Below, piece by piece: positions 1 through 64,000 of a DNA stretch of 64,000 nt. Positions within the stretch are counted from its first letter, which is position 1. Each line of letters opens with the position of its first letter. The notes below the pieces were generated by a model, which made no database searches, was not told the origin of the DNA, and was given only the letters and a program-made list of their open reading frames with translations. The DNA lies in the NCBI RefSeq assembly GCF_004765795.1, contig NZ_SBIV01000001.1:434001-498000 (forward strand), in the 5' to 3' direction. Made by a program: the position numbers and the translations under genes. The DNA comes from Halorussus marinus (lineage in GTDB: Archaea; Halobacteriota; Halobacteria; Halobacteriales; Haladaptataceae).

Positions 1-1491
1 GCGCTGGCGGAGCTCCGACCGGACCTCCGCGACGCGCTCGTCGGCGTCGCCCGTCGGCTCGCCCGAAGACGGCTCGCGGGCCTTCGACGCTCGGCTCGAC
101 TCGCCGCTCGCCCGCGGGTCGTCGGTCCGCGAACGGTCCGCCGCTCCGGAGCGTCGGCCCGCCGACCCGCTCGAGGGCTCGGAACCGCCGCGACTCTCGG
201 TCGCCGACCCCGACGAGGACGGCGAGGGGGTCGACCCCGCCGCGGCGCGCTCGCCGGTCCGCTCGGGACCCGCGTCGTCGGCTGTCCGGTCGGGGTCGAG
301 CGAGGGAATCGTGGTGGTCTCGCGCCACTCGGCCTCGCCTTCGAACATCTCGCCGTCGTCGCTCTGACGTTCGTCCGACGATTCGCCCGAACCGGTCGGC
401 GTGGTCGGCTCGTCTTCGCCGGCGTCGGCCGGCGATTCGTCCGCCGCCGCGCTCGGCGTCGGCTCGGATTGCACCTCGGCGCTCGCGGCGCCACCGGCCG
501 GCTCCGCGGAGTCGGTATCGGCGACCTCGGCTCCGGTGGTCGCCTCGGTCGGGGCGGACTCGGCCGATGAGGTATCGGGAGAGCGTTCGGCCGGGGCGTC
601 GCCGGCGTCGGTCGACGCCTCGGCGGTCGGTCCGCCACCGAGCGCCGACTGGTCGCCACGCTCCCGAGCACTTTGCGCGGCGTTATCTCGCGCGTCCGCG
701 CGCTCGGACCGACTGCCCGTCCCGGACGCGGTTCGTCTCTCGGTCTCCGTCCCGGACGCGTCTCGGGCTCCGGACGGATCGCCGCCTCGGGAGGGGTCGG
801 TCTCGGTCGCGTCGGTCGCCGGCGAGGCGTCGGCCCCCTCGGACGGCCCTCGGCGCTGGTCGCGTCCGGTGGCGGGCGTCGAGTCCGGGGCCGTCCCGCC
901 GTCAGCGCCGCCGGCGCTCGGAGCATCCGGGGCGGGGTCGTCGGGCTCCTCGGGTTCGGGGAGGTCGATCACGTCGATGTCGACGTCGGTGACTTTGTAG
1001 ATGCCCACCTCGTCGGCCGCCCGTTCGAACGCCTCATCGCCGGAGACGACCTGTTCGCTCGCGCCGACGAACGCCACGCTCATCGAGCGCCCGCCGTAGT
1101 AGGCGACGTAGTAGTCCCCGCTCAGGACGTTCTCGCTGAGTTCGATGAAACCAGTGAACCCGCCGTCGCTGAGCGTCGAATCGACCTCCGTCAGCGGCGT
1201 GTCGTTGGTGTAGTACTTGGCTCGCGTGTCGCCGCCGGTCTCTTGCATGCTGAAGAGCAGCGGGAGCGAGGGGTGTGGCGCGGCGTACGCGGTTCCGTCG
1301 GCGTCCTCGAAGTCGTCCAGATCGCCCTCGTGGACGCCGATTGCCCGCCCGTTGAGCATGAACAGCCACGCCCCACCCGTTCGTACCGCCCCCGAGAACT
1401 CCCCGTCGGAGAGTTCGCGCAGGCCGGCGTACCCGCCCGAGAACGGACGGGAGTTCCAGCCTTCGACCTGCTCGACCGTGCGCGTTTCCAT
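1..1491 (-). CDS. Haloarchaeal protein with conserved N-terminal domain and long acidic tail (partial, 3' end outside window)
   Basis: The frame is open from an ATG at 1491 to the window edge, at least 497 codons, with the C terminus missing. The first ~170 residues look folded: the protein starts METRTVEQVEGW and contains a GGAWLFMLNGR segment and a YYVAYYGG segment. After residue ~175 it becomes a low-complexity Asp/Glu/Pro/Ser/Thr-rich region typical of haloarchaeal linkers. From memory it resembles a haloarchaea-only family (perhaps DUF7527) of unknown function; I cannot confirm the family. No signal peptide or membrane segment is visible. An AT-rich box near 1515-1524 lies ~28 bases upstream of the ATG, consistent with a leaderless transcript. 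Function is unknown. Confidence 0.75.
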   Translation of the reverse strand, partial: METRTVEQVEGWNSRPFSGGYAGLRELSDGEFSGAVRTGGAWLFMLNGRAIGVHEGDLDDFEDADGTAYAAPHPSLPLLFSMQETGGDTRAKYYTNDTPLTEVDSTLSDGGFTGFIELSENVLSGDYYVAYYGGRSMSVAFVGASEQVVSGDEAFERAADEVGIYKVTDVDIDVIDLPEPEEPDDPAPDAPSAGGADGGTAPDSTPATGRDQRRGPSEGADASPATDATETDPSRGGDPSGARDASGTETERRTASGTGSRSERADARDNAAQSARERGDQSALGGGPTAEASTDAGDAPAERSPDTSSAESAPTEATTGAEVADTDSAEPAGGAASAEVQSEPTPSAAADESPADAGEDEPTTPTGSGESSDERQSDDGEMFEGEAEWRETTTIPSLDPDRTADDAGPERTGERAAAGSTPSPSSSGSATESRGGSEPSSGSAGRRSGAADRSRTDDPRASGESSRASKAREPSSGEPTGDADERVAEVRSELRQR

Positions 1492-1533
1492 GTTACGGTC
1501 AAGCCAAAGCCCTTCTAAATATCTTGCGGCCCG

Positions 1534-1900
1534 CGACCTTTTGCTGCGGGCGCGCCCCGAGCGGCGCGCCCTTGCAAAAGCTCGATCAAAATCCTGCGTC
1601 ACCCCCTTCGGGGGTTCCTTGGTCCGCTCGCTCGGGCTTCGCCCTCGCTCTCGGTACAATTGCTCGCCTCCCGTGGACGATGGGAGTCACGAAGGTCACA
1701 AAACAGTGCGTGGCTCGGGGACACGTTCCACGGACCCACACCACAATCCGCCGCGAGCGACCGAAGGGAGCGAGCGGACCAAGGAACCGTCGAAGGAACA
1801 CCCGAGCGAAGCGAGGGTGTGACTGAGGCGGTGACGCCGTGTTTTTGATCGAGCTTTTGCAAGCGAGCGCCGCTCGGGGCGCGAGCGCAGCAAAAGGTCG
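1534..1900. repeat. Large imperfect inverted repeat, REP/BIME-like, between two genes
   Basis: This gene-free stretch is dominated by two arms in inverted orientation. The outer ~60 bases of each arm (1534-1593 and 1841-1900) match at roughly 55 of 60 positions. Each arm also folds on itself. In the left arm CTTTTGC (1538-1544) pairs with GCAAAAG (1574-1580), enclosing a perfect 8-bp stem GGGCGCGC/GCGCGCCC (1548-1555/1564-1571). In the right arm the same outer stem is at 1854-1860/1890-1896. Further in, both arms share a TTCCTTGGTCCGCTCGCTC block (left ~1614-1632, right ~1768-1786) and several small TTCG or TTCGCTC hairpins. No convincing ORF is present. It sits between the promoter of the left gene and the stop codon of the next one. 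Confidence 0.85.
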
Positions 1901-1902
1901 TT

Positions 1903-2181
1903 TTAGATCTTAGACTCGGCGTCGTCGGCGAGTTCCTGCATGCGCTTGCCGATGCGGCCGGCCTCGCTGAACTCGTCGTCGCTCATCGCGGTCGCGAGCG
2001 CGTTGCCGAGGACGAATACGGCGTGTTTGTGCTCGCTCTTGGACTTGTGGACGTGCGAGGGGTCGACGTCCAGTTCCTCGTAGGGGTCGAACAGCCCGTC
2101 GGCGACGCTCTCGCGGTCCTGAAAGTACTCCATGATGAGGACCATCTCCTCGTGGAGTTCGAGAAGCTCGTCTTTGTGCAT
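1903..2181 (-). CDS. UPF0058 family protein
   Basis: This 92-residue protein matches the small archaeal UPF0058 family over its whole length: it begins MHKDELLELHEEM and continues with a helical, acidic segment and a conserved HVHKSKSEHKHAVF region around residues 43-56. The family is widespread in haloarchaea and its function is unknown; I infer a soluble, all-helical protein. A CTTAAAC box ~27 bases upstream of the ATG supports this start. Its stop codon abuts the right arm of the inverted repeat, so the repeat's hairpin would form in the 3' end of this transcript. Confidence 0.9.
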   Translation of the reverse strand: MHKDELLELHEEMVLIMEYFQDRESVADGLFDPYEELDVDPSHVHKSKSEHKHAVFVLGNALATAMSDDEFSEAGRIGKRMQELADDAESKI

Positions 2182-2248
2182 GGACGTGGGTAGGGAACTG
2201 TTCGGTTTAAGGGTTTCTGAGAACGGGTCCCACGAGAGAAAGGGAGAG

Positions 2249-2467
2249 CTAGAAGACGTACTCGTCTTCGTGACCCATCATGCCTTCGTCTTCGAGGCCG
2301 GGCTCGCGGTCGTCGTCGTCCATGGGGCCGCTCGTCTTGTAGGCTTTCAGGCCGGTCGAGAGGAGGTCCTCGATCGCTTCCTCGCGGTTGACGAACTCGC
2401 CCTGTTCGACCATCTGGGCGATCTGCATTTCGAGGTGCTCCGGGATAGTTATCTCTACCTTCGGCAT
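2249..2467 (-). CDS. Small ribbon-helix-helix-like protein
   Basis: The 72-residue protein begins MPKVEITIPEHLEMQ and continues FVNREEAIEDLLSTGL. A short beta strand followed by two helices is the pattern of CopG/Arc ribbon-helix-helix DNA-binding proteins. The last ~25 residues are an acidic tail ending in EYVF. RHH proteins bind DNA as dimers through the strand, so a transcriptional role is likely, but the target is unknown. A CTTAAG box ~30 bases upstream supports the start. No toxin-like partner is adjacent, so I do not call it an antitoxin. Confidence 0.8.
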   Translation of the reverse strand: MPKVEITIPEHLEMQIAQMVEQGEFVNREEAIEDLLSTGLKAYKTSGPMDDDDREPGLEDEGMMGHEDEYVF

Positions 2468-2655
2468 TGGAACATTGGTGGCTTCGGGAGGGGTGTTCTT
2501 AAGTCTGACGGGGAGAGTTCGAGTGTTCCTAAAGGTTTTATCTGCTACCGAAAATTCTGTTCGGAGAGTCGTAACTCAGACTCACTCAGTCGGAATTCGC
2601 GGGACCGACCGCCGGACAGCGCTCGGACGATCAAATAAAGGGGTTCGGACGGCGG

Positions 2656-2946
2656 TTATCGGCCGCTCAGCATCTGCTCGATCGAGTCTTTGATCCGGCT
2701 CGGACCCAGCGACGCGAGCTTTTGCTCCATCCGCTTCTGATTGAAGTAGCTGGCGAACCCGATGATCGTGGGCGCCCACAGGCCGACGAACAGCCCCATC
2801 TCGCGGTCGCCCCGCACGAAGAACTGATACCACGAGAGCGCGACGGACGCTACCGACGCGAGAACCGCGATGTCGGTCGTCGAGTCCTCGGCGGCCTCCA
2901 TCGCCGCTCCGCTACCACTGTCTTGGGTTTGTTTTTGCATCGCCAT
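2656..2946 (-). CDS. Small membrane protein, two predicted transmembrane helices
   Basis: The 96-residue protein (94 if the second ATG at 2940 is used) has a polar N terminus (MAMQKQTQDS), a hydrophobic segment at about residues 28-46, a short charged turn (RGDRE), a second hydrophobic segment, and a basic/acidic C-terminal tail with a KRMEQKLASLGPSR stretch. The layout suggests a membrane hairpin with both ends cytoplasmic. It looks haloarchaea-specific and its function is unknown. An ATAACAAAGG motif about 25-35 bases upstream resembles the element shared by the genes near 61,300. Confidence 0.7.
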   Translation of the reverse strand: MAMQKQTQDSGSGAAMEAAEDSTTDIAVLASVASVALSWYQFFVRGDREMGLFVGLWAPTIIGFASYFNQKRMEQKLASLGPSRIKDSIEQMLSGR

Positions 2947-3123
2947 GCAACCCGAATCTTTGGCCACGCGTCCTTTGTTATTGAGTCGATGCCCGCGAGT
3001 ACCCAGCGTTTCTCTCGGGAAACATCGGGTTACGACCGCGAAACACGCGGTTTTCGCGGTCGGTCGCGAGCCGAATCGCCCCGAGTCGATAGACCTACTT
3101 GTCTCCCAGCCCGACCACGGGAC

Positions 3124-3720
3124 ATGAGCCTCACGGACGTGACCGACCTCCACGAGGAGTTCGACGGCGACCGCCTCCCGCCGGGCCAGCGGGAGACCAG
3201 CAAGTTTCCGGTCCTCTCGAAGGGCGGGACCCCCGACTGGGACCCCGAGACGTGGGAGTTCACCGTCTCGGGCGCCGTCGACGACGAGCTGGCGTTCTCG
3301 TGGGAGGCGTTCAGAGACCTCCCGACCGAGACCCAGCGTCAGGACTTTCACTGCGTGACCGGCTGGAGCAAGTTCGACTGCGAGTTCACTGGCGTCCCGT
3401 TCGCGACGCTCGCCGAGCGGGCGGGCGTCGACGACGAGGCGGTCCACGTCATGTTCTCCGCCCTCGACGGCTATACGACCGATCTGACCCTCGAAGAGTG
3501 CATGCGCGAGGAAGTGCTGTTCGTCTACGAGTACGACGGCGAGCCGCTCGCGCGCGAACACGGCGGCCCGCTCCGGGTAGTGACGCCGCACAAGTACGCC
3601 TACAAGGGCGCGAAGTGGGTCGACGGCGTCGAGTTCCTAACCGAACCCGAGCGGGGCTACTGGGAGAAGCGGGGCTACTCCGACACCGCGAACCCGTGGC
3701 GCGAACAGCGATACAGTTAG
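3124..3720 (+). CDS. Sulfite-oxidase-like molybdopterin-dependent oxidoreductase (soluble)
   Basis: The 198-residue protein carries the molybdopterin-binding fold of the sulfite oxidase/MsrP superfamily. The hallmark is FHCVTGWS at residues 76-83, where Cys77 would ligate molybdenum. Other family features are the WEFTVSG strand, a YTTDLTLEEC region, and a C-terminal KYAYKGAKWVDGVEF segment that binds the cofactor. It lacks a signal peptide and the dimerization domain of true sulfite oxidases, so it is probably a cytoplasmic enzyme. Substrate is unknown. It sits just upstream of menF but has its own upstream region. The ATG at 3124 is the natural start. Confidence 0.88.
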   Translation: MSLTDVTDLHEEFDGDRLPPGQRETSKFPVLSKGGTPDWDPETWEFTVSGAVDDELAFSWEAFRDLPTETQRQDFHCVTGWSKFDCEFTGVPFATLAERAGVDDEAVHVMFSALDGYTTDLTLEECMREEVLFVYEYDGEPLAREHGGPLRVVTPHKYAYKGAKWVDGVEFLTEPERGYWEKRGYSDTANPWREQRYS

Positions 3721-3752
3721 ACTGAAGGGTTCCCGACCCTGAGTCCGACTGA

Positions 3753-5087
3753 ATGGAGTCATCGCCCCGCGACGGACAGGTGTCGGCCGAACCGACCGGC
3801 TCCGCGGTCGCGAGCCGGGCCTGCCAGCTACCCGACTGCGCCGCCCGGTCGTTTCTCGCCGGGCGCGACGCCCCTCGCGTCTACTGGACCAGCCCGTACG
3901 GGCCGGAGTTCTCGGGCGGCGGGAGCGCGGCCCGGATCATCGCGACCGACCCGAACCGCTTCGAGTCCGTCCGCGAGGACGCGGCCGACCTCTTCGACGG
4001 GGTCGAGTACGACGGGCCCGGGGTCGCCCGTCCGCGGCTGTTCGGCGGGTTCTCGTTTCACGACGATCACGAAGCGCTCGCGCCGTGGCGGGGGTTCCCG
4101 CCGGCCCACTTCGTGCTCCCGCGCACCCTCCTGACCCGCGCCGACGGCGAGACGTGGGTGACCGTCTCGGTGCCCGAAAGCGCGCCCGAGACCGTCGACG
4201 AGGAGCTCGAATCGGTCCGCGAGCGTCTCGTCGACGACGCGCCCGAGAGCCGCCTCCCGTCGGTCGTCGCCACGGAGCCGACAGCGACCCGCGAGGAGTG
4301 GGCCGCGCAGGTCCGGGGCGCGGTCGAGCGCATCGAGCGCGGCGACCTCCGGAAGGTCACCCTCGCGCAGGCGCTTTCGGCCGACCTCGACGGCCCCGTC
4401 CCGATTCCGGACGTCCTCGAACGCCTCGGCGAGTCGTACCCCGACTGCTTCCGGTTCCTCTTCGAGCCGACCGCCGAGGCGGGCTTTTTCGGCGCGACGC
4501 CCGAGCGGCTCGCGACTCTCCGGGGCCGGACGGTCGAGACCGACGCGCTCGCGGGGTCGGTCGGTCGGGGCGAGACCGACGCCGAAGACGAGCGACTCGA
4601 AGCCGACCTCCGGGACAGCGAGAAGATGCGCCACGAGCACGAGCTGGTCGTCGAGACGATCCGCGACCAGCTCGGCCCCCTCGCCGGCTCGGTCAGGGTC
4701 GGCGACCGGCAGGTCCGGAAGCTCGCGAACATCCAGCACCTCTGGACCCCGGTCGAGGCCGAGTTCCCCGACGACGCCGGCCACGTCCTCTCGGTGGCCG
4801 AGGCGCTCCACCCGACGCCCGCGGTCGGCGGGCTCCCGCTCGAGGAGGCGCTGGCGACCATCCGGGCGGTCGAGAGCTTCGACCGCGGGTGGTACGCCGC
4901 GCCCGTCGGCTGGTTCGACGCCGACGGCGACGGCACATTCGCGGTCGGCCTCCGGTCGGGGGTCGCGACCGACCGGCGGGTGACGCTGTTCGCCGGCAAC
5001 GGCATCGTCGCCGACAGCGACCCCGAGACCGAGTACGAGGAGGTCCAGCTGAAGTACCGGCCGATCCTCGACGAACTCCAGCGATGA
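3753..5087 (+). CDS. menF: Isochorismate synthase (menaquinone pathway)
   Basis: The enzyme converts chorismate to isochorismate, the first committed step of menaquinone synthesis. The 444-residue protein has the anthranilate synthase I/MenF C-terminal catalytic domain: LRKVTLAQ near residue 200, FGATPERL, DALAGSVGRG, a DSEKMRHEHELV motif (a Mg-binding region), and the terminal LFAGNGIVADSDPETEYEE block. The N-terminal ~180 residues form the less conserved half. Its TGA overlaps the ATG of menD (ATGA), indicating translational coupling. MenD directly downstream makes isochorismate rather than salicylate or anthranilate the likely product. Confidence 0.95.
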   Translation: MESSPRDGQVSAEPTGSAVASRACQLPDCAARSFLAGRDAPRVYWTSPYGPEFSGGGSAARIIATDPNRFESVREDAADLFDGVEYDGPGVARPRLFGGFSFHDDHEALAPWRGFPPAHFVLPRTLLTRADGETWVTVSVPESAPETVDEELESVRERLVDDAPESRLPSVVATEPTATREEWAAQVRGAVERIERGDLRKVTLAQALSADLDGPVPIPDVLERLGESYPDCFRFLFEPTAEAGFFGATPERLATLRGRTVETDALAGSVGRGETDAEDERLEADLRDSEKMRHEHELVVETIRDQLGPLAGSVRVGDRQVRKLANIQHLWTPVEAEFPDDAGHVLSVAEALHPTPAVGGLPLEEALATIRAVESFDRGWYAAPVGWFDADGDGTFAVGLRSGVATDRRVTLFAGNGIVADSDPETEYEEVQLKYRPILDELQR

Positions 5088-6877
5088 CCGACCGCTCGGA
5101 CGCCCCGGCGCCGAACCGCAACACGCTGTGGGCCCAGGCCCTCGTCGCCGAGTTCGAGGCCGCCGGGATCGAGGCGGTGTGTATCGCGCCCGGGAGCCGG
5201 TCGACGCCGCTCACCGTGGCGTTCGCCGACAGCGACCTCACCGTGTTCTCGCACCTCGACGAGCGGTCGGCGGCCTTCTTCGCGCTCGGGCGGGCCAAGC
5301 GCACCGGGCGCCCGACGCCGCTGGTCTGTACCTCGGGCACCGCGGCCGCCAACTTCCACCCCGCGATCATCGAGGCGAATCAGGCCCGGGTCCCGATGGT
5401 CGTGCTCACCGCCGACCGGCCGCCCGAGCTCAGAGACTCCGGCGCGAACCAGACCGTCGACCAACAGAAGCTCTACGGCGACGCGGTCCGGTGGTACACC
5501 GAGCTCCCCGAGCCCGAGGCCGACGACCGCAAACTCCGGTCGGTCCGGACGACCGCGGGCCGCGCCGTCGCGGAGTCGACCGGCACGCCACCGGGGCCGG
5601 TCCACCTCAACGTCCCGTTCCGCAAGCCCCTCGAACCGATCGAGGTGCCCGGCGACGTGCCCGAGGGCTTCCCCGACGACCACCCGCTCGCGGCCGACGG
5701 TCGGGATGGGCCGTTCGTCCGGACCGCCGGCGGGCGCCCGGGCCTCGACGAGACCGACCTCCGGGTTGTCCGGGACGCAGTCGCCGACGCCGACCGCGGG
5801 CTGGTCGTGGTCGGCCCCGCCGACGCGCCGACGCCCGACCGGGCGGCGCTCGCCGACCTCGCGGTGGCGACCGGCTTTCCGGTGCTCGCAGACCCTCTCT
5901 CGGGCCACCGCTTCGGGCACGCGGCGCCCGACGACGGCGGCCCGCTGGTCGCCGGCGGCTACGACGGTTACCTCGACGCCGTCGCCGATTCGTGGCCCGA
6001 CCCGGAGGTGGTCGTCCGGTTCGGCGCCTCGCCCACTTCGAAGGTGCTCCGGCAGTATCTCGGTGCCAGCGGCGCCCGCCAGTTCCTCGTCGACCCGGCG
6101 GGCGAGTGGCGCGAGGCGACGTTCGCCGCGACCGACCTGCTGGCGGCCGATCCGACCCTGCTCGCCGAGCGACTCGCCTCGGCGCTCGACGCCGACGAGG
6201 CCGGCGAATCGGGGCGTGCGTGGCGCCGGCGGTTCGTCGACGCCGAGCGCGAGTACTGGGAGACCGTCGAATCGGCCCGCGAGGACCGCCTGTTCGAGGG
6301 CGGGGTGCTCTCGGCGGTGGCCGCCGACGCGCCCGACCCGGCGACCGTGATGGTCTCGAACAGCATGCCGGTCCGAGACCTCGACCGCTTCGGCGAGCCC
6401 CGGGCGGCGGCGCTGACGGTACTGGGCAACCGGGGCGCGAGCGGCATCGACGGCATCGCGTCGACCGGGCTGGGCGCGGGGAGCGCGACCGACGACCCCC
6501 TCGTCGTCGTCACCGGCGACCTCGCGTACTACCACGACATGAACGGTCTGCTCGCGGTCAGGCGGTGTGGCGTCGACGCCACCGTCGTCGAGATCAACAA
6601 CGACGGCGGGGGCATCTTCCACATGCTCCCGATCGAGGGGTTCGACCCGCCGTTCACCGACCAGTTCAAGACCCCTCACGGGCTCGACTTCGAGGCGACC
6701 GGCGACCTCTACGGGCTGGAGTTCGAGCGGGTCGCCGACCTCGGGTCGTTCCGGTCTGCGTTCGCCGACTCGGTCGACCGCGACGGGACTCAGGTGATCG
6801 AAGTCGTGACCGAGGCCGCCGAGAGCCACCGCTACCGCGAGGAACTCGCCGAGCGAGTCGGTCGCCGCCTCGGGTAG
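5084..6877 (+). CDS. menD: 2-succinyl-5-enolpyruvyl-6-hydroxy-3-cyclohexene-1-carboxylate synthase
   Basis: This thiamine-diphosphate enzyme condenses isochorismate with 2-oxoglutarate. The 597-residue length is normal for MenD. Recognizable parts are the N-terminal pyrimidine-binding domain with CIAPGSRSTPL and SHLDERSAAFFALG (active-site Glu), the LVCTSGTAAANFHPA segment, a central domain, and the C-terminal diphosphate-binding domain with NRGASGIDG, GDLAYYHDMNGL and NNDGGGIF. The start ATG overlaps the menF stop. Downstream the men genes are interrupted and resume with menB at 9.4 kb and menA-C-E at 12.3 kb. Confidence 0.97.
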   Translation: MTDRSDAPAPNRNTLWAQALVAEFEAAGIEAVCIAPGSRSTPLTVAFADSDLTVFSHLDERSAAFFALGRAKRTGRPTPLVCTSGTAAANFHPAIIEANQARVPMVVLTADRPPELRDSGANQTVDQQKLYGDAVRWYTELPEPEADDRKLRSVRTTAGRAVAESTGTPPGPVHLNVPFRKPLEPIEVPGDVPEGFPDDHPLAADGRDGPFVRTAGGRPGLDETDLRVVRDAVADADRGLVVVGPADAPTPDRAALADLAVATGFPVLADPLSGHRFGHAAPDDGGPLVAGGYDGYLDAVADSWPDPEVVVRFGASPTSKVLRQYLGASGARQFLVDPAGEWREATFAATDLLAADPTLLAERLASALDADEAGESGRAWRRRFVDAEREYWETVESAREDRLFEGGVLSAVAADAPDPATVMVSNSMPVRDLDRFGEPRAAALTVLGNRGASGIDGIASTGLGAGSATDDPLVVVTGDLAYYHDMNGLLAVRRCGVDATVVEINNDGGGIFHMLPIEGFDPPFTDQFKTPHGLDFEATGDLYGLEFERVADLGSFRSAFADSVDRDGTQVIEVVTEAAESHRYREELAERVGRRLG

Positions 6878-6910
6878 CCCGGGCCGTTGTGCTCGGTGAT
6901 GACCGAGGCA

Positions 6911-6920
6911 ACATTAATGT
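6911..6920. promoter_or_regulatory. Short perfect palindrome in the promoter of the gene at 6948
   Basis: ACATTAATGT is a perfect 10-bp palindrome placed just upstream of a TATA-like GTTTAG box. It could be a core promoter element or a small operator. This rests only on symmetry and position. Confidence 0.3.
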
Positions 6921-6947
6921 CCGTTTAGCGTCAATTCAGCCCGAACC

Positions 6948-7322
6948 ATGTCAGTAGCCGCCGCCGAATCGCTGACCGAGTTCCTGCGCGAGCGCGTCGG
7001 CGACCACCTCCGGAGCGTCGTCCACTACACCGCCGACGACTGGCAGGTGGTGTATCTCCGCGACGACGTCGCCGACCGCTACGCCGACGGGGAGATCGAG
7101 CGGGCGGTCGACGACGTCCGACTCGAAGGATTCGGCAAGCCCCATCAGGAGAGCCTCTACGACCACGGCGAGCTGAACTGCACGGTCAAGTGCTTCGAGA
7201 ACGCCGTCGAGATGCACTTTGCCCACGACGCCAACACCGGCACCGCGGTCGCGCTCGACGCCGAGGTGTTCGCGGTCCACAACACGTTCATCGGCCGTTG
7301 CAGGGAGTTGGTGGCCGATTAG
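6948..7322 (+). CDS. Small haloarchaeal protein of unknown function
   Basis: This 124-residue protein is soluble, with no membrane segment. Recognizable stretches are HYTADDWQVVYLRDDV near residue 26 and NCTVKCFENAVEMHF near residue 80, followed by a short helical C terminus. From memory it resembles a haloarchaea-only family (possibly DUF7522); I cannot confirm this. A perfect ACATTAATGT palindrome lies ~28 bases upstream of the ATG and a GTTTAG box ~24 bases upstream. Its stop codon overlaps that of the convergent aminotransferase by four bases. Confidence 0.7.
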   Translation: MSVAAAESLTEFLRERVGDHLRSVVHYTADDWQVVYLRDDVADRYADGEIERAVDDVRLEGFGKPHQESLYDHGELNCTVKCFENAVEMHFAHDANTGTAVALDAEVFAVHNTFIGRCRELVAD

Positions 7323-8506
7323 CGCTCGGCCCGAGCCATCTCCTCGATTCGGTCGAGGCCCGTCTCGATGCGGTCTAAGCTGTTCGCGAAGCTGATCCGG
7401 AGGTAGCCCTCGCCGGCGTCGCCGAAGCCGTCGCCGGGCGCGGTCACGACTCCGTACTCCTCGAGCAGGCGCTTGGCGACGTCGAAGCTCCCGCCCTCGA
7501 ACTCGCTCACGTCGAGGAACGCGTAGAACGCCCCCTCGGGGCGCGGACACGAGACGCCGTCGATGTCGGCGACGCGCTCGACCACGTAGTCCCGGCGCTC
7601 CTCGAACGCCGCCTTCATCTCCGCGACGGGCTCTTGGGGTCCGGTCAGCGCGGCCAGCGCGGCGTGCTGGCTCACGCTCGACGAGCAGGCGGTGGTGCTC
7701 TCGCCCAGCTGTGTGACCGCGTCGACGATCTGCTGGGGGCCCGCGAGCCAGCCGAGCCGCCAGCCGGTCATCGCGTAGGTCTTCGAGCACGAGCCGACTG
7801 TCAGCACCCGCTCGGGGTGGTCGACGTACGACGCCATCCCCCGGAACGACTCGTCGTACGTGAGCCGACCGTACACCTCGTCGGCGAAGACGTAGGCGTC
7901 GTGGGCCGCGGCGGCGTCGACCACCTCGCTGATCGCGTCCTCGTCGTAGACCCGTCCGGTCGGGTTCGACGGGGTCGTCAGGATCACGGCGGCGGTGTCG
8001 TCGCCGATGGCGTCGGCCACGCGGTCGGCGTCGAGGTCGAACCCCTCGTCGGCCGACAGCGGGACCTCTACCGGGGTCGCGCCCGCCATCGCGGCGTGGT
8101 TGTAGTAGTTCGGCCACGCCGGCGTCGGGATCACCACCTCGTCGCCGGGGTCGGCCACCGCGAGGGTCCCCAGCGCGAGGGCCTCCATCGCGCCCGACTT
8201 GACGGTTACCTGCTCGGGCGAGACCGTCACGTCGCTCTCGCGGGCAAGTTCGTCGGCGACGGCCTCACGGAGCGGCGCGATCCCCTGATTGACCGTGTAG
8301 TGAGTCTCGCCGTCGCGGGCCGCCCGGTCGGCCGCGTCGAGAACGTGCTCGGGGGTGTCGAAGTCGGGCTCGCCGACGTGGAGTCGGACGGGATCGCCGT
8401 CGTGTTCGGCGGCGAGATCGAACATCACGCGGATCTTCGAGCGTTCGAGGTGGTCGACTCGGGCCGCGGTCGGTGGCGTCGAGGCCTGCTGGCTTGCGTC
8501 GGTCAT
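7319..8506 (-). CDS. Class I/II pyridoxal-phosphate-dependent aminotransferase
   Basis: The 395-residue protein is a fold-type I PLP enzyme of the aspartate aminotransferase family. Visible signatures are LHVGEPDFDTP near the N terminus, a YTVNQGIAPLREA substrate region, TPSNPTGRVY (PLP-binding Asn), FADEVYGRL, and SCSKTYAMTGWRLGW, which contains the Schiff-base lysine. The C-terminal domain ends with GYLRISFANS, whose Arg binds the substrate carboxylate. The exact amino acid substrate cannot be told from sequence; aspartate, alanine or aromatic donors are possible. The ATG at 8506 is preferred over upstream codons because MTDASQQAST is a typical haloarchaeal beginning. Confidence 0.9.
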   Translation of the reverse strand: MTDASQQASTPPTAARVDHLERSKIRVMFDLAAEHDGDPVRLHVGEPDFDTPEHVLDAADRAARDGETHYTVNQGIAPLREAVADELARESDVTVSPEQVTVKSGAMEALALGTLAVADPGDEVVIPTPAWPNYYNHAAMAGATPVEVPLSADEGFDLDADRVADAIGDDTAAVILTTPSNPTGRVYDEDAISEVVDAAAAHDAYVFADEVYGRLTYDESFRGMASYVDHPERVLTVGSCSKTYAMTGWRLGWLAGPQQIVDAVTQLGESTTACSSSVSQHAALAALTGPQEPVAEMKAAFEERRDYVVERVADIDGVSCPRPEGAFYAFLDVSEFEGGSFDVAKRLLEEYGVVTAPGDGFGDAGEGYLRISFANSLDRIETGLDRIEEMARAER

Positions 8507-8621
8507 GGGCGTACGCACGGAATCTGGCGTGAAGTAAGTTCGTCCCCCGGAAAACGGGCCGGGTCGTCGCGTCGAGTCGCCCCGCCACACCGCATATGCG
8601 AGCCGAGCGCGTTGTTCACCT

Positions 8622-9341
8622 ATGACCGATTCGAGCGACGACGAGTTCGATCCGCAGGCTCCCGACCAGCGGGAGATCGGCCGCGAGATGGTCGACGAGA
8701 GTACGGGTCTCGGATCGGTGATGGCCCACGCCTACCGCGGGGAGGTCGATCGGGTCGGGACGTGGCGCCAGCGGCTCGATCAGGCCACGACGTGGTCGGT
8801 GACCGTGTTGGCGGCGATCCTGACGTGGGCGTTTTCGAGCGGCGACAACCCCCACTACATTCTGCTGATCGGGGTCGTCGTCGTCGCTATCTTCCTCGGC
8901 ATCGAGGCGCGGCGCTACCGCGACTACGACGTGTTCCGGTCGCGGGTCCGACTCCTGCAGGAGAACCTGTTCGCGAACGCGCTCGACCCCTCAGACGGCG
9001 TCGAGAGCCGCGACTGGCGCGCCCAACTCAGCCGCGACTACCGGCGGCCGACGCGGAAGGTCTCGGTGCCCGAGGCGCTCGCGAACCGGCTCAAGCGGGT
9101 CTATCTCGCCCTGCTCGGCGTCCTGCTCGTCGCGTGGGCGTTCCGGATCACGGCGTTCGCGCCCCGCGAGGACTGGCTGACGGCCGCCGCGATCGGCACC
9201 ATCCCGGGCGTCGCCGTGATCGGGACCGTCGGCGCGTTCTATCTGGCGATGGTCGCGATCGCGTTCTGGCCCCGCGAGCGCCACGCCAAGGGGGAGTTCC
9301 GCGAGGGCGACCCCGACGAGTGGAAGGACCTCGACGAGTGA
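8622..9341 (+). CDS. DUF2270 family membrane protein
   Basis: The 239-residue protein has a polar N terminus, then a pair of hydrophobic segments at about residues 63-88, a cytoplasmic-looking basic loop with GIEARRYRDYDVFRSRVRLLQEN, and another pair of hydrophobic segments at about residues 155-215, so four transmembrane helices are likely. The EARRYR..D..RSRVR signature and the order of segments match the DUF2270 family. Function is unknown. It lies between the aminotransferase (divergent) and menB, and its stop is 43 bases before the menB start, so it may be co-transcribed with menB. Confidence 0.85.
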   Translation: MTDSSDDEFDPQAPDQREIGREMVDESTGLGSVMAHAYRGEVDRVGTWRQRLDQATTWSVTVLAAILTWAFSSGDNPHYILLIGVVVVAIFLGIEARRYRDYDVFRSRVRLLQENLFANALDPSDGVESRDWRAQLSRDYRRPTRKVSVPEALANRLKRVYLALLGVLLVAWAFRITAFAPREDWLTAAAIGTIPGVAVIGTVGAFYLAMVAIAFWPRERHAKGEFREGDPDEWKDLDE

Positions 9342-9384
9342 CGAACGTGGAACCTATTTGGGGGTTCCCCACCCACTCGGGGGT

Positions 9385-10278
9385 ATGGTCTCAGAGACCT
9401 TCGACCCCGAGGCGTGGGAGGCCGCGGGGCCGGACTTCGACGACATCACGTACCACCGCGCGGTCGATTCGGGGACGGTCCGGATCGCGTTCGACCGGCC
9501 GGCGGTCCGGAACGCCTTCCGACCCAAAACCGTCGACGAACTCTACGACGCACTCGACCACGCCAAGCGCCAGACCGACGTCGGCTGTGTCCTGCTGACC
9601 GGCAACGGTCCCTCGCCGAAAGACGGCGGGTGGGCGTTCTGCGCGGGCGGCGACCAGACCGTCCGGGGCGAGGACGGCTACGAGTATCGAGGCGAGGACG
9701 GCGAGACCGGCCGCGCCGCCGAGGGCGGTCGGCTCCACATTCTCGAAGTCCAGCGCCTCATCCGCCACATCCCCAAGCCGGTGGTCTGTGTCGTCCCCGG
9801 CTGGGCGGTCGGCGGCGGCCACAGCCTCCACGTCGTCTGCGATCTGACCATCGCGAGCGAGGACCACGCCGTGTTCAAGCAGACCGACCCGGACGTGGCG
9901 TCGTTCGACGGCGGGTTCGGCTCGGCGTACCTCGCCCGGCAGGTCGGCCAGAAGAAGGCCCGCGAGATCTTCTTCCTCGGAAAGGATTACAGCGCCGCGG
10001 AGGCCGAGGAGATGGGGATGGTCAACGAGGTGGTCCCCCACGAGGACCTCGAAGCGGTCGCGCTGGAGTGGGCGGCCGAGATCAACCGCAAGAGCCCGAC
10101 CGCGATCCGGATGCTCAAGTACGCGTTCAACCTCGACTCCGACGGGATGGTCGGCCAGCAGGTGTTCGCGGGCGAGGCCACCCGACTCGCGTACATGACC
10201 GACGAGGCCCGGGAGGGCCGCGACGCGTTCGTCGAGGGGCGCGACCCCGACTTCGAGGAGTTCGACTGGCACTACTGA
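9385..10278 (+). CDS. menB: 1,4-dihydroxy-2-naphthoyl-CoA synthase
   Basis: MenB closes the naphthoquinone ring of o-succinylbenzoyl-CoA. The 297-residue protein belongs to the crotonase superfamily. The fingerprints separating MenB from other crotonases are visible: FCAGGDQTVRGEDGY, PGWAVGGGHSLHVVCDLTIAS (oxyanion hole), SFDGGFGSAYLARQVGQKKA and FFLGKDYSAAEAEEMGMVN. The C terminus FEEFDWHY is also typical of MenB. The ATG at 9385 follows a GGGGGTATGG context and gives the usual length; the in-frame ATG 27 bases upstream is less likely. Confidence 0.96.
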   Translation: MVSETFDPEAWEAAGPDFDDITYHRAVDSGTVRIAFDRPAVRNAFRPKTVDELYDALDHAKRQTDVGCVLLTGNGPSPKDGGWAFCAGGDQTVRGEDGYEYRGEDGETGRAAEGGRLHILEVQRLIRHIPKPVVCVVPGWAVGGGHSLHVVCDLTIASEDHAVFKQTDPDVASFDGGFGSAYLARQVGQKKAREIFFLGKDYSAAEAEEMGMVNEVVPHEDLEAVALEWAAEINRKSPTAIRMLKYAFNLDSDGMVGQQVFAGEATRLAYMTDEAREGRDAFVEGRDPDFEEFDWHY

Positions 10279-10363
10279 GACTCACGCCACAGAGCCGAAC
10301 GTGTTCGGGAGTAACGTATTTTGGTTTCGATACAACTTTTGAGTAACCACTGGGAATCCCACT

Positions 10364-11314
10364 ATGGCCGACTCTGAGCCTCGACGATCGCGCCGCGGCG
10401 TCCTCGCCGGCGGGGCGGCGATCCTCGCGAGCGGGCTCGCGGGCTGTGTGACCCACCTGTCGGCCGGCGGGCCGTCGGCCGAGACCACCGACTCGGGGCC
10501 CGTCGAACTCCTCGCCGCCGGGAGTCTCAACCACGCCCTCGAGAACGGCCTCCGGCCGACGCTTCGGGACCGAGGGACGACCCTCCGTGTCGAGGCCCGC
10601 GGCTCGGCGGCGCTCGCCCGACTGGTCGACGAGGGCCAGAAAGACCCCGACATCGTGTCGGTGGCCGACCCCGTGCTGTTCGACGGGCCGCTCGATCCGC
10701 CGTGGCACGCGGCGTTCGCGACCAACTCGGTCGTGATCGCCTACGACCCCGACACGCCGGGCGGCCGGGCGCTCGCCGATGCCGGGTCCGAGGCGTGGTT
10801 CCGACCGCTACTCGACGGGGAGGTGACGCTCGGGCGCACCGACCCCGACCTCGATCCGCTCGGCTATCGCACCCTCTTCGCGCTGGAGCTCGCCACCGAG
10901 CGCTACGACACAGACGCCGACCTCCGGGAGGCGATCCCCAGCCGCGACCAGCTCTACCCCGAGACCCAGCTCGTGAGCCAGTTCGAGACCGGCAACGTCG
11001 ACGCCGCGTTCACCTACCGGAGCGACGCGCTCGCGCGAGGCTACGAGTACGTCGACCTGCCGCCCGAGATCGACCTCAGCGACCCCGACCGCGAGGAGAC
11101 CTACCGGACAGTCTCGTACACCCTGCCGAGCGGCAAGACCGTCCGGGGCGCGCCCGTGCGCTACGCGACCACGATTCGCTCGGAGCCGACCCGGACGGTC
11201 CGGGCGGTGTTCGAGGCGCACGCGACCGGCGACTATCTGACCGAGTACGGCTTCGAAGTGCCCGACGACTACCCCGAGTTCGGAGGCGATGTTCCCGACG
11301 CGATCGCGGAGTGA
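10364..11314 (+). CDS. wtpA: Molybdate/tungstate ABC transporter, substrate-binding lipoprotein
   Basis: The 316-residue protein has a twin-arginine plus lipobox leader: RRSRRG followed by a hydrophobic core and LAGC at about residues 25-28, so it is probably exported folded and lipid-anchored. The mature part has the periplasmic-binding fold of the WtpA/ModA family: LLAAGSLNHALE, VEARGSAALARLV, ATNSVVIAYDP, LGRTDPDLDPLGYRT and GNVDAAFTYRSDA. These loops bind the oxyanion. It overlaps the permease gene by 26 bases. No ATPase gene follows. The cargo would serve the several molybdopterin enzymes in this window; tungstate versus molybdate cannot be decided. Confidence 0.87.
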   Translation: MADSEPRRSRRGVLAGGAAILASGLAGCVTHLSAGGPSAETTDSGPVELLAAGSLNHALENGLRPTLRDRGTTLRVEARGSAALARLVDEGQKDPDIVSVADPVLFDGPLDPPWHAAFATNSVVIAYDPDTPGGRALADAGSEAWFRPLLDGEVTLGRTDPDLDPLGYRTLFALELATERYDTDADLREAIPSRDQLYPETQLVSQFETGNVDAAFTYRSDALARGYEYVDLPPEIDLSDPDREETYRTVSYTLPSGKTVRGAPVRYATTIRSEPTRTVRAVFEAHATGDYLTEYGFEVPDDYPEFGGDVPDAIAE

Positions 11315-12092
11315 GGTCCGCTCGACGGGGTGGCTCACCGTCGCTCTCCTGCTCGGGGGCCTGTTGCTGTGTTACTACCTCCTCCCGCTGGCGGCGCTGG
11401 TCGTGGCTCGCCCGCCAGGCGACGTGGCCGCGCGGCTCGGGGACCCGAGCGTGATCGGGGCGGTCACGAACTCGCTGGTCTCGGCGACCGCGAGCACCGT
11501 CGTCGCGACCGCGCTCGGCCTGCCGCTCGCCTACTGGCTCGCCCGGACCGAGACCCGGTGGCGGAGCCTCGTCGTCGCGGTCGTGGTGTTACCGCTCGTG
11601 CTCCCGCCGATCGTGAGCGGTCTCGTCCTGCTGACGCTGGTCGGGCCGAACTCCGCGGTCGGGACCGCGGCCGCCGCCGCGGGTGTCCCGCTCACCCGGT
11701 CGCTCGCGGGCGTGGTCCTCGCCCAGACGTTCGTGGCCTCGCCGTTCGTCGTCGTGACCGCGAAAGCCGCCTTCGAGGGCGTCGACGATCGACTCGAAGA
11801 GGCGGCGTTCACGCTCGGGGAGTCCCGGGCCGCGACCTTCCGGCGAGTGACCCTGCCGCTCGCGTGGCCGGGGGTGCTCGCGGGCGTGACGCTGGCGTTC
11901 GCCCGGTCGATGGGCGAGTTCGGCGCGACCATGATGCTTGCCTACTACCCCCGGACCATGCCGGTCCAGATCTGGGTGTCGTTCACCACGACCGGGCTCT
12001 CCGAGGCGTTCCCCGTCGCGCTCGTCCTCGTCGGGGTTTCGATCGCCGCGCTCGTCGTATTGAACCTCGTCGGCACGAACCCGTGGGACTGA
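11289..12092 (+). CDS. wtpB: Molybdate/tungstate ABC transporter, permease
   Basis: The 267-residue protein has six hydrophobic segments and the cytoplasmic EAA loop characteristic of ABC importers: EAAFTLGESRAATFRRVTLP at about residues 177-196, which docks to an ATPase. The order and sequence (LPPIVSGLVLL, RSMGEFGATMML) match ModB/WtpB/CysT-type permeases. The start overlaps the 3' end of the binding-protein gene. The partner ATPase expected immediately downstream is absent; the next gene is menA after a 224-base gap. Either a distant ATPase serves this system or the operon has been rearranged. Confidence 0.9.
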   Translation: MFPTRSRSEVRSTGWLTVALLLGGLLLCYYLLPLAALVVARPPGDVAARLGDPSVIGAVTNSLVSATASTVVATALGLPLAYWLARTETRWRSLVVAVVVLPLVLPPIVSGLVLLTLVGPNSAVGTAAAAAGVPLTRSLAGVVLAQTFVASPFVVVTAKAAFEGVDDRLEEAAFTLGESRAATFRRVTLPLAWPGVLAGVTLAFARSMGEFGATMMLAYYPRTMPVQIWVSFTTTGLSEAFPVALVLVGVSIAALVVLNLVGTNPWD

Positions 12093-12316
12093 GCGCCCGC
12101 GAGTCCGGAGGCCGCCCCGCAGAGTCCGGCGTCGGGAAGTCGGCGTCCGCCGCGATCGTTTAAGTGATTCTGGCGACAAGGAGTAGATACGAGCGAAGAC
12201 GCCTTCTACGGGCCGCCGCGATTCGACAGCCGCGGCGCCGCCCCGAGGCCGAGGGGTTCCGGCCGCGTTTCCCGAAACCGCAGGGGCTATTGTTCGGTTC
12301 CCGTAAGGGTCACACA

Positions 12317-13258
12317 ATGAGCGAAACGACCACCGACCACAGCCGCCGCGAGGCGTGGCTGATCGCGGCCCGGCCCCACACGCTCCCGGCGGCCGCGGCC
12401 CCCGTCGTCGTCGGGACCGGGCTCGCGGTCCACGAGGGGCTGTTCGCGCCGCTCCCGGCGCTCGCCGCGTTCCTCGGCGCGGCGCTCATCCAGATCGGGA
12501 CCAACTTCGCCAACGACTACTACGACGCCGTCAAGGGCGTCGACACCGACGACCGCGAGGGGTTCACCCGCGTCACCCAGTCGGGACTCATCCCGCCGGC
12601 ACAGGTCAAGCGCGCGATGTACGCCACCTTCGGGCTCGCGATCCTCGTCGGGACCTACCTGGTCGCGGTCGGCGGGGTCCCGATCCTCGTGATCGGACTC
12701 GCCAGCGTGGTCTCGGGCGTCGCGTACGCCGGGGGCCCGTTCCCGCTCGGCTCGCACGGTCTCGGGGACCTGTTCGTCTTCGTCTTCTTCGGCGTCATCG
12801 CGGTGACCGGCACCTTCTACGTGCAGGCGGCCGCGGTGGTCGCCCCGCTGTTCCCGACCGCGATTCCGTCGGGGACGGTCACGCTCGCGTCGGTCGTCGC
12901 CAGCCTCCCGGTCGCCGCCATCTCCACCGACATCCTGGTGGTCAACAACGTCCGGGACCTCGAAACCGACCGCGAGGCCGGCAAGAAGACCCTCGCGGTC
13001 ATCCTCGGCTACCGGGCCAGCAGGGCGGAGTTCGTCGGCTTGCTCGCGGTCGCGTACGCCGTCCCGTTCTGGTTCTGGCTCGCCGCCGACTACTCGCCGG
13101 CCGTGCTCGCTCCGCTGGCGACCCTGCCGTACGCCGGCCTGATCGCCCGGACCGTCCTCACCGACGCCTCCGGCGAGGCGCTCAACCCCGCGCTCGAACA
13201 GACTGGCAAACTGCTGGCGGCCCACTCGGTCCTCTTCGCGCTGGGTCTGATAGCATGA
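12317..13258 (+). CDS. menA: 1,4-dihydroxy-2-naphthoate polyprenyltransferase
   Basis: This integral-membrane UbiA-family enzyme attaches the isoprenoid tail to dihydroxynaphthoate. The 313-residue protein has about eight or nine transmembrane segments and the two Asp-rich motifs that bind Mg-diphosphate: FANDYYDAVKGVDTDDR near residues 62-78 and VNNVRDLETDREAGKKTLAV near residues 210-229. The N-terminal LIAARPHTLPAAAAPV is the classic MenA opening. The ATG at 12317 is chosen because it gives MSETTTDHSRREAW and the normal length. Its TGA overlaps the menC ATG. Confidence 0.95.
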   Translation: MSETTTDHSRREAWLIAARPHTLPAAAAPVVVGTGLAVHEGLFAPLPALAAFLGAALIQIGTNFANDYYDAVKGVDTDDREGFTRVTQSGLIPPAQVKRAMYATFGLAILVGTYLVAVGGVPILVIGLASVVSGVAYAGGPFPLGSHGLGDLFVFVFFGVIAVTGTFYVQAAAVVAPLFPTAIPSGTVTLASVVASLPVAAISTDILVVNNVRDLETDREAGKKTLAVILGYRASRAEFVGLLAVAYAVPFWFWLAADYSPAVLAPLATLPYAGLIARTVLTDASGEALNPALEQTGKLLAAHSVLFALGLIA

Positions 13259-14307
13259 AGGCGGGCGTCCGGCCGTTCGCGGTCCCGCTCGCGGAGTCCC
13301 TCGACACCGCCCGGGGGTCGATCGAGCGCCGCGAGGGGCTGGTGCTCCGGCTCGACGCCGACGACGGCGCGGTCGGCGTCGGGGAGGCGACCCCGCTCGC
13401 GGGCTGGACCGAACACTACGACGAGTGCGAGCGCGCGCTCGGCACCGTCGTCGACGCCGTCGATCGGGGCGCGGCCCCCGACGACTCTCTCGACGCGCTC
13501 GAACCGACCCCCGCGGCGCGCCACGCGCTCGATCTCGCGCTCGCTGATCTGGCGGCCTCTCGGGCGGACGAGCCCCTCTACCGCCACCTCGGCGCGTCCG
13601 ATCGGGTCGAGAGCGTCCCGGCGAACGCGACGGTCGGGGACGCCCCCGCCGATCAGACCGTCGCGGCGGTCGAACGCGCCGTCGACGCCGGCTTCGACTG
13701 CGTCAAGCTCAAGGTGGGCGCGCGCCCGCTCGCGGCCGACATCGAGCGCGTCGAGGCCGCCGCCGACGCGGTCGACGCCGCCCTCCGGGCCGACGCCAAC
13801 GGGGCGTGGTCCCGGTCGCAGGCCCAGCAGTTCCTCGACGCCACGGCCGACCGACTCGAGTACGTCGAACAGCCCCTGCCCGCGACCGACGTGCCCGGAC
13901 TCGCGGCGCTGTCGGGGCCGATCGCGTTAGACGAGACGCTCGCGGCGGTCGACGTCGCGGACGCCCTCGACGCGGACCCGGCGGCGCTCGTGCTCAAACC
14001 GATGGCGCTCGGCGGCCCCCGGCGTGCGGTCGCGGTCGCCGAGCGGGCCCGGGAGGCGGGCGTCGAGCCGGTCGTGACCACCACCGTCGACGCCGCGGTC
14101 GCGCGGACCGCCGCGGTCCACGTCGCGGCCGCGATCCCCGACCCGCCGGCGTGCGGGCTCGCGACCGCGAAACTGCTCGAATCGGACCTCGGCCCCGACA
14201 TCGCGCCGGTCGCCGACGGCCGGGCGGTGGTCCCGCAGGGGTCGGGCAACGGCCCCGTCGACGCGTGGGGCAACGCCGCGGGGGCCCACGGGGGCGACCG
14301 TGTCTGA
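13255..14307 (+). CDS. menC: o-Succinylbenzoate synthase
   Basis: MenC dehydrates SHCHC to o-succinylbenzoate. The 350-residue protein belongs to the enolase superfamily: an N-terminal capping domain with GEATPLAGWTEHYDEC, then a barrel with CVKLKVG (catalytic Lys), RADANGAW (metal Asp), YVEQPLP (metal Glu), ALDET (metal Asp) and LVLKPMALGG (second Lys). It overlaps menA by four bases and menE by eight, so the three genes form one translationally coupled unit. Assignment to MenC rather than another muconate-lactonizing-type enzyme rests on the operon. Confidence 0.94.
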   Translation: MKAGVRPFAVPLAESLDTARGSIERREGLVLRLDADDGAVGVGEATPLAGWTEHYDECERALGTVVDAVDRGAAPDDSLDALEPTPAARHALDLALADLAASRADEPLYRHLGASDRVESVPANATVGDAPADQTVAAVERAVDAGFDCVKLKVGARPLAADIERVEAAADAVDAALRADANGAWSRSQAQQFLDATADRLEYVEQPLPATDVPGLAALSGPIALDETLAAVDVADALDADPAALVLKPMALGGPRRAVAVAERAREAGVEPVVTTTVDAAVARTAAVHVAAAIPDPPACGLATAKLLESDLGPDIAPVADGRAVVPQGSGNGPVDAWGNAAGAHGGDRV

Positions 14308-15850
14308 GCGTTGGCCCGACGGGACCGTCGACTGGCTGGCCCGCCGGGCGCGGATCTCGCCCGACGCCACCGCGCTGATCGAGGCGGCCGACGCCACCGA
14401 GTGGACCTACGCCGACCTCGACGAGGCGGTCGCGGCGACCGCGGGCCGGCTCGCGGCCCTCGGTGTCCGGGAAGGCGACCACCTCGGCGTCCTGATGGAG
14501 ACGCGGGTGGCGTTCGTCCGGCTCGTCCACGCCGCGGCCCGGCTCGGCGCGGTGTTAGTCCCGCTCAACGCCCGACTCGCCGACCCCGAACTCGCCCGGC
14601 AGGCCGCGGTCGCCGACCTCACGCTACTCGTCTGCGAGGCCGAGACCGAGTCCGCGGCGGTAGCCGCCTCCGAGCCCCGACGGGCCGACGATTCGCGGGC
14701 CGACGGCGAGCCGGTCGGGGCCGTCCCGGTCGCGTCGGTCGACCCGCCGGACCGCGAGCCGGTCGCCTCGCTCCGCGAGACCGAGCCCGCGGCGGTCGCG
14801 CCCGCCGAGCGGTCCCGCGGCGACCGGCAGGCGCTTCTTTTCACCTCCGGCACGACCGGCGATCCGAAGGCGGTCGCGCTCACCGCCGGGAACGTCCTGT
14901 CGAGTGCGGTGTCGTCGGCGTTCCGGCTCGGCGCGACCCCCGACGACCGGTGGTTGCTCTGCCTGTCGATGTACCACATGGGCGGGCTGTCGGTCGTCCT
15001 CCGGTCGGCGCTGTACGGCTCGACCGTCGTGCTTCAGGAGGGGTTCGACGCCGCGAGGGCCGCCGACGCGATCGCGGCGTACGATGTCACCGGCGTCTCG
15101 CTGGTCCCGACGATGCTCCGCCGGATGCTCGACGCCACCGACGACCTCGCCGACTCGCTGCGGTTCGTCCTGCTCGGGGGCGCGCCCGCCCGCGAGGAAC
15201 TGCTCGAACGCTGCGAGGAGCGGCGCGTGCCGGTCCACCCGACCTACGGCATGACCGAGACGACCTCCCAGATCGCGACCGCCCGGCCCCGCGAGGCGTT
15301 CGCCCACCGGGGGACCGTGGGCCGGCCCCTGCTGTGGACCGACGTGACGGTCGTCGACGACGCCGGCGAGCCGGTTTCGGCGGGCGAGACCGGCGAACTC
15401 GTCGTGGCCGGCCCGACGGTCACGCCCGGCTACTACGGCGATCCCGGGGCGACCGAGGCGGCGTTCGGCCCCCGCGGTCTCCACACCGGCGACGTGGGCT
15501 ACCGCGACGACGGTGGTCGAATCTGGGTGCTGAACCGGCGCGAGGACCGCATCGTCACCGGCGGCGAGAACGTCCACCCCGGCGAGGTCGCCGACGTACT
15601 GCGCGACCACCCCGACGTTCGGGACGCCGCCGTCGTCGGACTCGACGACGAGGAGTGGGGCGAGCGGGTCGGCGCGCTCGTGGTCCCCGAGGCCGGGGCC
15701 ACGCTCTCGGTCGGCGATGTCGAGCGCCACTGCGAGGGCCGACTCGCGGGCTACAAGCGGCCCCGAACCGTCGGGGTCGCCGACGAGCTCCCGCGAACCG
15801 CCTCGGGCACCGTCGAGCGCGAGGCGGTCCGCGAGTTCCTCCGGGAGTAG
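14300..15850 (+). CDS. menE: o-Succinylbenzoate-CoA ligase
   Basis: MenE adenylates o-succinylbenzoate and joins it to CoA. The 516-residue protein is an ANL-superfamily enzyme with the P-loop-like LLFTSGTTGDPKAVALT near residue 180, YHMGGLSVVLRS, LLGGAPAREELLERC, PTYGMTETTSQIAT, a LHTGDVGYRDDGGRIWVLNRREDRI stretch read in the hinge region, and the C-terminal lysine in LPRTASGTVEREAV (here a Thr-Val replaces the usual Gly-Lys spacing, so the catalytic Lys is not obvious). A GTG start overlapping the end of menC is used. About 50 residues of Ala/Arg/Asp-rich sequence before the P loop look like a haloarchaeal insertion. Confidence 0.93.
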   Translation: MSERWPDGTVDWLARRARISPDATALIEAADATEWTYADLDEAVAATAGRLAALGVREGDHLGVLMETRVAFVRLVHAAARLGAVLVPLNARLADPELARQAAVADLTLLVCEAETESAAVAASEPRRADDSRADGEPVGAVPVASVDPPDREPVASLRETEPAAVAPAERSRGDRQALLFTSGTTGDPKAVALTAGNVLSSAVSSAFRLGATPDDRWLLCLSMYHMGGLSVVLRSALYGSTVVLQEGFDAARAADAIAAYDVTGVSLVPTMLRRMLDATDDLADSLRFVLLGGAPAREELLERCEERRVPVHPTYGMTETTSQIATARPREAFAHRGTVGRPLLWTDVTVVDDAGEPVSAGETGELVVAGPTVTPGYYGDPGATEAAFGPRGLHTGDVGYRDDGGRIWVLNRREDRIVTGGENVHPGEVADVLRDHPDVRDAAVVGLDDEEWGERVGALVVPEAGATLSVGDVERHCEGRLAGYKRPRTVGVADELPRTASGTVEREAVREFLRE

Positions 15851-15906
15851 CAGAAGGAGCTTCCGAAGCCGCGAGGTTTTAGCCCGCCACGGCCGTAGTG
15901 GCGACC

Positions 15907-16659
15907 GTGTGTACCCTCGTCCTCGCGTGGCAGGTGTTCGACGACGCCCCGATAGCCGCCGCGGCGAACCGCGACGAGCGGGTCGACCGCCCGTCGCGAC
16001 CGCCCGCGACCATCGACGACGATCCGCGAGTCGTCGCGCCGACCGACGAGGAGGCCGGCGGGACGTGGATCGGCTACAACGACGCCGGCGTGTTCGTCGC
16101 GATCACGAACCGCCGGCGCGACCCCGAGACGGGCGCTGGCTTCGAGCCCGACCGGTCTCGGGGACTCCTCGTGCGGGACGCGCTCGCCGCCGAGTCCCAC
16201 CACGAGGCGGTCTCGACCGTCCGCGACGAACTGGCGGCCCGCGCGTACGACGGCTTCAACCTCGTGGTCGCCGACGCCGGGGACGCGACTCTGCTCGAGT
16301 GGGACGGCGTCCTCCGTGCGACTCACTTCGACCCCGGCGTCCACGTCGTCGTCAACGACGGCTACGAGGGGGCCACAGAGACGGCCGATCGGGTCCGCGA
16401 GGCCGTCCGGCCCGTCCCGAGGGGCGATCCGACCGGCGACGCCGATCGCGGCGAGGAGGTGTCGGCGTGGTTCGAGACCGCGGCGGCCGCGCTCGAAGAC
16501 CACGACCTCGGCGCGTGCGTCCACGGCGAGGGGTACGCCACCAGATCGTCCTCGCTGATCTCGATCGACGCGACCGGGGCGGGGCGGTATCGGTTCGCCG
16601 ACGGGCCGCCGTGCGAGACCGACTACGAGGACGTCGAAATCGGCGACGGTCAGCTTTAA
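15907..16659 (+). CDS. NRDE (TANGO2-like) family protein
   Basis: The protein opens MCTLVLAW and contains AAANRDERVDRPS, the Asn-Arg-Asp-Glu motif that names the family, followed by GGTWIGYNDAGVFVAITNRR. A Cys directly after the initiator Met is a constant feature of the family, so the GTG at 15907 is preferred to the GTG at 15898. The length of 250 residues is normal. Members include eukaryotic TANGO2 and are suspected N-terminal-nucleophile-like proteins with roles in heme or lipid handling; the biochemical role in archaea is unknown. Confidence 0.87.
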   Translation: MCTLVLAWQVFDDAPIAAAANRDERVDRPSRPPATIDDDPRVVAPTDEEAGGTWIGYNDAGVFVAITNRRRDPETGAGFEPDRSRGLLVRDALAAESHHEAVSTVRDELAARAYDGFNLVVADAGDATLLEWDGVLRATHFDPGVHVVVNDGYEGATETADRVREAVRPVPRGDPTGDADRGEEVSAWFETAAAALEDHDLGACVHGEGYATRSSSLISIDATGAGRYRFADGPPCETDYEDVEIGDGQL

Positions 16660-16684
16660 ACCGCTCGGGGACCGTGTTCCCCGT

Positions 16685-17029
16685 ATGGCAGCATCCGAGG
16701 ACGACCTCACCGAGGCGGAGCGTGCCGGTCTCGAACTCGTCCGGCAGTCCGGCGGTATCCACCAGAGCGACTTCTGGAAGGAACTCGACGTCGACTCCCG
16801 GAAGGGGAGCCGGATCGTGGAGTCGCTCTACGAGAAGGGCCTCGTCCAGCGCGAGGAGACCGTCTACGAGGGTCACAACACCTACCTGATCACGCCCGCG
16901 GCCCGCGACCTCGACTTCTCGCTGTTGATGGCCGGCGACATGCTCTCGCCGTTCATCGGCGAAGAAGAGATCGACGCCGAGAGCGACGCCTTCTCCCAGT
17001 GGATCATGAACCTCGCGTACAGCGAGTGA
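16685..17029 (+). CDS. Winged helix-turn-helix protein, Lrp-type
   Basis: The 114-residue protein has a winged-HTH layout in its first ~75 residues: ERAGLELVRQSGGIHQSDFWKEL, then SRKGSRIVESLYEKGLVQREE as recognition helix and wing, then YLITPAAR. The C-terminal ~40 residues are helical and acidic, perhaps a dimerization arm. It lacks the ligand-binding RAM domain of full-length Lrp proteins. It resembles a single-domain regulator conserved in haloarchaea, and the target is unknown. The start 25 bases after the NRDE gene could place both in one transcript. Confidence 0.8.
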   Translation: MAASEDDLTEAERAGLELVRQSGGIHQSDFWKELDVDSRKGSRIVESLYEKGLVQREETVYEGHNTYLITPAARDLDFSLLMAGDMLSPFIGEEEIDAESDAFSQWIMNLAYSE

Positions 17030-17038
17030 GTCGGACGC

Positions 17039-18274
17039 CTACTGGGACTCTACTTCTTCGATCGCCGTGTTCGGCGCGTTTTGCTTCACGCCGTTGACCC
17101 CCTCGACCGCCCCGGAGCGATCGCTGTACCCCTCGCCGCCGGTGGCGAGGATGGTGCCGTTGCGGTGGCGGAGCCGCCAGCGGTACTCGCCGCCGGCGTC
17201 CTCGTAGATCTCGACGGCGGCCTCGCCGACCGTGAGCGCGTCCGCGTCCGGCGCGTACTCGCAGACTCGTTCGACCGCGTCAGTCGCGGCCGACCGGTCT
17301 GCATACCCCTGCCCGCCGTCGGCGATGAGCTCGTTGTTTGCGCTCAGGAGCCGCCAGCGGTGCTCGCCGCCGGCGTCCTCGTACACCTCGAACCGGGCGC
17401 CGTCGTCGGCGTCGACCGCCGCCTCGCCGGCCGTCTCCGCGACGGTCTCGACCGCCCGACGGGCGTTCGACCGGGAGACGTACCCCTCGCCCGAGTCGGC
17501 GAGTATCCGGCCGTTCCGGTGGACGAGCCGCCAGCGCCACTCGCTGGCCTTGTCGCGGTAGAGCTGGAACGTGGCGGTGCTCTCGTGGAGGCGCTCGAGG
17601 CGGGCTTGGGCGTCGGCGGCGCGCTCGCGCTCGGCGGCGGTCTCCTCGCTGGCCGCGTCGGCCGCCGCGGCCGCGGCGTCCCGGGAGTCGCTGAGTTCGT
17701 CGAGTTCGGCCTCCAGTCGCTCGATTCGGTCGGCCTTCTCCTCGAGCTCCGATCGGAGCGCCGACGCCTCTCGCTCGCGGTCCGCGGACGTCTCGCGGGC
17801 GGCGGCCAGCGCCGCCTCTGCGGCGCTCCGGGCGCGGCTCTGGCCCACGGTCACGGGCGCGAGGACTCCCGAGAAGGTGATGACGCCGAGTCCGAGCGTG
17901 TACAGCGCGATCACGTTCGTGGTCGCGGCTCGACCGAACTGCCACTCGAACGGGTAGACGGCTGTGAACCACCCGACGGCGGCGACACACACCGCGGCGC
18001 CGAGATACACCAGTAGCTTCGCCACCCGGTGGAACGACTGGCCGACCACGAGCCCGGTCAGCGCGCCGGCGAGGCCGAGCCCCGTCAGCGAGAACGCCAT
18101 CTCCCGGGTGGTGCCGATGCTCTCGGTACTCAACGCGAGCACCATGCCCGCGACCGCGGCCAGGACGCTGACCACGAACAGCCAGTAGCCGTACACTTCG
18201 TCGTTCGTCAGCGGTTCGCCGAACCGCTTGCGATACGTGCTCACGAGCGCGCTCTCCGACGTGTCAGTTGACAT
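17039..18274 (-). CDS. Membrane protein with coiled coil and three DUF1508 (YegP-type) repeats
   Basis: The 411-residue protein has three parts. Residues ~28-150 hold four hydrophobic segments. Residues ~152-235 form an Ala/Glu/Arg-rich coiled coil. The C-terminal half carries three copies of a ~50-residue unit, each with a YxDxxxEWRWRL or VYEDAGGEHRWRL core and a GEGYxxRSxAxxxV ending, which match DUF1508/HVO_2922-type domains. Such domains usually occur singly or in pairs in small soluble dimers; three behind a membrane anchor is uncommon. A TTATAATAC box ~50 bases upstream is the likely promoter. Function is unknown; the repeats probably sit in the cytoplasm. Confidence 0.85.
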   Translation of the reverse strand: MSTDTSESALVSTYRKRFGEPLTNDEVYGYWLFVVSVLAAVAGMVLALSTESIGTTREMAFSLTGLGLAGALTGLVVGQSFHRVAKLLVYLGAAVCVAAVGWFTAVYPFEWQFGRAATTNVIALYTLGLGVITFSGVLAPVTVGQSRARSAAEAALAAARETSADREREASALRSELEEKADRIERLEAELDELSDSRDAAAAAADAASEETAAERERAADAQARLERLHESTATFQLYRDKASEWRWRLVHRNGRILADSGEGYVSRSNARRAVETVAETAGEAAVDADDGARFEVYEDAGGEHRWRLLSANNELIADGGQGYADRSAATDAVERVCEYAPDADALTVGEAAVEIYEDAGGEYRWRLRHRNGTILATGGEGYSDRSGAVEGVNGVKQNAPNTAIEEVESQ

Positions 18275-18447
18275 TACTTCTGAGAGTTCTCACCACCACA
18301 CCATGAATGTTGACAAATGTATTATAACTGAACGGTGAAAGCAAACCGGGACACGGCACGGGCGCGTCCCGGAACACGCGGCGGCGGCGCTCACCAGTCG
18401 GAAAATCGACGCTCTCGGGGATCGAAGGCGGTAAAAACCCGCTCGGC

Positions 18448-19722
18448 TCAGTTCTCGACCGCACTGCCGACCCGGATGATCGCCTCCTCGCCGAACGCGG
18501 GGCCGACGAACTGCACCCCGACCGGGCCGGCGTCGGTCTCGCCGGCGGGGACCGAGATCGCGGGCAGGTCCGCCAGATTCACCGGCACGGTGTTGGCGTC
18601 GGCGAGGTACATCTGGAGCGGGTCCTCGAGGCTCTCGCCCTGCTCGAACGGCGGGGTGGGCATCGTCGGGCTCGCGAGCACGTCGACCGACTCGAACGCC
18701 TCGTCGAAGTCCTGCTTGACCCACGCGCGGGCGTCTTGAGCCTGCTTGTAGTACTTGTCGTGGTAGCCCGCCGAGAGCGCGTAGGTCCCGAGGAGGATGC
18801 GCCGCTTGACTTCCTCGCCGAACGCCTCCCGAGAGTCGCTGAACGCCTCGTTCCAGTTGCCCTCGAAACCGCCCGAGTTGCCGTACCGGACGCCGTCGAA
18901 CCGCGCGAGGTTCGAGGACGCCTCCGACATCGCGATGACGTAGTAGGCCTCGACCGCGTGTTCGACCGAGGGCAACGAGACTTCCTCGACGATCGCGCCC
19001 CCATCGCGGAGGTCCTCGAGGGTCTCCTCGAAGCGCTCGCGGACGCCCGCGTCGGCGCCCTCGACGAGTTCGGTCGGGACGCCGATCGTGGTCCCCGCGA
19101 CGTCGCCGTCGGCGGCGCTCGCGTAGTCGGTGTCGGCGCCCTCCTCGCGGGAGGTGGCGTCTCGGTCGTCTGGCCCGCTGATGACGTCTAAGAGTTCGGC
19201 GGTCGCCTCGACGGTCGGCCCGAGCGGCCCGATCTGTTCGAGGCTGTTGGCGTACGCCACGAGGCCGTACCGCGAGACGAGCCCGTAGGTGGGCTTGATG
19301 CCGACCACGCCACAGAACGCCGCGGGATTGCGGACCGACCCGCCGGTGTCGCTTCCGAGCGCGAGGTCGGCCTCGCCCGCGGCGACCGCGGCCGCGCTCC
19401 CGCCCGACGAACCGCCGGGCACGCGGCCCGGTGCGGCGGGGTTCTCGACCGGCCCGAACGCCGAGGTCTCGGTGGTCGACCCCATCCCGAACTCGTCCAT
19501 GTTGGCCTTGCCGACGATCGTCGCGCCGGCCGCCTTCAGCGACTCGACGACGGTCGCGTCGTAGGGCGGGACGTAGTCGTCGAGCATCGCCGACCCGCAG
19601 GTCGTGCGGACCCCCTCGGTGCTGATGTTGTCCTTGACCGCCACCGTCGCGTCCGCGAGCGGGCCGTCGTCGGCGCCCTCGACGATCTCCTCGGTGACGA
19701 AGATGTTGTGGTCGTCGGTCAT
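18448..19722 (-). CDS. gatA: Asp-tRNA(Asn)/Glu-tRNA(Gln) amidotransferase subunit A
   Basis: GatA releases ammonia from glutamine so that Glu-tRNA(Gln) or Asp-tRNA(Asn) can be amidated. The 424-residue protein has the amidase signature with the Ser-Ser-Lys triad: VAVKDNIS (Lys29), then GGSSGGSAAAVAAG and ALGSDTGGSVRNPAA. The KANMDEFGMGST loop is the usual GatA substrate loop. It is somewhat shorter at the N terminus than bacterial GatA, as is usual in haloarchaea. gatC lies two bases upstream, so the two genes form an operon; gatB is not in the window. Confidence 0.96.
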   Translation of the reverse strand: MTDDHNIFVTEEIVEGADDGPLADATVAVKDNISTEGVRTTCGSAMLDDYVPPYDATVVESLKAAGATIVGKANMDEFGMGSTTETSAFGPVENPAAPGRVPGGSSGGSAAAVAAGEADLALGSDTGGSVRNPAAFCGVVGIKPTYGLVSRYGLVAYANSLEQIGPLGPTVEATAELLDVISGPDDRDATSREEGADTDYASAADGDVAGTTIGVPTELVEGADAGVRERFEETLEDLRDGGAIVEEVSLPSVEHAVEAYYVIAMSEASSNLARFDGVRYGNSGGFEGNWNEAFSDSREAFGEEVKRRILLGTYALSAGYHDKYYKQAQDARAWVKQDFDEAFESVDVLASPTMPTPPFEQGESLEDPLQMYLADANTVPVNLADLPAISVPAGETDAGPVGVQFVGPAFGEEAIIRVGSAVEN

Positions 19723-19724
19723 GA

Positions 19725-20003
19725 TCAGGAGACGTTCGGCCCCTTGAAGTAGCCGTCCTCGGTCTCGGGTGCGTTCGAGAGCGCCTCGTCCTGACTCAGC
19801 GACTCGCGCACCTCGTCGGCGCGCATCACGTTGGCGAGGTCGGCCTCGCGCTCGACCTCGGGGACCTCCTCTAGCGTCTCGAAGTAGCCGAGGATGTCCG
19901 CGAACTGGTCGGTGAACCGCTCGACCTCCTCGTCGTCGAGCCCGACGCGCGCGAGGTCGGCGACGTGGCGGACCTCCTCGGGTCCGGGAGACGTTTCGCT
20001 CAT
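19725..20003 (-). CDS. gatC: Asp-tRNA(Asn)/Glu-tRNA(Gln) amidotransferase subunit C
   Basis: The 92-residue protein is a full-length GatC: MSETSPGPEEVRHVADLARVGL opens the first helix, FTDQFADILGYFETLEEV the second, and the C-terminal belt ends NAPETEDGYFKGPNV. GatC wraps around GatA and stabilizes the GatCAB complex. It is first in the gatC-gatA pair. A TTTAATAC box at about 20059-20066 is a plausible promoter; the 266 bases to the divergent tfb gene carry both promoters and nothing else that I can identify. Confidence 0.95.
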   Translation of the reverse strand: MSETSPGPEEVRHVADLARVGLDDEEVERFTDQFADILGYFETLEEVPEVEREADLANVMRADEVRESLSQDEALSNAPETEDGYFKGPNVS

Positions 20004-20269
20004 ACCCAAAGGGTCCCGCGGACCGGCGGTAAGGGTTTCGATACGGGACCTCTCGGAAACTGTATTAAAGATACGGGAATTGGAGCTCTCGCGCAAAACA
20101 GCGTAGATGCCTTCCGCGGCCGTATCGACCCTCGAAGTCGCTATCCCGGGCCGAATCTCCACCCCCACCGAGCCGAACTATTTAAGTAGCTTCGGTCGCT
20201 ATTAACGGTGTCTTCTGTACTGCGGTCGACCGCCCCGTCTACCGTTGGCTATCCCGTCCCAACCCGATC

Positions 20270-21238
20270 ATGACTGACACACGAATCCGAAACCCGACCG
20301 ACGAACGAACGGCCGACGAGGCCGAAGAACAGCGCGAGCAACACCAGTGTCCCGAGTGCGGCGGCGACCTCGTCACCGACGGCGAGCGCGGCGAAACCGT
20401 CTGTGCGGACTGCGGCCTCGTCGTCGACGAGGACCAGATCGACCCCGGTCCCGAGTGGCGGGCGTTCGACGCGGCCGAGAAAGACGAGAAGAGTCGGGTC
20501 GGCGCCCCGACCACCAACACGATGCACGACAAGGGGCTGTCGACCAACATCGGCTGGCAGGACAAAGACGCCTACGGCAACTCGCTCGGTTCGCGCCAGC
20601 GCGAGAAGATGCAACGGCTCCGCAAGTGGAACGAGCGGTTCCGAACTCGCGACTCCAAAGAGCGCAACCTCAAGCAGGCGCTCGGCGAGATCGACCGGAT
20701 GGCTTCGGCGCTCGGGCTCCCGAACAACGTCCGGGAGACCGCTTCGGTCATCTATCGGCGCGCGCTCGACGAGGATCTCCTGCCCGGCCGCTCGATCGAG
20801 GGCGTCGCCACAAGCGCGCTCTACGCCGCCGCCCGGAAGGCCGGGACCCCCCGGAGCCTCGACGAGATCAGCAACGTCTCGCGGGTCGAGAAAGACGAGA
20901 TCGCCCGGACCTATCGGTACGTGGTCCGGGAGCTCGGGCTCGAAATTCAGCCCGCCGACCCCAAAAGCTACGTCCCGCGGTTCGTCTCGGATCTGGGCGT
21001 GAGCGAGGAGGTCGAGCGCAGCGCGCGCGGCCTGCTCGACACCGCGACCGAGAAGGGCATCCACAGCGGCAAGTCGCCGGTCGGGCTCGCCGCGGCCGCC
21101 GTCTACGCCGCCGCCCTGCTCAGCAACGAGAAGGTGACCCAGAGCGAGGTCAGCGAGGTCTCGGACATCAGCGAAGTCACGATCCGCAACCGCTACCACG
21201 AACTGCTCGAAGCGAAAGACGACGCGCTCGCGCCCTGA
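20270..21238 (+). CDS. tfb: Transcription initiation factor TFB (TFIIB homologue)
   Basis: TFB bridges TBP-bound promoter DNA and RNA polymerase. The 322-residue protein has an N-terminal zinc ribbon with Cys27, Cys30, Cys45 and Cys48, then a B-reader/linker region containing EWRAFDAAEKDEKSRVGAP and LSTNIGWQDKDAYGN, and two cyclin-like repeats starting near residues 120 and 215, each with the IAT/VAxSALYAAAR or LAAAAVYAAALL helix. Haloarchaea encode several TFB paralogues; which one this is cannot be decided here. A CTATTTAAG box near 20174-20182 is the likely TATA, implying a leader of roughly 65 bases. Confidence 0.96.
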   Translation: MTDTRIRNPTDERTADEAEEQREQHQCPECGGDLVTDGERGETVCADCGLVVDEDQIDPGPEWRAFDAAEKDEKSRVGAPTTNTMHDKGLSTNIGWQDKDAYGNSLGSRQREKMQRLRKWNERFRTRDSKERNLKQALGEIDRMASALGLPNNVRETASVIYRRALDEDLLPGRSIEGVATSALYAAARKAGTPRSLDEISNVSRVEKDEIARTYRYVVRELGLEIQPADPKSYVPRFVSDLGVSEEVERSARGLLDTATEKGIHSGKSPVGLAAAAVYAAALLSNEKVTQSEVSEVSDISEVTIRNRYHELLEAKDDALAP

Positions 21239-21289
21239 TTCTCCGCGGATTTCGTAACGCGCAAGACGGCCGACCGTCTGGAGGCCGGC

Positions 21290-21766
21290 ATGGAGACCAC
21301 TCGCCACTTCACCGCTACGGCCTACGTCGTCCACGACGGCGCGCTCGCCTTACACCACCACGATCGGCTCGACATGTGGCTGGCGCCCGGCGGCCACGTC
21401 GAGCGCGACGAGCGCCCCCGCGAGACCGCCCGCCGCGAAGTCCGCGAGGAGGTCGGCCTCGACGTCGACCTGCTCGAACCCGAGACCGCCCTCGACGTGG
21501 AGGCCGGACGGGAACTTCCGCCCGCCGAGCACGTCATGCTGTTCGACATCAACGTCCACCCCGACGGCGAGGTCGGCCACCAGCACGTCGACTTCGTCTA
21601 CTTCGGTGTGGCCGCCGACCGCGAGATCGCGCCCGCCGACGGCGAGGCCGGCGCCGACGAGTGGGAGTGGTTCACCGCCGCGGACCTCCGGGACGACGAC
21701 GCGCTCACCAGCGAGGTCGTCCAGATCGGGACGCAAGCCATCGAACGCGTCGAGGCCGAGGCCTGA
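21290..21766 (+). CDS. NUDIX hydrolase
   Basis: The 158-residue protein contains a complete Nudix box around residues 34-57: GGHVERDERPRETARREV followed by REEVGL, which gives the G-x5-E-x7-REUxEExGU pattern needed for Mg-dependent pyrophosphate hydrolysis. The rest (HFTATAYVVHDGALALHHHDRL at the start, DEWEWFTAADLRDD near the end) is the standard Nudix fold. Substrate is unknown; nucleotides, NADH-like or sugar-nucleotide compounds are all possible. It follows tfb by 51 bases. Confidence 0.92.
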   Translation: METTRHFTATAYVVHDGALALHHHDRLDMWLAPGGHVERDERPRETARREVREEVGLDVDLLEPETALDVEAGRELPPAEHVMLFDINVHPDGEVGHQHVDFVYFGVAADREIAPADGEAGADEWEWFTAADLRDDDALTSEVVQIGTQAIERVEAEA

Positions 21767-21857
21767 GCGACGCCCCGTCGTTCGGCTCTTTCAATTATCT
21801 CTCTGATCTTATCAATTAGCAAGCTTAATTACCCCGCTTTCTGAAAAGCTCGCTTAC

Positions 21858-22382
21858 ATGAGCGTCGGGGAGGTCGGCGGCGGGCGACGCGACGACGCGG
21901 CCGAGAAGCCGAGCGAGCGCTTCGACGACGAGCTCCAGTCCGAGGAGTCGGTCCGGTTCTCGTGGACCGCGACCGGCGTCCGGTGGGCGAACGAGTCGAT
22001 CCACGACGTCTCGACGCCGACGACGTTCGCGGCGACCGACCGTCGAATCCTCTTCGAGACCGACGAGTCGGTCGCCTCGATCGGGTACGACCGGATGCGG
22101 GCGGTCAAGACGAGCCCCGCCGCCGCCGGGTTCGACGTCTCGACGGCGTTTCTCGCGAGCGGCGGGCTCTGTCTGGTGGTCGGGGTAGTGGTCGCGCTAC
22201 AGGACTTCACCAACGGCGCGGGCCTCGTCGTCCTCTCGATCGCGCTCCTCGCGGTCGGGGCCGCGATCGACGACACCGATCGGGCCGCGACCGTCACCAT
22301 CGTCATCGGCAACGAGCGCCAGCGCCTGTCGTTTGCGGCCGACGAGGACGTCGGCCCGAAGCTGTCGGGGCTGGTCGACTGA
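21858..22382 (+). CDS. Membrane protein with PH-like domain
   Basis: The 174-residue protein starts with an acidic region, then a segment (ATDRRILFETDESVASIGYDRM, residues ~56-77) that resembles the bacterial PH-like fold found next to membrane helices. Two hydrophobic segments follow at about residues 95-113 and 119-137, and a short beta-rich end. The arrangement suggests a small membrane protein with a cytoplasmic PH-like domain. Function is unknown. A TTAATTA-containing AT-rich region 25-40 bases upstream is the promoter. Confidence 0.7.
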   Translation: MSVGEVGGGRRDDAAEKPSERFDDELQSEESVRFSWTATGVRWANESIHDVSTPTTFAATDRRILFETDESVASIGYDRMRAVKTSPAAAGFDVSTAFLASGGLCLVVGVVVALQDFTNGAGLVVLSIALLAVGAAIDDTDRAATVTIVIGNERQRLSFAADEDVGPKLSGLVD

Positions 22383-22388
22383 GCGTCG

Positions 22389-23501
22389 CTACTCGCCGAT
22401 GCGGGACTCGACGTACGTCGAGACGTGGTCGTCGATCCGGCGTTTGAACCCCGCCTGCCGGGCGAGCCGGTCGAGTTCGCGGGCCACGAGGCTCCCGTAC
22501 TGGACGGCCTTCTTCTCGCGGAACGCCACCGCGTCGGGGACGAACTCGCGGGCCGCGAGCCGGAGCGCCTTCTTGCGTTCGCCCCGCGAGTCGACCAGCA
22601 GGTCCCCGGGGAGCGCCAGCGCCGCCCGGACCACCCGGTCGTCGAGTAGCGGCGCGACCGGCTCGACCCCCGCGGCCCGGAGCGCGAGCACGTCCCGTTC
22701 TAACTGCTCGGAGAGCGTCCGGGTCACCTCCCGGGCGGCCCCGCGGACGGTGTCGGCCTCGACGCGGGGGTCCTCGGGCGCGCGGGCGACCTTGGCGTAG
22801 CCGCCGAACAGTTCGTCGGCGCCCTGTCCGACCGCGAGCCGGTCGAAGCCGTCCCGGGCGGCCCGCTCGGCCGCCAGAAACAGCGGGAGCGCGATCTGGA
22901 CGTCCATCGCGTTCGTCCGGCCGGTCGCCCGCGCGACCGCCGGAACCGCCCGTTCGACGTCGGCCGGTGAGAGCTCGACGACCCGGAGGTCGGGCACACG
23001 GCCCATCAGCCCCGCCGCGGTCCGGGCCGCCGCCACGTCGTGGCTGTCGGGGAAGCCGACGACGTACAGCGGTGCGTCGACCGCGCTCGCGACGACCGCC
23101 GAGTCGACGCCGCCCGAGAACGCGACCGCCAGCCCGTCGTCCTCGACGGCGCCGAGGCTCGCGTCGAGCGCGTCCCCGACGGCGCTCGCGGCCGCCCGTC
23201 GGTCGGCGACCGGATCGGGATCGGGGAGCGAAAAGGCGCGTTCGAGGCTCCCGTCGGCCGAGCGCACTGCGCCGGCCGGCACGGGGTCCGGGTCGGCGAG
23301 CCCGTCCGGGCCGAACCCCCACTCGCCGTCGCTCCCGACGAAGATCGGCCGTCGACCCAGCACGTCCCGGACGAGTCGCCCGTCGGGGAGTTCGCCCGCG
23401 TACCCCCGGATCGCCGACCCGGTCCGGTCGCGGGCGCCGACGAGCGGCTCCGCCCGGTCGAGAGCTCGCTCGACCGCCGCCGCCGGCGCCCCGCGGATCA
23501 T
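22389..23501 (-). CDS. Asparagine-synthase-like ATP-pyrophosphatase without glutaminase nucleophile
   Basis: The 370-residue protein resembles a shortened asparagine synthetase B. The ATP-binding PP-loop FSGGVDS is at residues 128-134, followed by GQGADELFGGYAK and EKKAVQYGS, both typical of the synthetase domain. The N-terminal ~100 residues are much shorter than a glutaminase domain and begin MIRGAP, so the catalytic Cys2 of the class II amidotransferases is missing. It therefore cannot use glutamine in the normal way, and the acceptor is unknown. The start overlaps the stop of the upstream PHP gene by four bases, suggesting linked function. Confidence 0.85.
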   Translation of the reverse strand: MIRGAPAAAVERALDRAEPLVGARDRTGSAIRGYAGELPDGRLVRDVLGRRPIFVGSDGEWGFGPDGLADPDPVPAGAVRSADGSLERAFSLPDPDPVADRRAAASAVGDALDASLGAVEDDGLAVAFSGGVDSAVVASAVDAPLYVVGFPDSHDVAAARTAAGLMGRVPDLRVVELSPADVERAVPAVARATGRTNAMDVQIALPLFLAAERAARDGFDRLAVGQGADELFGGYAKVARAPEDPRVEADTVRGAAREVTRTLSEQLERDVLALRAAGVEPVAPLLDDRVVRAALALPGDLLVDSRGERKKALRLAAREFVPDAVAFREKKAVQYGSLVARELDRLARQAGFKRRIDDHVSTYVESRIGE

Positions 23502-24217
23502 TCGAGGAGGTCGGCGACCCGGCTCTTCACCCGGCGCTTGGCCCCGCCGGCGGCCTGCCGGAAGCTGATCCGCCACGGGGTTCGCTTGCCCTCGACGGTC
23601 GTCCGGCCCGCCCGGATCGCGTCGAGGATCGCGTCGACGGAGGCGGGGCCGTCGGACCCGGGACCGTTCGGAGCGTCCGCTCCGGTGTCGATGCGGGTGA
23701 CCGCCTGTCCGACCATCTCGCTGATGTGGGCGTCGCTACCCGCGGTCTTGGGGAGCCCGCGGCGGTCGGCGAACTTCTCGGCCTTCCGGTTGCCCCGGCC
23801 GGTGAGCAGTCGGGAGTTGTACACCTCGATGGCGTCGGCGGCCGCCAGCTCGGACCGGGAGATGTTGGCCATCACGCCGCTCCGGGACTTCTGAAACGGG
23901 TGGGGGACGACCGCGACCCCGCCCTGCTCGCGGATCCGGGCGAGCGTCTCGCCGAACGACAGCCCCGCCGGGATCGCCTCGGTCACGCCGAGCCCGAGGA
24001 CGTGGCCCGCGGCGGAGCTCACCTCCATGCCGGGGATGCCCACCAGTCCGTACTCGGGGGCCCGGTCGACGGCCGCGAGGCTCGCGTCGATCTCGTCGTG
24101 ATCGGTGATCGCCAGCGCGTCGAGACCGACAGCGGACGCCTGCTCGAGCAGGAGGTCGACGTCGTCACGGCCGTCGTACGACAGCGACGAGTGGGCGTGA
24201 AGCTCGACCGATAGCAC
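23498..24217 (-). CDS. PHP domain metal-dependent phosphoesterase-like protein
   Basis: The protein opens LSVELHAHSSLSYDGRD, the first PHP motif (HxH plus Asp), followed by LAITDHDEIDA (second), VVPHPF (third), and GSDAHI (fourth), so the metal-binding set is complete. This matches stand-alone PHP phosphoesterases such as YciV/TrpH-type. A GTG at 24217 gives MLSVELHAH, the normal opening; an ATG at 24244 would add nine residues. The ~30 C-terminal residues are basic. It is co-transcribed with the asparagine-synthase-like gene. Substrate is unknown. Confidence 0.87.
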   Translation of the reverse strand: MLSVELHAHSSLSYDGRDDVDLLLEQASAVGLDALAITDHDEIDASLAAVDRAPEYGLVGIPGMEVSSAAGHVLGLGVTEAIPAGLSFGETLARIREQGGVAVVPHPFQKSRSGVMANISRSELAAADAIEVYNSRLLTGRGNRKAEKFADRRGLPKTAGSDAHISEMVGQAVTRIDTGADAPNGPGSDGPASVDAILDAIRAGRTTVEGKRTPWRISFRQAAGGAKRRVKSRVADLLE

Positions 24218-24333
24218 GGCTTGAGCTTCGGAGGGCGGTGGCAAAAGCGACTCGGTCTCGGGACCGCGCGAGCCCGACGGTCTGGTCGGGCGGCTTCGTA
24301 ACTACTATCCAGCTATTGAAAGACCCGTTAGGT

Positions 24334-25779
24334 ATGACCGCCCTACCCGCCCCGCGCTGGCTCGCCCGCGGTCTGCTCGGCGCGCTCGTCGCCGTGCTGG
24401 TGCTGGCGAGCGGGGCGATGACGCTCTCGTACGACACACCCCGGCTCGGAGCCGGCGCGGTCGAGTCGCCGGCCGACGGGACGACGGTCGTCACCAGTCA
24501 GGGGTGGCACGCGAACGGCTACTCGCTGCCCGGCCGGCCCGCCCGACTCGCTGGCGTCGGTCCCAACGCGACCACCGAGTGGACCCACGACGGTCCGGCG
24601 GACACCGAGCAGTGGTTCTACGACGTCGACCCCCTGCCGAACGGGACCCTCCTCGTCGTCAATCCGGTGCCCGAGACGACCGTCGTCTACGAGTACGACC
24701 CCGAGACGGGCGAGCGTCTCTGGACCGAGCGGTTCGACCTCCCGGACGTTCACGACGTCGACCTGATCAACGGCGACGAACTCCTCGTCGCGGGGATCAA
24801 CTACGACGAGGACCGGGTCAGCCGCGACAGCGTCTTCGTCTACAACCGCACCCGCGAGGCGGTCACCTGGGAGTGGCACTTCGAGGACCACTACCCCGAG
24901 GACGCCGGGCCGGGCGTCCGGGCCAAAGACTGGACCCACGTCAACGACGTCGACAAGATCGGCGACGGCGAGTATCTGGTCTCCCCGCGCAACCTCGATC
25001 AGGTGATCGTGGTGAACCGCTCGACAGACGAGATCGAGATGGCACTCGGGAGCGACGGCGACCACGAGACGATGTACGAGCAACACAACCCGACGTACCT
25101 CGAAAGCGAGGACGGGACGCCCACGATTCTGGTCGCCGACAGCGAGAACGACCGCGTCGTGGAGTACGAGCGCACCGGCGACGGGGGCGAGCGAACGAAC
25201 GGTTCGGGAGCCTCGGCCGACGGCGAGTGGGAGCGCGTCTGGTCGGTCTCGGGCGGCCTGAACTGGCCCCGGGACGCCGATCGGCTCCCGAACGGCAACA
25301 CGCTGATCGTCGACTCGATGAACCACCGCGTCGTGGAGGTGACCCCGGACGGGGAGGTCGTCTGGGAGACGTTCGTCCCGTGGGCGACCTACGACGCCGA
25401 ACGGGCGGTCCACGGCGACGAACCCGGCGGGCCGACGATGGCCGACCTCGGGGCGGGCGGTGACCGCGAACTCCACGGCGCGACCGGATCGGGGGTCCCG
25501 GGCGTGCGGTCGGTTCCGGCGGTCGCGGCCGACCTGACCCGCGGGACGCCCGCGGCGGCGCCGGTGGTCCGGGCGGCCGAGCGGTGGCACCACGTCGCGC
25601 CGTGGTTCACGCCGCGATGGCTCCCGACCTGGAGCGCCACGCTGTTGGGGGCGGCGCTCGCGGTCCTGCTCGGGTGGGGCGTCGGCGAGGCGGTCTACCA
25701 GCGCGAGCGCATCCTGCGGCGAGTCGGCGACGTCGGCGAGGCGGTCCGCGATCGGGCGTTCGGATCGAAGGGGAACTGA
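24334..25779 (+). CDS. Arylsulfotransferase-like (ASST) beta-propeller membrane protein
   Basis: The 481-residue protein has an N-terminal hydrophobic segment (residues ~9-32) and a C-terminal one (~434-456), with an external-looking region between. That region carries propeller repeats such as QWFYDVDPLPNGTLLVV, TWEWHFEDHYPEDA, DWTHVNDVDKIGDGEYLVS, NWPRDADRLPNGNTLIVDSMNHRVVEVTPDGEVVWE, matching the arylsulfotransferase (ASST) family fold. Conserved His/Asn residues of that family (DWTHVN) are present. Whether it is enzymatically active or a structural propeller is unknown. The ATG at 24334 is chosen because the preceding residues lack the hydrophobic leader. Confidence 0.82.
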   Translation: MTALPAPRWLARGLLGALVAVLVLASGAMTLSYDTPRLGAGAVESPADGTTVVTSQGWHANGYSLPGRPARLAGVGPNATTEWTHDGPADTEQWFYDVDPLPNGTLLVVNPVPETTVVYEYDPETGERLWTERFDLPDVHDVDLINGDELLVAGINYDEDRVSRDSVFVYNRTREAVTWEWHFEDHYPEDAGPGVRAKDWTHVNDVDKIGDGEYLVSPRNLDQVIVVNRSTDEIEMALGSDGDHETMYEQHNPTYLESEDGTPTILVADSENDRVVEYERTGDGGERTNGSGASADGEWERVWSVSGGLNWPRDADRLPNGNTLIVDSMNHRVVEVTPDGEVVWETFVPWATYDAERAVHGDEPGGPTMADLGAGGDRELHGATGSGVPGVRSVPAVAADLTRGTPAAAPVVRAAERWHHVAPWFTPRWLPTWSATLLGAALAVLLGWGVGEAVYQRERILRRVGDVGEAVRDRAFGSKGN

Positions 25780-25838
25780 TCGGCACAGACTGCCAAGACC
25801 GACGGCGCTTTCGGCTCTCTCGTCTGAAACTCCGAGCG

Positions 25839-26504
25839 TCAGCGTTCTACGGTCAGGCCTCTCGCGAGGGTGGCGATCATCTCCTCTTGGAGGTGATCGT
25901 AGATCCCGTTCTGAATCTCGGCGACGTTCGCGCTGATCTCGTCGTACTCGTCTTTGTGAAGGATCAACAACCCGAGCGCCGACCCCATGAGACCGAGGAC
26001 GGTGATCGGCTCCATCTCCGCGATCGGACCGTCGCTACGGGCCTGAATCTCCGCGACAGGGGGGATCAGCACGTTCATCTCCTTTTTTTCTATCTCGGCG
26101 AGCTGATCCGACGAGATGTCCCCGAGGACCTCCCGGTAGTCCTGTTTGATGAAGACTTCCTGAATGAACTCGTTTCCCTCGCCGAACTCCACGTAACAGC
26201 GGAAGAACCGTTCGAGGCGGTCCTGAGGATCGTCGATGGCCGCCAGTTCCGACTCCAGGGTCGTCGCGAACTCGTCTAGCTCCTGTTCGAAGATATCGAC
26301 GTACAGATCGGACTTGGCGTCGAAAAACTGGTAGAAGGTGGGTTTGGCGATCCCGACGGGGTCGGTGATGTCTTTGACGGTCGTTTTCGCGGGCCCGAAC
26401 TTCACCAACAGCTCGCGTGCGGTTTCGAGCAGTTCCTCCCGGATCCGCTCCCGTTCGTCGTCGCTGAACGATCGCATGTCTCTGTCCACGGATCGAAAAC
26501 TCAT
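25839..26504 (-). CDS. TetR/AcrR family transcriptional repressor
   Basis: The 221-residue protein has an N-terminal TetR-type HTH: ERIREELLETARELLVKFGPAKTTVKDITDPVGIAKPTFYQFFDAKSDLY, where the KPTFYQFF segment is the recognition helix. The C-terminal ~150 residues form the variable ligand-binding and dimerization domain. An ATG at 26477 is an alternative start nine codons downstream. The gene is divergent from the ABC exporter at 26575, and a palindrome lies in the 70-base gap, so it probably represses that operon and perhaps itself, with an unknown small ligand as inducer. Confidence 0.9.
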   Translation of the reverse strand: MSFRSVDRDMRSFSDDERERIREELLETARELLVKFGPAKTTVKDITDPVGIAKPTFYQFFDAKSDLYVDIFEQELDEFATTLESELAAIDDPQDRLERFFRCYVEFGEGNEFIQEVFIKQDYREVLGDISSDQLAEIEKKEMNVLIPPVAEIQARSDGPIAEMEPITVLGLMGSALGLLILHKDEYDEISANVAEIQNGIYDHLQEEMIATLARGLTVER

Positions 26505-26515
26505 AACTAAATTGG

Positions 26516-26542
26516 TTTTCGGTTATTACCCCGTAACCAAAA
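26516..26542. promoter_or_regulatory. Candidate TetR operator overlapping the ABC promoter
   Basis: The inverted repeat TTTTCGGTTA - 6 bases - CGTAACCAAAA (arms GGTTA/TAACC, extended by TTTT/AAAA) lies in the 70-base gap between the divergent tetR and ABC genes. It abuts an AAATAAATATTTA box at about 26540-26552, ~27 bases upstream of the ATPase ATG. A repressor bound here would cover the TATA region. This is a prediction from symmetry and position. Confidence 0.6.
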
Positions 26543-26574
26543 TAAATATTTAGTCATAGCGGGCACATTGGGGT

Positions 26575-27492
26575 ATGGCGACGATAGAGGTAAAAGATTT
26601 TACAAAAGAGTTCGGGAGCGTGCGTGCAGTCGACTCCATCTCGTTTACCGTCGAATCCGGGGAAGTGTTCGGATTCCTCGGTCCGAACGGGGCCGGCAAG
26701 ACGACGACGATCCGGTCGCTACTGGGCTTGCTCGAACCGACCGCCGGGACCGCGACCGTCCTCGGCGCAGACGTCCACGACGAGGACGCCCTCATCGAGG
26801 CGAAACGACGCATCGGCTACCTGCCCGCACACCTCGGGTTCGACGAGGAAGCGACGGGCGCCGAGGTGCTCGACTACCACGAGTCGGTCAAAGGCGGCTC
26901 GCGCCGGGACGAACTCCTCGAGATTTTCACCCCGCCGGTCGAGCGACCGATTCGGGAGTACTCGACCGGGAACAAGCGCATGCTCGGGATCGTTCAGGCG
27001 TTCATGCACGATCCGGACCTCGTGATCATGGACGAGCCGACCTCCGGTCTCGACCCGCTCAAACAGGAGGAGTTCAACGAGTTCGCCAGAAACGAGTGCG
27101 AGCGAGGCAAGACGCTGTTCTTTTCTTCCCACGTCCTGAGCGAGGTCCGACGCGTGTGCGACCGCGTCGGGATCCTCCGGGAGGGCGAACTCGTCGGTCT
27201 CGAAGACGTCGAGACGCTACTTCGACAGGGCGGCAAGCGGGTCCGACTCCAGACGACCGACGACGCCAGAACGGATCTCGAAGCGATCGAGGGGGCCCTC
27301 GACGTCCAGACGTTCGCCGAGGGGGTCCAGTTCATCTACACCGGGGAGTACAACGCGTTGCTCCGCGAACTGGCGACTCACGACGTTCGCGAAATCGAGA
27401 TCAGCGAACCGCCGCTCGAAGACATCTTCATGCACTACTACGGCGCGACCGATGCGGTCGAGTCCGACCGGGAGGTGCGAACCGATGTTTGA
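26575..27492 (+). CDS. ABC exporter ATP-binding protein
   Basis: The 305-residue protein is an ABC-2-type exporter ATPase. Walker A GPNGAGKTT is at residues 36-44, the signature is YSTGNKRM near residue 134 (a variant of LSGGQ), Walker B DLVIMDEPTSGLDP follows, and the switch His is in SSHVLSEV. The C-terminal ~80 residues form the regulatory extension common in exporters of the daunorubicin/bacitracin class. The first dozen codons use A/T-ending triplets unlike the rest of the window, which may ease initiation or point to acquisition. It overlaps the permease gene by eight bases. Confidence 0.93.
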   Translation: MATIEVKDFTKEFGSVRAVDSISFTVESGEVFGFLGPNGAGKTTTIRSLLGLLEPTAGTATVLGADVHDEDALIEAKRRIGYLPAHLGFDEEATGAEVLDYHESVKGGSRRDELLEIFTPPVERPIREYSTGNKRMLGIVQAFMHDPDLVIMDEPTSGLDPLKQEEFNEFARNECERGKTLFFSSHVLSEVRRVCDRVGILREGELVGLEDVETLLRQGGKRVRLQTTDDARTDLEAIEGALDVQTFAEGVQFIYTGEYNALLRELATHDVREIEISEPPLEDIFMHYYGATDAVESDREVRTDV

Positions 27493-28270
27493 GACCACCA
27501 AGTACGAGATGGGTCGTCGGATTCGCGGAACCGCGGTCCTGACCGTCGGCGTCAGCGCCTACGTGGCCTTCATCGTCTGGTACTTCTCGCTGTTGGACCC
27601 CTCGGCGTACGCACAGATCGCCGAGTCGCTGCCGCCGGCGATGCTGGACGCGTTCGGCATGCAGTCGATCGGCTCGATCGAGGGATGGCTCGGCGGACAG
27701 ATCTACACGTTCCTGTGGCTGTTGGGGCTCGGCGTATACTTCGCGTACGCGTCGGCGGGCGTGATCGCGAACGATATCGAGAGCGATCGGATGGACCTGT
27801 TGCTCTCGTTTCCGGTCTCCCGGCGGCGGTTGCTCACCGAGAAGTTCGCGTCGGTGCTTCTCCCGCTCGTCTCGCTGAACGTGGTCGTGGGGGCCGTGAC
27901 CTACGGTCTCGTGGTGGCGATCGGCGAGACGATCGATCCGATGCATCTCGCGGCGGCCCACCTCCTCTCGATCCCGTATCTGCTCGTGTGTGCGGCGATC
28001 GGGCTTGTTCTGTCCGTGGTGGTCGATCGGGCGGCGATCGCAGAACGGGCCGCCATCGGACTGGTGTTCGTGCTCTGGCTCGTCGAGTCGGCCGTCGGCG
28101 CGGCCGAAGACTTCGCGTGGATACAGAACCTCAGCCCGACTCACTACTACGCCCCCACGCCGATTCTCGTCGACGGGTCGTACGAACTGATCGACGCCGC
28201 CATTCTGCTCGCCGCGTTCCTGGGGCTACTCGTCGTGAGCCAACTCCTGTTCCAGCGCCGGGACATATAG
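27485..28270 (+). CDS. ABC-2 type exporter permease
   Basis: The 261-residue protein begins MFETTKYEMGRRIRGT, an amphipathic N terminus typical of ABC-2 permeases, and has six hydrophobic segments. A large outward loop follows the first segment (DPSAYAQIAESLPPAMLDAFGM). The motif ESDRMDLLLSFPVSRRRLLTEKF between segments two and three is the cytoplasmic coupling region. It forms a one-ATPase, one-permease exporter with the gene upstream; such systems usually export lipids, peptides or drugs, and the substrate here is unknown. Confidence 0.9.
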   Translation: MFETTKYEMGRRIRGTAVLTVGVSAYVAFIVWYFSLLDPSAYAQIAESLPPAMLDAFGMQSIGSIEGWLGGQIYTFLWLLGLGVYFAYASAGVIANDIESDRMDLLLSFPVSRRRLLTEKFASVLLPLVSLNVVVGAVTYGLVVAIGETIDPMHLAAAHLLSIPYLLVCAAIGLVLSVVVDRAAIAERAAIGLVFVLWLVESAVGAAEDFAWIQNLSPTHYYAPTPILVDGSYELIDAAILLAAFLGLLVVSQLLFQRRDI

Positions 28271-28408
28271 GACCCCCGACACCGGCGTCGCGGTGCCAGT
28301 TTAGTTTAGGAAATATTCAAGTGCGACTTTGCGCGACATCTCTCAAAGCACTCCTGTTGCAACTTCTGATGTTTGTAGCGGCCCGAACTCTGTCATCGGA
28401 ACTATTAA

Positions 28409-28424
28409 TTGAAGAAACATTCAA
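28409..28424. promoter_or_regulatory. Candidate ArsR operator upstream of arsR-acr3
   Basis: TTGAA - GAAACA - TTCAA is a perfect 5-bp inverted repeat with a six-base gap, located 10 bases before the arsR ATG. It directly follows an ACTATTAATT box (28401-28410) that fits the TATA position for a leaderless transcript. A second AATATTCAA half-site is at about 28313-28321. ArsR proteins bind such dyads at their own promoters and leave when arsenite binds; the assignment here is by position and symmetry. Confidence 0.6.
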
Positions 28425-28434
28425 CCTAAGCGCG

Positions 28435-28836
28435 ATGGCACAATCGACCGAGCGCCTTCGGCGGTACCTCGAAGACGAACTCGGAGAGTGTCGTAGCGAG
28501 GACGTCGAGCGTCGGCTCGACGAACTCGGCACTCTCGAAGCGGCACTCGGAACAGCGCAGGTGGGAGCCGAACTCGACGTGCTGTCGGCGCTCTCGAACG
28601 AGACGCGCTACACGCTCGTCCGGGTCCTCGTCGGGGCCCGAGAGGAGCTCTGCGTCTGTGAACTGCACGCGGTCGTCGACGTGACCGAGAGCGGGCTGAG
28701 CCACGCCCTCTCGGCGCTGGTCGACGCCGGGCTCGTCGAGGGCCGAAAAGACGGCCGGTGGAAGAAGTACCGCGCGACCAACCGCGCGGTGGCGCTCGTC
28801 ACGGTTCTGGACGGGAGCGTGAGCCCCGATGAGTGA
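28435..28836 (+). CDS. arsR: ArsR family arsenite-responsive repressor
   Basis: The 133-residue protein has an ArsR-type winged HTH: LDVLSALSNETRYTLVRVLV, then REELCVCELHAVV, whose paired cysteines form the As(III)/Sb(III) site of the ELCVCDL type, then VTESGLSHALSALVDAGLVEGRKDGRWKKYR as recognition helix and wing. About 45 extra N-terminal residues form a helical extension. The start ATG lies just downstream of a candidate operator. It overlaps acr3 by eight bases, so repressor and pump are made together. Confidence 0.92.
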   Translation: MAQSTERLRRYLEDELGECRSEDVERRLDELGTLEAALGTAQVGAELDVLSALSNETRYTLVRVLVGAREELCVCELHAVVDVTESGLSHALSALVDAGLVEGRKDGRWKKYRATNRAVALVTVLDGSVSPDE

Positions 28837-29995
28837 CGTCGACGCCCACGACCACGGGCCGAACTGCGACTGTGAGAGCTGTGGGGACCCGCGGTCGATG
28901 GACTTTCTCGACAAGTATCTCACCGTCTGGATCTTCGGCGCGATGGCGATCGGCGTCGGCGTCGGCTTCCTCGCGCCGTCGGTGACCCAGCCGATCCAGC
29001 GCTTCAACCTCGTGGAGATCGGGCTCGTCCTGATGATGTATCCGCCACTGGCGAAGGCCGACTACTCCCGGCTCCGGGCGGTGTTCAGCAACTGGCGCGT
29101 GCTCGGGCTGAGCCTGATCCAGAACTGGCTCATCGGCCCGACGCTGATGTTCGGGCTCGCGGTCGTCTTCTTCGGCGGCGTCGTGCCCGGTCTGCCGGCC
29201 CGCCCGGAGTACTTCCTCGGGCTCGTGTTCATCGGAATGGCCCGGTGTATCGCGATGGTCTTGGTGTGGAACGAGCTCGCGGAGGGCTCGACCGAGTACG
29301 TGACCGGGCTGGTCGCGTTCAACAGCCTCTTCCAGATCGTCACGTACGGCGTGTACGTCTGGTTCTTCGGGCTCGTGCTCCCGCCGCTACTGGGCATGGA
29401 GTCGCTCGTCGACGGGATCACGGCCTTCGACATCACGCCGATGCAGGTGTTCGAGGCCATCGTGGTCTTTCTCGGGATCCCGTTCGCCGCGGGCTTTCTC
29501 AGCCGCTACCTCGGCACCCGCCTCAGAAGCGAAACGTGGTACGACGAGGAGTTCGTCCCGAAGATCGATCCCCTGACGCTGATCGCGTTGTTGTTCACGG
29601 TGATCGTGATGTTCGCCACGCAGGGCGAGAACATCGTCGCGGCGCCGGGCGACGTCTTGCTGATCGCGGTGCCGCTGACGATCTACTTCGTCGTGATGTT
29701 TCTGGTGAGCTTCGGGATGGGCAAGGGGATCGGCGCGGACTACTCGACGACGACCGCGATCGGCTTCACCGCCGCCTCGAACAACTTCGAACTCGCGATC
29801 GCGGTCGCGGTCGCGGTGTTCGGGGTCGGTTCGGGCGTCGCGTTCACGACCGTCGTCGGCCCGCTGATCGAGGTCCCGGTGTTGCTCGCGCTGGTCCACG
29901 TCGCGCTCTACTTCCAGCGGCGGTTCGACTGGACCGGCGCCGCGACCGGACAGCTCGGCCCCTCCGTTTCGGGGTCGGCCGCCGAAGACGACTGA
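28829..29995 (+). CDS. acr3: ACR3-type arsenite efflux transporter
   Basis: The 388-residue protein is an ACR3 (BART superfamily) arsenite exporter with ten hydrophobic segments. GMARCIAMVLVWNELA in the middle carries the Cys essential in ACR3 transporters, and YSTTTAIGFTAASNNFELAIAVA near the end is the second discontinuous-helix motif. The cytoplasmic N terminus has a His/Cys-rich stretch (HDHGPNCDCESCGD) that could hand over metalloid. It is downstream of and overlaps arsR. No arsA ATPase or arsC reductase is next to it, so it probably works as a stand-alone, membrane-potential-driven pump for arsenite or antimonite. Confidence 0.95.
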   Translation: MSDVDAHDHGPNCDCESCGDPRSMDFLDKYLTVWIFGAMAIGVGVGFLAPSVTQPIQRFNLVEIGLVLMMYPPLAKADYSRLRAVFSNWRVLGLSLIQNWLIGPTLMFGLAVVFFGGVVPGLPARPEYFLGLVFIGMARCIAMVLVWNELAEGSTEYVTGLVAFNSLFQIVTYGVYVWFFGLVLPPLLGMESLVDGITAFDITPMQVFEAIVVFLGIPFAAGFLSRYLGTRLRSETWYDEEFVPKIDPLTLIALLFTVIVMFATQGENIVAAPGDVLLIAVPLTIYFVVMFLVSFGMGKGIGADYSTTTAIGFTAASNNFELAIAVAVAVFGVGSGVAFTTVVGPLIEVPVLLALVHVALYFQRRFDWTGAATGQLGPSVSGSAAEDD

Positions 29996-30100
29996 GCGCG
30001 CTCCGATTCCGCATGGACGGGTCGACGCCGCCGGTCCGATTCGTCTCGCGTTCGGCCGGGACGAACGGGCCAGATAGACGGCGTCCTCGGTTGAGAGTCC

Positions 30101-30129
30101 GCAATTGGTTCGCCGGTTCGCTCAATTGC
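30101..30129. terminator. Hairpin between convergent acr3 and a small membrane-protein gene
   Basis: GCAATTG (30101-30107) and CAATTGC (30123-30129) form a perfect 7-bp stem with a 15-base loop that itself repeats GGTTCGC. It sits at the 3' ends of two convergent genes, including the stop codon of the minus-strand one, so it may act in 3'-end formation. There is no T run, which makes a classic terminator uncertain. Confidence 0.4.
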
Positions 30130-30322
30130 GCGGTGGGTCTCTCTCAGAAGTGACAAACAGAACGACGAGTGCCAGTCCAAAAGACGTCGCCGACAGCGGT
30201 TTCCAGTTTCCCGTCTCCCCGACGTGGTACGTGGCTACACAGACTGCTAAAATTCCCGCCAGGGATACGGCAACCTCTACTTTCTCGTCGACGACGAGTT
30301 TCGGTACTGAGCCCTCACTCAT
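30122..30322 (-). CDS. Small membrane protein, two predicted transmembrane helices
   Basis: The 66-residue product has two hydrophobic segments (VEVAVSLAGILAVCVATYHV and SATSFGLALVVLFVTS) joined by a short GETGNWKPL turn, and a polar N terminus. Small membrane hairpins of this type are frequent in haloarchaea. The ATG at 30322 is chosen because upstream codons lack a promoter; an AT-rich stretch at 30332-30356 would supply one. Composition is less GC-rich than most neighbours. Function is unknown. Confidence 0.5.
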   Translation of the reverse strand: MSEGSVPKLVVDEKVEVAVSLAGILAVCVATYHVGETGNWKPLSATSFGLALVVLFVTSERDPPRN

Positions 30323-30752
30323 GATAGACGACATTAACAAATTAAATTATAACTATTGTGTTTTTCAGCAGGGAGTGTCACGTTCACACTGCACACCAAA
30401 CGATTCACGCTCTGGATTGCTCGGCGACTGTTCGGAGTTGCTTCTTAGCTGGCGTCTTCGGCAAGGGCCGAAGCCCGCTGAGCCAGAAGATACCCGAATT
30501 CTAGGCGGGAGTAAGCGTGCGAACTGACGAAGTCTCTCCTCCGACTATCTGAACTGCTCGAACTGTTTTCTATATAGCAAAATACGATTTACTTGTTCGC
30601 TTCGGATCGGACGCCCGCGCCACAACGGTAACATCTCCGATACTAATTGCGTGAATACGAGGCGATGGCCGCGATCGCGGCTCCCGGACTGATATACCCA
30701 CGCACTTGCACATAGAAAGGCATTAATCCGCGCTGTCTGTACAGATGAGTGA
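30323..30752. other. Low-GC gene-poor region with an imperfect hairpin
   Basis: No convincing protein gene is visible in this 430-base stretch, which is much less GC-rich than the rest of the window. It contains a hairpin at 30441-30489: inner stem CTTCGGC/GCCGAAG (30456-30462/30467-30473) with an AAGG loop and an outer CTTCT/AGAAG pairing across an imperfect middle. A second small CCCG/CGGG stem follows at about 30493-30509. The right end carries the purL promoter (CATTAATCC at 30721-30729). It could be a remnant of a mobile element or hold a non-coding RNA. Confidence 0.4.
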
Positions 30753-32864
30753 ATGAGTCTCTCCGAGCCAGACCGCGAACTGGTCGTCGCCGAACTCGGC
30801 CGGGAGCCGACCCCGGCGGAGGCGGCCCTGTTCGAGAACCTCTGGAGCGAACACTGCGCGTACCGGTCCTCGCGACCCCTGCTCTCGGCGTTCGACTCCG
30901 AGGGCGAGCGGGTCGTCGTCGGTCCCGGCGACGACGCCGCGGTCGTGGAAGTCGCCGACGGCACGTACATCACGATGGGCGTCGAGAGCCACAACCACCC
31001 GTCGTTCGTCGACCCCTACGACGGCGCGGCGACCGGGGTCGGCGGCATCGTCCGCGACACCCTCTCGATGGGTGCGTACCCGATCGCGCTCGCGGACTCG
31101 CTTTACTTCGGCGACTTCGACCGCGAGCACTCCCGGTACCTGCTGGAGGGCGTCGTGGAGGGTATCAGCGACTACGGCAACTCGATCGGCGTTCCGACGG
31201 TTGCGGGCTCCACGGCGTTCCACCCCGACTACGAGGGCAATCCGCTGGTCAACGTCGCCTGCGTGGGACTGCTCGACGACGAGCGGCTGGTCACCGCCGA
31301 CGCGAAGTCGCCGGGCAACAAGCTCGTGCTCGTCGGGAACGCGACCGGCCGGGACGGTCTCGGCGGCGCGAGCTTCGCCAGCGAGGACCTCTCGGAGGAC
31401 GCCGAGACCGAAGACCGGCCCGCGGTGCAGGTCGGCGACCCCTACACCGAGAAACTGCTGGTGGAGGCCAACGAGGCGCTACTCGACGAGTCGCTCGTCG
31501 AGGCGGCCCGCGACCTCGGGGCGGCCGGGCTCGGCGGAGCGTCCTCCGAGATGGTCGCGAAGGGCGGACTCGGCTGTGAGATCGCGCTCGAACGGGTCCA
31601 CCAGCGCGAGCCCAACATGAACGCGCTCGAAATCCTACTCGCCGAGTCCCAAGAGCGGATGTGCTACGAGGTCCGCCCGGAGAACGTCGAGGCGGTCGAG
31701 CGCGTCGCCGAGAAGTACGATCTGGGCTGTTCGGTCATCGGCGACGTCACCGAGGGCAACTACGTCTGTACCTTCGAGGACGAGGTCGTCGTCGACGCGC
31801 CACCGGAGTTCCTCGCCGACGGCGCGCCGATGAACGACCTGCCCGCCACAGAGCCCGCAGGGCCAGAGCGCGATCTGCCCGACCCCGACCTCGAATCGGC
31901 GTTCGAGGCGGTGGTCGAGAGCCCGAACACCGCGAGCAAGCGGTGGGTCTACCGCCAGTACGACCACGAGGTACAGGTCCGGACCGCGACGCCGCCCGGC
32001 GACGACGCGGCGGTGTTGGCGCTCCGGGACGCCGAGAAGGGGCTGGCGTTCGCTTCGGGCGCCGACCCCAACTGGACGGCGGCCGCGCCCTACGACGGTG
32101 CCCGGGCGATCGCGCTCGAAAACGCCACCAACCTCGCGGCGAAGGGTGCGACGCCGCTCGCGGCAGTCGACTGCCTCAACGGCGGCAACCCCGAGAAGCC
32201 CGAGGTGTACGGCGGCTTCGAGGGCATCGTCGACGGCCTCGCCGACATGTGCCGCGAGCTCTCTGTGCCCGTCGTGGGCGGCAACGTCTCGCTGTACAAC
32301 GACTCGCCGTCGGGACCGATCCCGCCGACCCCGACGCTCGCGATGACCGGCACCAAAGCCGGGTACGATGCGCCGCCCGCCGCCCTCTCCGGTGAGGGCA
32401 CGCTCCTCGTCGTCGGCGCGGACGGAGGCTCGGGGCTCGGGGGCTCGGAGTACCTCGCGCAGGTCGGCGGAAGCGACCGGTTCCCCGAACTGCCCGCGAA
32501 TCCCGGCGAGGTCGTCTCCGCGCTCGCGGCGGTGGCCGACGCCCCCGAGACGCTCGCGGTCCACGACGTGAGCCACGGCGGGCTCGCGGTCGCGCTCGCC
32601 GAGATGGTGACCGACTCGGCCGGCGCGAGCGCCGAGGTCGAGACCGTCGAGGCGCTGTTCGCCGAGACGCCGGGCCGGGCCGTCGTCGAGACCACCGCGC
32701 CGGACGCGGTCCGCGAGGCGTTCGACGGCGTGGCGCCCGTGGCTGAACTCGGCGAGGCCGACGGCTCGGGGACGCTGGAACTGTCGGTCGGCGACGAGAC
32801 GCTGTCGTACGATGCGGCCGAGATCGCGACGCTCCGGGACGTGCTCGGGCGCGAACTGGCCTGA
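30753..32864 (+). CDS. purL: Phosphoribosylformylglycinamidine synthase subunit PurL
   Basis: PurL carries out the ATP-dependent amidation of FGAR to FGAM in purine synthesis. The 703-residue protein is the small (archaeal/Gram-positive) form. It shows [13 protein letters not shown] near residue 30, the [10 protein letters not shown] motif, [59 protein letters not shown], and, in the second half, [21 protein letters not shown] and [15 protein letters not shown]. The complex needs PurQ and PurS, which are not in this window. A CATTAATCC box ~25-30 bases upstream implies a leaderless transcript. Confidence 0.97.
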
Positions 32865-33069
32865 TCGGCGCGGGCGCCACTCCGGCGTTCGGCGGCAGTG
32901 ATAAATCCTCACCCGCGATACGTTCGGCCGGCGCCCGGTCGCCGAGACCGCGATCTCGATGCGGACGGGCCGCGATTTCGGTGCGGTCGGGCGAGAGCGC
33001 GATGGGGGGAATCTCGATCCCGTCGAGGTCCCCAATCGCTTTTGTAAGTTGGACAACGTGATCTGGACG

Positions 33070-34524
33070 ATGACGGACCTCCTGATTCACGATGCGATCG
33101 TCGTGACGGTGAATCAAGAGCACCAGATCCTGAAGAACGGCTCCGTTCGAGTGACCGACGGGGTCGTCTCGTCGGTCGAACCCACCGAGCCCGGCGATCG
33201 GGATTCGGACGCCGAACGCGTGATCGACGCCAGCGGCAAGGTCGTGATTCCCGGTCTCATCGACGCCCACCGCCACACCGACTTCACGCTCGTCCAAGGG
33301 CTGTTCAGTGAGCTCTCGGGCGACGAGTTGCTCAAGGAGGCCTTCGCGTTGTACCACACCGCCGAACCGCTCTTGGGCGACTCCTTTTTCGAGGCCGCGT
33401 GGCGACTCGCCTGCCTGCGTCAACTCACGCACGGAGTCACGACGGTGAACGCGATGGACTTCACGCCGGAAATCGGAGCGTCGGCGATCGGTGCGAGCGG
33501 GTTACGCGGCGTGATCGGGCCGGAGCTCGCGGACTTTCTCGCCCCCGCGTCCGCGGCCGAACAGCTCCGGGCCGCCCGTCGGTTCATCGAGGCCTACCAC
33601 GACACGCACGACGGACGCGTCACCGCGAGCATCGCGCCCGGCGGGGAAGTCGGCTGTTCGCGCGAGCTCTGGGAGGGCGTGGCCGAACTCCGCGCCGACT
33701 ACTCCGACTTGCGGCTCCACACGCATCTGTACGACTCCACGGAGGCGGACACGATGGCGGCCGGAAGTGGCGGTGACGATCCGCTCGACCTGCTCGACCG
33801 GTACGGTCTCCTCGACGAGCGGACGCTGGTGACCCACCTGTTACACGCAGACCGGGACGCCGCGCGCCGGATCGCCGCCAGCGGCGCGCACGTCCTTCAC
33901 TGTCCGACGGTCTACAGTTACTTCCGGGCGGGCGAGCGAACCTGGTTCCCGCTCCCGGCGCTCCGGGAGTTCGGCGCGAACGTCGTCGTGGGCCTCGACG
34001 ATCCGTTCTGGTTCGACTCCTGGGACCTCTTCCAGGAAGCCAAACACGCCCGCCTGCTGGCGAACTTCGAATACGGAGCCCAGCAGTGGTCCTCGTACGA
34101 CCTGCTCAAGATGCTCACCATCGACGCCGCGCGCGCGCTCGGACTCGACGATCGGGTCGGGAGTATCGAACCCGGGAAGCGCGCCGATCTGGTCGTCGTG
34201 GACGTCGACACGCCCCGCCACCGCCCCTACAGCAATCTCCCGTCGGTACTGATGAACACGGTCACTGCGGGCGACGTCGAGACGGTCGTCGTCGACGGCG
34301 AGGTCCTCGTGGAAGACCGATCGGTCAGGTCGATGGACGTCGAGAGTGTTCGGGCCGACGCGAGGCGGGAGCGCGAACGCCTCCGGACCCACACCGCCTG
34401 GGAGACGTCGCTGGCCGGCAGCACACCCCCAGACGAATCTCTTCTCCGGCGCGTTGCCCCGCGCCCGCTGTTGAGAGCAGTACGGCAGTACGGCCGGGGC
34501 GTCGTCGCACAACACCGGTGGTGA
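33070..34524 (+). CDS. Amidohydrolase family protein (TRZ/ATZ-like)
   Basis: The 484-residue protein is a metal-dependent hydrolase of the subtype that includes atrazine chlorohydrolase and guanine/SAH deaminases. It has the small beta domain LLIHDAIVVTVN plus NGSVRVTDG, the barrel entrance IPGLIDAHRHTDF (two His of the HxH pair), LHTHLYDS (third His), VTHLLHADRD (fourth His region), VLHCPTVYSYFRAG, and VVGLDDPFWFDSWDLF where the usual Gly-Thr-Asp is replaced by Gly-Leu-Asp-Asp-Pro. The C terminus has GSIEPGKRADLVVVDVD. The substrate is probably a deaminable or dehalogenatable ring compound but cannot be named. Confidence 0.85.
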   Translation: MTDLLIHDAIVVTVNQEHQILKNGSVRVTDGVVSSVEPTEPGDRDSDAERVIDASGKVVIPGLIDAHRHTDFTLVQGLFSELSGDELLKEAFALYHTAEPLLGDSFFEAAWRLACLRQLTHGVTTVNAMDFTPEIGASAIGASGLRGVIGPELADFLAPASAAEQLRAARRFIEAYHDTHDGRVTASIAPGGEVGCSRELWEGVAELRADYSDLRLHTHLYDSTEADTMAAGSGGDDPLDLLDRYGLLDERTLVTHLLHADRDAARRIAASGAHVLHCPTVYSYFRAGERTWFPLPALREFGANVVVGLDDPFWFDSWDLFQEAKHARLLANFEYGAQQWSSYDLLKMLTIDAARALGLDDRVGSIEPGKRADLVVVDVDTPRHRPYSNLPSVLMNTVTAGDVETVVVDGEVLVEDRSVRSMDVESVRADARRERERLRTHTAWETSLAGSTPPDESLLRRVAPRPLLRAVRQYGRGVVAQHRW

Positions 34525-34613
34525 GCGGAGTCGCGTCCGAGCGGGGATCGTTCACGCCGGTTCGAAACATCGGGGGACGACTGAGAGCCACCGAGCGAGG
34601 CGGCCCCCGGATT

Positions 34614-34648
34614 GTAACCGGCTGTTACAAGAAGTTACTAGCCGTTAC
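34614..34648. promoter_or_regulatory. Four GTTAC/GTAAC boxes at exact 10-bp spacing upstream of a small gene
   Basis: GTAAC at 34614 is followed by GTTAC at 34624, 34634 and 34644, all in one helical phase. The first box is inverted with respect to the others, so the first two form a dyad with a five-base gap. A TTATG box follows at ~34651, ~28 bases before the ATG at 34680. The regular phasing on one face of the helix indicates a binding array for an oligomeric regulator. Confidence 0.65.
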
Positions 34649-34679
34649 GCTTATGTCGGTCGCCCCGCACGTTCGACGT

Positions 34680-34982
34680 ATGTCGGAGCCAGTCCGGATA
34701 CGAGACGACGACTACGAGGCGATCTCGGCCGCCCAAGAGGTGCTGGGGCTCTCGTTCCCCGAGGTGCTTCACCTCAGTCTGAACACCGACGTTTTGAGCG
34801 GGAGTCCGGCCCAGAACGCCCGGCGAGCGATCCAGTACTACTACACGTACATCGTCGAGGAGTACGACGACGTCCACGAAGTGCCGGTCGAGGACCTGAC
34901 GTTCGACGGCGCCGATCAGGCGAAGGCCGGACTGACCGTCGGCGCGGAGAAACACGAGCGCCGCCGGGCGAACGCCGAGTGA
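34680..34982 (+). CDS. Small protein with RHH-like N terminus, unknown function
   Basis: The 100-residue protein begins MSEPVRIRDDDYEAISAAQEVLGLSFPEVL, a short strand followed by two helices reminiscent of ribbon-helix-helix proteins, then a helical region (NARRAIQYYYTYIVEEYDDV) and a charged C terminus. An in-frame ATG 27 bases upstream is unlikely because the TATA-like box and phased array would then sit inside the gene. If it is a DNA-binding protein, the GTTAC array upstream could be its own operator; that is an inference. Confidence 0.65.
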   Translation: MSEPVRIRDDDYEAISAAQEVLGLSFPEVLHLSLNTDVLSGSPAQNARRAIQYYYTYIVEEYDDVHEVPVEDLTFDGADQAKAGLTVGAEKHERRRANAE

Positions 34983-35152
34983 CCGCCCGGAGTCGCCGCC
35001 CCGTTCGGTCGAAGCCTCGGTAGAGACACGCTACGCCGACGCCGTCGGACCGTCGCTCGCCGCGCGTTCGCCCCGGACTTGAGTCTGGCGCTCGGGGCCG
35101 GACCGGCCAGTTGGCCACTTGCTTTGTGTATCTGCGTCCAATGGTAGTACAC

Positions 35153-36643
35153 ATGCCAGACGACTTCTCGATAGACGCCGACTGGAACGCGCTTTACGTC
35201 GACGGCGAGTGGACCGACTCCGCCGGCGACGACGCCGTCGCGGTCGAGGACCCCTCGACGCGCGAGGCGGTCACCGAGGTCCCGGCCGGCGTCGAGGCCG
35301 ACGTCGACGCCGCCTACGAGGCCGCCGCGGCGGCCCAGACGGAGTGGGCCGACCAGCCGCCCGCCCGCCGCGAGGAGGCCGTACAGGAGTTCCTCGGCGC
35401 GCTTCAGGCCCACAGCGACGAGATCGTCGAGTTGCTCGCCCGCGAAGCCGGCGGCTCCCGGATCATGGGCGAGACCTCCGTCCAGATCGCCGCCGACCAC
35501 GCCGCCGAGGCGGCCACGCTCACTCGCCGGATGAAAGGCGAACACGCCGACTCGAACATCCCGGGCAAGGAGAACGTCGTCGAGCGCGGTCCGAAGGGCG
35601 TAGTCACGGTCATCTCGCCGTGGAACTTCCCGCTGAACCTCTCGATGCGGGCGGTCGCGCCCGCCATCGCGGCCGGGAACGCGGTCGTGCTCAAGCCCGC
35701 GACGAACACGCCGATCACGGGCGGGCTCCTGTTCGGCAAGCTGTTCGAGGAGGTCGGGCTCCCCGACGGCGTCCTCAACGTGGTCACCGGGCGGGGTTCG
35801 GACATCGGCGACCGGGTGGCGGGCCACCCCGAGAGCGACGTGGTGGCGTTCACCGGCTCGACATCGGTCGGCCGGCAGGTCGCGGCCACCGCCGCCGAGA
35901 ACCTCGCGGTCCCGACGATGGAACTGGGCGGGAACAACCCCTTCGTGGTGACCGCCGACGCCGGCCTCGATCGGGCGCTCGACGCCGCGTCGTTCGGCTC
36001 GTTCGTCCATCAGGGGCAGGTCTGTATCTCCATCAACCGCCACATCGTCCACGAGGACGTCTACGACGAGTACGTCGACCGACTCGCCGAGCGCGCGGCC
36101 TCGTTGCCCGCCGGCTCCGTCCACGACGACCAGACGGTCGTCGGCCCCATCATCGACGAGTCCCAGCGCGACGAGATGCTCGGCTACGTCGAGGAGACCG
36201 TCGAGGCGGGCGCGACCCTCGAAACCGGCGGCGAGACCGTCCCGGTCGACGGCGTCGACGACTCGCTCGTCGTCGCGCCCACGGTGCTGTCGGGCGTGAC
36301 AAACGACATGGCCGCGGCGTGCAACGAGCACTTCGGTCCGATCGCGCCCGTGATCCCGTTCTCGGACCTCGACGAGGCGGTCGAGATCGCGAACGACACC
36401 GAGTACGGCCTGTCGAGCGCGGTCCACGCGGGCGACCTCGGGGTCGCGAAGGACGTCGCCGACCGGCTCGAAACCGGCCACGTCCACATCAACGACCAGC
36501 CGATCAACGACGAGGCCCACGTCCCGTTCAGCGGGACCAAAGCCTCCGGGATGGGCTCGTACAACAGCGACGCCTTCCTCGACGAGATCACCGAGACGAA
36601 GTGGGTCTCGATCCAGCGCGAGCCCCGCGAGTACCCGTTCTGA
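35153..36643 (+). CDS. Aldehyde dehydrogenase family protein
   Basis: This NAD(P)-dependent enzyme oxidizes aldehydes to acids. The 496-residue protein has the N-terminal cofactor domain with VTVISPWNFPLNLSMRAVAPAIAAGN and VAFTGSTSVGRQVA, the catalytic Glu in MELGGNNPFVV, the catalytic Cys in FVHQGQVCISINR, and the C-terminal EHFGPIAPVIPF and HVHINDQPINDEAHVPF blocks. It most resembles benzaldehyde/vanillin dehydrogenase-like enzymes, but the substrate is not certain. The ATG at 35153 gives MPDDFSIDADWNALYVDGEW, a standard opening; an ATG at 35141 is possible. Confidence 0.93.
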   Translation: MPDDFSIDADWNALYVDGEWTDSAGDDAVAVEDPSTREAVTEVPAGVEADVDAAYEAAAAAQTEWADQPPARREEAVQEFLGALQAHSDEIVELLAREAGGSRIMGETSVQIAADHAAEAATLTRRMKGEHADSNIPGKENVVERGPKGVVTVISPWNFPLNLSMRAVAPAIAAGNAVVLKPATNTPITGGLLFGKLFEEVGLPDGVLNVVTGRGSDIGDRVAGHPESDVVAFTGSTSVGRQVAATAAENLAVPTMELGGNNPFVVTADAGLDRALDAASFGSFVHQGQVCISINRHIVHEDVYDEYVDRLAERAASLPAGSVHDDQTVVGPIIDESQRDEMLGYVEETVEAGATLETGGETVPVDGVDDSLVVAPTVLSGVTNDMAAACNEHFGPIAPVIPFSDLDEAVEIANDTEYGLSSAVHAGDLGVAKDVADRLETGHVHINDQPINDEAHVPFSGTKASGMGSYNSDAFLDEITETKWVSIQREPREYPF

Positions 36644-36731
36644 GCCCGCCGATCGCCGCTGGGACGCCAACGGCGAGTCCGGTCGGTCGCCCCCGATTTT
36701 TCGGTCGACGCATAACGCCGCCACCGAACAT

Positions 36732-36744
36732 GTCACGGTGTGAC
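36732..36744. promoter_or_regulatory. Short palindrome upstream of the oxidoreductase operon
   Basis: GTCAC - GGT - GTGAC is a perfect inverted repeat ~50 bases upstream of a TTAAAG box (36791-36796) that precedes the operon. It could be an operator for an activator or repressor responding to oxygen or to the substrate. No regulator gene is adjacent. Confidence 0.4.
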
Positions 36745-36820
36745 GAACACGTTCCGGAGCGTCCCGAGTAGCTGAGAACGTGGTTTCCGGTTAAAGAGTT
36801 GGACACGCCGAGTGTCGGGT

Positions 36821-36871
36821 ATGGCACGCCAGCCGACACGATGCCGGACGAACCGAGGTGAGCACGCGTGA
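36821..36871 (+). CDS. Possible 16-codon leader peptide overlapping the alpha-subunit start
   Basis: A 16-codon reading frame (MARQPTRCRTNRGEHA) starts ~25-30 bases downstream of a TTAAAG box, the position expected for a leaderless start in haloarchaea. Its TGA overlaps the GTG of the alpha-subunit gene as GTGA, an arrangement that allows translational coupling. A GAGGTG ribosome-binding sequence for the GTG start lies inside it at 36855-36860. It may be a regulatory leader or merely a chance frame in a 5' leader. Confidence 0.4.
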   Translation: MARQPTRCRTNRGEHA

Positions 36872-39800
36872 GCCTCTCGCGACGCGACTTCATCAGGGGC
36901 GCGGGAGCGGGCGCGGTCGGCTCGCTACTCACCAGCGGGTGGGGCGCGACCCAGAGCATCGACCCCGTGACCGAGGTCGACAACCCCCTGCGGGGCTACC
37001 CCAACCGCGACTGGGAACAGGTGTACCACGACATCTACGCGTACGACGACGTCGACTGGACGGTGTGTCACCCCAACTGCACCCAGTCGTGTGCGCTCAA
37101 CTTCTACATGAAAAACGGGATCCCGATCAGGGCCGAGCAGGTCTACCACAACGAGGAGTCGAGCGTCGGCCCGTCGGGCTACGAGGACGCGGATGTCAGC
37201 CAGAACTGGAACCCCCGCGGGTGCATGAAGGGGCTGACGCTCCACCGCCGGACCTTCGAACCCAGTCGCATCAAGTACCCGATGGTCCGGAAAGGGTGGG
37301 ACCCCGACGACCCCAACCCGGAGGGCCGCGGCGAGGACGAGTTCGAGCGGGTCTCGTGGGACGAGGCGATCGATCTGGTCGCCGAGAAGATGGCGAGCCT
37401 CGACGACCGCAAACGGTTCCACATCTTCAACGCGATCAAGGCCGACGGGCTCATCACCCGCCACGGCGCTGGCCGGCGCCTCGCCTCCATCTTCGGGGGC
37501 TGTGAGTGGACCGAGTACGACTGGTACGCCGACCTGCCGCCGGGCCACGTCATCACGACGGGCTACCAGACCTCCGACGCCGACGCCGCCGACTGGCGCA
37601 AGGCCGACTACACCATCATCCAGGGCAAGAACCTCATCCACAACAAGCTCGCGGACAACCACTGGTTCCAGGAGATGCGCGAGCGCGGCGGCGAGATGGT
37701 CGGCATCTACCCCGACTACTCGCCGACCGTCCAGAAGTGCGACCGGTGGCTCCCCATCCGGCCGGGGTCGGACCCCGCGATCCCGCTCGGGTTCGCCCAC
37801 GTCATCATCAGCGAGGAGCTGTACGACCCCGACTTCGTGCGGAAGTTCACCAGCCTGCCCCTGCTGGTGCGGGCGGACGACGACAAGTACCTCCGGGCCC
37901 ACGAGGTGTTCGACGACCACGAGGCTCCCCCGGAGGACAGCCACGAACGCCACGAGAACGACGACTGGGGCGACTTCGTGGTCCTCGACCAGAACGGCGA
38001 CCCCGTCGCGGTCACCCGCGAGCAGGTCGGCGACGAGATGCCGGCGACGCCCCGACTCGACGCCGAGACCGAGCTCCGACTCGCCGACGGGTCGACGGTC
38101 GCGGTCGAGACCGACTTCTCGCGCCAGAAGCGCAACGTGCTGGAGAGCTACTCGCCCGAGCAGGTCGAGGAGATCACGACGGTCCCGGCCGACGCGATCC
38201 GGAAGACGGCGCGGGAGTTCGCCGATGCCGAGAACGGCCAGTGGTTCACCGGCGAGGGCATCAACCACTGGTTCCACGGTAACTCCGAGCTCCAGCGCTC
38301 GATCTTCTTCGTCCAGTCGATGCTCGGGAACGTCGGCAAGCCGGGGTCGGGCTACTACAACTACTCCGGCCAGTACAAGATCGAACTCCTCGACGGCTAC
38401 CCCGAGTACGTCAACCCCGACGGTCACGCGGCCCACGGGATGTACCCGGGGTACGCCTTCGCGTTCTTCGGCGGCGAGCAGTTGGACCCCCACGAGATCC
38501 GGGGCGATTTCGACCGGGAACTAGATCTCGTTCCGCAGGGCGACGCCGAGGAGCCGGTGATGCCGGAGGGGGCCGAGACGTACACGATGTCCAAGCCCAC
38601 CGTGTTGTGGACGATGAACTGCAACCTCCTGAACCAGACCAAACATCAGGAGCACGTCGTCAACAACTTCGTCAAGCACCCCGAGACCGAGAACGAGCTG
38701 TTCGTCGTCTCGGACATGCACATGACCTACTCGGCCCGCCACGCCGACGTCGTGTTCCCGGCGCCGTCGTGGCTGGAGTGTGAGTACCCCGACATCACCA
38801 TCGGGCCCGAGAACCCCTTCATCACGATGGACCACGGCGTGATGGACCCCATCTACGACACCAAACAGGACGGGGAGGTGCTCGCGCTTGTCGCCGAGAA
38901 GCTCGACGAGAAGATTCCGCCCGAGGAGCGCACCGTCGACTCGTACCGCTCGTACTTCGAGAAGTTCCTCGACGACGACGAGGACGTCTGCGATTACATC
39001 CAACAGACCCTCGATGCGGGGATCACCACTCAGGACATCGACGTCGAGGACCTCGAAGACGGGCCCGAGCGTCTGAATCTCAAGACCTACCCGCGGGTTC
39101 CGTTCTACTCGCAGGTGCACGACGATCGGCCCTTCTACACCAAGACCGGCCGGATGGAGTTCCACAAGGAGGAAGACCGGTTCGTGGACCTCGGACGCGG
39201 CGACCTCGACCACATCGAGAGCGTCGAGGGGACGCCATACGGCGTCAACGAGAAGTGGCCCGAGGCCGGCGAACAGGAGAATCCCCTCTACCACGACGAG
39301 GGCTACCAGTTCTACTACAACACGCCCCACAGCAAGTACCGGACTCACTCCTCGTGGGGGATGACCGACTGGAACCTGATCTGGTCGGCGCGGGACTTCG
39401 GGTCCACCAGCGCCGACCCCGAGGGCACCGAGCGACTCGTCGACGACTTCTCGTTCCCCGAAGGCGACGGCCAGACCAGCGACGCGCCGCCGCTCGGCGA
39501 GGCGTTCGTCGAGATTCATCCGAGCGACGCCGAGGACATCGGCGTGGAGAACGGCGACTACGTGCGCATCTCGGGCAAGCGCGGCGGGACGGTGGTCCGG
39601 GCGATGCTCAGCGAGCGCCAGCGCCCCGGGAAGGCGGGCGACATGGGACAGTTGACCCTCTGGCACGGCTGGTGGCCCCAGCACTTCCCGGACGACGAGG
39701 AGAAGGGCGACGACGAGGTCAAGGGGTTCAACACGACGACCAACATCTGGCTCGACCCCGGCCAAGAGACCGACGACCTCGTCCACAAGGCGGTGTTCGG

Positions 39801-40071
39801 CGACCCGAACGTCTCCGAGGAGGTCGGCGAGGAGATCGCGTGGCACGGCGCGGAACTCGAACACGGCTACGAGGAGACCGTCTGGGCCCCGACGGGCGTG
39901 AACCGCGACGACCTCGTGACCGTCGAGAAGTACGAGGAGGCCGACTGGTGGCCCGGCGACGCTCGGAAGGACGACCTCGTCGAGGACTACATCGGCGGGT
40001 CGCTCCAGTCGAAGGGCGGCGGGAGCGCGACGACCGACAGCGGCGGAACGACCACGCGAGGTGACGACTGA
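36868..40071 (+). CDS. Exported type II DMSO-reductase-family molybdopterin oxidoreductase, alpha subunit
   Basis: The 1067-residue protein is a Mo-bisMGD catalytic subunit related to NarG/DdhA/SerA/ClrA. It begins with a twin-arginine leader SRRDFIRGAG, so it is exported folded. A [4Fe-4S] site is formed by Cys67, Cys71, Cys75 and Cys119 (C-x3-C-x3-C, where NarG has His first). The type II molybdenum-ligand region is TTGYQTSDADAADWRKADY with an Asp as probable ligand. Other blocks are NGQWFTGEGINHWFHGNSELQRS, TYSARHADVVFPAPSWLE and the C-terminal MGQLTLWHGWWPQ. It heads the operon with beta, chaperone and gamma genes. Substrate is unknown; selenate, chlorate, nitrate or sulfur-compound chemistry are all conceivable. 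Confidence 0.92.
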   Translation: MSLSRRDFIRGAGAGAVGSLLTSGWGATQSIDPVTEVDNPLRGYPNRDWEQVYHDIYAYDDVDWTVCHPNCTQSCALNFYMKNGIPIRAEQVYHNEESSVGPSGYEDADVSQNWNPRGCMKGLTLHRRTFEPSRIKYPMVRKGWDPDDPNPEGRGEDEFERVSWDEAIDLVAEKMASLDDRKRFHIFNAIKADGLITRHGAGRRLASIFGGCEWTEYDWYADLPPGHVITTGYQTSDADAADWRKADYTIIQGKNLIHNKLADNHWFQEMRERGGEMVGIYPDYSPTVQKCDRWLPIRPGSDPAIPLGFAHVIISEELYDPDFVRKFTSLPLLVRADDDKYLRAHEVFDDHEAPPEDSHERHENDDWGDFVVLDQNGDPVAVTREQVGDEMPATPRLDAETELRLADGSTVAVETDFSRQKRNVLESYSPEQVEEITTVPADAIRKTAREFADAENGQWFTGEGINHWFHGNSELQRSIFFVQSMLGNVGKPGSGYYNYSGQYKIELLDGYPEYVNPDGHAAHGMYPGYAFAFFGGEQLDPHEIRGDFDRELDLVPQGDAEEPVMPEGAETYTMSKPTVLWTMNCNLLNQTKHQEHVVNNFVKHPETENELFVVSDMHMTYSARHADVVFPAPSWLECEYPDITIGPENPFITMDHGVMDPIYDTKQDGEVLALVAEKLDEKIPPEERTVDSYRSYFEKFLDDDEDVCDYIQQTLDAGITTQDIDVEDLEDGPERLNLKTYPRVPFYSQVHDDRPFYTKTGRMEFHKEEDRFVDLGRGDLDHIESVEGTPYGVNEKWPEAGEQENPLYHDEGYQFYYNTPHSKYRTHSSWGMTDWNLIWSARDFGSTSADPEGTERLVDDFSFPEGDGQTSDAPPLGEAFVEIHPSDAEDIGVENGDYVRISGKRGGTVVRAMLSERQRPGKAGDMGQLTLWHGWWPQHFPDDEEKGDDEVKGFNTTTNIWLDPGQETDDLVHKAVFGDPNVSEEVGEEIAWHGAELEHGYEETVWAPTGVNRDDLVTVEKYEEADWWPGDARKDDLVEDYIGGSLQSKGGGSATTDSGGTTTRGDD

Positions 40072-41252
40072 TGGCTGACGTGTACAACCCACAACTCGGC
40101 CGCGAGCACAGCTACCCCTACGAGCACCGCGAGGAGGACCGCGACTGGCACTGGGGGATGGTCATCAACATCAACCGGTGTATCAACTGCAACACCTGCT
40201 CGTTTGCCTGCAAGTCGACGTGGACCAGCGGCGAGGGCGAGGAGTACATGTGGTGGATGAACGTCGAGACCGAGCCCTACGGCGGCTATCCGATGGGCTG
40301 GGACATGCGACTGCTCGACGATCTGGGCGCCGACGAGACCGTCTTCGAGGCGGCCGACGACGGCGAGCAGGTCGAGGGCTACGTCGCCCAGAAGGAGGCG
40401 TGGGAGTACCCCGCCCTCGGCGACGATCAGGTCCACGGCGAGTACCCAGAGGGCGAGGTCGTCGAGAGCGACCCCGAGGAGGGGACTTACCACGACATGT
40501 GGCAGTTCTACCTGCCCCGCCTGTGCAACCACTGCAAGAACCCGGCCTGCCTCGCGGCGTGCCCGCGGAAGGCGATCTACAAGCGCGAGGAGGACGGCAT
40601 CGTCCTGCTCGACCAGGAGCGGTGTCGGGGGTATCGCAAGTGCGTGAAGGCCTGTCCGTACCACAAGCCGATGTACAACCCCGAGACCGGCGTCTCCGAG
40701 AAGCCCGTCGGCTGTTTCCCGCGAATCGAGGAGGGAAACGTCCCCCGGTGTGTCTCCTCGTGTATCGGGAAGACCCGGCTCCACGGCAACATCAACCGCG
40801 GTCCCGACGCCGGTCGGCCCAACGGCGTGAAGTCGGCCGCGAGCGGCCGGAGCCCGGTGAACTATCTGGTCCACTCCGACGAGAAGATCGCGCTCCCGCT
40901 GTACCCGCAGTTCGGGACCCGACCGCAGGTGTTCTACATGCCGCCCTACCACGTCCCGCCGGAGTTCCTGACCCAGATGTTCACCCCGAACACCGAGACC
41001 AAGCGCAACGACTGGCCCGGCGACACCTACGAGGAGAGCGTCGAGATCGTCCAACAGCGCGTCCGGAACCCCAGCCACCACGTCCTCGGCATCCTCCAAC
41101 TGTTCGGCGCGACCACCCGGCTCATCGAGACGTACAACGTCAAGGAAAACCGGGTGAAGGGCTGGGACCGGAAGGGCAACAAGGTGGTCGACATGCCCAT
41201 CGAGGAGGACCTCGAGGTGCGCGAGGGCGAACAGTGGACGAACCAACCGTGA
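40071..41252 (+). CDS. Iron-sulfur beta subunit of the type II DMSO-reductase-family enzyme
   Basis: The 393-residue protein carries electrons between the alpha and gamma subunits and is NarH/DdhB-like. Four Cys blocks are visible: Cys37, 40, 43, 47; Cys152, 155, 160, 164; Cys185, Tyr188, Cys191, Cys195 (the CRGYRKC block that holds a [3Fe-4S] cluster); and a fourth block with Pro212, Cys215, Cys227, Cys231. In NarH/DdhB the residue at the Pro212 position is a Cys, so one [4Fe-4S] ligand appears to be missing. It has no signal peptide and would be exported with the alpha subunit. The ATG shares one base with the alpha stop (TGATG). Confidence 0.93.
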   Translation: MADVYNPQLGREHSYPYEHREEDRDWHWGMVININRCINCNTCSFACKSTWTSGEGEEYMWWMNVETEPYGGYPMGWDMRLLDDLGADETVFEAADDGEQVEGYVAQKEAWEYPALGDDQVHGEYPEGEVVESDPEEGTYHDMWQFYLPRLCNHCKNPACLAACPRKAIYKREEDGIVLLDQERCRGYRKCVKACPYHKPMYNPETGVSEKPVGCFPRIEEGNVPRCVSSCIGKTRLHGNINRGPDAGRPNGVKSAASGRSPVNYLVHSDEKIALPLYPQFGTRPQVFYMPPYHVPPEFLTQMFTPNTETKRNDWPGDTYEESVEIVQQRVRNPSHHVLGILQLFGATTRLIETYNVKENRVKGWDRKGNKVVDMPIEEDLEVREGEQWTNQP

Positions 41253-41262
41253 GGCGCCAGTC

Positions 41263-42006
41263 ATGGACGACACACCACCCGCGGAACGACACGCCGCCCG
41301 GGCCGCCCTCTACAGCGCCGCGGCGGGGGCGTTTTGCTACCCGGACGAGAGCACCGTGCGCGAACTGACCCACCCCGACGCCGCCGAGGGGATCAGGTCG
41401 GCCGCCGAGACGCTCGGCTTCGAGGCCGAGGCCGAGGCGGTGGTCGACGCGCTCGATCGGACCGACCGCGAGGCGCTCGAATCTGCGTACAACGGGCTGT
41501 TCGGACTGCCGACCGACGACGGCACCTACCCCGTCGTCCCCTACGAGGTCGAGTACACGGTCGGCGACGAGGTCGGCCGCCAACAGCGCCGGATCGCCAC
41601 CGTGGTCGGCCTGCTGGAGGCGTTCGGCGTCGAGCCCGCCGAGGAGTTCGACGAGCGCCACGACCACGTCGTCGTGGAACTCGAACTCGCGCAGGTGCTT
41701 GCGGCCCGCCGGGCGGTCGCCGCCGAGGAGGGCGACCGCGAGACGGCCGACAACCTCGAAGGCGCGGAAGCGACCGTCCTCGACGAGCATCTCACGGACT
41801 TCGTGCCGGCGTTCGCCCACGCGGTCCGGAACGCGACCGCCGATCCCGACGCCGAGGACGCGTCCGACCGAGTCGACGCCGGCGAGGCCGCCGAACTGGT
41901 CTACCGGGCGGCCGCGGACCTCGCCGAGGCGCTCGTGACGTGGGACGCCGGAATCCACCCCGAGCCGACGGTCGAGCCCGAGACGGAGGTGCGCTCGCAT
42001 GCCTGA
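41263..42006 (+). CDS. TorD-family assembly chaperone (delta subunit)
   Basis: The 247-residue, all-helical acidic protein matches the TorD/NarJ/DmsD family of redox-enzyme maturation proteins, which bind the alpha subunit before export and help insert the molybdenum cofactor. It has the family's YxxxFGL element (ESAYNGLFGLPTDDGTYPVVPYEVEYT near residues 72-98), a FDERHDHVVVELELAQVL segment and an FVPAFAHAV segment. It is 10 bases after the beta gene and overlaps the gamma gene by eight bases. The order alpha-beta-delta-gamma is that of dimethylsulfide dehydrogenase and chlorate or selenate reductase operons. Confidence 0.88.
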   Translation: MDDTPPAERHAARAALYSAAAGAFCYPDESTVRELTHPDAAEGIRSAAETLGFEAEAEAVVDALDRTDREALESAYNGLFGLPTDDGTYPVVPYEVEYTVGDEVGRQQRRIATVVGLLEAFGVEPAEEFDERHDHVVVELELAQVLAARRAVAAEEGDRETADNLEGAEATVLDEHLTDFVPAFAHAVRNATADPDAEDASDRVDAGEAAELVYRAAADLAEALVTWDAGIHPEPTVEPETEVRSHA

Positions 42007-43003
42007 CCGGACCGCGGCGGTGCGCGCGACCGTCGTGACGGCGGTCGTGCTCGCGGCGCTCGTCGTCGGTCAGGCCGCGGTCGGAGCCGCGGTCACGAGC
42101 GGCTCCCAGCCGGTGCGGGCCGTCGAGTCGGTGCCCGGGGATCCGGCCGCCGACGCGTGGACCGACGCACCCGAGCGCACCGTCTCGCTGTCCGAACAGC
42201 AGATGGCGGTGCCGTTCGGGGGCGGGAGCGTCGAGGAGCTGACCGTCCAGACGGTCCGCAACGACACCCACACCGCGTTCCGGCTGTCGTGGGCCGACCC
42301 GACGAGGGACGCGAACATCGACCGGCCGCGCAACTTCAGCGACGCCGCCGCGATCATGCTCCGGAGCGGCGACAAGCCGCCGATCACGATGGGGGCGGCC
42401 GGCAAGCCGGTCGACATCTGGTACTGGCGCGCGAGCTGGCAGGCCGCCGAGACCGGCGACTCGGGGTCGATGTACGCCTACCCGCACCCGGACAACGAGA
42501 CCAAGCCCGGCCGGGCGGCGGGCAACCCCCTCTCGAACGCCGAGTACGACCGGTACGCCCAGAACTACTACGCGACCGGCTACGGCTCGCTGACCCACGC
42601 GCCCGCCCAGAACGTCCGGGCGAACGGCGAGCGCACCGAGGACGGCTGGTCGGTCGCGTTCGTCCGCGAGCACTCGACCGACGGCGAGTACGACCCCGAC
42701 TTCGCGAGCGCCGACAACGTCTATCTCGCGTTCGCGGTGTGGAACGGGAGCGCCGACGAGGTCAACGGCGAGAAGTCGCTCACCCTCCGGTTCACCCAGC
42801 TCGACACCGAGAACTGGGAGCTGAGCGACGCGTCGACCGGGTCGAGCGGCGCCGACGACGGCGGCGACTCCGCGAGCGCCGAGAGCGACACCTCGGGCGA
42901 GGAGGGGTCGTGGCTCACCGAGTCGGTGAGCAACTGGGTGGTCGGTCTCGTGGCGACGATGCTGCTCACATGGTCGTTCGTCTACTGGAGGGCCAGAGAA
43001 TGA
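41999..43003 (+). CDS. Heme-b gamma subunit, ethylbenzene-dehydrogenase-related
   Basis: The 334-residue protein has a Sec-type signal (residues ~11-32), a beta-rich external domain and a C-terminal transmembrane segment (SNWVVGLVATMLLTWSFVYW), so it faces outward and is anchored at its C terminus. The domain matches the ethylbenzene dehydrogenase/DdhC/SerC heme-binding family: RLSWADPTRD, DAAAIMLRSGDKPPITMGAAGKPVDIWYWRASWQ and the DGWSVAFVRE and DNVYLAFAVWNGS strands. These proteins bind one heme b by Met and Lys and pass electrons to or from quinones or cytochromes. It completes an alpha-beta-gamma complex and supplies the membrane anchor. Confidence 0.88.
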   Translation: MPDRTAAVRATVVTAVVLAALVVGQAAVGAAVTSGSQPVRAVESVPGDPAADAWTDAPERTVSLSEQQMAVPFGGGSVEELTVQTVRNDTHTAFRLSWADPTRDANIDRPRNFSDAAAIMLRSGDKPPITMGAAGKPVDIWYWRASWQAAETGDSGSMYAYPHPDNETKPGRAAGNPLSNAEYDRYAQNYYATGYGSLTHAPAQNVRANGERTEDGWSVAFVREHSTDGEYDPDFASADNVYLAFAVWNGSADEVNGEKSLTLRFTQLDTENWELSDASTGSSGADDGGDSASAESDTSGEEGSWLTESVSNWVVGLVATMLLTWSFVYWRARE

Positions 43004-43872
43004 CCGAGTACGCGAATCGGAGCGCCCGGGCTCACGCCCCGGCCGACGACGAGGCCGACCTCCGGAGCCTGCTCGCGTCGCCCCGCGAACCCGAGCGCCG
43101 CGACGCCGCGCTCGCGCTGGTCGACCGCGCCGACGAGGCGGGAATAGACGAGGCGACGATCGGGGCGCTCGCCGAACGGGTCCGGACCGACGACTCGACC
43201 GACGTCCGGCAGTTCGCGGTCGAGGCCCTCGGGGCCGGCGGGCCCGCCCAGCGGGCTGAGCGGGCGATCCGAGCCGCGCTCGACCGCGACGGCGACAAGT
43301 GGGTCCGGGCGGAGGCGGTCGTCGCGCTCTCGCGGGTCGCGCCCGACGACGGGGCATCCCTGCGGGCGGCGCTCGACGACGACAGCGGCTTCGTCCGCCG
43401 GAACGCGGTCATCGCGCTCGGCAAGACCGGCGCCGGGACCGACGAGACGTTCGCCGACCGGCTCAAGAACGATCCCCACCCGGCGGTCCGGGAGTACGCC
43501 GCGCAGTTCCTCGGGCGCACCGCCGACGACGTCCCGGAGGCGGTCCGACTGCTGGCCGCGATTCTCGCCCGCGAGCCCGAGGCGTTCGTCCGGGCGAAGG
43601 CCGCCGACGCGCTCGGAGAGCTCGGCACCGACCGCGCCGAGCAAGCCATCGAGACCCACGGCCTCACCGACCGGAGCGACGACGTGCGCCGGGCGGCCGA
43701 GACCGCGCTCGCGGCGGCCCGTGGCGTCGATCCCGACCACCTCGACGTCGACGTCGAGGAGCCGTCGCCGCCGGGCGGCGGCCCCCAGTCGCCCCGAGAG
43801 ACGCCGAAGGGCGGGCCGTCGCCCGAGCCCAAGGGACCCGGCCCGAGTCGGGAGTTCGAGTTCGACAGGTGA
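43000..43872 (+). CDS. HEAT-repeat protein of the oxidoreductase operon
   Basis: The 290-residue soluble protein has about seven HEAT/PBS-lyase-like repeats between residues ~25 and 230, each ~31 residues, e.g. DSTDVRQFAVEALGAGG, DKWVRAEAVVALSRVAPDD, DSGFVRRNAVIALGKTG, HPAVREYAAQFLGRTAD and AFVRAKAADALGELGTD. The C-terminal ~50 residues are a Pro/Gly/Ser/Glu-rich tail. HEAT proteins act as scaffolds, so a role in assembly or protein contact of the complex is possible. It overlaps the gamma gene by four bases (ATGA), so it is made with the enzyme. Confidence 0.88.
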   Translation: MTEYANRSARAHAPADDEADLRSLLASPREPERRDAALALVDRADEAGIDEATIGALAERVRTDDSTDVRQFAVEALGAGGPAQRAERAIRAALDRDGDKWVRAEAVVALSRVAPDDGASLRAALDDDSGFVRRNAVIALGKTGAGTDETFADRLKNDPHPAVREYAAQFLGRTADDVPEAVRLLAAILAREPEAFVRAKAADALGELGTDRAEQAIETHGLTDRSDDVRRAAETALAAARGVDPDHLDVDVEEPSPPGGGPQSPRETPKGGPSPEPKGPGPSREFEFDR

Positions 43873-43876
43873 TTCC

Positions 43877-44455
43877 ATGACCGGACAGACCAGATCGACA
43901 GATTCGAGCGGCACCGACGGAGAATCGCTGGGCGTAAGCGTCCCTGACGAGCACGTCGGGGCGTTCGTCGCCGAGGCGTTCGAGGACGTCGAGCGCGACA
44001 CGACGTGGAAGGAGGTCGTGGGCGCGCTCGTGGCCGAGGAGGCCCGCGACGCGTGGGCGGACCTCTCGCGAACCGAGCAGGCCGTGGAGGTGCTCGCCGC
44101 CGCGGCCGACTACGACGAGCGGGCGGTCGAGCTGTTGGCCGAGGTGCCGACCGACCGCGGCGAGCCGACCTCGGAGATCCGCGACCGCTACGAGGAGGCG
44201 CTCCGGTGTCGGCACAACGCCGACCGCTTCCGGGACGGCATCGCGGCGGCGTACGCCGACGGCTACCTCGCCGACGACCAGCTGGTGGCCGCTGTCGAGG
44301 CGTTCGGCTTCGATACCGCACTCATCGCCGAGCGCGAGGACGAACTCGACACCGTCGCCAACACCTACGAGTTCGAGTTCCGCCCGTACGGCGGGACGCT
44401 GATGACCGACGACGAGGGGGACGACCAGACGATGGACGGCTTCGAGGCGTGGTAA
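43877..44455 (+). CDS. Unknown protein of the oxidoreductase operon
   Basis: The 192-residue protein is acidic and mostly helical, with no signal or membrane segment and no motif I recognize. Notable segments are TTWKEVVGALVAEEARDAWADL, SRTEQAVEVLAAAADYDERAVELL and YEEALRCRHNADRFRDGIAAAYADGYL; the C terminus ends FEFRPYGGTLMTDDEG and a tail. It lies four bases after the HEAT gene and one base before the Mrp-like gene. A role in maturation or regulation of the enzyme is inferred only from position. Confidence 0.75.
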   Translation: MTGQTRSTDSSGTDGESLGVSVPDEHVGAFVAEAFEDVERDTTWKEVVGALVAEEARDAWADLSRTEQAVEVLAAAADYDERAVELLAEVPTDRGEPTSEIRDRYEEALRCRHNADRFRDGIAAAYADGYLADDQLVAAVEAFGFDTALIAEREDELDTVANTYEFEFRPYGGTLMTDDEGDDQTMDGFEAW

Positions 44456-44456
44456 C

Positions 44457-45713
44457 ATGACTGAAGAACTCACCGAGCGCGTCAGGGAGGCGATCGCGAC
44501 CGTCGACGATCCAGATCTGGGGACGAGCGTGGTCGAGACGGGGCTCGTGACCGACGTGTCGGTCGCCGACGCGACCGCGACCGTCCGCGTCGAGTTCGCG
44601 GGCGCGGACCCCGGAGACGCCGAGGAGGTCGTCGAGGAGGTCCGGAGCGCGGCCTTCGAGGTCGCGGGCGTCGAGCGCGTCCGCGTCGAGGGCGACACCC
44701 CCGAGCCAGAGAGCGAGGGGGACGCGACCGGCGCGCTCGACGGCGTCGAGCAGGTGCTCGCGGTGATGAGCGCGAAGGGCGGGGTCGGAAAGACGACCGT
44801 GGCGACCCACCTCGCCCGCGCGCTGGCCGACGACTACGACGTGGGGCTGTTCGACGCCGACATCCACGGCCCGAACGTCCCCGAGATGCTCGGGATCGAG
44901 GGGCCCGCGCAGGCGACCGACGACGGGCTCGCCGCGCCGACGGAGGTCGACGGCATCGAGGCGATGAGCGTCGGACTGCTCGCCGGCGACGAGCCCCTTG
45001 CGTGGCGGGGCGCGATGGCCCACGACGCGCTCACCGAGCTCCTCGAAGACACCGCCTGGAGCGACCGCGACGTGCTGGTGGTCGACATGCCGCCCGGCAC
45101 GGGCGACGTGGCGCTCACGATGCTTCAGGAGGTGGCGGTCGCCGGCGTCGTCCTCGTGAGCACGCCGTTCCCGACCAGCCTGTCGGACACGGCCCGGAGC
45201 GCCGCGCTGGTCGAGGAGAACGGCGTCCCGGTCGTCGGGGCCGCGATCAACATGCGCGGGTTCGAGTGCGAGGCGTGCGGTCACCGCCACGACCTCTACG
45301 GCGGGGACGACCCCGAGTCGGAGCTCGGCGTGCCCGTGCTGGCCGAACTCCCGTTCGACCGGTCGCTCCAGCGCCCCGACGACGCCGCGGCGCCCGACCC
45401 GATCGCGGCGCTCGCCGAGGGGGTCGCCGACCACCTCGAATCGACCGAGGCGGGCGGCGTCTCGGTCCCGGACTCCGCGCTCGACGTCCGGGGACTGCCC
45501 CCGCAGGTGCGCCACGAGCAGGTGGGCGCGGAGTTCCGCGCGCTCGACCCCGGAGAGGCCTTCTACGTGGTGAACGACCACGACCCCTCGCCGCTCGCGG
45601 AGCTCCTGGCCGGGGAGGTCGCGGACGGGTCGGCCGACGAGGCCTTCGACACCTGCGAGGTCCACCGCCGCGGCCCCGACGAGTGGGTGCTCGAAGTCGA
45701 ACGCCCCTCGTAG
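44457..45713 (+). CDS. DUF59-Mrp/NBP35 ATPase-DUF2249 fusion protein
   Basis: The 418-residue protein has three parts. Residues 1-~80 look like a DUF59/MIP18 domain. Residues ~97-335 are an Mrp/NBP35 P-loop ATPase with the deviant Walker A KGGVGKTT at 107-114, DADIHGPNVPEMLG, VVDMPPGTGDVALT and a CEAC pair near residue 265 that binds a bridging [4Fe-4S] cluster. Residues ~345-418 (LDVRGLPPQVRHEQV, YVVNDHDPSPL) resemble DUF2249, a small domain found with respiratory and nitrite/nitric-oxide genes. Mrp proteins deliver iron-sulfur clusters, so this one probably matures the beta or alpha subunit. The DUF2249 fusion is unusual. Confidence 0.88.
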   Translation: MTEELTERVREAIATVDDPDLGTSVVETGLVTDVSVADATATVRVEFAGADPGDAEEVVEEVRSAAFEVAGVERVRVEGDTPEPESEGDATGALDGVEQVLAVMSAKGGVGKTTVATHLARALADDYDVGLFDADIHGPNVPEMLGIEGPAQATDDGLAAPTEVDGIEAMSVGLLAGDEPLAWRGAMAHDALTELLEDTAWSDRDVLVVDMPPGTGDVALTMLQEVAVAGVVLVSTPFPTSLSDTARSAALVEENGVPVVGAAINMRGFECEACGHRHDLYGGDDPESELGVPVLAELPFDRSLQRPDDAAAPDPIAALAEGVADHLESTEAGGVSVPDSALDVRGLPPQVRHEQVGAEFRALDPGEAFYVVNDHDPSPLAELLAGEVADGSADEAFDTCEVHRRGPDEWVLEVERPS

Positions 45714-45723
45714 CCCCCGATCC

Positions 45724-46182
45724 ATGCGCGCCAGCGACGACGCGTCCGGGACGGAGTCGGTCACGGTGATCGGCGACGCCGCGGTCTCGGTCCCGTCCGA
45801 CCCCCGGCGGGTCGGCGACGACACCCGAGTCGCGACCCGCGAGTGGTCGTTCCGATGTGCCTCCGGCGACGAGATCGCGGGCCCGTGGTCGGGGATCGCG
45901 CTGGACGAGCTACTCGCGGCCGCCGACCCGCCCGACGCGACGACGCATCTCGCGGTCGAGGGCGAGGACGGCTACCGGGCCTGCGTCCCTATCGCGGACG
46001 CGCTCGACGGCCTGCTCGCGTACCGCCGCGCGGGCGCCGCCTGCGGGGGCGCGCCGCGATTCCTCGCGCCCGGCGTCTCCGGAGTCCGGACGGTCAAGCG
46101 GGTCGCCCGGATCGAGGCGCTCGAACTCCCGGCCGGAGCCGACCCCGAGGACCGCGAGGCGCTGGTGCTCGCCGAGAAGTAG
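45724..46182 (+). CDS. Small sulfite-oxidase-fold molybdopterin-binding-like protein
   Basis: The 152-residue protein resembles a short version of the sulfite oxidase molybdopterin domain: EWSFRCASGDEIAGPWSGIALDELLAAA (with a Cys where the Mo ligand would be), GYRACVPIADAL, and RFLAPGVSGVRTVKRVARIEAL near the C terminus. It has no signal peptide. It is the last gene of the oxidoreductase operon. It could carry, insert or sense the cofactor rather than catalyse. Similarity is weak enough that activity is uncertain. Confidence 0.75.
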   Translation: MRASDDASGTESVTVIGDAAVSVPSDPRRVGDDTRVATREWSFRCASGDEIAGPWSGIALDELLAAADPPDATTHLAVEGEDGYRACVPIADALDGLLAYRRAGAACGGAPRFLAPGVSGVRTVKRVARIEALELPAGADPEDREALVLAEK

Positions 46183-46230
46183 CTCACCGTCGACTCTCTA
46201 TCTTACGGGGCGAAACTCAGCGCGACGGCC

Positions 46231-46413
46231 TCAGGCCGCGAGCAGGGGCACCGCGTAGGCCACGACCAGCCCGATCGCGAGGACGGCGAAGCCGATGGCG
46301 ACCTGCCGCATCGAGAACTCCTGCATCGGCGAGGTGACTCGGTCGAGCCCCTCGACGTCGTGGCCGTGCGCTTCGCCGCTGTGCAAGTCGTCGGCGTCCG
46401 CGTGGTCGCTCAT
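46231..46413 (-). CDS. Small membrane protein, His-rich N terminus
   Basis: The 60-residue protein has a His/Asp-rich N terminus ([19 protein letters not shown]), a conserved-looking [15 protein letters not shown] stretch and one transmembrane helix to the end. From memory it resembles a haloarchaea-only family (possibly DUF7550). Function is unknown; the His-rich end might bind metal. It is transcribed opposite to the oxidoreductase operon. Confidence 0.7.
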
Positions 46414-46555
46414 ACGTCGGGGTTGCCGCCCCGTCCACTTAAACGCATCCGAACCGGGTCCGCGCGCCGGGCGCGGGCGGGCGCCTCGGCGCCCAGAGCC
46501 GGTGGATGGTTCCGGCAGTGCAAGAGTTACGTGCCGGCTCCGTCGAGTGAGAGTA

Positions 46556-47455
46556 ATGAACCCGACCGGTGCGATCCTCGGCGTCCTCCTCGCGGTCGGC
46601 GCGGCGATCGCGGTCGCCGTCCAGTCGGTGTCGGTTCGGGTTGGCACCGACGACGGACGGGCGACCGACGCGCTCGTCGTCGTGCTCGCGACGAACATCC
46701 TGCTCGTCGTGCCCGCCGCCGCGGTGGTCCACTATCCGACCTACTCGCTGACGCTCCGGGCGATCGCCGCGTTCGTCGCGGCCGGGGCCGTCGGGACGCT
46801 CCTCGGTCGGATCTTCTACTACACGAGCATCGAGCGGATCGGCGCGAGCCGCTCGGAGCCGCTGAAGGCGTCCCAGCCGCTCCACGCCACCGCGATCGCG
46901 GTCGTCGTGCTCGGCGAACGCGTGACCGCCGGCCACGTCGCCGGTATCCTGCTCATCGTCGCGGGCGTGGCGGCGATCTCGTGGGAGACCTCCCGGGGCG
47001 ACGGCGCCGACGGCGACTCCTCGGCGCTCGCGCTGGCGTTGCCCCTGGCGGCCGCGTTCCTCTTCGGTATCGAGCCGACGCTGGCGAAAGTCGGGTTCGC
47101 CGAGGGCACGCCGATTCTGGTCGGGCTCGCGATCAAGACGGTTGCGGCCACCGCGGGGTTTCTCGCGTACCTCCGGGCGCGAAACGACCTGCCGAGCCTC
47201 GGAGCGCTCGCCGACTCGAACGCGAAGTGGTACGCGGTCGCGGGGCTCGCGAACACCGGGTTCCTCTGTCTCTACTACCTCGCGCTGTCGGTCGCGCCCG
47301 TGTCGGTCGTGGTGCCGATCATCCAGACCAGCCCGCTGATCGTGATGGTGCTGTCGGTGGCGTTCCTCTCGCGGCTGGAGCGGGTCACCTGGAAACTGCT
47401 GGCCGGGGCGTGTATCGTCGTCGGCGGCGCCGTCGTGCTGACGGCGTTCGCGTGA
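46556..47455 (+). CDS. EamA/DMT-family transporter
   Basis: The 299-residue membrane protein has ten hydrophobic segments in two EamA repeats of five. [27 protein letters not shown] at the end of the first repeat and [24 protein letters not shown] at the end of the second are the typical EamA closures. The family exports or imports metabolites such as amino acids, purines or sugars; the substrate is unknown. It precedes hisF by 50 bases but no functional link is evident. Confidence 0.9.
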
Positions 47456-47505
47456 GCGGGCCCGGTTCCAGACGCCTTTTGGTGGCTGGCTCCGAAGGGT
47501 TCGGC

Positions 47506-48321
47506 GTGACCCTCACAAAGCGCATCATCCCGTGCATCGACGTCGACGTCGACGAGGACGGGAACCCGGCGGTGTACACGGGCGTGAACTTCGAGAACCT
47601 CGAGTACACCGGCGACCCCGTCGAGATGGCACAGCGGTACAACGAGTCGGGCGCCGACGAGTTCGTCTTCCTCGACATCACCGCGAGCGCCGAGGGCCGC
47701 GAGACGATGCTCGGAGTCGTCGAGGACATCGCCGACGAGATCTTCATCCCGCTGACCGTCGGGGGCGGCATCCGCACCCGCGAGGACATCAAAGAGACCC
47801 TGCGGGCCGGCGCCGACAAGGTGTCGATCAACTCCGGGGCGATCGCGAACCCCGAGCTCATCACCGAGGGCGCCGACGCCTTCGGGAGCCAGTGTATCGT
47901 CATCAGCGTCGACGCGAGGCGACGCTTCGACGAGGCCGGCGAACACTACGCCGAGGTCGACGGCGAGTCCTGTTGGTTCGAGTGCACCGTCAAGGGCGGC
48001 CGCGAGGGGACCGGCCTCGACGTCGTCGAGTGGGCCGAGGAGGCCGAGCGACGGGGCGCCGGCGAGCTGTTCGTCAACTCGATCGACAAGGACGGCACCG
48101 AAGAGGGCTACGACATCCCGCTCACGAAGGCGGTCTGCGACGCCGTCGACACGCCGGTCATCGCCTCGTCGGGCTGTGGGGGCCCCGAGGACATGTACGA
48201 GGTGTTCACCGACGCGGGCGCCGACGCCGGGCTCGCGGCGTCTATCTTCCACTTCGGGGACTACTCGATCCGGGAGACCAAAGAGTACCTCGACGAGCGC
48301 GGCGTCCCGGTCCGGCTCTGA
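47506..48321 (+). CDS. hisF: Imidazole glycerol phosphate synthase subunit HisF
   Basis: HisF is the cyclase of histidine synthesis; it uses ammonia from HisH to form IGP and AICAR. The 271-residue protein is a complete beta/alpha barrel: [12 protein letters not shown] (catalytic Asp), [40 protein letters not shown] (second catalytic Asp), [26 protein letters not shown] and [16 protein letters not shown] start at 47506 gives the usual MTLTKRIIP opening. HisH is not in the window. Confidence 0.97.
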
Positions 48322-48344
48322 GCCGGCCCGTTCGCGCCGAGTCG

Positions 48345-49037
48345 CTACGCGTCGACGCCGGCGCCGGCCGCCGGGTCGGCGGGGAGCGAGCCGACGCCGA
48401 CGGTGCCGTTCTCGAAGGTCACGCCGTCGGCCGCGATCGAGTCGAGCGTGGCGGTCCCGACGGTCAGATTCTCGGCGCCGACCGTGGGGCGCTCGATCGA
48501 CTCGGTCGCCTCCTCGGTCTCGTTGGGCGGCGAGATCGCCGCCTCCGCGGTTCCGACCGAGACGTTCGCCACCCGGGTGTCTCCGACGAGGAGCGAGGCC
48601 ACGCTCAGGTTCGAGAGCGTGACGGTGTCGCGCTCGACGGTGTCGTTCTCGGGGCGGTCGGCGCCGAACAGCGCTGTCGCGACCGTCTCGTTGCGGACGG
48701 TGACGTTCTCGAAGCGCACGTCCGAGAGGGTGGCGTTCGCGACGGTGAGGTTCCTCGCCGTGGCGGTCCCGAGCGACTCGGCCGACTCGTCGGCACCCCC
48801 GGCGAGCGTCAGGTCGTCGAGTCGCGCGTCGCCGACGTCGACGCCTGTCAGGCGCAACTCCGCGATCGTGAGGGTCTCGACTCGCACGGCGGTGTCGTTC
48901 TGTGCGTCGGCCTGGGCGGTCGCCGATTCGACCGCGGTCCCGGCCTCGGCGTGGGGCGAGACCGGCCCGCCGGCCGCGACGCCGGGGCCGATTCCGGCGA
49001 GCAAGACGACTGTGGCGACGACTGCTGGTGTTCTCAT
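48345..49037 (-). CDS. Secreted protein with five-residue (pentapeptide-like) periodicity
   Basis: The 230-residue protein has a Sec-type signal (residues 1-22, MRTPAVVATVVLLAG). From residue ~50 it follows a five-residue rhythm, for example ETLTI AELRL TGVDV GDARL DDLTL and NLTVA NATLS DVRFE NVTVR NETVA, with a hydrophobic residue in the middle of each unit, as in pentapeptide-repeat beta helices. It has many N-x-S/T sites for archaeal N-glycosylation. The Asp/Asn-Leu pattern is looser than in canonical A(D/N)LXX proteins. It is likely an extracellular rod-like protein of unknown role. Confidence 0.75.
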   Translation of the reverse strand: MRTPAVVATVVLLAGIGPGVAAGGPVSPHAEAGTAVESATAQADAQNDTAVRVETLTIAELRLTGVDVGDARLDDLTLAGGADESAESLGTATARNLTVANATLSDVRFENVTVRNETVATALFGADRPENDTVERDTVTLSNLSVASLLVGDTRVANVSVGTAEAAISPPNETEEATESIERPTVGAENLTVGTATLDSIAADGVTFENGTVGVGSLPADPAAGAGVDA

Positions 49038-49174
49038 GCGGTCGGACCGTCGCCGAACGCGTCAATAAACCGGCCGCACCGTTTCGCGGTTCCGCGGGCG
49101 ATTACGGGCGTTAGGACGGGATTACCGCGGTAGGGCGGCGGGATCGTCGCGCGCCCCGCGGCGGTGTCGCAGGA

Positions 49175-49456
49175 TCAGGCCGCGGTCTCGTAGGCGTCTC
49201 GGAACGCCGTCGTCTTGTCCTTGATGTTGCCCGCGGCCGCCTCCAGCGCGTCGAGGGGGTCTTCGCCCTCGGTCTTGACGGTCAGGATGGGTTCGGTCTG
49301 GCCGCCAGACTGCTCGGGGTTCACGTCGTAGGTCGCGGCCGCGACGCCGTCCTGTTCGAGTAGGGTCCCCTTCAGCACGTTCATGAAGGTGTGGTCCTCG
49401 CCCGCGATTTCGATAGAGAGTTCGTCGGCTTCCTTCTCGATGACCCGGAGTTCCAT
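49175..49456 (-). CDS. rpoL: DNA-directed RNA polymerase subunit L
   Basis: Rpo11/RpoL pairs with RpoD in the assembly platform of archaeal RNA polymerase. The 93-residue protein has the full Rpb11 fold: [20 protein letters not shown], the conserved [18 protein letters not shown] segment that contacts RpoD, and [20 protein letters not shown] near the C terminus. The ATG at 49456 gives the normal length; an in-frame ATG ten codons upstream is less likely. Confidence 0.96.
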
Positions 49457-49551
49457 ACCCCTCCCTTCCGTCCTCGGCGGTTTCAATATTGCGAAAGCTC
49501 GGTTTCGGGGCCGACGACCGTTTTATGTCGCGGTGGTCGAAAACACCGGCA

Positions 49552-51210
49552 ATGCTCGAACTCCCCTCGTGGCTGCCCTCCCCGGTGCAGGTGGCGGTCC
49601 CGCTCGCGCTGGCGGCGTCGCTGGCGCTGGTGTGGCGCCTCGACCGCCCGCGGGGCCGGTGGGGTCGGCGGCTCCGGTCGCGGTTCGTCCTCGGCGTTCC
49701 GTGGGGGACGCTCGCGTCGGTCTGTGGCGTCCTCGCGGTGTACCTGTTCGTCCAGCAGGGCGCCGCCCGGTGGCGCGCTCCCCTCACGCTCCCGTTCTCC
49801 TCGTGGTCGTACCTCTACCCCACTGGGTGGTTGTTCGCGGCGTTCTCCCACGCCGGACCGGGCCACCTCGTCGGCAACCTCACGACGACGCTCGCGGTCG
49901 CGCCCCTCGCGGAGTACTTCTTCGGTCACTTCCGGCGCGAGCGCGGCCACAACCCCTTCTCGTCGTGGCGGTCGAACCCGTACGTCCGGGCCTTCCTCGT
50001 CTTCCCTGCGGGAGTGTTCGTCGTCGGGCTCGCGACCAGTCTGCTGGCGTGGGGACCGATCATCGGCTTCTCGGGGGTCGCGTTCGCGTTCGTCGGGTTC
50101 GCGCTGGTCCGTTACCCCCTCGCGACCGTCGTCGCGGTGTCGGCACAGGGCGTGGTCCGGACGGTGTACCGCGCCCTGCGAGACCCCGTCGCGTTCGGCT
50201 CGGGGGGCACCAGTTTCAGCCAGCCGTGGTGGTACGGGATCGCGGTTCAGGGCCACGCGCTCGGGCTGTTTCTCGGAGTGTTGGCGGGCGTGCTGGTCCT
50301 CTACCGGCGCCGCGAGCGTCCGGACGCGCTCGGGCTCTGGACCGGCGCGGTCGTGCTCGGGGTCTCGATGAACCTCTGGGCGGTGTGGTGGTACCGCGGC
50401 GAGAGCTCCTACGTCCTCTATCGGGGGCTCGGCGTGCTGTTCGTGGTCGCGGTCGCGGCGCTGGTCGCCGCCGCCGCGACCGCCGACGCCCGATCGCTCT
50501 CGGTCCCGCTGGTCGAGGACGTCACTCGCCAACAGGTAGGTGTCGTCGCACTCCTGATCCCGCTGGCGGTGATGGCGGGGGTCGCCATCCCGGTCAACCT
50601 CACGAGCGTCGACGGGGCGAGCGTGCCGGGCGAGGGCCCCGGGATCGAGACCGGCGGGTACACCGTCACCTACGCCGAGGGCGTCCGGAACGAGAAGGTC
50701 TCGGTGGTCGACGTCGAACTGTTCGGCGAGACCACCAACGTCACCACCAGCGGCGTCATCGTGGTGAACGACGATCGCGAGATCTGGACCCAGCAGGTCC
50801 CGAAGGCTCGGCTCGCGTCGGCCGGCCGGCTGGGGGTCCGGGTCGGCGGGCTCGGGTGGTCGGAGGTCGTCGGCGTCCAGCGCCGGGGCTGGTCGGTCGC
50901 CGACGGTCCGACCGCCTATCAGGTGTGGCTCCACGGGCCCGACGACGACGGCTGGACCCACACCTACGCCTCGGACCCCGCGACGGCGGGGCCAACGCTC
51001 GCGAACCGGACCGTCGACGTCGTGCCGGCCAACGGGACGTTCTACCTCCGGGTGTCGAACGACAACGCGACGTTCCGGACCGCGCCGATGCCGGCGGTAA
51101 ACGAGTCGGTGACGATCGGGCCGGTCCGGTTCGAGCGCGAACAGCGCCGACTGTTCGCCGCCGTCGACGGGACCCGGCTCCGGATCGCCACGCGGGAGAA
51201 CCGCAACTGA
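49552..51210 (+). CDS. Rhomboid-family intramembrane protease with large external C-terminal domain
   Basis: The 552-residue protein has an N-terminal rhomboid unit with transmembrane segments. The active-site parts are visible: HAGPGHLVGN (His100, His105, Asn109), GFSG with Ser174, and GHALG with His235, giving the Ser-His dyad. Four or more helices follow, then from about residue 340 a beta-rich domain of ~200 residues (VSVVDVELFGETTNVTT, YQVWLHGPDDDGW) that should face outside. Rhomboids cut membrane-anchored substrates; the target and the role of the extra domain are unknown. A TTTTATG box 25-30 bases upstream supports this start. Confidence 0.9.
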   Translation: MLELPSWLPSPVQVAVPLALAASLALVWRLDRPRGRWGRRLRSRFVLGVPWGTLASVCGVLAVYLFVQQGAARWRAPLTLPFSSWSYLYPTGWLFAAFSHAGPGHLVGNLTTTLAVAPLAEYFFGHFRRERGHNPFSSWRSNPYVRAFLVFPAGVFVVGLATSLLAWGPIIGFSGVAFAFVGFALVRYPLATVVAVSAQGVVRTVYRALRDPVAFGSGGTSFSQPWWYGIAVQGHALGLFLGVLAGVLVLYRRRERPDALGLWTGAVVLGVSMNLWAVWWYRGESSYVLYRGLGVLFVVAVAALVAAAATADARSLSVPLVEDVTRQQVGVVALLIPLAVMAGVAIPVNLTSVDGASVPGEGPGIETGGYTVTYAEGVRNEKVSVVDVELFGETTNVTTSGVIVVNDDREIWTQQVPKARLASAGRLGVRVGGLGWSEVVGVQRRGWSVADGPTAYQVWLHGPDDDGWTHTYASDPATAGPTLANRTVDVVPANGTFYLRVSNDNATFRTAPMPAVNESVTIGPVRFEREQRRLFAAVDGTRLRIATRENRN

Positions 51211-51263
51211 GGGGTACTGTTCGAGGTCGCGTCCGAGTCGAACGACCGGCGACTCGACGGGGG

Positions 51264-51884
51264 TCAGGGCGTCCAGACGATTCGGAACGCCTCGGCGTCG
51301 AGAACCTCGCGGTCGCTCGTCTGGTGGTCGAACTGCCGGGGGAGGGTGAGCGCCGCCCGGAACGCGTGGGTCACCTCCCCGCCTTCGTCGGCGGCGAACG
51401 ACTCGACGAACTCCCGGCTCCCGGCGTTGTGGATCGAGTACGAGACCGCCCCGAGATCGGCCGCGGTCGACAGAAACGCGCGGTCGGCGTGGGCGTTGCC
51501 CCGCTGGGCGCCGAACGGCGGGTTCATCACGACGGTGGCGCCCCCGAGGTCGAGCGGCGGGCGGGTCGCGTCCCCGCACACCCACGCGACGCCGACCGCG
51601 GGGTCGATCCGGCGCTCGTTTTCGCGGGCGACCGCGAGCGCGCCGCGGTCGCGGTCGAGTCCGACGACGCGGGCGGGCGCTCGGGTCGCCGCCCCGAGCG
51701 CCAGCATCCCGGTCCCGGTCCCCAGATCGACCACCGTCCGGCCCGCGAGGTCCCCCTGGACGTCCGCGAGGTGGACGAGGTGGGCCGCGAGGTCGGCCGG
51801 CGTGGGGTACTGTTCGAGGTCGAGGCGGGGGTCGTCGAAGCCCGCGACCGCCGACAACCGACGCTCGAGAGCGGCCCTGCTCAT
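51264..51884 (-). CDS. METTL5-type N6-adenine methyltransferase
   Basis: The 206-residue protein has the AdoMet motif VVDLGTGTGMLALG, a VVGLDRDRGALAV acidic loop, and the N6-adenine catalytic motif NPPFG in VVMNPPFGAQRGN. The opening LEQYPTPADLAAHLV is typical of the METTL5 family, whose members methylate an adenine of 16S/18S rRNA. RNA rather than DNA is therefore the likely substrate. No TRMT112-like partner is next to it. Confidence 0.9.
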   Translation of the reverse strand: MSRAALERRLSAVAGFDDPRLDLEQYPTPADLAAHLVHLADVQGDLAGRTVVDLGTGTGMLALGAATRAPARVVGLDRDRGALAVARENERRIDPAVGVAWVCGDATRPPLDLGGATVVMNPPFGAQRGNAHADRAFLSTAADLGAVSYSIHNAGSREFVESFAADEGGEVTHAFRAALTLPRQFDHQTSDREVLDAEAFRIVWTP

Positions 51885-51948
51885 GCGGCGAGAGAGGCGG
51901 TCGAGAAAGGAGAACGTTCGGATTCTGTCTCGTCCGGGCGGCCGGGGC

Positions 51949-52350
51949 TCAGTCGGCCAGCGCGACGGGGCCGGCGACCTCGAACGCGACGCCTTCGCGG
52001 TGGGCGCGCTCGGCGAGCGCGGCGAGCGCGGGCCGGACCTTCGACTCGTCGGCGACGCTGTCGAACTCGACGGTGACGGTGTTCGCGCCGAGGAAGGCCG
52101 CCGCCCGGACGTACTCGCGGACCCGGTCGGCCTCTTGTTGGGTCGCGAACGAGCAGTCCTCGCCGAAGCAGGCGTCGACGACCACGCGAGCGGGCACGAG
52201 GTCGTCGGCGACGAACTCCCGTTTGAGCTCGCGCAGGTGGTCCGGGGCGGTCGAACCGATCGCGTCTGCGTCGAGGCTGACGGGGGTCGCGTCCTCGATT
52301 CGACAGCCTTCGACGGCGGTGCGGACGTCGGCGGAACGGGTGGCGCTCAT
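51949..52350 (-). CDS. Conserved haloarchaeal protein of unknown function
   Basis: This 133-residue soluble protein has two cysteines in DACFGEDCSFATQQEADRVREYV near residues 58-80, a LGANTVTVEF strand, and a helical end. The pairing of strand and helix suggests a small alpha/beta fold. I do not recognize the family. An AT-rich upstream region (with ATTACAAAC-like boxes) holds a probable promoter. Confidence 0.7.
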   Translation of the reverse strand: MSATRSADVRTAVEGCRIEDATPVSLDADAIGSTAPDHLRELKREFVADDLVPARVVVDACFGEDCSFATQQEADRVREYVRAAAFLGANTVTVEFDSVADESKVRPALAALAERAHREGVAFEVAGPVALAD

Positions 52351-52493
52351 GCTACTAATCCATATCCTTTACTCATACAAAAAGGTTTGTAAATGCTCAG
52401 TAGTAATATTCTGCGGCCGACGGCGGGCCGGAGGACAGGTATCTGTGAGCGAAAGTGTGTGAGACGCTGGCTGGACTCAGCGCCGCGAGCCCG

Positions 52494-53543
52494 CTACCAC
52501 GTCCCGTGGAACGTGTCGAACGAGAGCTCGTCGAGGGGCTTGTTCCCCACCGCGATCTCGTACTCGCCGGGCGTGAGCATCGGCTTGTGGAACTGCGGGC
52601 CGTCGTCGGTCGTGATCCGGGGACAGCCCGTGTTGACGAACGCGTCCATGTCGAAGTTCCGGAGCCGATCGGGGGTGACCTCGTCCATCGTGATGAGGTA
52701 GGCGTCGTCGTTGGCGTCGAGGATCTCCTGGGCCTGCTCCCACCGGCCCTGTCCGATCTTGGTGCAGAAGATGACGCCCCACTTCTCGGCGTCCATGGCC
52801 TTGTGGACGGCGGCGTAGCGCTGTTTGAGGAACTGATCGGTGTCCGCGACCGTCACCACGTTGTTGACCGGATCGGCGATGACGACGTTCTTGTCGGGGT
52901 GTTCCATCGCGAGTCCGAGCGGATGGAACTTCCCGCCGCCGACGTACAGCACTTGGTCGGCGTCGATGTCCGCCGAGGCGTAGTTACAGCCCAGCACTTG
53001 GCCCTCGTGGGTCAGCCGGTCGTCGCCCCGGCGGGTGTGGACCTCGAAGCCCCGGTCGTCGAGCCACGACTTCATGTCCTCGAACTGGTTCATGTGCTGG
53101 GCGGTGGTGACGAGTCCGATGTCGGGGTCCTCGGCGGGATCGGCGAGCTCGTCGAGGGACTCTTCGATGATCGGGAACACGTCGACGTTCGAGAACAGCG
53201 GGACGTAGATGACCTTGTCCGTGTTCTTCATCGGCGAGTGGCCGAAGTGGACGAACACGTCGGTCCGCTTCATCAGGAAGGTGTCGAGGTCGCAGGCGCC
53301 GTAGCAGGGCTGGCCCGACAGCATCACGGTCACGTCGTCGGGGACGAGGTCGCGGATGTCGTCGGCGACCTTCGGGCCGCGGCGTTTGAGTCCCTCGGGG
53401 AACTGCAGGCCGACCTTGGTGGCGTCCCGGTCCTCGACCGCCTCCACGATGCGGTCGAGCTCGTAGTCCCACTCGCGGTCGTGCTTCAGGGACATGCCGG
53501 TCTTTCTGAGGTCTCCCTCGCTGTACTCGCTCTCTTGGCTCAT
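52494..53543 (-). CDS. dph2: Diphthamide biosynthesis radical enzyme Dph2
   Basis: Dph2 transfers the aminocarboxypropyl group of AdoMet to the diphthamide His of elongation factor 2. The 349-residue protein has the three-domain Dph1/Dph2 layout with cluster cysteines in SGQPCYGAC (Cys80, with Cys84 near), LGCNYA and NTGCPRI. The opening FPEGLKRRGPKVADDI is characteristic. The single archaeal enzyme is a homodimer, unlike the eukaryotic Dph1-Dph2 pair. The ATG at 53543 is chosen because MSQESEYSEG is the natural start. Confidence 0.94.
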   Translation of the reverse strand: MSQESEYSEGDLRKTGMSLKHDREWDYELDRIVEAVEDRDATKVGLQFPEGLKRRGPKVADDIRDLVPDDVTVMLSGQPCYGACDLDTFLMKRTDVFVHFGHSPMKNTDKVIYVPLFSNVDVFPIIEESLDELADPAEDPDIGLVTTAQHMNQFEDMKSWLDDRGFEVHTRRGDDRLTHEGQVLGCNYASADIDADQVLYVGGGKFHPLGLAMEHPDKNVVIADPVNNVVTVADTDQFLKQRYAAVHKAMDAEKWGVIFCTKIGQGRWEQAQEILDANDDAYLITMDEVTPDRLRNFDMDAFVNTGCPRITTDDGPQFHKPMLTPGEYEIAVGNKPLDELSFDTFHGTW

Positions 53544-53687
53544 TGGAATGCGTTTGTCGTCGCGGACGTTTAAGCGCGGTGTTCTGCGGGTCGCTCGGCC
53601 GCGAGACTGCCCGACGCGCCGGGCCGCTCCCAGCAAGCCAGGCGGTATCCGGCAGGTCTAAAACGCCGCGGGCCCAACTTCCGATAC

Positions 53688-54095
53688 ATGAGCGTCGAAT
53701 CCGACGCGGACACCGAGGCCGAGGCGACCGAACTCTCGCACGTCGAACAGCTCGGCGCGGAGCTCGGCGAGGCCATCGCCGAGACCCCCGAGTACCGGAC
53801 GTTCGAGGAGACGAAGGCGGCCGTCGAGGACGACGACGAAGCCCAACAGAAGGTCTCGGAGTTCGAGCAGCTCCGCCAGGAGTTCATGCTCGCGCGCCAG
53901 ACCGGCGAGGCGACCCAGGAGGACGTCCAGCAGGTCCAGCAGGCCCAACAGGAGCTTCACAGCCTCCCCGTGATGGAAGAGTACCTCGAAGCCCAAGAGG
54001 AACTGGAAGCCAAGCTCGAAGCCGTCAACGACGCCATCTCCGAGCCGCTGGCGGTCGACTTCGGCCAGCAGGGCGGCGGCTGCTGCGAGGACTGA
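53688..54095 (+). CDS. YlbF/YmcA-family regulator
   Basis: The 135-residue helical protein matches the YlbF family: GEAIAETPEYRTFEETKAAVEDDDEAQQKVSEFEQLRQEF, then a Gln-rich helix and NDAISEPLAVDFG. The C terminus GGCCED has a Cys pair, as in bacterial YlbF/YmcA complexes that bind iron-sulfur clusters and influence RNase Y. The archaeal role is unknown. The T-run 8 bases after the stop is a likely terminator. Confidence 0.88.
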   Translation: MSVESDADTEAEATELSHVEQLGAELGEAIAETPEYRTFEETKAAVEDDDEAQQKVSEFEQLRQEFMLARQTGEATQEDVQQVQQAQQELHSLPVMEEYLEAQEELEAKLEAVNDAISEPLAVDFGQQGGGCCED

Positions 54096-54103
54096 ACCCT
54101 CCG

Positions 54104-54109
54104 TTTTTT
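54104..54109 (+). terminator. Six-T run downstream of the YlbF gene
   Basis: A TTTTTT run directly follows the YlbF stop codon in a CCTCCGTTTTTTCG context. Archaeal RNA polymerase terminates at such T-rich tracts without needing a hairpin. Confidence 0.5.
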
Positions 54110-54180
54110 CGTCGGTCGCTCCGCCGGAGTGGCAACTACACCTAAGTCCGTGGGTAGTGTCTCTCACTACGGTGGGGAAT

Positions 54181-55614
54181 ATGACACGCGATACGACAGC
54201 CGAAACTGAAATCACGACCGACCGAGAGACGATTCGCACCTGGCTCGACGAGACCGGTGCCGAACCGGCGTACGTCGACGACGAGTCGGGCGCGCGCCAC
54301 CTCCACGTCCGTCACCCGGACGACGACACCGACGAGTCGTTCGAGGAGACGACGTGGGACGACTTCTTCGACCGGCTCGAAGACGACGAGATGGTGCTCG
54401 TCCGCCATCCCGACCGACGGGGCGGCGACCAGTTCGAGCTCCTGAGCCGGACCGAAGCGATGGAGCGAGCGACCCTCGACGACGAGGAGATCGAGCGCTC
54501 GCTGTTGGACGGGGAGGTCGTCACGAGCGAGATCACCGAGACGAAGGTGATCGAACGAACCGTCCAGGAGACAGAGACCATCGAGAGCGAGGTGATCGAC
54601 AGCGAGGTCGTCAGCGACGAGGTCGTCGGCGACCGGCTCGTGCGCCGCGAGATCGCGGGCATCCACCTCGGCGAGGAGGACGACCGCATCGCGGTCGTCG
54701 AGGACGACGAGACGCTGGGCTGGGAGGACGAGCGAGACGAGCTCGAACACGAGATCGTCACCCTCGACGTCGACGAGACCCGGGAGGTCACCCGCGAGAT
54801 CGTCGAGCGCAAGACCGTCGAGAGCCGAGTGGTCGACCGAGAGGTCGAGGGGACCGAGACCGTCGAGTCCGACACCTTGGAGGGGTCGGTCGACCTCGAA
54901 GGCGTCCACCGCACCATCCTCGAGAGCGACATGCTGGGCGGCGAGCTGGTCACCGAGGACGTGGTCGAGGGCGACCACATCGAAAGCGAGTTCACCGAGG
55001 ACGCGACCATCCTGACCGAGCTCTACGAGCGCCGGACCGTCGAAGACGAGGTCCTCGAACGCAAGCGACTCACCTTCGAGCTCGTAGAAGAGGAGACGAT
55101 CAGCACCGAGACCATCGCCACGACCAGCATCGAAAGCGAGCTACTCGGCACCGAGGAGACCACCGAAATCGTCGGAGCCGACGCGGAGGCCGTCGGCGCG
55201 GACGAGACCACCGCGACGACCGGTGTGGAGACGTCCGACGAGACGACTGCCATGAGCGAAACGCCGTCCGACGAGGCGACCGCGATGGGCGAAACGCCGT
55301 CCGACGAGACGACCGCGATGGGAGAGACCCCGTCCGAGGAGCCGATCGCGGACGACGACACCGCGACCGCGTCGGTCGTCCCCGACGACGACGATGTCGG
55401 CAAGCACGTCATCGACGCCCAAGACGAGCAGATCGGCGTTGTGACGGAGGTCGACGAGGAGACCGGCTCCGTCTACGTCGACCCGAACCCCGGACTCGCC
55501 GAGCGCATCAAGACCCGATTCGGGTGGGAGAGCCACGACGACGACGCGTACGCCGTCGAGGCCGACAGCATCGACGAGATCACCGACGACGAGGTGCGAC
55601 TCCGGAGCTTCTGA
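54181..55614 (+). CDS. Protein with long five-residue repeat region and C-terminal PRC-barrel-like domain
   Basis: The 477-residue protein has a small N-terminal domain (residues ~10-90), then a ~210-residue region with clear five-residue periodicity, for example TETIE SEVID SEVVS DEVVG DRLVR and TVESR VVDRE VEGTE TVESD. It then has a Thr/Glu-rich linker containing 11-residue tandem repeats of the ETPSDETTAMG type, and a C-terminal PRC-barrel-like domain (VGKHVIDAQDEQIGVVTEVD). The repeat region could form a beta-helical or beta-solenoid rod. It has no signal peptide. The function is unknown; a stress or surface-associated role is a guess. Confidence 0.75.
   Translation: MTRDTTAETEITTDRETIRTWLDETGAEPAYVDDESGARHLHVRHPDDDTDESFEETTWDDFFDRLEDDEMVLVRHPDRRGGDQFELLSRTEAMERATLDDEEIERSLLDGEVVTSEITETKVIERTVQETETIESEVIDSEVVSDEVVGDRLVRREIAGIHLGEEDDRIAVVEDDETLGWEDERDELEHEIVTLDVDETREVTREIVERKTVESRVVDREVEGTETVESDTLEGSVDLEGVHRTILESDMLGGELVTEDVVEGDHIESEFTEDATILTELYERRTVEDEVLERKRLTFELVEEETISTETIATTSIESELLGTEETTEIVGADAEAVGADETTATTGVETSDETTAMSETPSDEATAMGETPSDETTAMGETPSEEPIADDDTATASVVPDDDDVGKHVIDAQDEQIGVVTEVDEETGSVYVDPNPGLAERIKTRFGWESHDDDAYAVEADSIDEITDDEVRLRSF
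55228..55350. repeat. 33-bp tandem repeats inside the PRC-barrel protein gene
   Basis: Two near-identical 33-bp units (55258-55290 and 55291-55323), a truncated third after them and a degenerate copy before them encode repeats of about 11 residues of the ETPSDETTAMG type. The high DNA identity points to recent slippage in the linker. Confidence 0.8.
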
Positions 55615-55658
55615 CCCGAAGAACAACACTTACCTCTTTTCTCGGCCCAGTTGGCCGC

Positions 55659-56492
55659 ATGAGGATACACAGCGACTGGGGCGACTGGCTCGTCCGCGAC
55701 GTCGAGGACGCCGACCCCGACGGGATCGCGGTCTGGTATCTCGGTTGCAACGGGTTCGTTCTCAAGGCGGCCGACACCACGCTGTTCGTCGACCCGTACC
55801 TCGGGATCGGCGATCCGCCCCGGACGGTCCGGATGATCCCGGTCCCGTTCGACCCCGCGGACGTGACCGAGGCCGACGCGGTGTTCGCGACCCACGAGCA
55901 CACCGACCACGTTCACGGCCCGAGTCAGGCCCCGATTCTGGAGGCCACCGGCGCGACCTTCTATGCGCCCGACGACAGCCTCGCGGTCGCCCGCGAGGAC
56001 GAAGCGTGGACCGACGAGTGGGCGATCGACGACGACCAGTTCGGCGAGGTCAAGGCGGGCGACACCGTCGAGGTCGGCGCGTTCACGGTCCACGTCGAGC
56101 CGGCCAACGACCCCGACGCGTCCCACCCGGTGAGCTACGTGTTCGAGCACGACGGGGACACGTTCTTCCACGGCGGCGACACCAAGCCGAGCGAGGAGTT
56201 CGAGCGCGTCGGCGACGCCTACGACATCGACCTCGGCGTGCTGGCGTTCGGGACCGTGGGCAACATCCCGGACAAGGAGACCCGCGAACCGAAGCGCACG
56301 CGGTGGTACAACGACGAGAATCAGGCGATCGAGGCCGCCAGCGACCTCGGCGTCGACCGCCTGCTCCCGACCCACTGGGACATGTGGAAGGGACTGACCG
56401 CCGACCCGACGGCGCTCTACCACCACGCGCGGAGCTTCGAGCACCCGCGACGCCTCGAACTCGCCGAGATCGGCGACCGGGTCGACGTCTGA
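55659..56492 (+). CDS. Metallo-beta-lactamase-fold hydrolase, UlaG-like
   Basis: The 277-residue protein has the metal-binding THEHTDHVHG motif near residue 80, an FVDPYLG strand before it, FHGGDTKPSEEF with the bridging Asp, and a C-terminal LLPTHWDMWKG His. The order matches the UlaG (L-ascorbate-6-phosphate lactonase) branch rather than RNase J or true beta-lactamases. It probably hydrolyses a phosphorylated sugar lactone or a phosphodiester; the substrate is unknown. Confidence 0.88.
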   Translation: MRIHSDWGDWLVRDVEDADPDGIAVWYLGCNGFVLKAADTTLFVDPYLGIGDPPRTVRMIPVPFDPADVTEADAVFATHEHTDHVHGPSQAPILEATGATFYAPDDSLAVAREDEAWTDEWAIDDDQFGEVKAGDTVEVGAFTVHVEPANDPDASHPVSYVFEHDGDTFFHGGDTKPSEEFERVGDAYDIDLGVLAFGTVGNIPDKETREPKRTRWYNDENQAIEAASDLGVDRLLPTHWDMWKGLTADPTALYHHARSFEHPRRLELAEIGDRVDV

Positions 56493-56513
56493 GTCCGGTG
56501 GCGACCGACCGGC

Positions 56514-57443
56514 TCAGACCGGACAGAGCGAGCGCACGCCCGCCGGCAGGGTCCCGCCCTGCACCCAGCCGTCGAGTTCGCGGACGATGATGCGGCCGCG
56601 GTTCGTGGCCGCGAGCACCTCGCGGTCGCGAGCGGCCCACGCGAGCACGACCTCCTCGGGGCGGCCCGGGTACGCCAGCGCCTCGAACTCGGGCGGCTCC
56701 GTCCTCGACTCGAACAGCGCCGCGTCGGCCCCCGACGAACCCTGCCACGTCCCGGGCGACGATCGGGCGGCCGCCGCGTAGAGCACGCCGTCGGCCTCGA
56801 ACGCCTCGCGGAAGTAGGTGTGGTCGAGGTCCCGGTCGAGCCGGGTCCACGACTCGCCCGCGTCGCGGGTCCGGTAGAGCCCGCCGCCACAGGAGGCGAC
56901 GTACTCGTCGGGGCCGCGAACGAGGACGTGGTGGACGTCGTCTTGCAGGCCGTCCCGGCGCTCGGTCCACGTCTCGCCGCGGTCGTCGCTGACGTGGACG
57001 CCGCCGACCTCCACGCCCGCGACGAGGCGGTCGGGCGCGTCCGGGTGGGCGCCGAGGCTCCGGACGTGGGCCTCGTCGCGGTGGCGCGGGGTGTACCACT
57101 CCTCGCGCGAGGGGAGGTCTTGCAATCCCGCCAGTTCGGTCCACGAGCCGCCGTCGTCCGCCGAAACGTAGAGGTGGGCGGGATGGGTACCCGCGTAGAG
57201 GCGCTCGCCCGCCGGATCGCCGAGCACCGAGTACACCTCCTCGCGGGGGACGCCGAGGTCGATCCACGAGTCGCCGCCGTCGGTCGATCGGTACAGCCCG
57301 GACTTCGTGGCCGCGAAGACGCCGTCCCAACCGTCGAACCGCCGAATCCGCATCGTTCGCCCCGCGTCCAGCACCCGTCGGGCGGACTCGAATCGCGGCC
57401 CGGCCGTCCGGTACACGCCGTCGTCGGTCCCTGCGAGTAGCAT
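56514..57443 (-). CDS. BNR/VPS10-like beta-propeller protein
   Basis: The 309-residue protein has repeated Asp-box motifs: STDGGDSW, SADDGGSW, SDDRGETW and TRDAGESW, each closing a propeller blade, in a sialidase/photosystem-assembly-like fold. It has no signal peptide and lacks sialidase catalytic residues, so binding is more likely than hydrolysis. It begins MLLAGTDDGVYR, the natural start. Members in haloarchaea are cytoplasmic and of unknown role. Confidence 0.85.
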   Translation of the reverse strand: MLLAGTDDGVYRTAGPRFESARRVLDAGRTMRIRRFDGWDGVFAATKSGLYRSTDGGDSWIDLGVPREEVYSVLGDPAGERLYAGTHPAHLYVSADDGGSWTELAGLQDLPSREEWYTPRHRDEAHVRSLGAHPDAPDRLVAGVEVGGVHVSDDRGETWTERRDGLQDDVHHVLVRGPDEYVASCGGGLYRTRDAGESWTRLDRDLDHTYFREAFEADGVLYAAAARSSPGTWQGSSGADAALFESRTEPPEFEALAYPGRPEEVVLAWAARDREVLAATNRGRIIVRELDGWVQGGTLPAGVRSLCPV

Positions 57444-57497
57444 AGTCGCCCATACGGCGGGCCGCGTCAAATAGCTGGGTTCGAGCCGACTCGGGCG

Positions 57498-57521
57498 CGA
57501 CCGGCTCTGTCGCGCCGGTCG
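57498..57521. promoter_or_regulatory. Hairpin between divergent promoters
   Basis: CGACCGGC (57498-57505) and GCCGGTCG (57514-57521) form a perfect 8-bp inverted repeat with an eight-base gap, in the space between the divergent propeller gene and the coiled-coil gene. A GATTTATATGG box just downstream is the plus-strand TATA. The dyad may be an operator shared by both genes. Confidence 0.35.
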
Positions 57522-57573
57522 TTTCGCCCGCGACGGCGTGTGATTTATATGGCCGTTCTGGGATGGTCATCAC

Positions 57574-59526
57574 ATGAGCGACAGCATGACCGAGGTCGTA
57601 ACCGCCGAGGAGGGCGGTGTCGTCGTCGAGAAGTCATTCGAGGGCGACGAGTTCGCGGTCCCCGCGATCAAGTTCGTGATCCGGAGCGAGCGAGACGACT
57701 CGACGACGATCACGCTGGCCGACGACGTTCCCGAGTCGTTCCCGATGGACAACGTCGGCTTCCACCCCGACTACGAGAACGACAACTGGACGGCCTACAA
57801 GGACCACCGGGTCCAGTTCGAGCGCGAACTCGACCCCGGCGAGGAGCTGGTCACGGTGTACGGCGTCCGACTCGGCGAGGACGACGACCCCTCGATCTTC
57901 CTCGGATCGCCCACCATCGAGCAGGTCGCCCCCGCCTCGGTCGGCGGGACCGACGAGGCGGACGGCGGCCCGGACCCCCTCGGCGGAGACGTCGGCGACG
58001 ACGACCCCCTCGAGGACGGCCCCGATCCGCTCGGCGGCGAGGTGGGCGGTCCTGAGGGCAACACCATCACCGACATCGTCTCCGAGGAGGACAGCCAGAT
58101 CGTCCGGGACGTGGTCGCCGGCGAGGAAGACCTCTCGCTCGACGACGAGGCGGACGCGCCGACCGACGGCGACGAGCCGCTTGCCGACCCCGACGGGGAA
58201 GCCGGCGCGGGCGAAGAGTCGGACCCGCTGGCCGACGACGAGGCGTCGGCGGGCCCGCCGGACGAGGACGGCGAGCCGTCGACCGACGACCTCGACGAGG
58301 CGGACCCGCTCGGCGCCCCGGACGAGCGACCGGCGGACGCCGACGACCCGAGCGCGCCCGACGAGGGAGCCGACGATTCGACGGGTAGCGTGTCCGACGA
58401 AGGAGTCGACGACCCGATGGGCGACGAGCCCGACGAGGCGACGCCGGCCGCCGACCACGAGCCCGATTCGTCGGCGGACGCCGGAACCGCCTCGCCGCCG
58501 ACCCCGGGGAGCGTCGCGGCCACGCTCGCCGAGGAGATCCGCGCGGGCGAGGTGTCCGACGACGACCTCGACGTCATCCAGCGCGAACTCGACGTCGAGA
58601 CGCCAGAGAGCACCAACGTCCGCATCCGGCACCTCCAGTCGCGAGTCGAGGACCTCTCGGCGTACACCGAGGCCCTAGAGGAGTTCATCGACGAGAACGG
58701 CGTGGCCGAGGACGTGTTCGCGGACTTCGAGACCGACATCGCGAGCCTCCGGGCCGACGTCGAGGCGTTCGAGGACGAGGTTCAGGCGATCCGGACCGAT
58801 GCCGACGACACCGACGACCGGGTCGCGGAGCTGGACTCTTCGCTCTCGGGCGTCGAATCGGAGGTCGACGAGGTGGCCGAGGGGCTGGCGGCGGTCGAAG
58901 AGGACCTCGACGACGTGGCCGACCTCGACGCGGTCGAGGCGTTGCGCGCGGACCTCTCGGGCGTCGAGTCGGAGGTCGACGAGGTGGCAGAGGGGCTGGC
59001 GGCGGTCGAAGACGACCTCGACGACGCGGCCGACCTCGACGCGGTCGAGGCGTTGCGCGCGGACCTGACCGATCTGGAGGCCGACCTCGATTCGGTCGGC
59101 GACCTGCGCGAGCAGGTGTCGGCGCTGGAGGCCGAACTCGAGGACGCCGGGGACTTCGAGGCGGAGTTCGACGCCCTCGACGACCGGATCGACGACCTCG
59201 AAGAGCTCGTCGGCGCGAACACCGAGGACGTGACCGCGGTCGGCGCCGAGGTCGAGGAGCTGACCGACGAGATGGCCGACCTCCGGACCGAGATCGAGGC
59301 CGCGACCGACGCGGCCGAGGAGATCGAGTCGGTGGCGGCCGACGTCGAGTCGCTGTCGGACGACCTCGACGCGCTGGAGGAGAACCTCACCGCGCGCGTC
59401 GAGAGCGTCGAAGACGAGGTCGCCGACATCCGCGAGGGCGTCGAGCGCGACGTCGCCGACATCCGCGAGGAGATCGACGGCATCCAGGAGTGGCGCGACC
59501 GGATCAGCGACGTGTTCGGCAACTGA
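57574..59526 (+). CDS. Large coiled-coil protein with duplicated 37-residue repeat
   Basis: The 650-residue protein has three parts. Residues ~1-110 form a beta-rich domain (VVVEKSFEGDEFAVPAIKFVIRS and later DPGEELVTVYGVRL). Residues ~125-310 are an acidic Asp/Pro/Gly-rich linker. Residues ~325-645 form a long coiled coil with heptad pattern, including two almost identical 37-residue units (SGVESEVDEVAEGLAAVEEDL and so on) and a related third. It has no signal or membrane segment. The overall design, a head domain on a long coiled coil, is that of a structural or docking protein; I do not recognize the family. Confidence 0.75.
   Translation: MSDSMTEVVTAEEGGVVVEKSFEGDEFAVPAIKFVIRSERDDSTTITLADDVPESFPMDNVGFHPDYENDNWTAYKDHRVQFERELDPGEELVTVYGVRLGEDDDPSIFLGSPTIEQVAPASVGGTDEADGGPDPLGGDVGDDDPLEDGPDPLGGEVGGPEGNTITDIVSEEDSQIVRDVVAGEEDLSLDDEADAPTDGDEPLADPDGEAGAGEESDPLADDEASAGPPDEDGEPSTDDLDEADPLGAPDERPADADDPSAPDEGADDSTGSVSDEGVDDPMGDEPDEATPAADHEPDSSADAGTASPPTPGSVAATLAEEIRAGEVSDDDLDVIQRELDVETPESTNVRIRHLQSRVEDLSAYTEALEEFIDENGVAEDVFADFETDIASLRADVEAFEDEVQAIRTDADDTDDRVAELDSSLSGVESEVDEVAEGLAAVEEDLDDVADLDAVEALRADLSGVESEVDEVAEGLAAVEDDLDDAADLDAVEALRADLTDLEADLDSVGDLREQVSALEAELEDAGDFEAEFDALDDRIDDLEELVGANTEDVTAVGAEVEELTDEMADLRTEIEAATDAAEEIESVAADVESLSDDLDALEENLTARVESVEDEVADIREGVERDVADIREEIDGIQEWRDRISDVFGN
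58843..59064. repeat. Two tandem 111-bp repeats in the coiled-coil gene
   Basis: The units begin with CTCTCGGG at 58843 and at 58954, exactly 111 bases (37 codons) apart, with only a few differences between them. They keep the coiled-coil register nearly in phase (37 residues is five heptads plus two). Confidence 0.85.
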
Positions 59527-59600
59527 GCCGGCCGCCGGCATTCGACCGCCGACGACCGGAAGCGCAACGCGTTTACTTTTGCCGTGCCATCTCGGGGACA

Positions 59601-60500
59601 ATGACTGAGACGATTCCGGTCGCGGTCCCGCGAAAGGGGCGCCCGCTCGAAGCGGTGCTCGACCGCGTGGCCGACGAGACGGGCGCGGAGTCGGTCGCCG
59701 ACACGATCATCTCGACGCTCCGCTACGAGAAGGCCGTCACGAAGGGCGATCAGGCCGCCGAGACGGGGGCCTACGAGCGACTCGCCGACTACAGCAACCC
59801 CGACGAGCCGACTCGGCCCGACTACACGCTGTTGCGCGACGACCGGGCGGGCAAGCCCCGCCGGATCGTCTTCGACAGCGTCACGATCCCCGCCGACGGC
59901 GTCGACCTCCGACTCGTCGGTCGCGAGGAGCCGTTCCGGGCGCTCCGCAAGCACGAGTTCGCGCTGGGGTTCGACAGCGCCGACCTCGTGCTCGAAGAGG
60001 TCGTCGAGCTCCGGCCCGATCCCCTGACCCGGATCGCCGACGTGAACGCCCGCGTCGACCCCCACGACACCGACGTCAGGGTCGTCGAGGGGATGGGCGA
60101 CACCGTCTACCACACGCTGATGGCGACCCCCGAAGCGCTCCCGCAAGGCGACCAGCCCACCCGAGAGTTTCTCACCGACTACGAGGGGAAACTGTGTATC
60201 TCGCCGCGATACGAACGGCTCGTCGAGGCGGTGTTGGGGACCCGAAACACCGAGACGCTGGAGTTTGCCTACCCGACCGAAGACGAAGAAGAGGAGGCCG
60301 CCATCGCGGAGACCGGCCTCGGCGTCTACCTCACGGTGACGGGCTCGACCGCCCGCGAACACGGGCTCGTCGTGGGCGAACAGCTGTTCCCGAGCGAGAC
60401 GGTGCTGATGGAGAACTGCTCTGAGTCGACGCCGGGCGTCGAGCGGGCGGCCGACCTCTTCGTGCGGGCCGAGACCGAGACCGAGATGGCGATCTACTGA
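59601..60500 (+). CDS. HisG-like (ATP phosphoribosyltransferase-related) protein
   Basis: The 299-residue protein begins IPVAVPRKGRPLEAVLDRVADETGA, reminiscent of the HisG opening VAVPNKGRL, and later RLVGREEPFRALRKHEFALGFDSADLVLEEV resembles the HisG dimer-interface region. It lacks the clear C-terminal ACT-like domain and I do not see all PRPP-binding residues. It may be a divergent paralogue rather than the histidine enzyme; this call is by resemblance only. A TTTACTTTT box ~25-30 bases upstream supports the start. Confidence 0.5.
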   Translation: MTETIPVAVPRKGRPLEAVLDRVADETGAESVADTIISTLRYEKAVTKGDQAAETGAYERLADYSNPDEPTRPDYTLLRDDRAGKPRRIVFDSVTIPADGVDLRLVGREEPFRALRKHEFALGFDSADLVLEEVVELRPDPLTRIADVNARVDPHDTDVRVVEGMGDTVYHTLMATPEALPQGDQPTREFLTDYEGKLCISPRYERLVEAVLGTRNTETLEFAYPTEDEEEEAAIAETGLGVYLTVTGSTAREHGLVVGEQLFPSETVLMENCSESTPGVERAADLFVRAETETEMAIY

Positions 60501-60508
60501 GCCCGGTC

Positions 60509-61264
60509 TCACTCGCAGGTCCCGGTGCGTATCCGTATCGGCCGATCGAGATCGAGCGAGACGCGCTCGGAGACGCCTGCCGACCCGGAGAGAAACTCCC
60601 AGTCGGTGATCTCGCCCTCGTAGTGTTCGCCCTCGAGCGCGGCGTCCTCGTTGAATCCCGGGCGGACGACGACGTCGAAGTTCTCGCCGAGACCGCGGAA
60701 CGCGCCGCCGTCGGTGCCGGCTTTCCCCCAGGTCCAGTCGACGACGTGTTCGGACCCGTCGACCCGCCAGCGGTCGAAGTTCGTGGACGCGACCACGCCG
60801 GTGTTCGGGTTCCGATAGAAGTCGTCTCTGACGGCCCACTCGCCGCCCGACGGGAGTCCGTCGAGCCCGAACGTGACCGACCCGCCGATCGACGACTCGA
60901 TCCGGCCGTGGACGACGACGAGGCTCAGCCCCTTCGGGCCCCGGTAGAGCAAGAGGAGACTCGTCTTTTCTCGCTGGAGCTCCACGGTCCCGGCCGAGGC
61001 GTAGCGCGTGGCGAAGCCGATCGAGGCGCCGTTCTCCTCGGAGACGTACTTCTTTGGGAGCTGGTAGTCGTAGAACTCCTCGACGGGGAGCCGGCCCCGC
61101 ACCGGCGCCACCGGCTCACACCGGTCGCCCTGGACGACCGCGTAGTCGGACGCCCGTCGCCGCTGAGTCGCCGCGCCCCCGCCCGCGAACGCTCCGAGGA
61201 CGCCCGTTCCGAGGGCGCTCAGGAGCGCTCGCCGCGAGACGGTCGATCGCTGGGTTCGCCTCAT
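60509..61264 (-). CDS. Tat-exported protein of unknown function
   Basis: The 251-residue protein has a twin-arginine signal: STVSRRALLSALGTGVLGAFAGGG, with no lipobox Cys. The mature part is beta-rich (SLLLLYRGPKGLSLVVVHGRI, GGSVTFGLDGL) with Cys residues near both ends of the mature protein (DRCEPV and RTGTCE) that could form a disulfide. It shares a 20-bp upstream element with the divergent FG-GAP gene. Function unknown. Confidence 0.75.
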   Translation of the reverse strand: MRRTQRSTVSRRALLSALGTGVLGAFAGGGAATQRRRASDYAVVQGDRCEPVAPVRGRLPVEEFYDYQLPKKYVSEENGASIGFATRYASAGTVELQREKTSLLLLYRGPKGLSLVVVHGRIESSIGGSVTFGLDGLPSGGEWAVRDDFYRNPNTGVVASTNFDRWRVDGSEHVVDWTWGKAGTDGGAFRGLGENFDVVVRPGFNEDAALEGEHYEGEITDWEFLSGSAGVSERVSLDLDRPIRIRTGTCE

Positions 61265-61290
61265 CTGCCACCGACCAGAGGAGGCAGTCG

Positions 61291-61310
61291 GCCTTTGTTA
61301 TCCGGGCGTT
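61291..61310 (-). promoter_or_regulatory. 20-bp promoter element, copy 1 (Tat-exported gene)
   Basis: AACGCCCGGATAACAAAGGC on the minus strand, ending 26 bases before the ATG at 61264. It is an exact match to copy 2 in front of the divergent gene. GATAACAAA is in the TATA position, with CCCGG upstream in the BRE position. Confidence 0.7.
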
Positions 61311-61402
61311 ACGCCGCCCCGACTCCGACGCGCGGCCTCGACCGGCCGGTCGGTCTCCCGTCCATCGCAGAAACGCGGCGATAACGTGCGGTGGCGTCGG
61401 GA

Positions 61403-61422
61403 AACGCCCGGATAACAAAGGC
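61403..61422 (+). promoter_or_regulatory. 20-bp promoter element, copy 2 (FG-GAP gene)
   Basis: AACGCCCGGATAACAAAGGC, identical over all 20 bases to copy 1, ends 32 bases before the ATG at 61455. The two copies form an inverted repeat 92 bases apart and probably give the two genes the same regulation. Confidence 0.7.
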
Positions 61423-61454
61423 GCGAGCTCTCGTCACCCACGTCGATTGCCTAA

Positions 61455-64000
61455 ATGTCCGGAGGGACTTCGTCGGCGGGAACCGACCGAACCGACACGG
61501 CCACCCAGCTCAAGACCGGTATCGTCGCCTGGTGTATCGTCGCCAGCAGCATGCTCTACGGCGTGGGCGTCGTCGGCGCCCAGTCGCCCCCAGAGGTCGA
61601 GGGCGACGTGATAGCGCCCGAGACGCCGGGGCCGCCGGACGCGACTGCCGACTCGCTCCCGAGCGCGTCACCCGGGTCGTCGGCCGCCGCCGACTCCGAC
61701 GGATCCGGCCCCGACGCGACCGCTCCGGAACCGAACGCGCGCGGTGCGAGCCCGGCGGCCGCGAGCGGGCCGAGCGACGCCGGTTCGGCGAACGCCTCGA
61801 CGACGTCGACTACCTCGGGGCGTGTCGGACCGTGCGCTCGGATCCCGCGCGGTCCGGTGGGCGACGTGCCGCTCGCGGCCGCCGACACCATCGCCGGCGC
61901 GGCGAGCAACGACCGGGCGGGGTGGGACACCGCGGTCGGCGACGTGAACGGCGACGGCTACGACGACCTCCTCGTCGGCGCGCCGACCAACGACTCCGGG
62001 GGGACCGACTCGGGCGGCGCGTTCCTGTTCTACGGCCCGACGAATCGCAGCGACCTCTCGCTCGCCGACGCGGACGTCACCTTCGAGGCCGAATCGCCCG
62101 GCGACTACGCCGGGTTCGCCGTCGAGATCGGCGACATGAACGACGACGGCCGCGCCGACATCGCCGTCGGCGCGCCGCTGACCAACACGAACGGCTACGC
62201 GTCGGGCACTACCTACGTGGTGTACGGCGGCGGCCTCCCCGAGGAGGTCCGACTCAAGTTCGCCGACGCCGCCTTCGCCGGCGACGAGGGCGACCGCGCG
62301 GGTTGGTCGCTCGCGACCGCCGAGAACGTCACCAACGGGACCCGGGGCCTGCTGATCGGCGCGCCCCAGCACGACGGCAGTGCCCGCGACGCCGGCGCCG
62401 CCCACCTCGTCCACATGCCCCGCACGGGCGGGTTCAATCTGTCCCGGGCCAACGCGACCTACCTCGGTGAGGCCGAAGGCGACCTCGCCGGAAGCGCGGT
62501 CGCGGTCGCCGACGCCGACAACGACAGCGTCAGCGACGTGCTGATCGGCGCGCCCGGCAACGACTCCGTCGCGCCCGACGCCGGCGCCGCGTACCTGAAA
62601 CACGGGCCGCAGTTCAACGGCACGTCGCTGTTGGTGAACGCGCCCGTGAAGTTCCGCGGTCCCGACGCGCAGGCCCAAGCGGGCTTCTCCGTGGCCGACG
62701 CCGGCGATATCGACGGCGACGGCCGCGACGAACTCGCGGTCGGCGCGCCGTTCGCCGACAGGGGCGGCCCTGAGACCGGCGCCGCCTACGTCGCCGGCGA
62801 GGGGAACCGCTCGCGGATCGTGAACCTCTCGACCGAGGTCGACGCCGCCCTGCCCGGGGCCGGCTCCGGGGACGCCGCCGGCTGGGACGTGGCCGGCGCG
62901 GGCGACGTGAACGGCGACGGTTACGACGACCTCCTCGTCGGCGCGCCGTACAACAACAGCACCGTCGGCACCACCGGCGCGGGCTACCTGCTGTACGGCT
63001 CCCAGATCGCGTCCCGACACCCTCTCTCGGGAGCCCACACCAAGCTCCGGGGCAACGAGACCGGCGACCTCGCCGGCTACGCGGTGGCGTCGGGTGCCTT
63101 CGACAACGACTCGGAGACGGACGTGTTCGTCGGCGCGCCGTACGCGAACGCGACCGACCGAACCGACGCGGGCGCCGTCTACGCGGTCGCCGGCGGCTGT
63201 CCGCGCGCCAAGACGACCGCCGACGAGACCGCGACCGAAACCACGACGCCGCCCGAACCCGCCACCGAGGAGCCGACCGCGACGACCGAGCGCCCGACGG
63301 CGACGCCCGGCGAACTGTTCCGGGTTCGGACGTCGTTCGACTGCACCGACGTCACGGTCGCCGCGAGCCAGTTCACCCGGGTGGTGCTGACGTTCGAGGA
63401 CGGGACGACCCAGACGTTTTCGAGCATCTACAGCGGAACGCGGCGGTTCTCCGGAACCGGGCGCAACGCCGGAAAGCTCGTGACCTCGGTGAAGGTGTTC
63501 AACGGCCCGCGGACGTTCGCACTCCGGACCAACGACGTCAGCGACTGCGAGACGCCGACCGAGACGCCGGAACCGCCGTTCTCCCCGAAGGTGTTCTTCC
63601 CGAACTGCGAGGACGCCGTCGTGGACGCGAACCGGTTCGAGTCGGTCACGGTCGTGTTCGGGGACGGCGACCGCCAGAACTTCTACGGGCCGTTCACCGA
63701 CCGGGGACGGTTCAGCGGGACGGGCGCCAACCGGGGCGAGGTGATCAAGCGCGTGATCGTCCGGAGCGCCGACGGCGAGCACGTCACTCGGACCAACCCG
63801 AGCTTCGAGGCCTGCCGCGAGCCCGAGACGACCACCACGACCGAGACCACCACGACCACGACGACCGCCGAACCCACGCCGGTGCCGTTCGAGCCGACGT
63901 TCGACTTCGCGTGTACTCAGGCCGCGGTGGACGCCCACGAGTACGACGCCGTGACGCTGGCGTTCGAGGACGGCGACCGCCAGACGTTCCGCGGTCCGTT
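61455..64000 (+). CDS. Secreted FG-GAP beta-propeller protein with tandem Cys-containing domains (partial, 3' end outside window)
   Basis: The frame is open from the ATG at 61455 to the window edge (at least 848 codons). A hydrophobic segment at residues ~20-42 may be a signal or anchor. After an Ala/Ser/Asp linker, seven FG-GAP repeats (residues ~140-580) carry Ca-binding loops such as DVNGDGYDD and a GAP turn; seven blades make an integrin-alpha-like propeller. Then come a Thr/Glu/Pro linker and at least three copies of a ~85-residue unit (residues ~621-700, 708-786, 812 on) with a start Cys, VTLTFEDG-like strand and GTG turn. It is probably a cell-surface adhesin or enzyme scaffold. Confidence 0.85.
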   Translation, partial: MSGGTSSAGTDRTDTATQLKTGIVAWCIVASSMLYGVGVVGAQSPPEVEGDVIAPETPGPPDATADSLPSASPGSSAAADSDGSGPDATAPEPNARGASPAAASGPSDAGSANASTTSTTSGRVGPCARIPRGPVGDVPLAAADTIAGAASNDRAGWDTAVGDVNGDGYDDLLVGAPTNDSGGTDSGGAFLFYGPTNRSDLSLADADVTFEAESPGDYAGFAVEIGDMNDDGRADIAVGAPLTNTNGYASGTTYVVYGGGLPEEVRLKFADAAFAGDEGDRAGWSLATAENVTNGTRGLLIGAPQHDGSARDAGAAHLVHMPRTGGFNLSRANATYLGEAEGDLAGSAVAVADADNDSVSDVLIGAPGNDSVAPDAGAAYLKHGPQFNGTSLLVNAPVKFRGPDAQAQAGFSVADAGDIDGDGRDELAVGAPFADRGGPETGAAYVAGEGNRSRIVNLSTEVDAALPGAGSGDAAGWDVAGAGDVNGDGYDDLLVGAPYNNSTVGTTGAGYLLYGSQIASRHPLSGAHTKLRGNETGDLAGYAVASGAFDNDSETDVFVGAPYANATDRTDAGAVYAVAGGCPRAKTTADETATETTTPPEPATEEPTATTERPTATPGELFRVRTSFDCTDVTVAASQFTRVVLTFEDGTTQTFSSIYSGTRRFSGTGRNAGKLVTSVKVFNGPRTFALRTNDVSDCETPTETPEPPFSPKVFFPNCEDAVVDANRFESVTVVFGDGDRQNFYGPFTDRGRFSGTGANRGEVIKRVIVRSADGEHVTRTNPSFEACREPETTTTTETTTTTTTAEPTPVPFEPTFDFACTQAAVDAHEYDAVTLAFEDGDRQTFRGP

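Follow-up and report, generated by a model that had tools for sequence, protein, structure and literature searches.

We found that Halorussus marinus has an eight-gene operon that probably encodes a second extracytoplasmic nitrate oxidoreductase of haloarchaea, one that is related to bacterial NXR and chiefly reduces nitrate during denitrification. We infer the substrate and the direction from several lines of evidence: the nearest solved relatives of the alpha and beta subunits (NxrA and NxrB), phylogenetic trees, conserved active-site Asn and Asp residues and invariant Met and Lys residues in gamma, together with accessory genes shared with pNar, the company and proximity of nirK and nor, a denitrification motif before the alpha gene, and the lack of any detected canonical NarG in 18 of the 35 genomes that carry the operon. 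An initial annotation had called the substrate unknown; relatives and context narrow it to nitrate or nitrite. In the literature we found, one enzyme, pNar, represents haloarchaeal nitrate respiration, and neither a second haloarchaeal Nar type nor an archaeal NXR turned up. The operon would encode that second enzyme. Its accessory set is already known from pNar; what is unusual, judging from sequence, is the catalytic core, which belongs to an NXR-related clade (here clade A).

Gene content and layout of the operon

The operon occupies positions 36868-46182 of the plus strand of the window (the whole 64,000-nucleotide stretch analysed). Adjacent genes overlap by at most 8 bases or are separated by at most 10 (Table 1). 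All eight genes are on a single strand and in the order originally proposed. The start had been placed at 36821. The ATG at that position is out of frame with the alpha gene and runs into a stop codon; the true start is a GTG at 36868. Homologues of the operon genes have the identical order in the clade-A loci examined, ruling out a chance arrangement. The Mrp-type carrier is a fusion, as had been claimed, and is made up of three parts: FeS_assembly_P, a NUBPL-type NTPase and DUF2249.

Table 1. Genes of the operon and upstream motif, in positions of the window
Feature	Position	Strand	Remark
Denitrification-type promoter motif CGAACACGTTCC	36744..36755	.	1 mismatch to CGAA-N4-TTCG
Alpha, catalytic, molybdopterin, Tat-exported (motif SRRDFI), NXR/NAR superfamily clade A	36868..40071	+	
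Beta, NxrB-like Fe-S electron wire	40071..41252	+	
Assembly chaperone, TorD/NarJ-type	41263..42006	+	
Gamma, EB_dh-type haem b protein	41999..43003	+	candidate ligands Met131, Lys259
HEAT-repeat protein	43000..43872	+	homologue of HEAT protein in pNar operon
All-helical 192-aa protein, fold unassigned	43877..44455	+	confined to clade-A operons
Mrp/NUBPL-type Fe-S carrier NTPase, fused FeS_assembly_P + DUF2249	44457..45713	+	
Small Oxidored_molyb (SUOX-fold) protein	45724..46182	+	in some clade-A operons only

Menaquinone genes and putative molybdate/tungstate transport genes had also been linked to this system on the ground that they were nearby. The window does contain menaquinone-type genes (enoyl-CoA hydratase family, 9385-10278; UbiA family, 12164-13258; AMP-binding, 14300-15850) and ABC substrate-binding/permease genes (10364-12092), but all are more than 20 kb upstream, with unrelated genes in between. 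We therefore rejected them as components of the operon system.

Relatives and active-site residues of the catalytic core

The best solved relatives of alpha and beta were NxrA (452 bits) and NxrB (284 bits) of the Kuenenia stuttgartiensis NXR-ABC complex (PDB 7b04). Alpha scored 268 bits with PcrA and 160 bits with EbdA. In trees of both subunits, clade A grouped with bacterial NXR and another haloarchaeal clade. In the alpha trees, haloarchaeal clade C and the bacterial NXR clade together formed its sister group (support 100/100); clade A lay outside the bacterial NXR clade itself, outside the haloarchaeal NarG clade, and apart from pNar, NarG, PcrA, ClrA and EbdA. The initial annotation had instead likened the operon to those for DMS dehydrogenase and selenate or chlorate reductase. 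ClrA, tried as the closest kin, fell outside the group of clade A, clade C and NXR, as did EbdA; these two stood in for DMS dehydrogenase and selenate reductase in a tree that did not include DdhA and SerA. Both subunits scored below the curated NCBIfam cut-offs (TIGR03479/TIGR03478, type II), alpha with 426 versus 985 bits and beta with 237 versus 481 bits. Among characterised enzymes, the nearest is a nitrite oxidoreductase able to work both ways, a point against a mainly reductive role.

The view that this is an exported molybdoenzyme with an Asp ligand (type II) was borne out, and the alpha trees, like the beta tree, showed no placement within a clade of established substrate among those tested. 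No characterisation of a clade-A alpha subunit was found in the literature. No close bacterial source of the clade was seen in about 250 genomes from each of three bacterial phyla, nor any close source in a sample of Halobacteriota from outside the Halobacteria.

The substrate Asn and the Mo-ligand Asp of NAR and NXR (roles from PMC8387239) are retained in every clade-A row of the alignment, the Asp within a YDWYAD motif. Clade A and NXR also have in common stretches such as QTSD and GKNLI-x-NK, as well as an EB_dh-type gamma with Met and Lys as haem ligands. Met131 and Lys259 of gamma, the candidate ligands as in Kuenenia NxrC, are invariant in clade A. The sequence of gamma has a hydrophobic stretch at its N-terminal end and an anchor-like helix at its C-terminal end. 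An SRRDF Tat motif is present on alpha in the window and in the clade-A loci with placeable starts. FS0 of clade A is all-Cys (Cys67, Cys71, Cys75 and Cys119). In contrast, Kuenenia NXR has three Cys and one Asp, and pNar has a His (H-x3-C-x3-C) that is replaced by Cys in all clade-A rows. Several bacterial rows of the NXR clade are also all-Cys, so three Cys and one Asp is not a strict criterion for an NXR. PcrA, ClrA and EbdA share with clade A the type II fold, the Mo-ligand Asp and the alpha-beta-TorD gene logic, and the ClrA and EbdA systems also have a gamma of the EB_dh type. Unlike clade A, all three lie outside the group with NXR, and the substrate Asn is missing from ClrA and EbdA.

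Accessory genes, regulation and genomic company

The accessory set had been thought undescribed and was rejected as a novel feature, because it is the same as that of pNar. The HEAT protein (46% over 166 aa), the Mrp-DUF2249 carrier (46%) and the small SUOX-type protein (43%) all have homologues in the canonical haloarchaeal pNar operon, in the same gene order. In Haloferax mediterranei, the Mrp-DUF2249 gene is in the nar operon and is induced in denitrification (log2FC 3.60; PMC11218638). The accessory genes were already known, but none of the papers found characterises the alpha clade. Like clade A, pNar (Haloferax larsenii; nar operon of H. mediterranei) has a Tat-exported alpha, beta, gamma, TorD, the accessory genes (the SUOX-type gene in some clade-A loci) and the denitrification promoter motif. 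It differs in that its alpha is 28-34% identical to that of clade A and belongs to a different clade, and in that its operon has Rieske, cytochrome b, small-protein and MobA genes that the clade-A operon lacks. Where pNar has a 299-aa hypothetical protein, clade A has its specific 192-aa helical protein; the two have no similarity, and a fold search with the 192-aa protein gave no significant match. Most bacterial NXR clusters have TorD, as clade A does. The bacterial NXR loci scanned had no HEAT or SUOX-type genes, and the only counterpart of Mrp-DUF2249 was a plain Mrp on one plasmid.

Regulation of clade A looks like that of denitrification. The motif CGAACACGTTCC is 124 bases ahead of the alpha start, and 13 of 17 clade-A loci have a denitrification motif 107-127 bases ahead of alpha. 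Experiments in H. mediterranei have mutated promoter motifs of the CGAA-N4-TTCG type (PMC10062603). The remaining four loci, all of family f4 (L044, L047, L050 and L056), have no motif at that position.

Clade A was present in 35 of 392 sampled haloarchaeal genomes. nirK was found in 32 of these 35 compared with 184 of the other 357 (p 1.7e-6, a statistic that ignores shared ancestry), and Nor in 34 of 35. nirK or nor was within about 15 kb of the operon in 11 of the 35 genomes, from five genera, where about 0.7 would be expected if shared ancestry is ignored; neighbours in the clade-A loci examined include nirK, nor and nitrite-transporter genes. In H. marinus, nirK and nor are both on contig C3, remote from the operon. 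This remoteness, the mismatch in the motif and the four loci lacking it stand against the preferred reading.

Canonical pNar is retained in 17 of the 35 genomes. No close NarC was found in the other 18, and the clade-A loci examined had neither Rieske nor cytochrome b genes. The operon's lack of a quinol-oxidising module also weighs against a mainly nitrate-reducing role. A complete canonical pNar operon, Rieske and cytochrome b genes included, is present in H. marinus itself (L041, contig C8). The clade-A operon would therefore not encode its sole nitrate reductase, and a second one looks redundant.

Proposed mechanism, alternatives and significance

The alpha and beta subunits would fold in the cytoplasm, assisted by the TorD chaperone, and the Mrp-DUF2249, HEAT and helical proteins probably aid insertion of the Fe-S clusters and the molybdenum cofactor. 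The Tat signal of alpha would export the complex, and gamma, with its Met/Lys haem b and C-terminal anchor-like helix, may tether it to the outer side of the membrane. The operon lacks the Rieske/cytochrome b module of pNar, so electrons probably pass from a halocyanin-like carrier to the gamma haem, the beta clusters and the Mo site. The nitrite formed would feed NirK and Nor.

It is possible, although unlikely, that the enzyme is a functional nitrite oxidoreductase that converts nitrite to nitrate outside the membrane, with beta and the gamma haem relaying the electrons to halocyanin and a terminal oxidase. The grouping of alpha and beta with the NXR clade, the Kuenenia-like gamma and the missing quinol-oxidising module would all fit, and retention of canonical pNar in 17 of the 35 genomes suggests a different job for clade A. 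However, the denitrification motif ahead of alpha and the almost constant presence of NirK and Nor argue against it, clade A does not fall within bacterial NXR and has a sister group that includes haloarchaeal clade C, and no archaeal nitrite oxidiser was found in the literature. We give slightly less weight to a broader version, in which an archaeal NXR works oxidatively or both ways through the gamma haem and halocyanin and the clade is an early branch of the lineage that was the source of bacterial NXR.

Doubtful, too, is a reductase that chiefly uses another oxyanion (chlorate, perchlorate, bromate, iodate or selenate) and takes nitrate only secondarily. In its favour, type II enzymes show promiscuity (PMC6650914), and a chlorite dismutase gene adjoins that of a more distant relative, carried on a plasmid of Alisedimentitalea. 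In contrast, the neighbours of the clade-A loci examined include nirK, nor and nitrite-transporter genes, ClrA lacks the substrate Asn, and the motif indicates denitrification-like regulation. Least probable is a redundant duplicate that borrows NarB-NarC (Rieske/cytochrome b) encoded elsewhere and adds nitrate-reducing capacity: the complete pNar operon of H. marinus and the homologous accessory genes would allow it, but about half of the clade-A genomes show no canonical NarG and no close NarC, alpha is merely about 33% identical to pNarG, and gamma carries its own C-terminal anchor-like helix.

About one in ten sampled haloarchaeal genomes carries this enzyme, a sister to the clade that holds NXR, the chief producer of nitrate in the biosphere. 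Through it, both the origin of the reversible NXR lineage and the function of NAR/NXR-type enzymes without a quinol-oxidising module could be tested in culturable archaea. In about half of the genomes that have the clade-A alpha, no other alpha of pNar type or NXR type was detected, and a survey that relies on canonical NarG would overlook it. The literature yielded nothing on how Halobaculum magnesiiphilum or H. roseum respond to nitrate. Halobaculum records label the clade-A alpha merely as a 'molybdopterin-dependent oxidoreductase'.

Gene content of the operon and its catalytic core

We found that the operon consists of eight genes (gene limits from the sequence, domains from NCBIfam and Pfam). 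Adjacent genes overlap by no more than 8 bases or are separated by no more than 10. The alpha gene starts at a GTG at 36868 and encodes a Tat motif in MSLSRRDFI. The initial annotation had begun the operon at 36821, but that start is in a different frame from alpha and soon meets a stop. The Mrp-type NTPase combines FeS_assembly_P, NUBPL NTPase, and DUF2249 domains.

Features of the window and of genome stretches compared with it
Location	Coordinates	Strand	Feature
Window	17039-18274	minus	411-aa protein, three DUF1508 repeats and a DUF7139 domain
Window	35111-36643		aldehyde dehydrogenase, upstream of the operon
Window	36744-36755		CGAA-N4-TTCG-type motif, CGAACACGTTCC, one mismatch
Window	36868-46182	plus	operon: alpha, beta, TorD chaperone, EB_dh-type gamma, HEAT protein, 192-aa protein, Mrp-type NTPase, small Oxidored_molyb protein
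Window	within 46295-47455		EamA transporter, downstream of the operon
Window	57574-59526	plus	650-aa ORF, very acidic; Pfam matches only coiled-coil-type, mostly of low specificity
L008, Haloferax larsenii			nitrate reductase operon: hypothetical, Rieske, cytochrome b, small protein, NarG, NarH, EB_dh gamma, TorD, hypothetical, HEAT, P-loop NTPase, small molybdopterin protein, MobA
L010, Alisedimentitalea scapharcae conjugative plasmid	6672-13387		type II alpha-beta-TorD-cytochrome c-Mrp cluster adjoining a chlorite dismutase family gene
L005, Halobaculum plasmid (same place in L006)	11024-14321		cluster of radical-SAM/SPASM protein, halocyanin, Htur_1727-type candidate RiPP, pseudo-SAM protein

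The initial annotation took the accessory genes as the main novelty. This argument fails because the HEAT, Mrp-DUF2249, and SUOX-type genes are known from the operon of the canonical haloarchaeal respiratory nitrate reductase (pNar). The window proteins are similar to those of the H. larsenii pNar operon: 46% identity over 166 aa for the HEAT protein, 46% for the Mrp-DUF2249 protein, and 43% for the SUOX-type small protein. In addition, the Mrp-DUF2249 gene of H. mediterranei (E6P09_17415) is inside the nar operon and is induced in denitrifying conditions (log2FC 3.60; PMC11218638).

Judged by sequence, the catalytic core is not that of a canonical pNar. Identity between alpha and haloarchaeal NarG is low, at 28-35%. 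The best solved relative of alpha was NxrA of the Kuenenia stuttgartiensis nitrite oxidoreductase (NXR; 452 bits), followed by PcrA (268), Escherichia coli NarG (186-193), and EbdA (160); that of beta was NxrB (284 bits). The haloarchaeal alpha clade that holds the window operon (clade A) grouped with bacterial NXR-type enzymes and a third haloarchaeal clade (clade C) in a 60-row alpha tree, a careful 29-row alpha tree, and a beta tree, in which the NXR rows were picked by similarity to Kuenenia and are mostly MAG sequences of no established reaction direction. The relevant forks of the 29-row tree had support of 100/100 or 100/99. Canonical haloarchaeal NarG (clade B) grouped with bacterial NarG in the alpha and beta trees, and in the alpha trees also with PcrA, whose rows, like those of EbdA, are incomplete sequences taken from HMMER printouts. 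In the alpha trees, which like the beta tree are unrooted and were built without SerA and DdhA, clade A was sister to clade C plus NXR.

By alignment, clade A retains the Asn placed over the Mo and the Mo-ligand Asp (roles from PMC8387239), both common to NAR and NXR; ClrA and EbdA are without this Asn. Four Cys (67, 71, 75, 119) make up the FS0 site in every clade-A row, whereas clade B and NarG have 3 Cys/1 His and Kuenenia has 3 Cys/1 Asp. The all-Cys arrangement also occurs in several bacterial members of the NXR clade. Among aligned clade-A, pNar, and bacterial gammas, Met131 and Lys259 were the only invariant Met/Lys positions, which agrees with how Met and Lys ligate the haem in NxrC of Kuenenia (PMC8387239). 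By phylogeny, an FS0 site without His, and an operon without Rieske and cytochrome b, the enzyme falls outside canonical pNar. By phylogeny and an FS0 site without Asp, it also falls outside the bacterial NXR clade.

Clade C (L058, L059, L009) has alphas of about 1050-1200 aa, branches in the alpha trees as the sister group of bacterial NXR, and has 3 Cys/1 Asp at FS0 wherever the N-terminus is complete. It may correspond to the "longer Natrialbaceae NarG" of PMC8400030 and the FS0-His-less NarG of PMC8301774. In L009 and L059, an Mrp-DUF2249-type gene adjoins the clade-C alpha. NxrA-like alpha genes were present in MAGs (L081, L083, L087, L098, L119, and others) from many phyla that are not known to nitrify (Omnitrophota, Elusimicrobia, Marinimicrobia, Bacteroidetes, and Poribacteria).

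Conservation and distribution

Gene neighbourhoods were read for 16 clade-A genomes, and all 16 keep the order from alpha through the 192-aa gene (Halobaculum roseum and H. magnesiiphilum, counted apart, have the full gene set). Mrp lies downstream of the 192-aa gene in 15 of these 16; none was detected there in L043. Apart from the window, the SUOX-type gene was detected at just 3 of 18 clade-A loci. Among 81 bacterial NXR loci scanned, which include the Alisedimentitalea plasmid, TorD relatives were present in 64 and gamma relatives in 60, HEAT and SUOX relatives in none, and Mrp only on that plasmid. The 192-aa protein was present in 18 of 18 clade-A loci and absent from every non-clade-A locus scanned. 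Its predicted structure is all-helical (pLDDT 83), with no significant match in a fold search of the PDB. Based on this gene distribution, the operon joins an NXR-like core to the nar maturation set of haloarchaea, plus one protein specific to the clade.

Clade A was found in 35 of 392 sampled Halobacteria genomes from several families (75-89% identity; two as frame-broken pieces). Samples of three bacterial phyla, and of the window's phylum outside the Halobacteria, yielded no clade-A sequence. A canonical pNar operon that includes the Rieske and cytochrome b genes is present on another contig of the window genome. Of the 35 genomes, 17 have a canonical NarG, which in two of them is in pieces. 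None was detected in the remaining 18, of which one (G024) has a clade-C alpha instead. In these 18, no cytochrome b with more than about 41% identity to NarC was found, and 11 had none at E 1e-10. Because several searches scored no more than two or three candidates in each genome, the absences in this survey are soft.

Denitrification context and function

The clade-A operon is associated with denitrification genes. nirK was present in 32 of 35 clade-A genomes compared to 184 of 357 others (Fisher p = 1.7e-6; p-values here are optimistic because the counts ignore shared ancestry between loci), and Nor in 34 of 35. In 11 of the 35, from five genera, nirK or nor was within about 15 kb of the operon (about 0.7 expected). 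Plasmids of H. magnesiiphilum and H. roseum carry, in order, a formate/nitrite transporter, halocyanin, MoaD, the clade-A operon, Nor, and nirK. In the window genome, nirK and nor adjoin each other on a different contig, away from the operon. A CGAA-N4-TTCG-type motif, known from haloarchaeal denitrification promoters and mutated experimentally in H. mediterranei (PMC10062603), was 107-127 bases 5' of alpha in 13 of 17 loci, and within -140 to -110 in 10 loci versus 0.4 expected. Chance is an unlikely cause of these associations despite shared ancestry, because the motif position is conserved and several genera are involved.

Kinship, residues, neighbours, and promoter together give good support for nitrate/nitrite as the substrate class. 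The enzyme probably works like pNar, NXR, or both. Kuenenia NXR runs in both directions (PMC8387239). We lean toward nitrate reduction as the likely main role, because of the denitrification-type regulation and the near-constant presence of NirK and Nor. These same features count against nitrite oxidation, which we consider improbable even though the core is akin to NXR, the gamma haem is probably high-potential, and the operon has no quinol-oxidising module. The open-access papers that our searches found contain no description of clade A or of any archaeal nitrite oxidiser. The clade-A enzyme is a new clade-level variant in the known NAR/NXR superfamily.

The radical-SAM/SPASM cluster of the two Halobaculum plasmids is directly upstream of the clade-A operon, and pieces of it are also found close to the clade-A operons of other genera.
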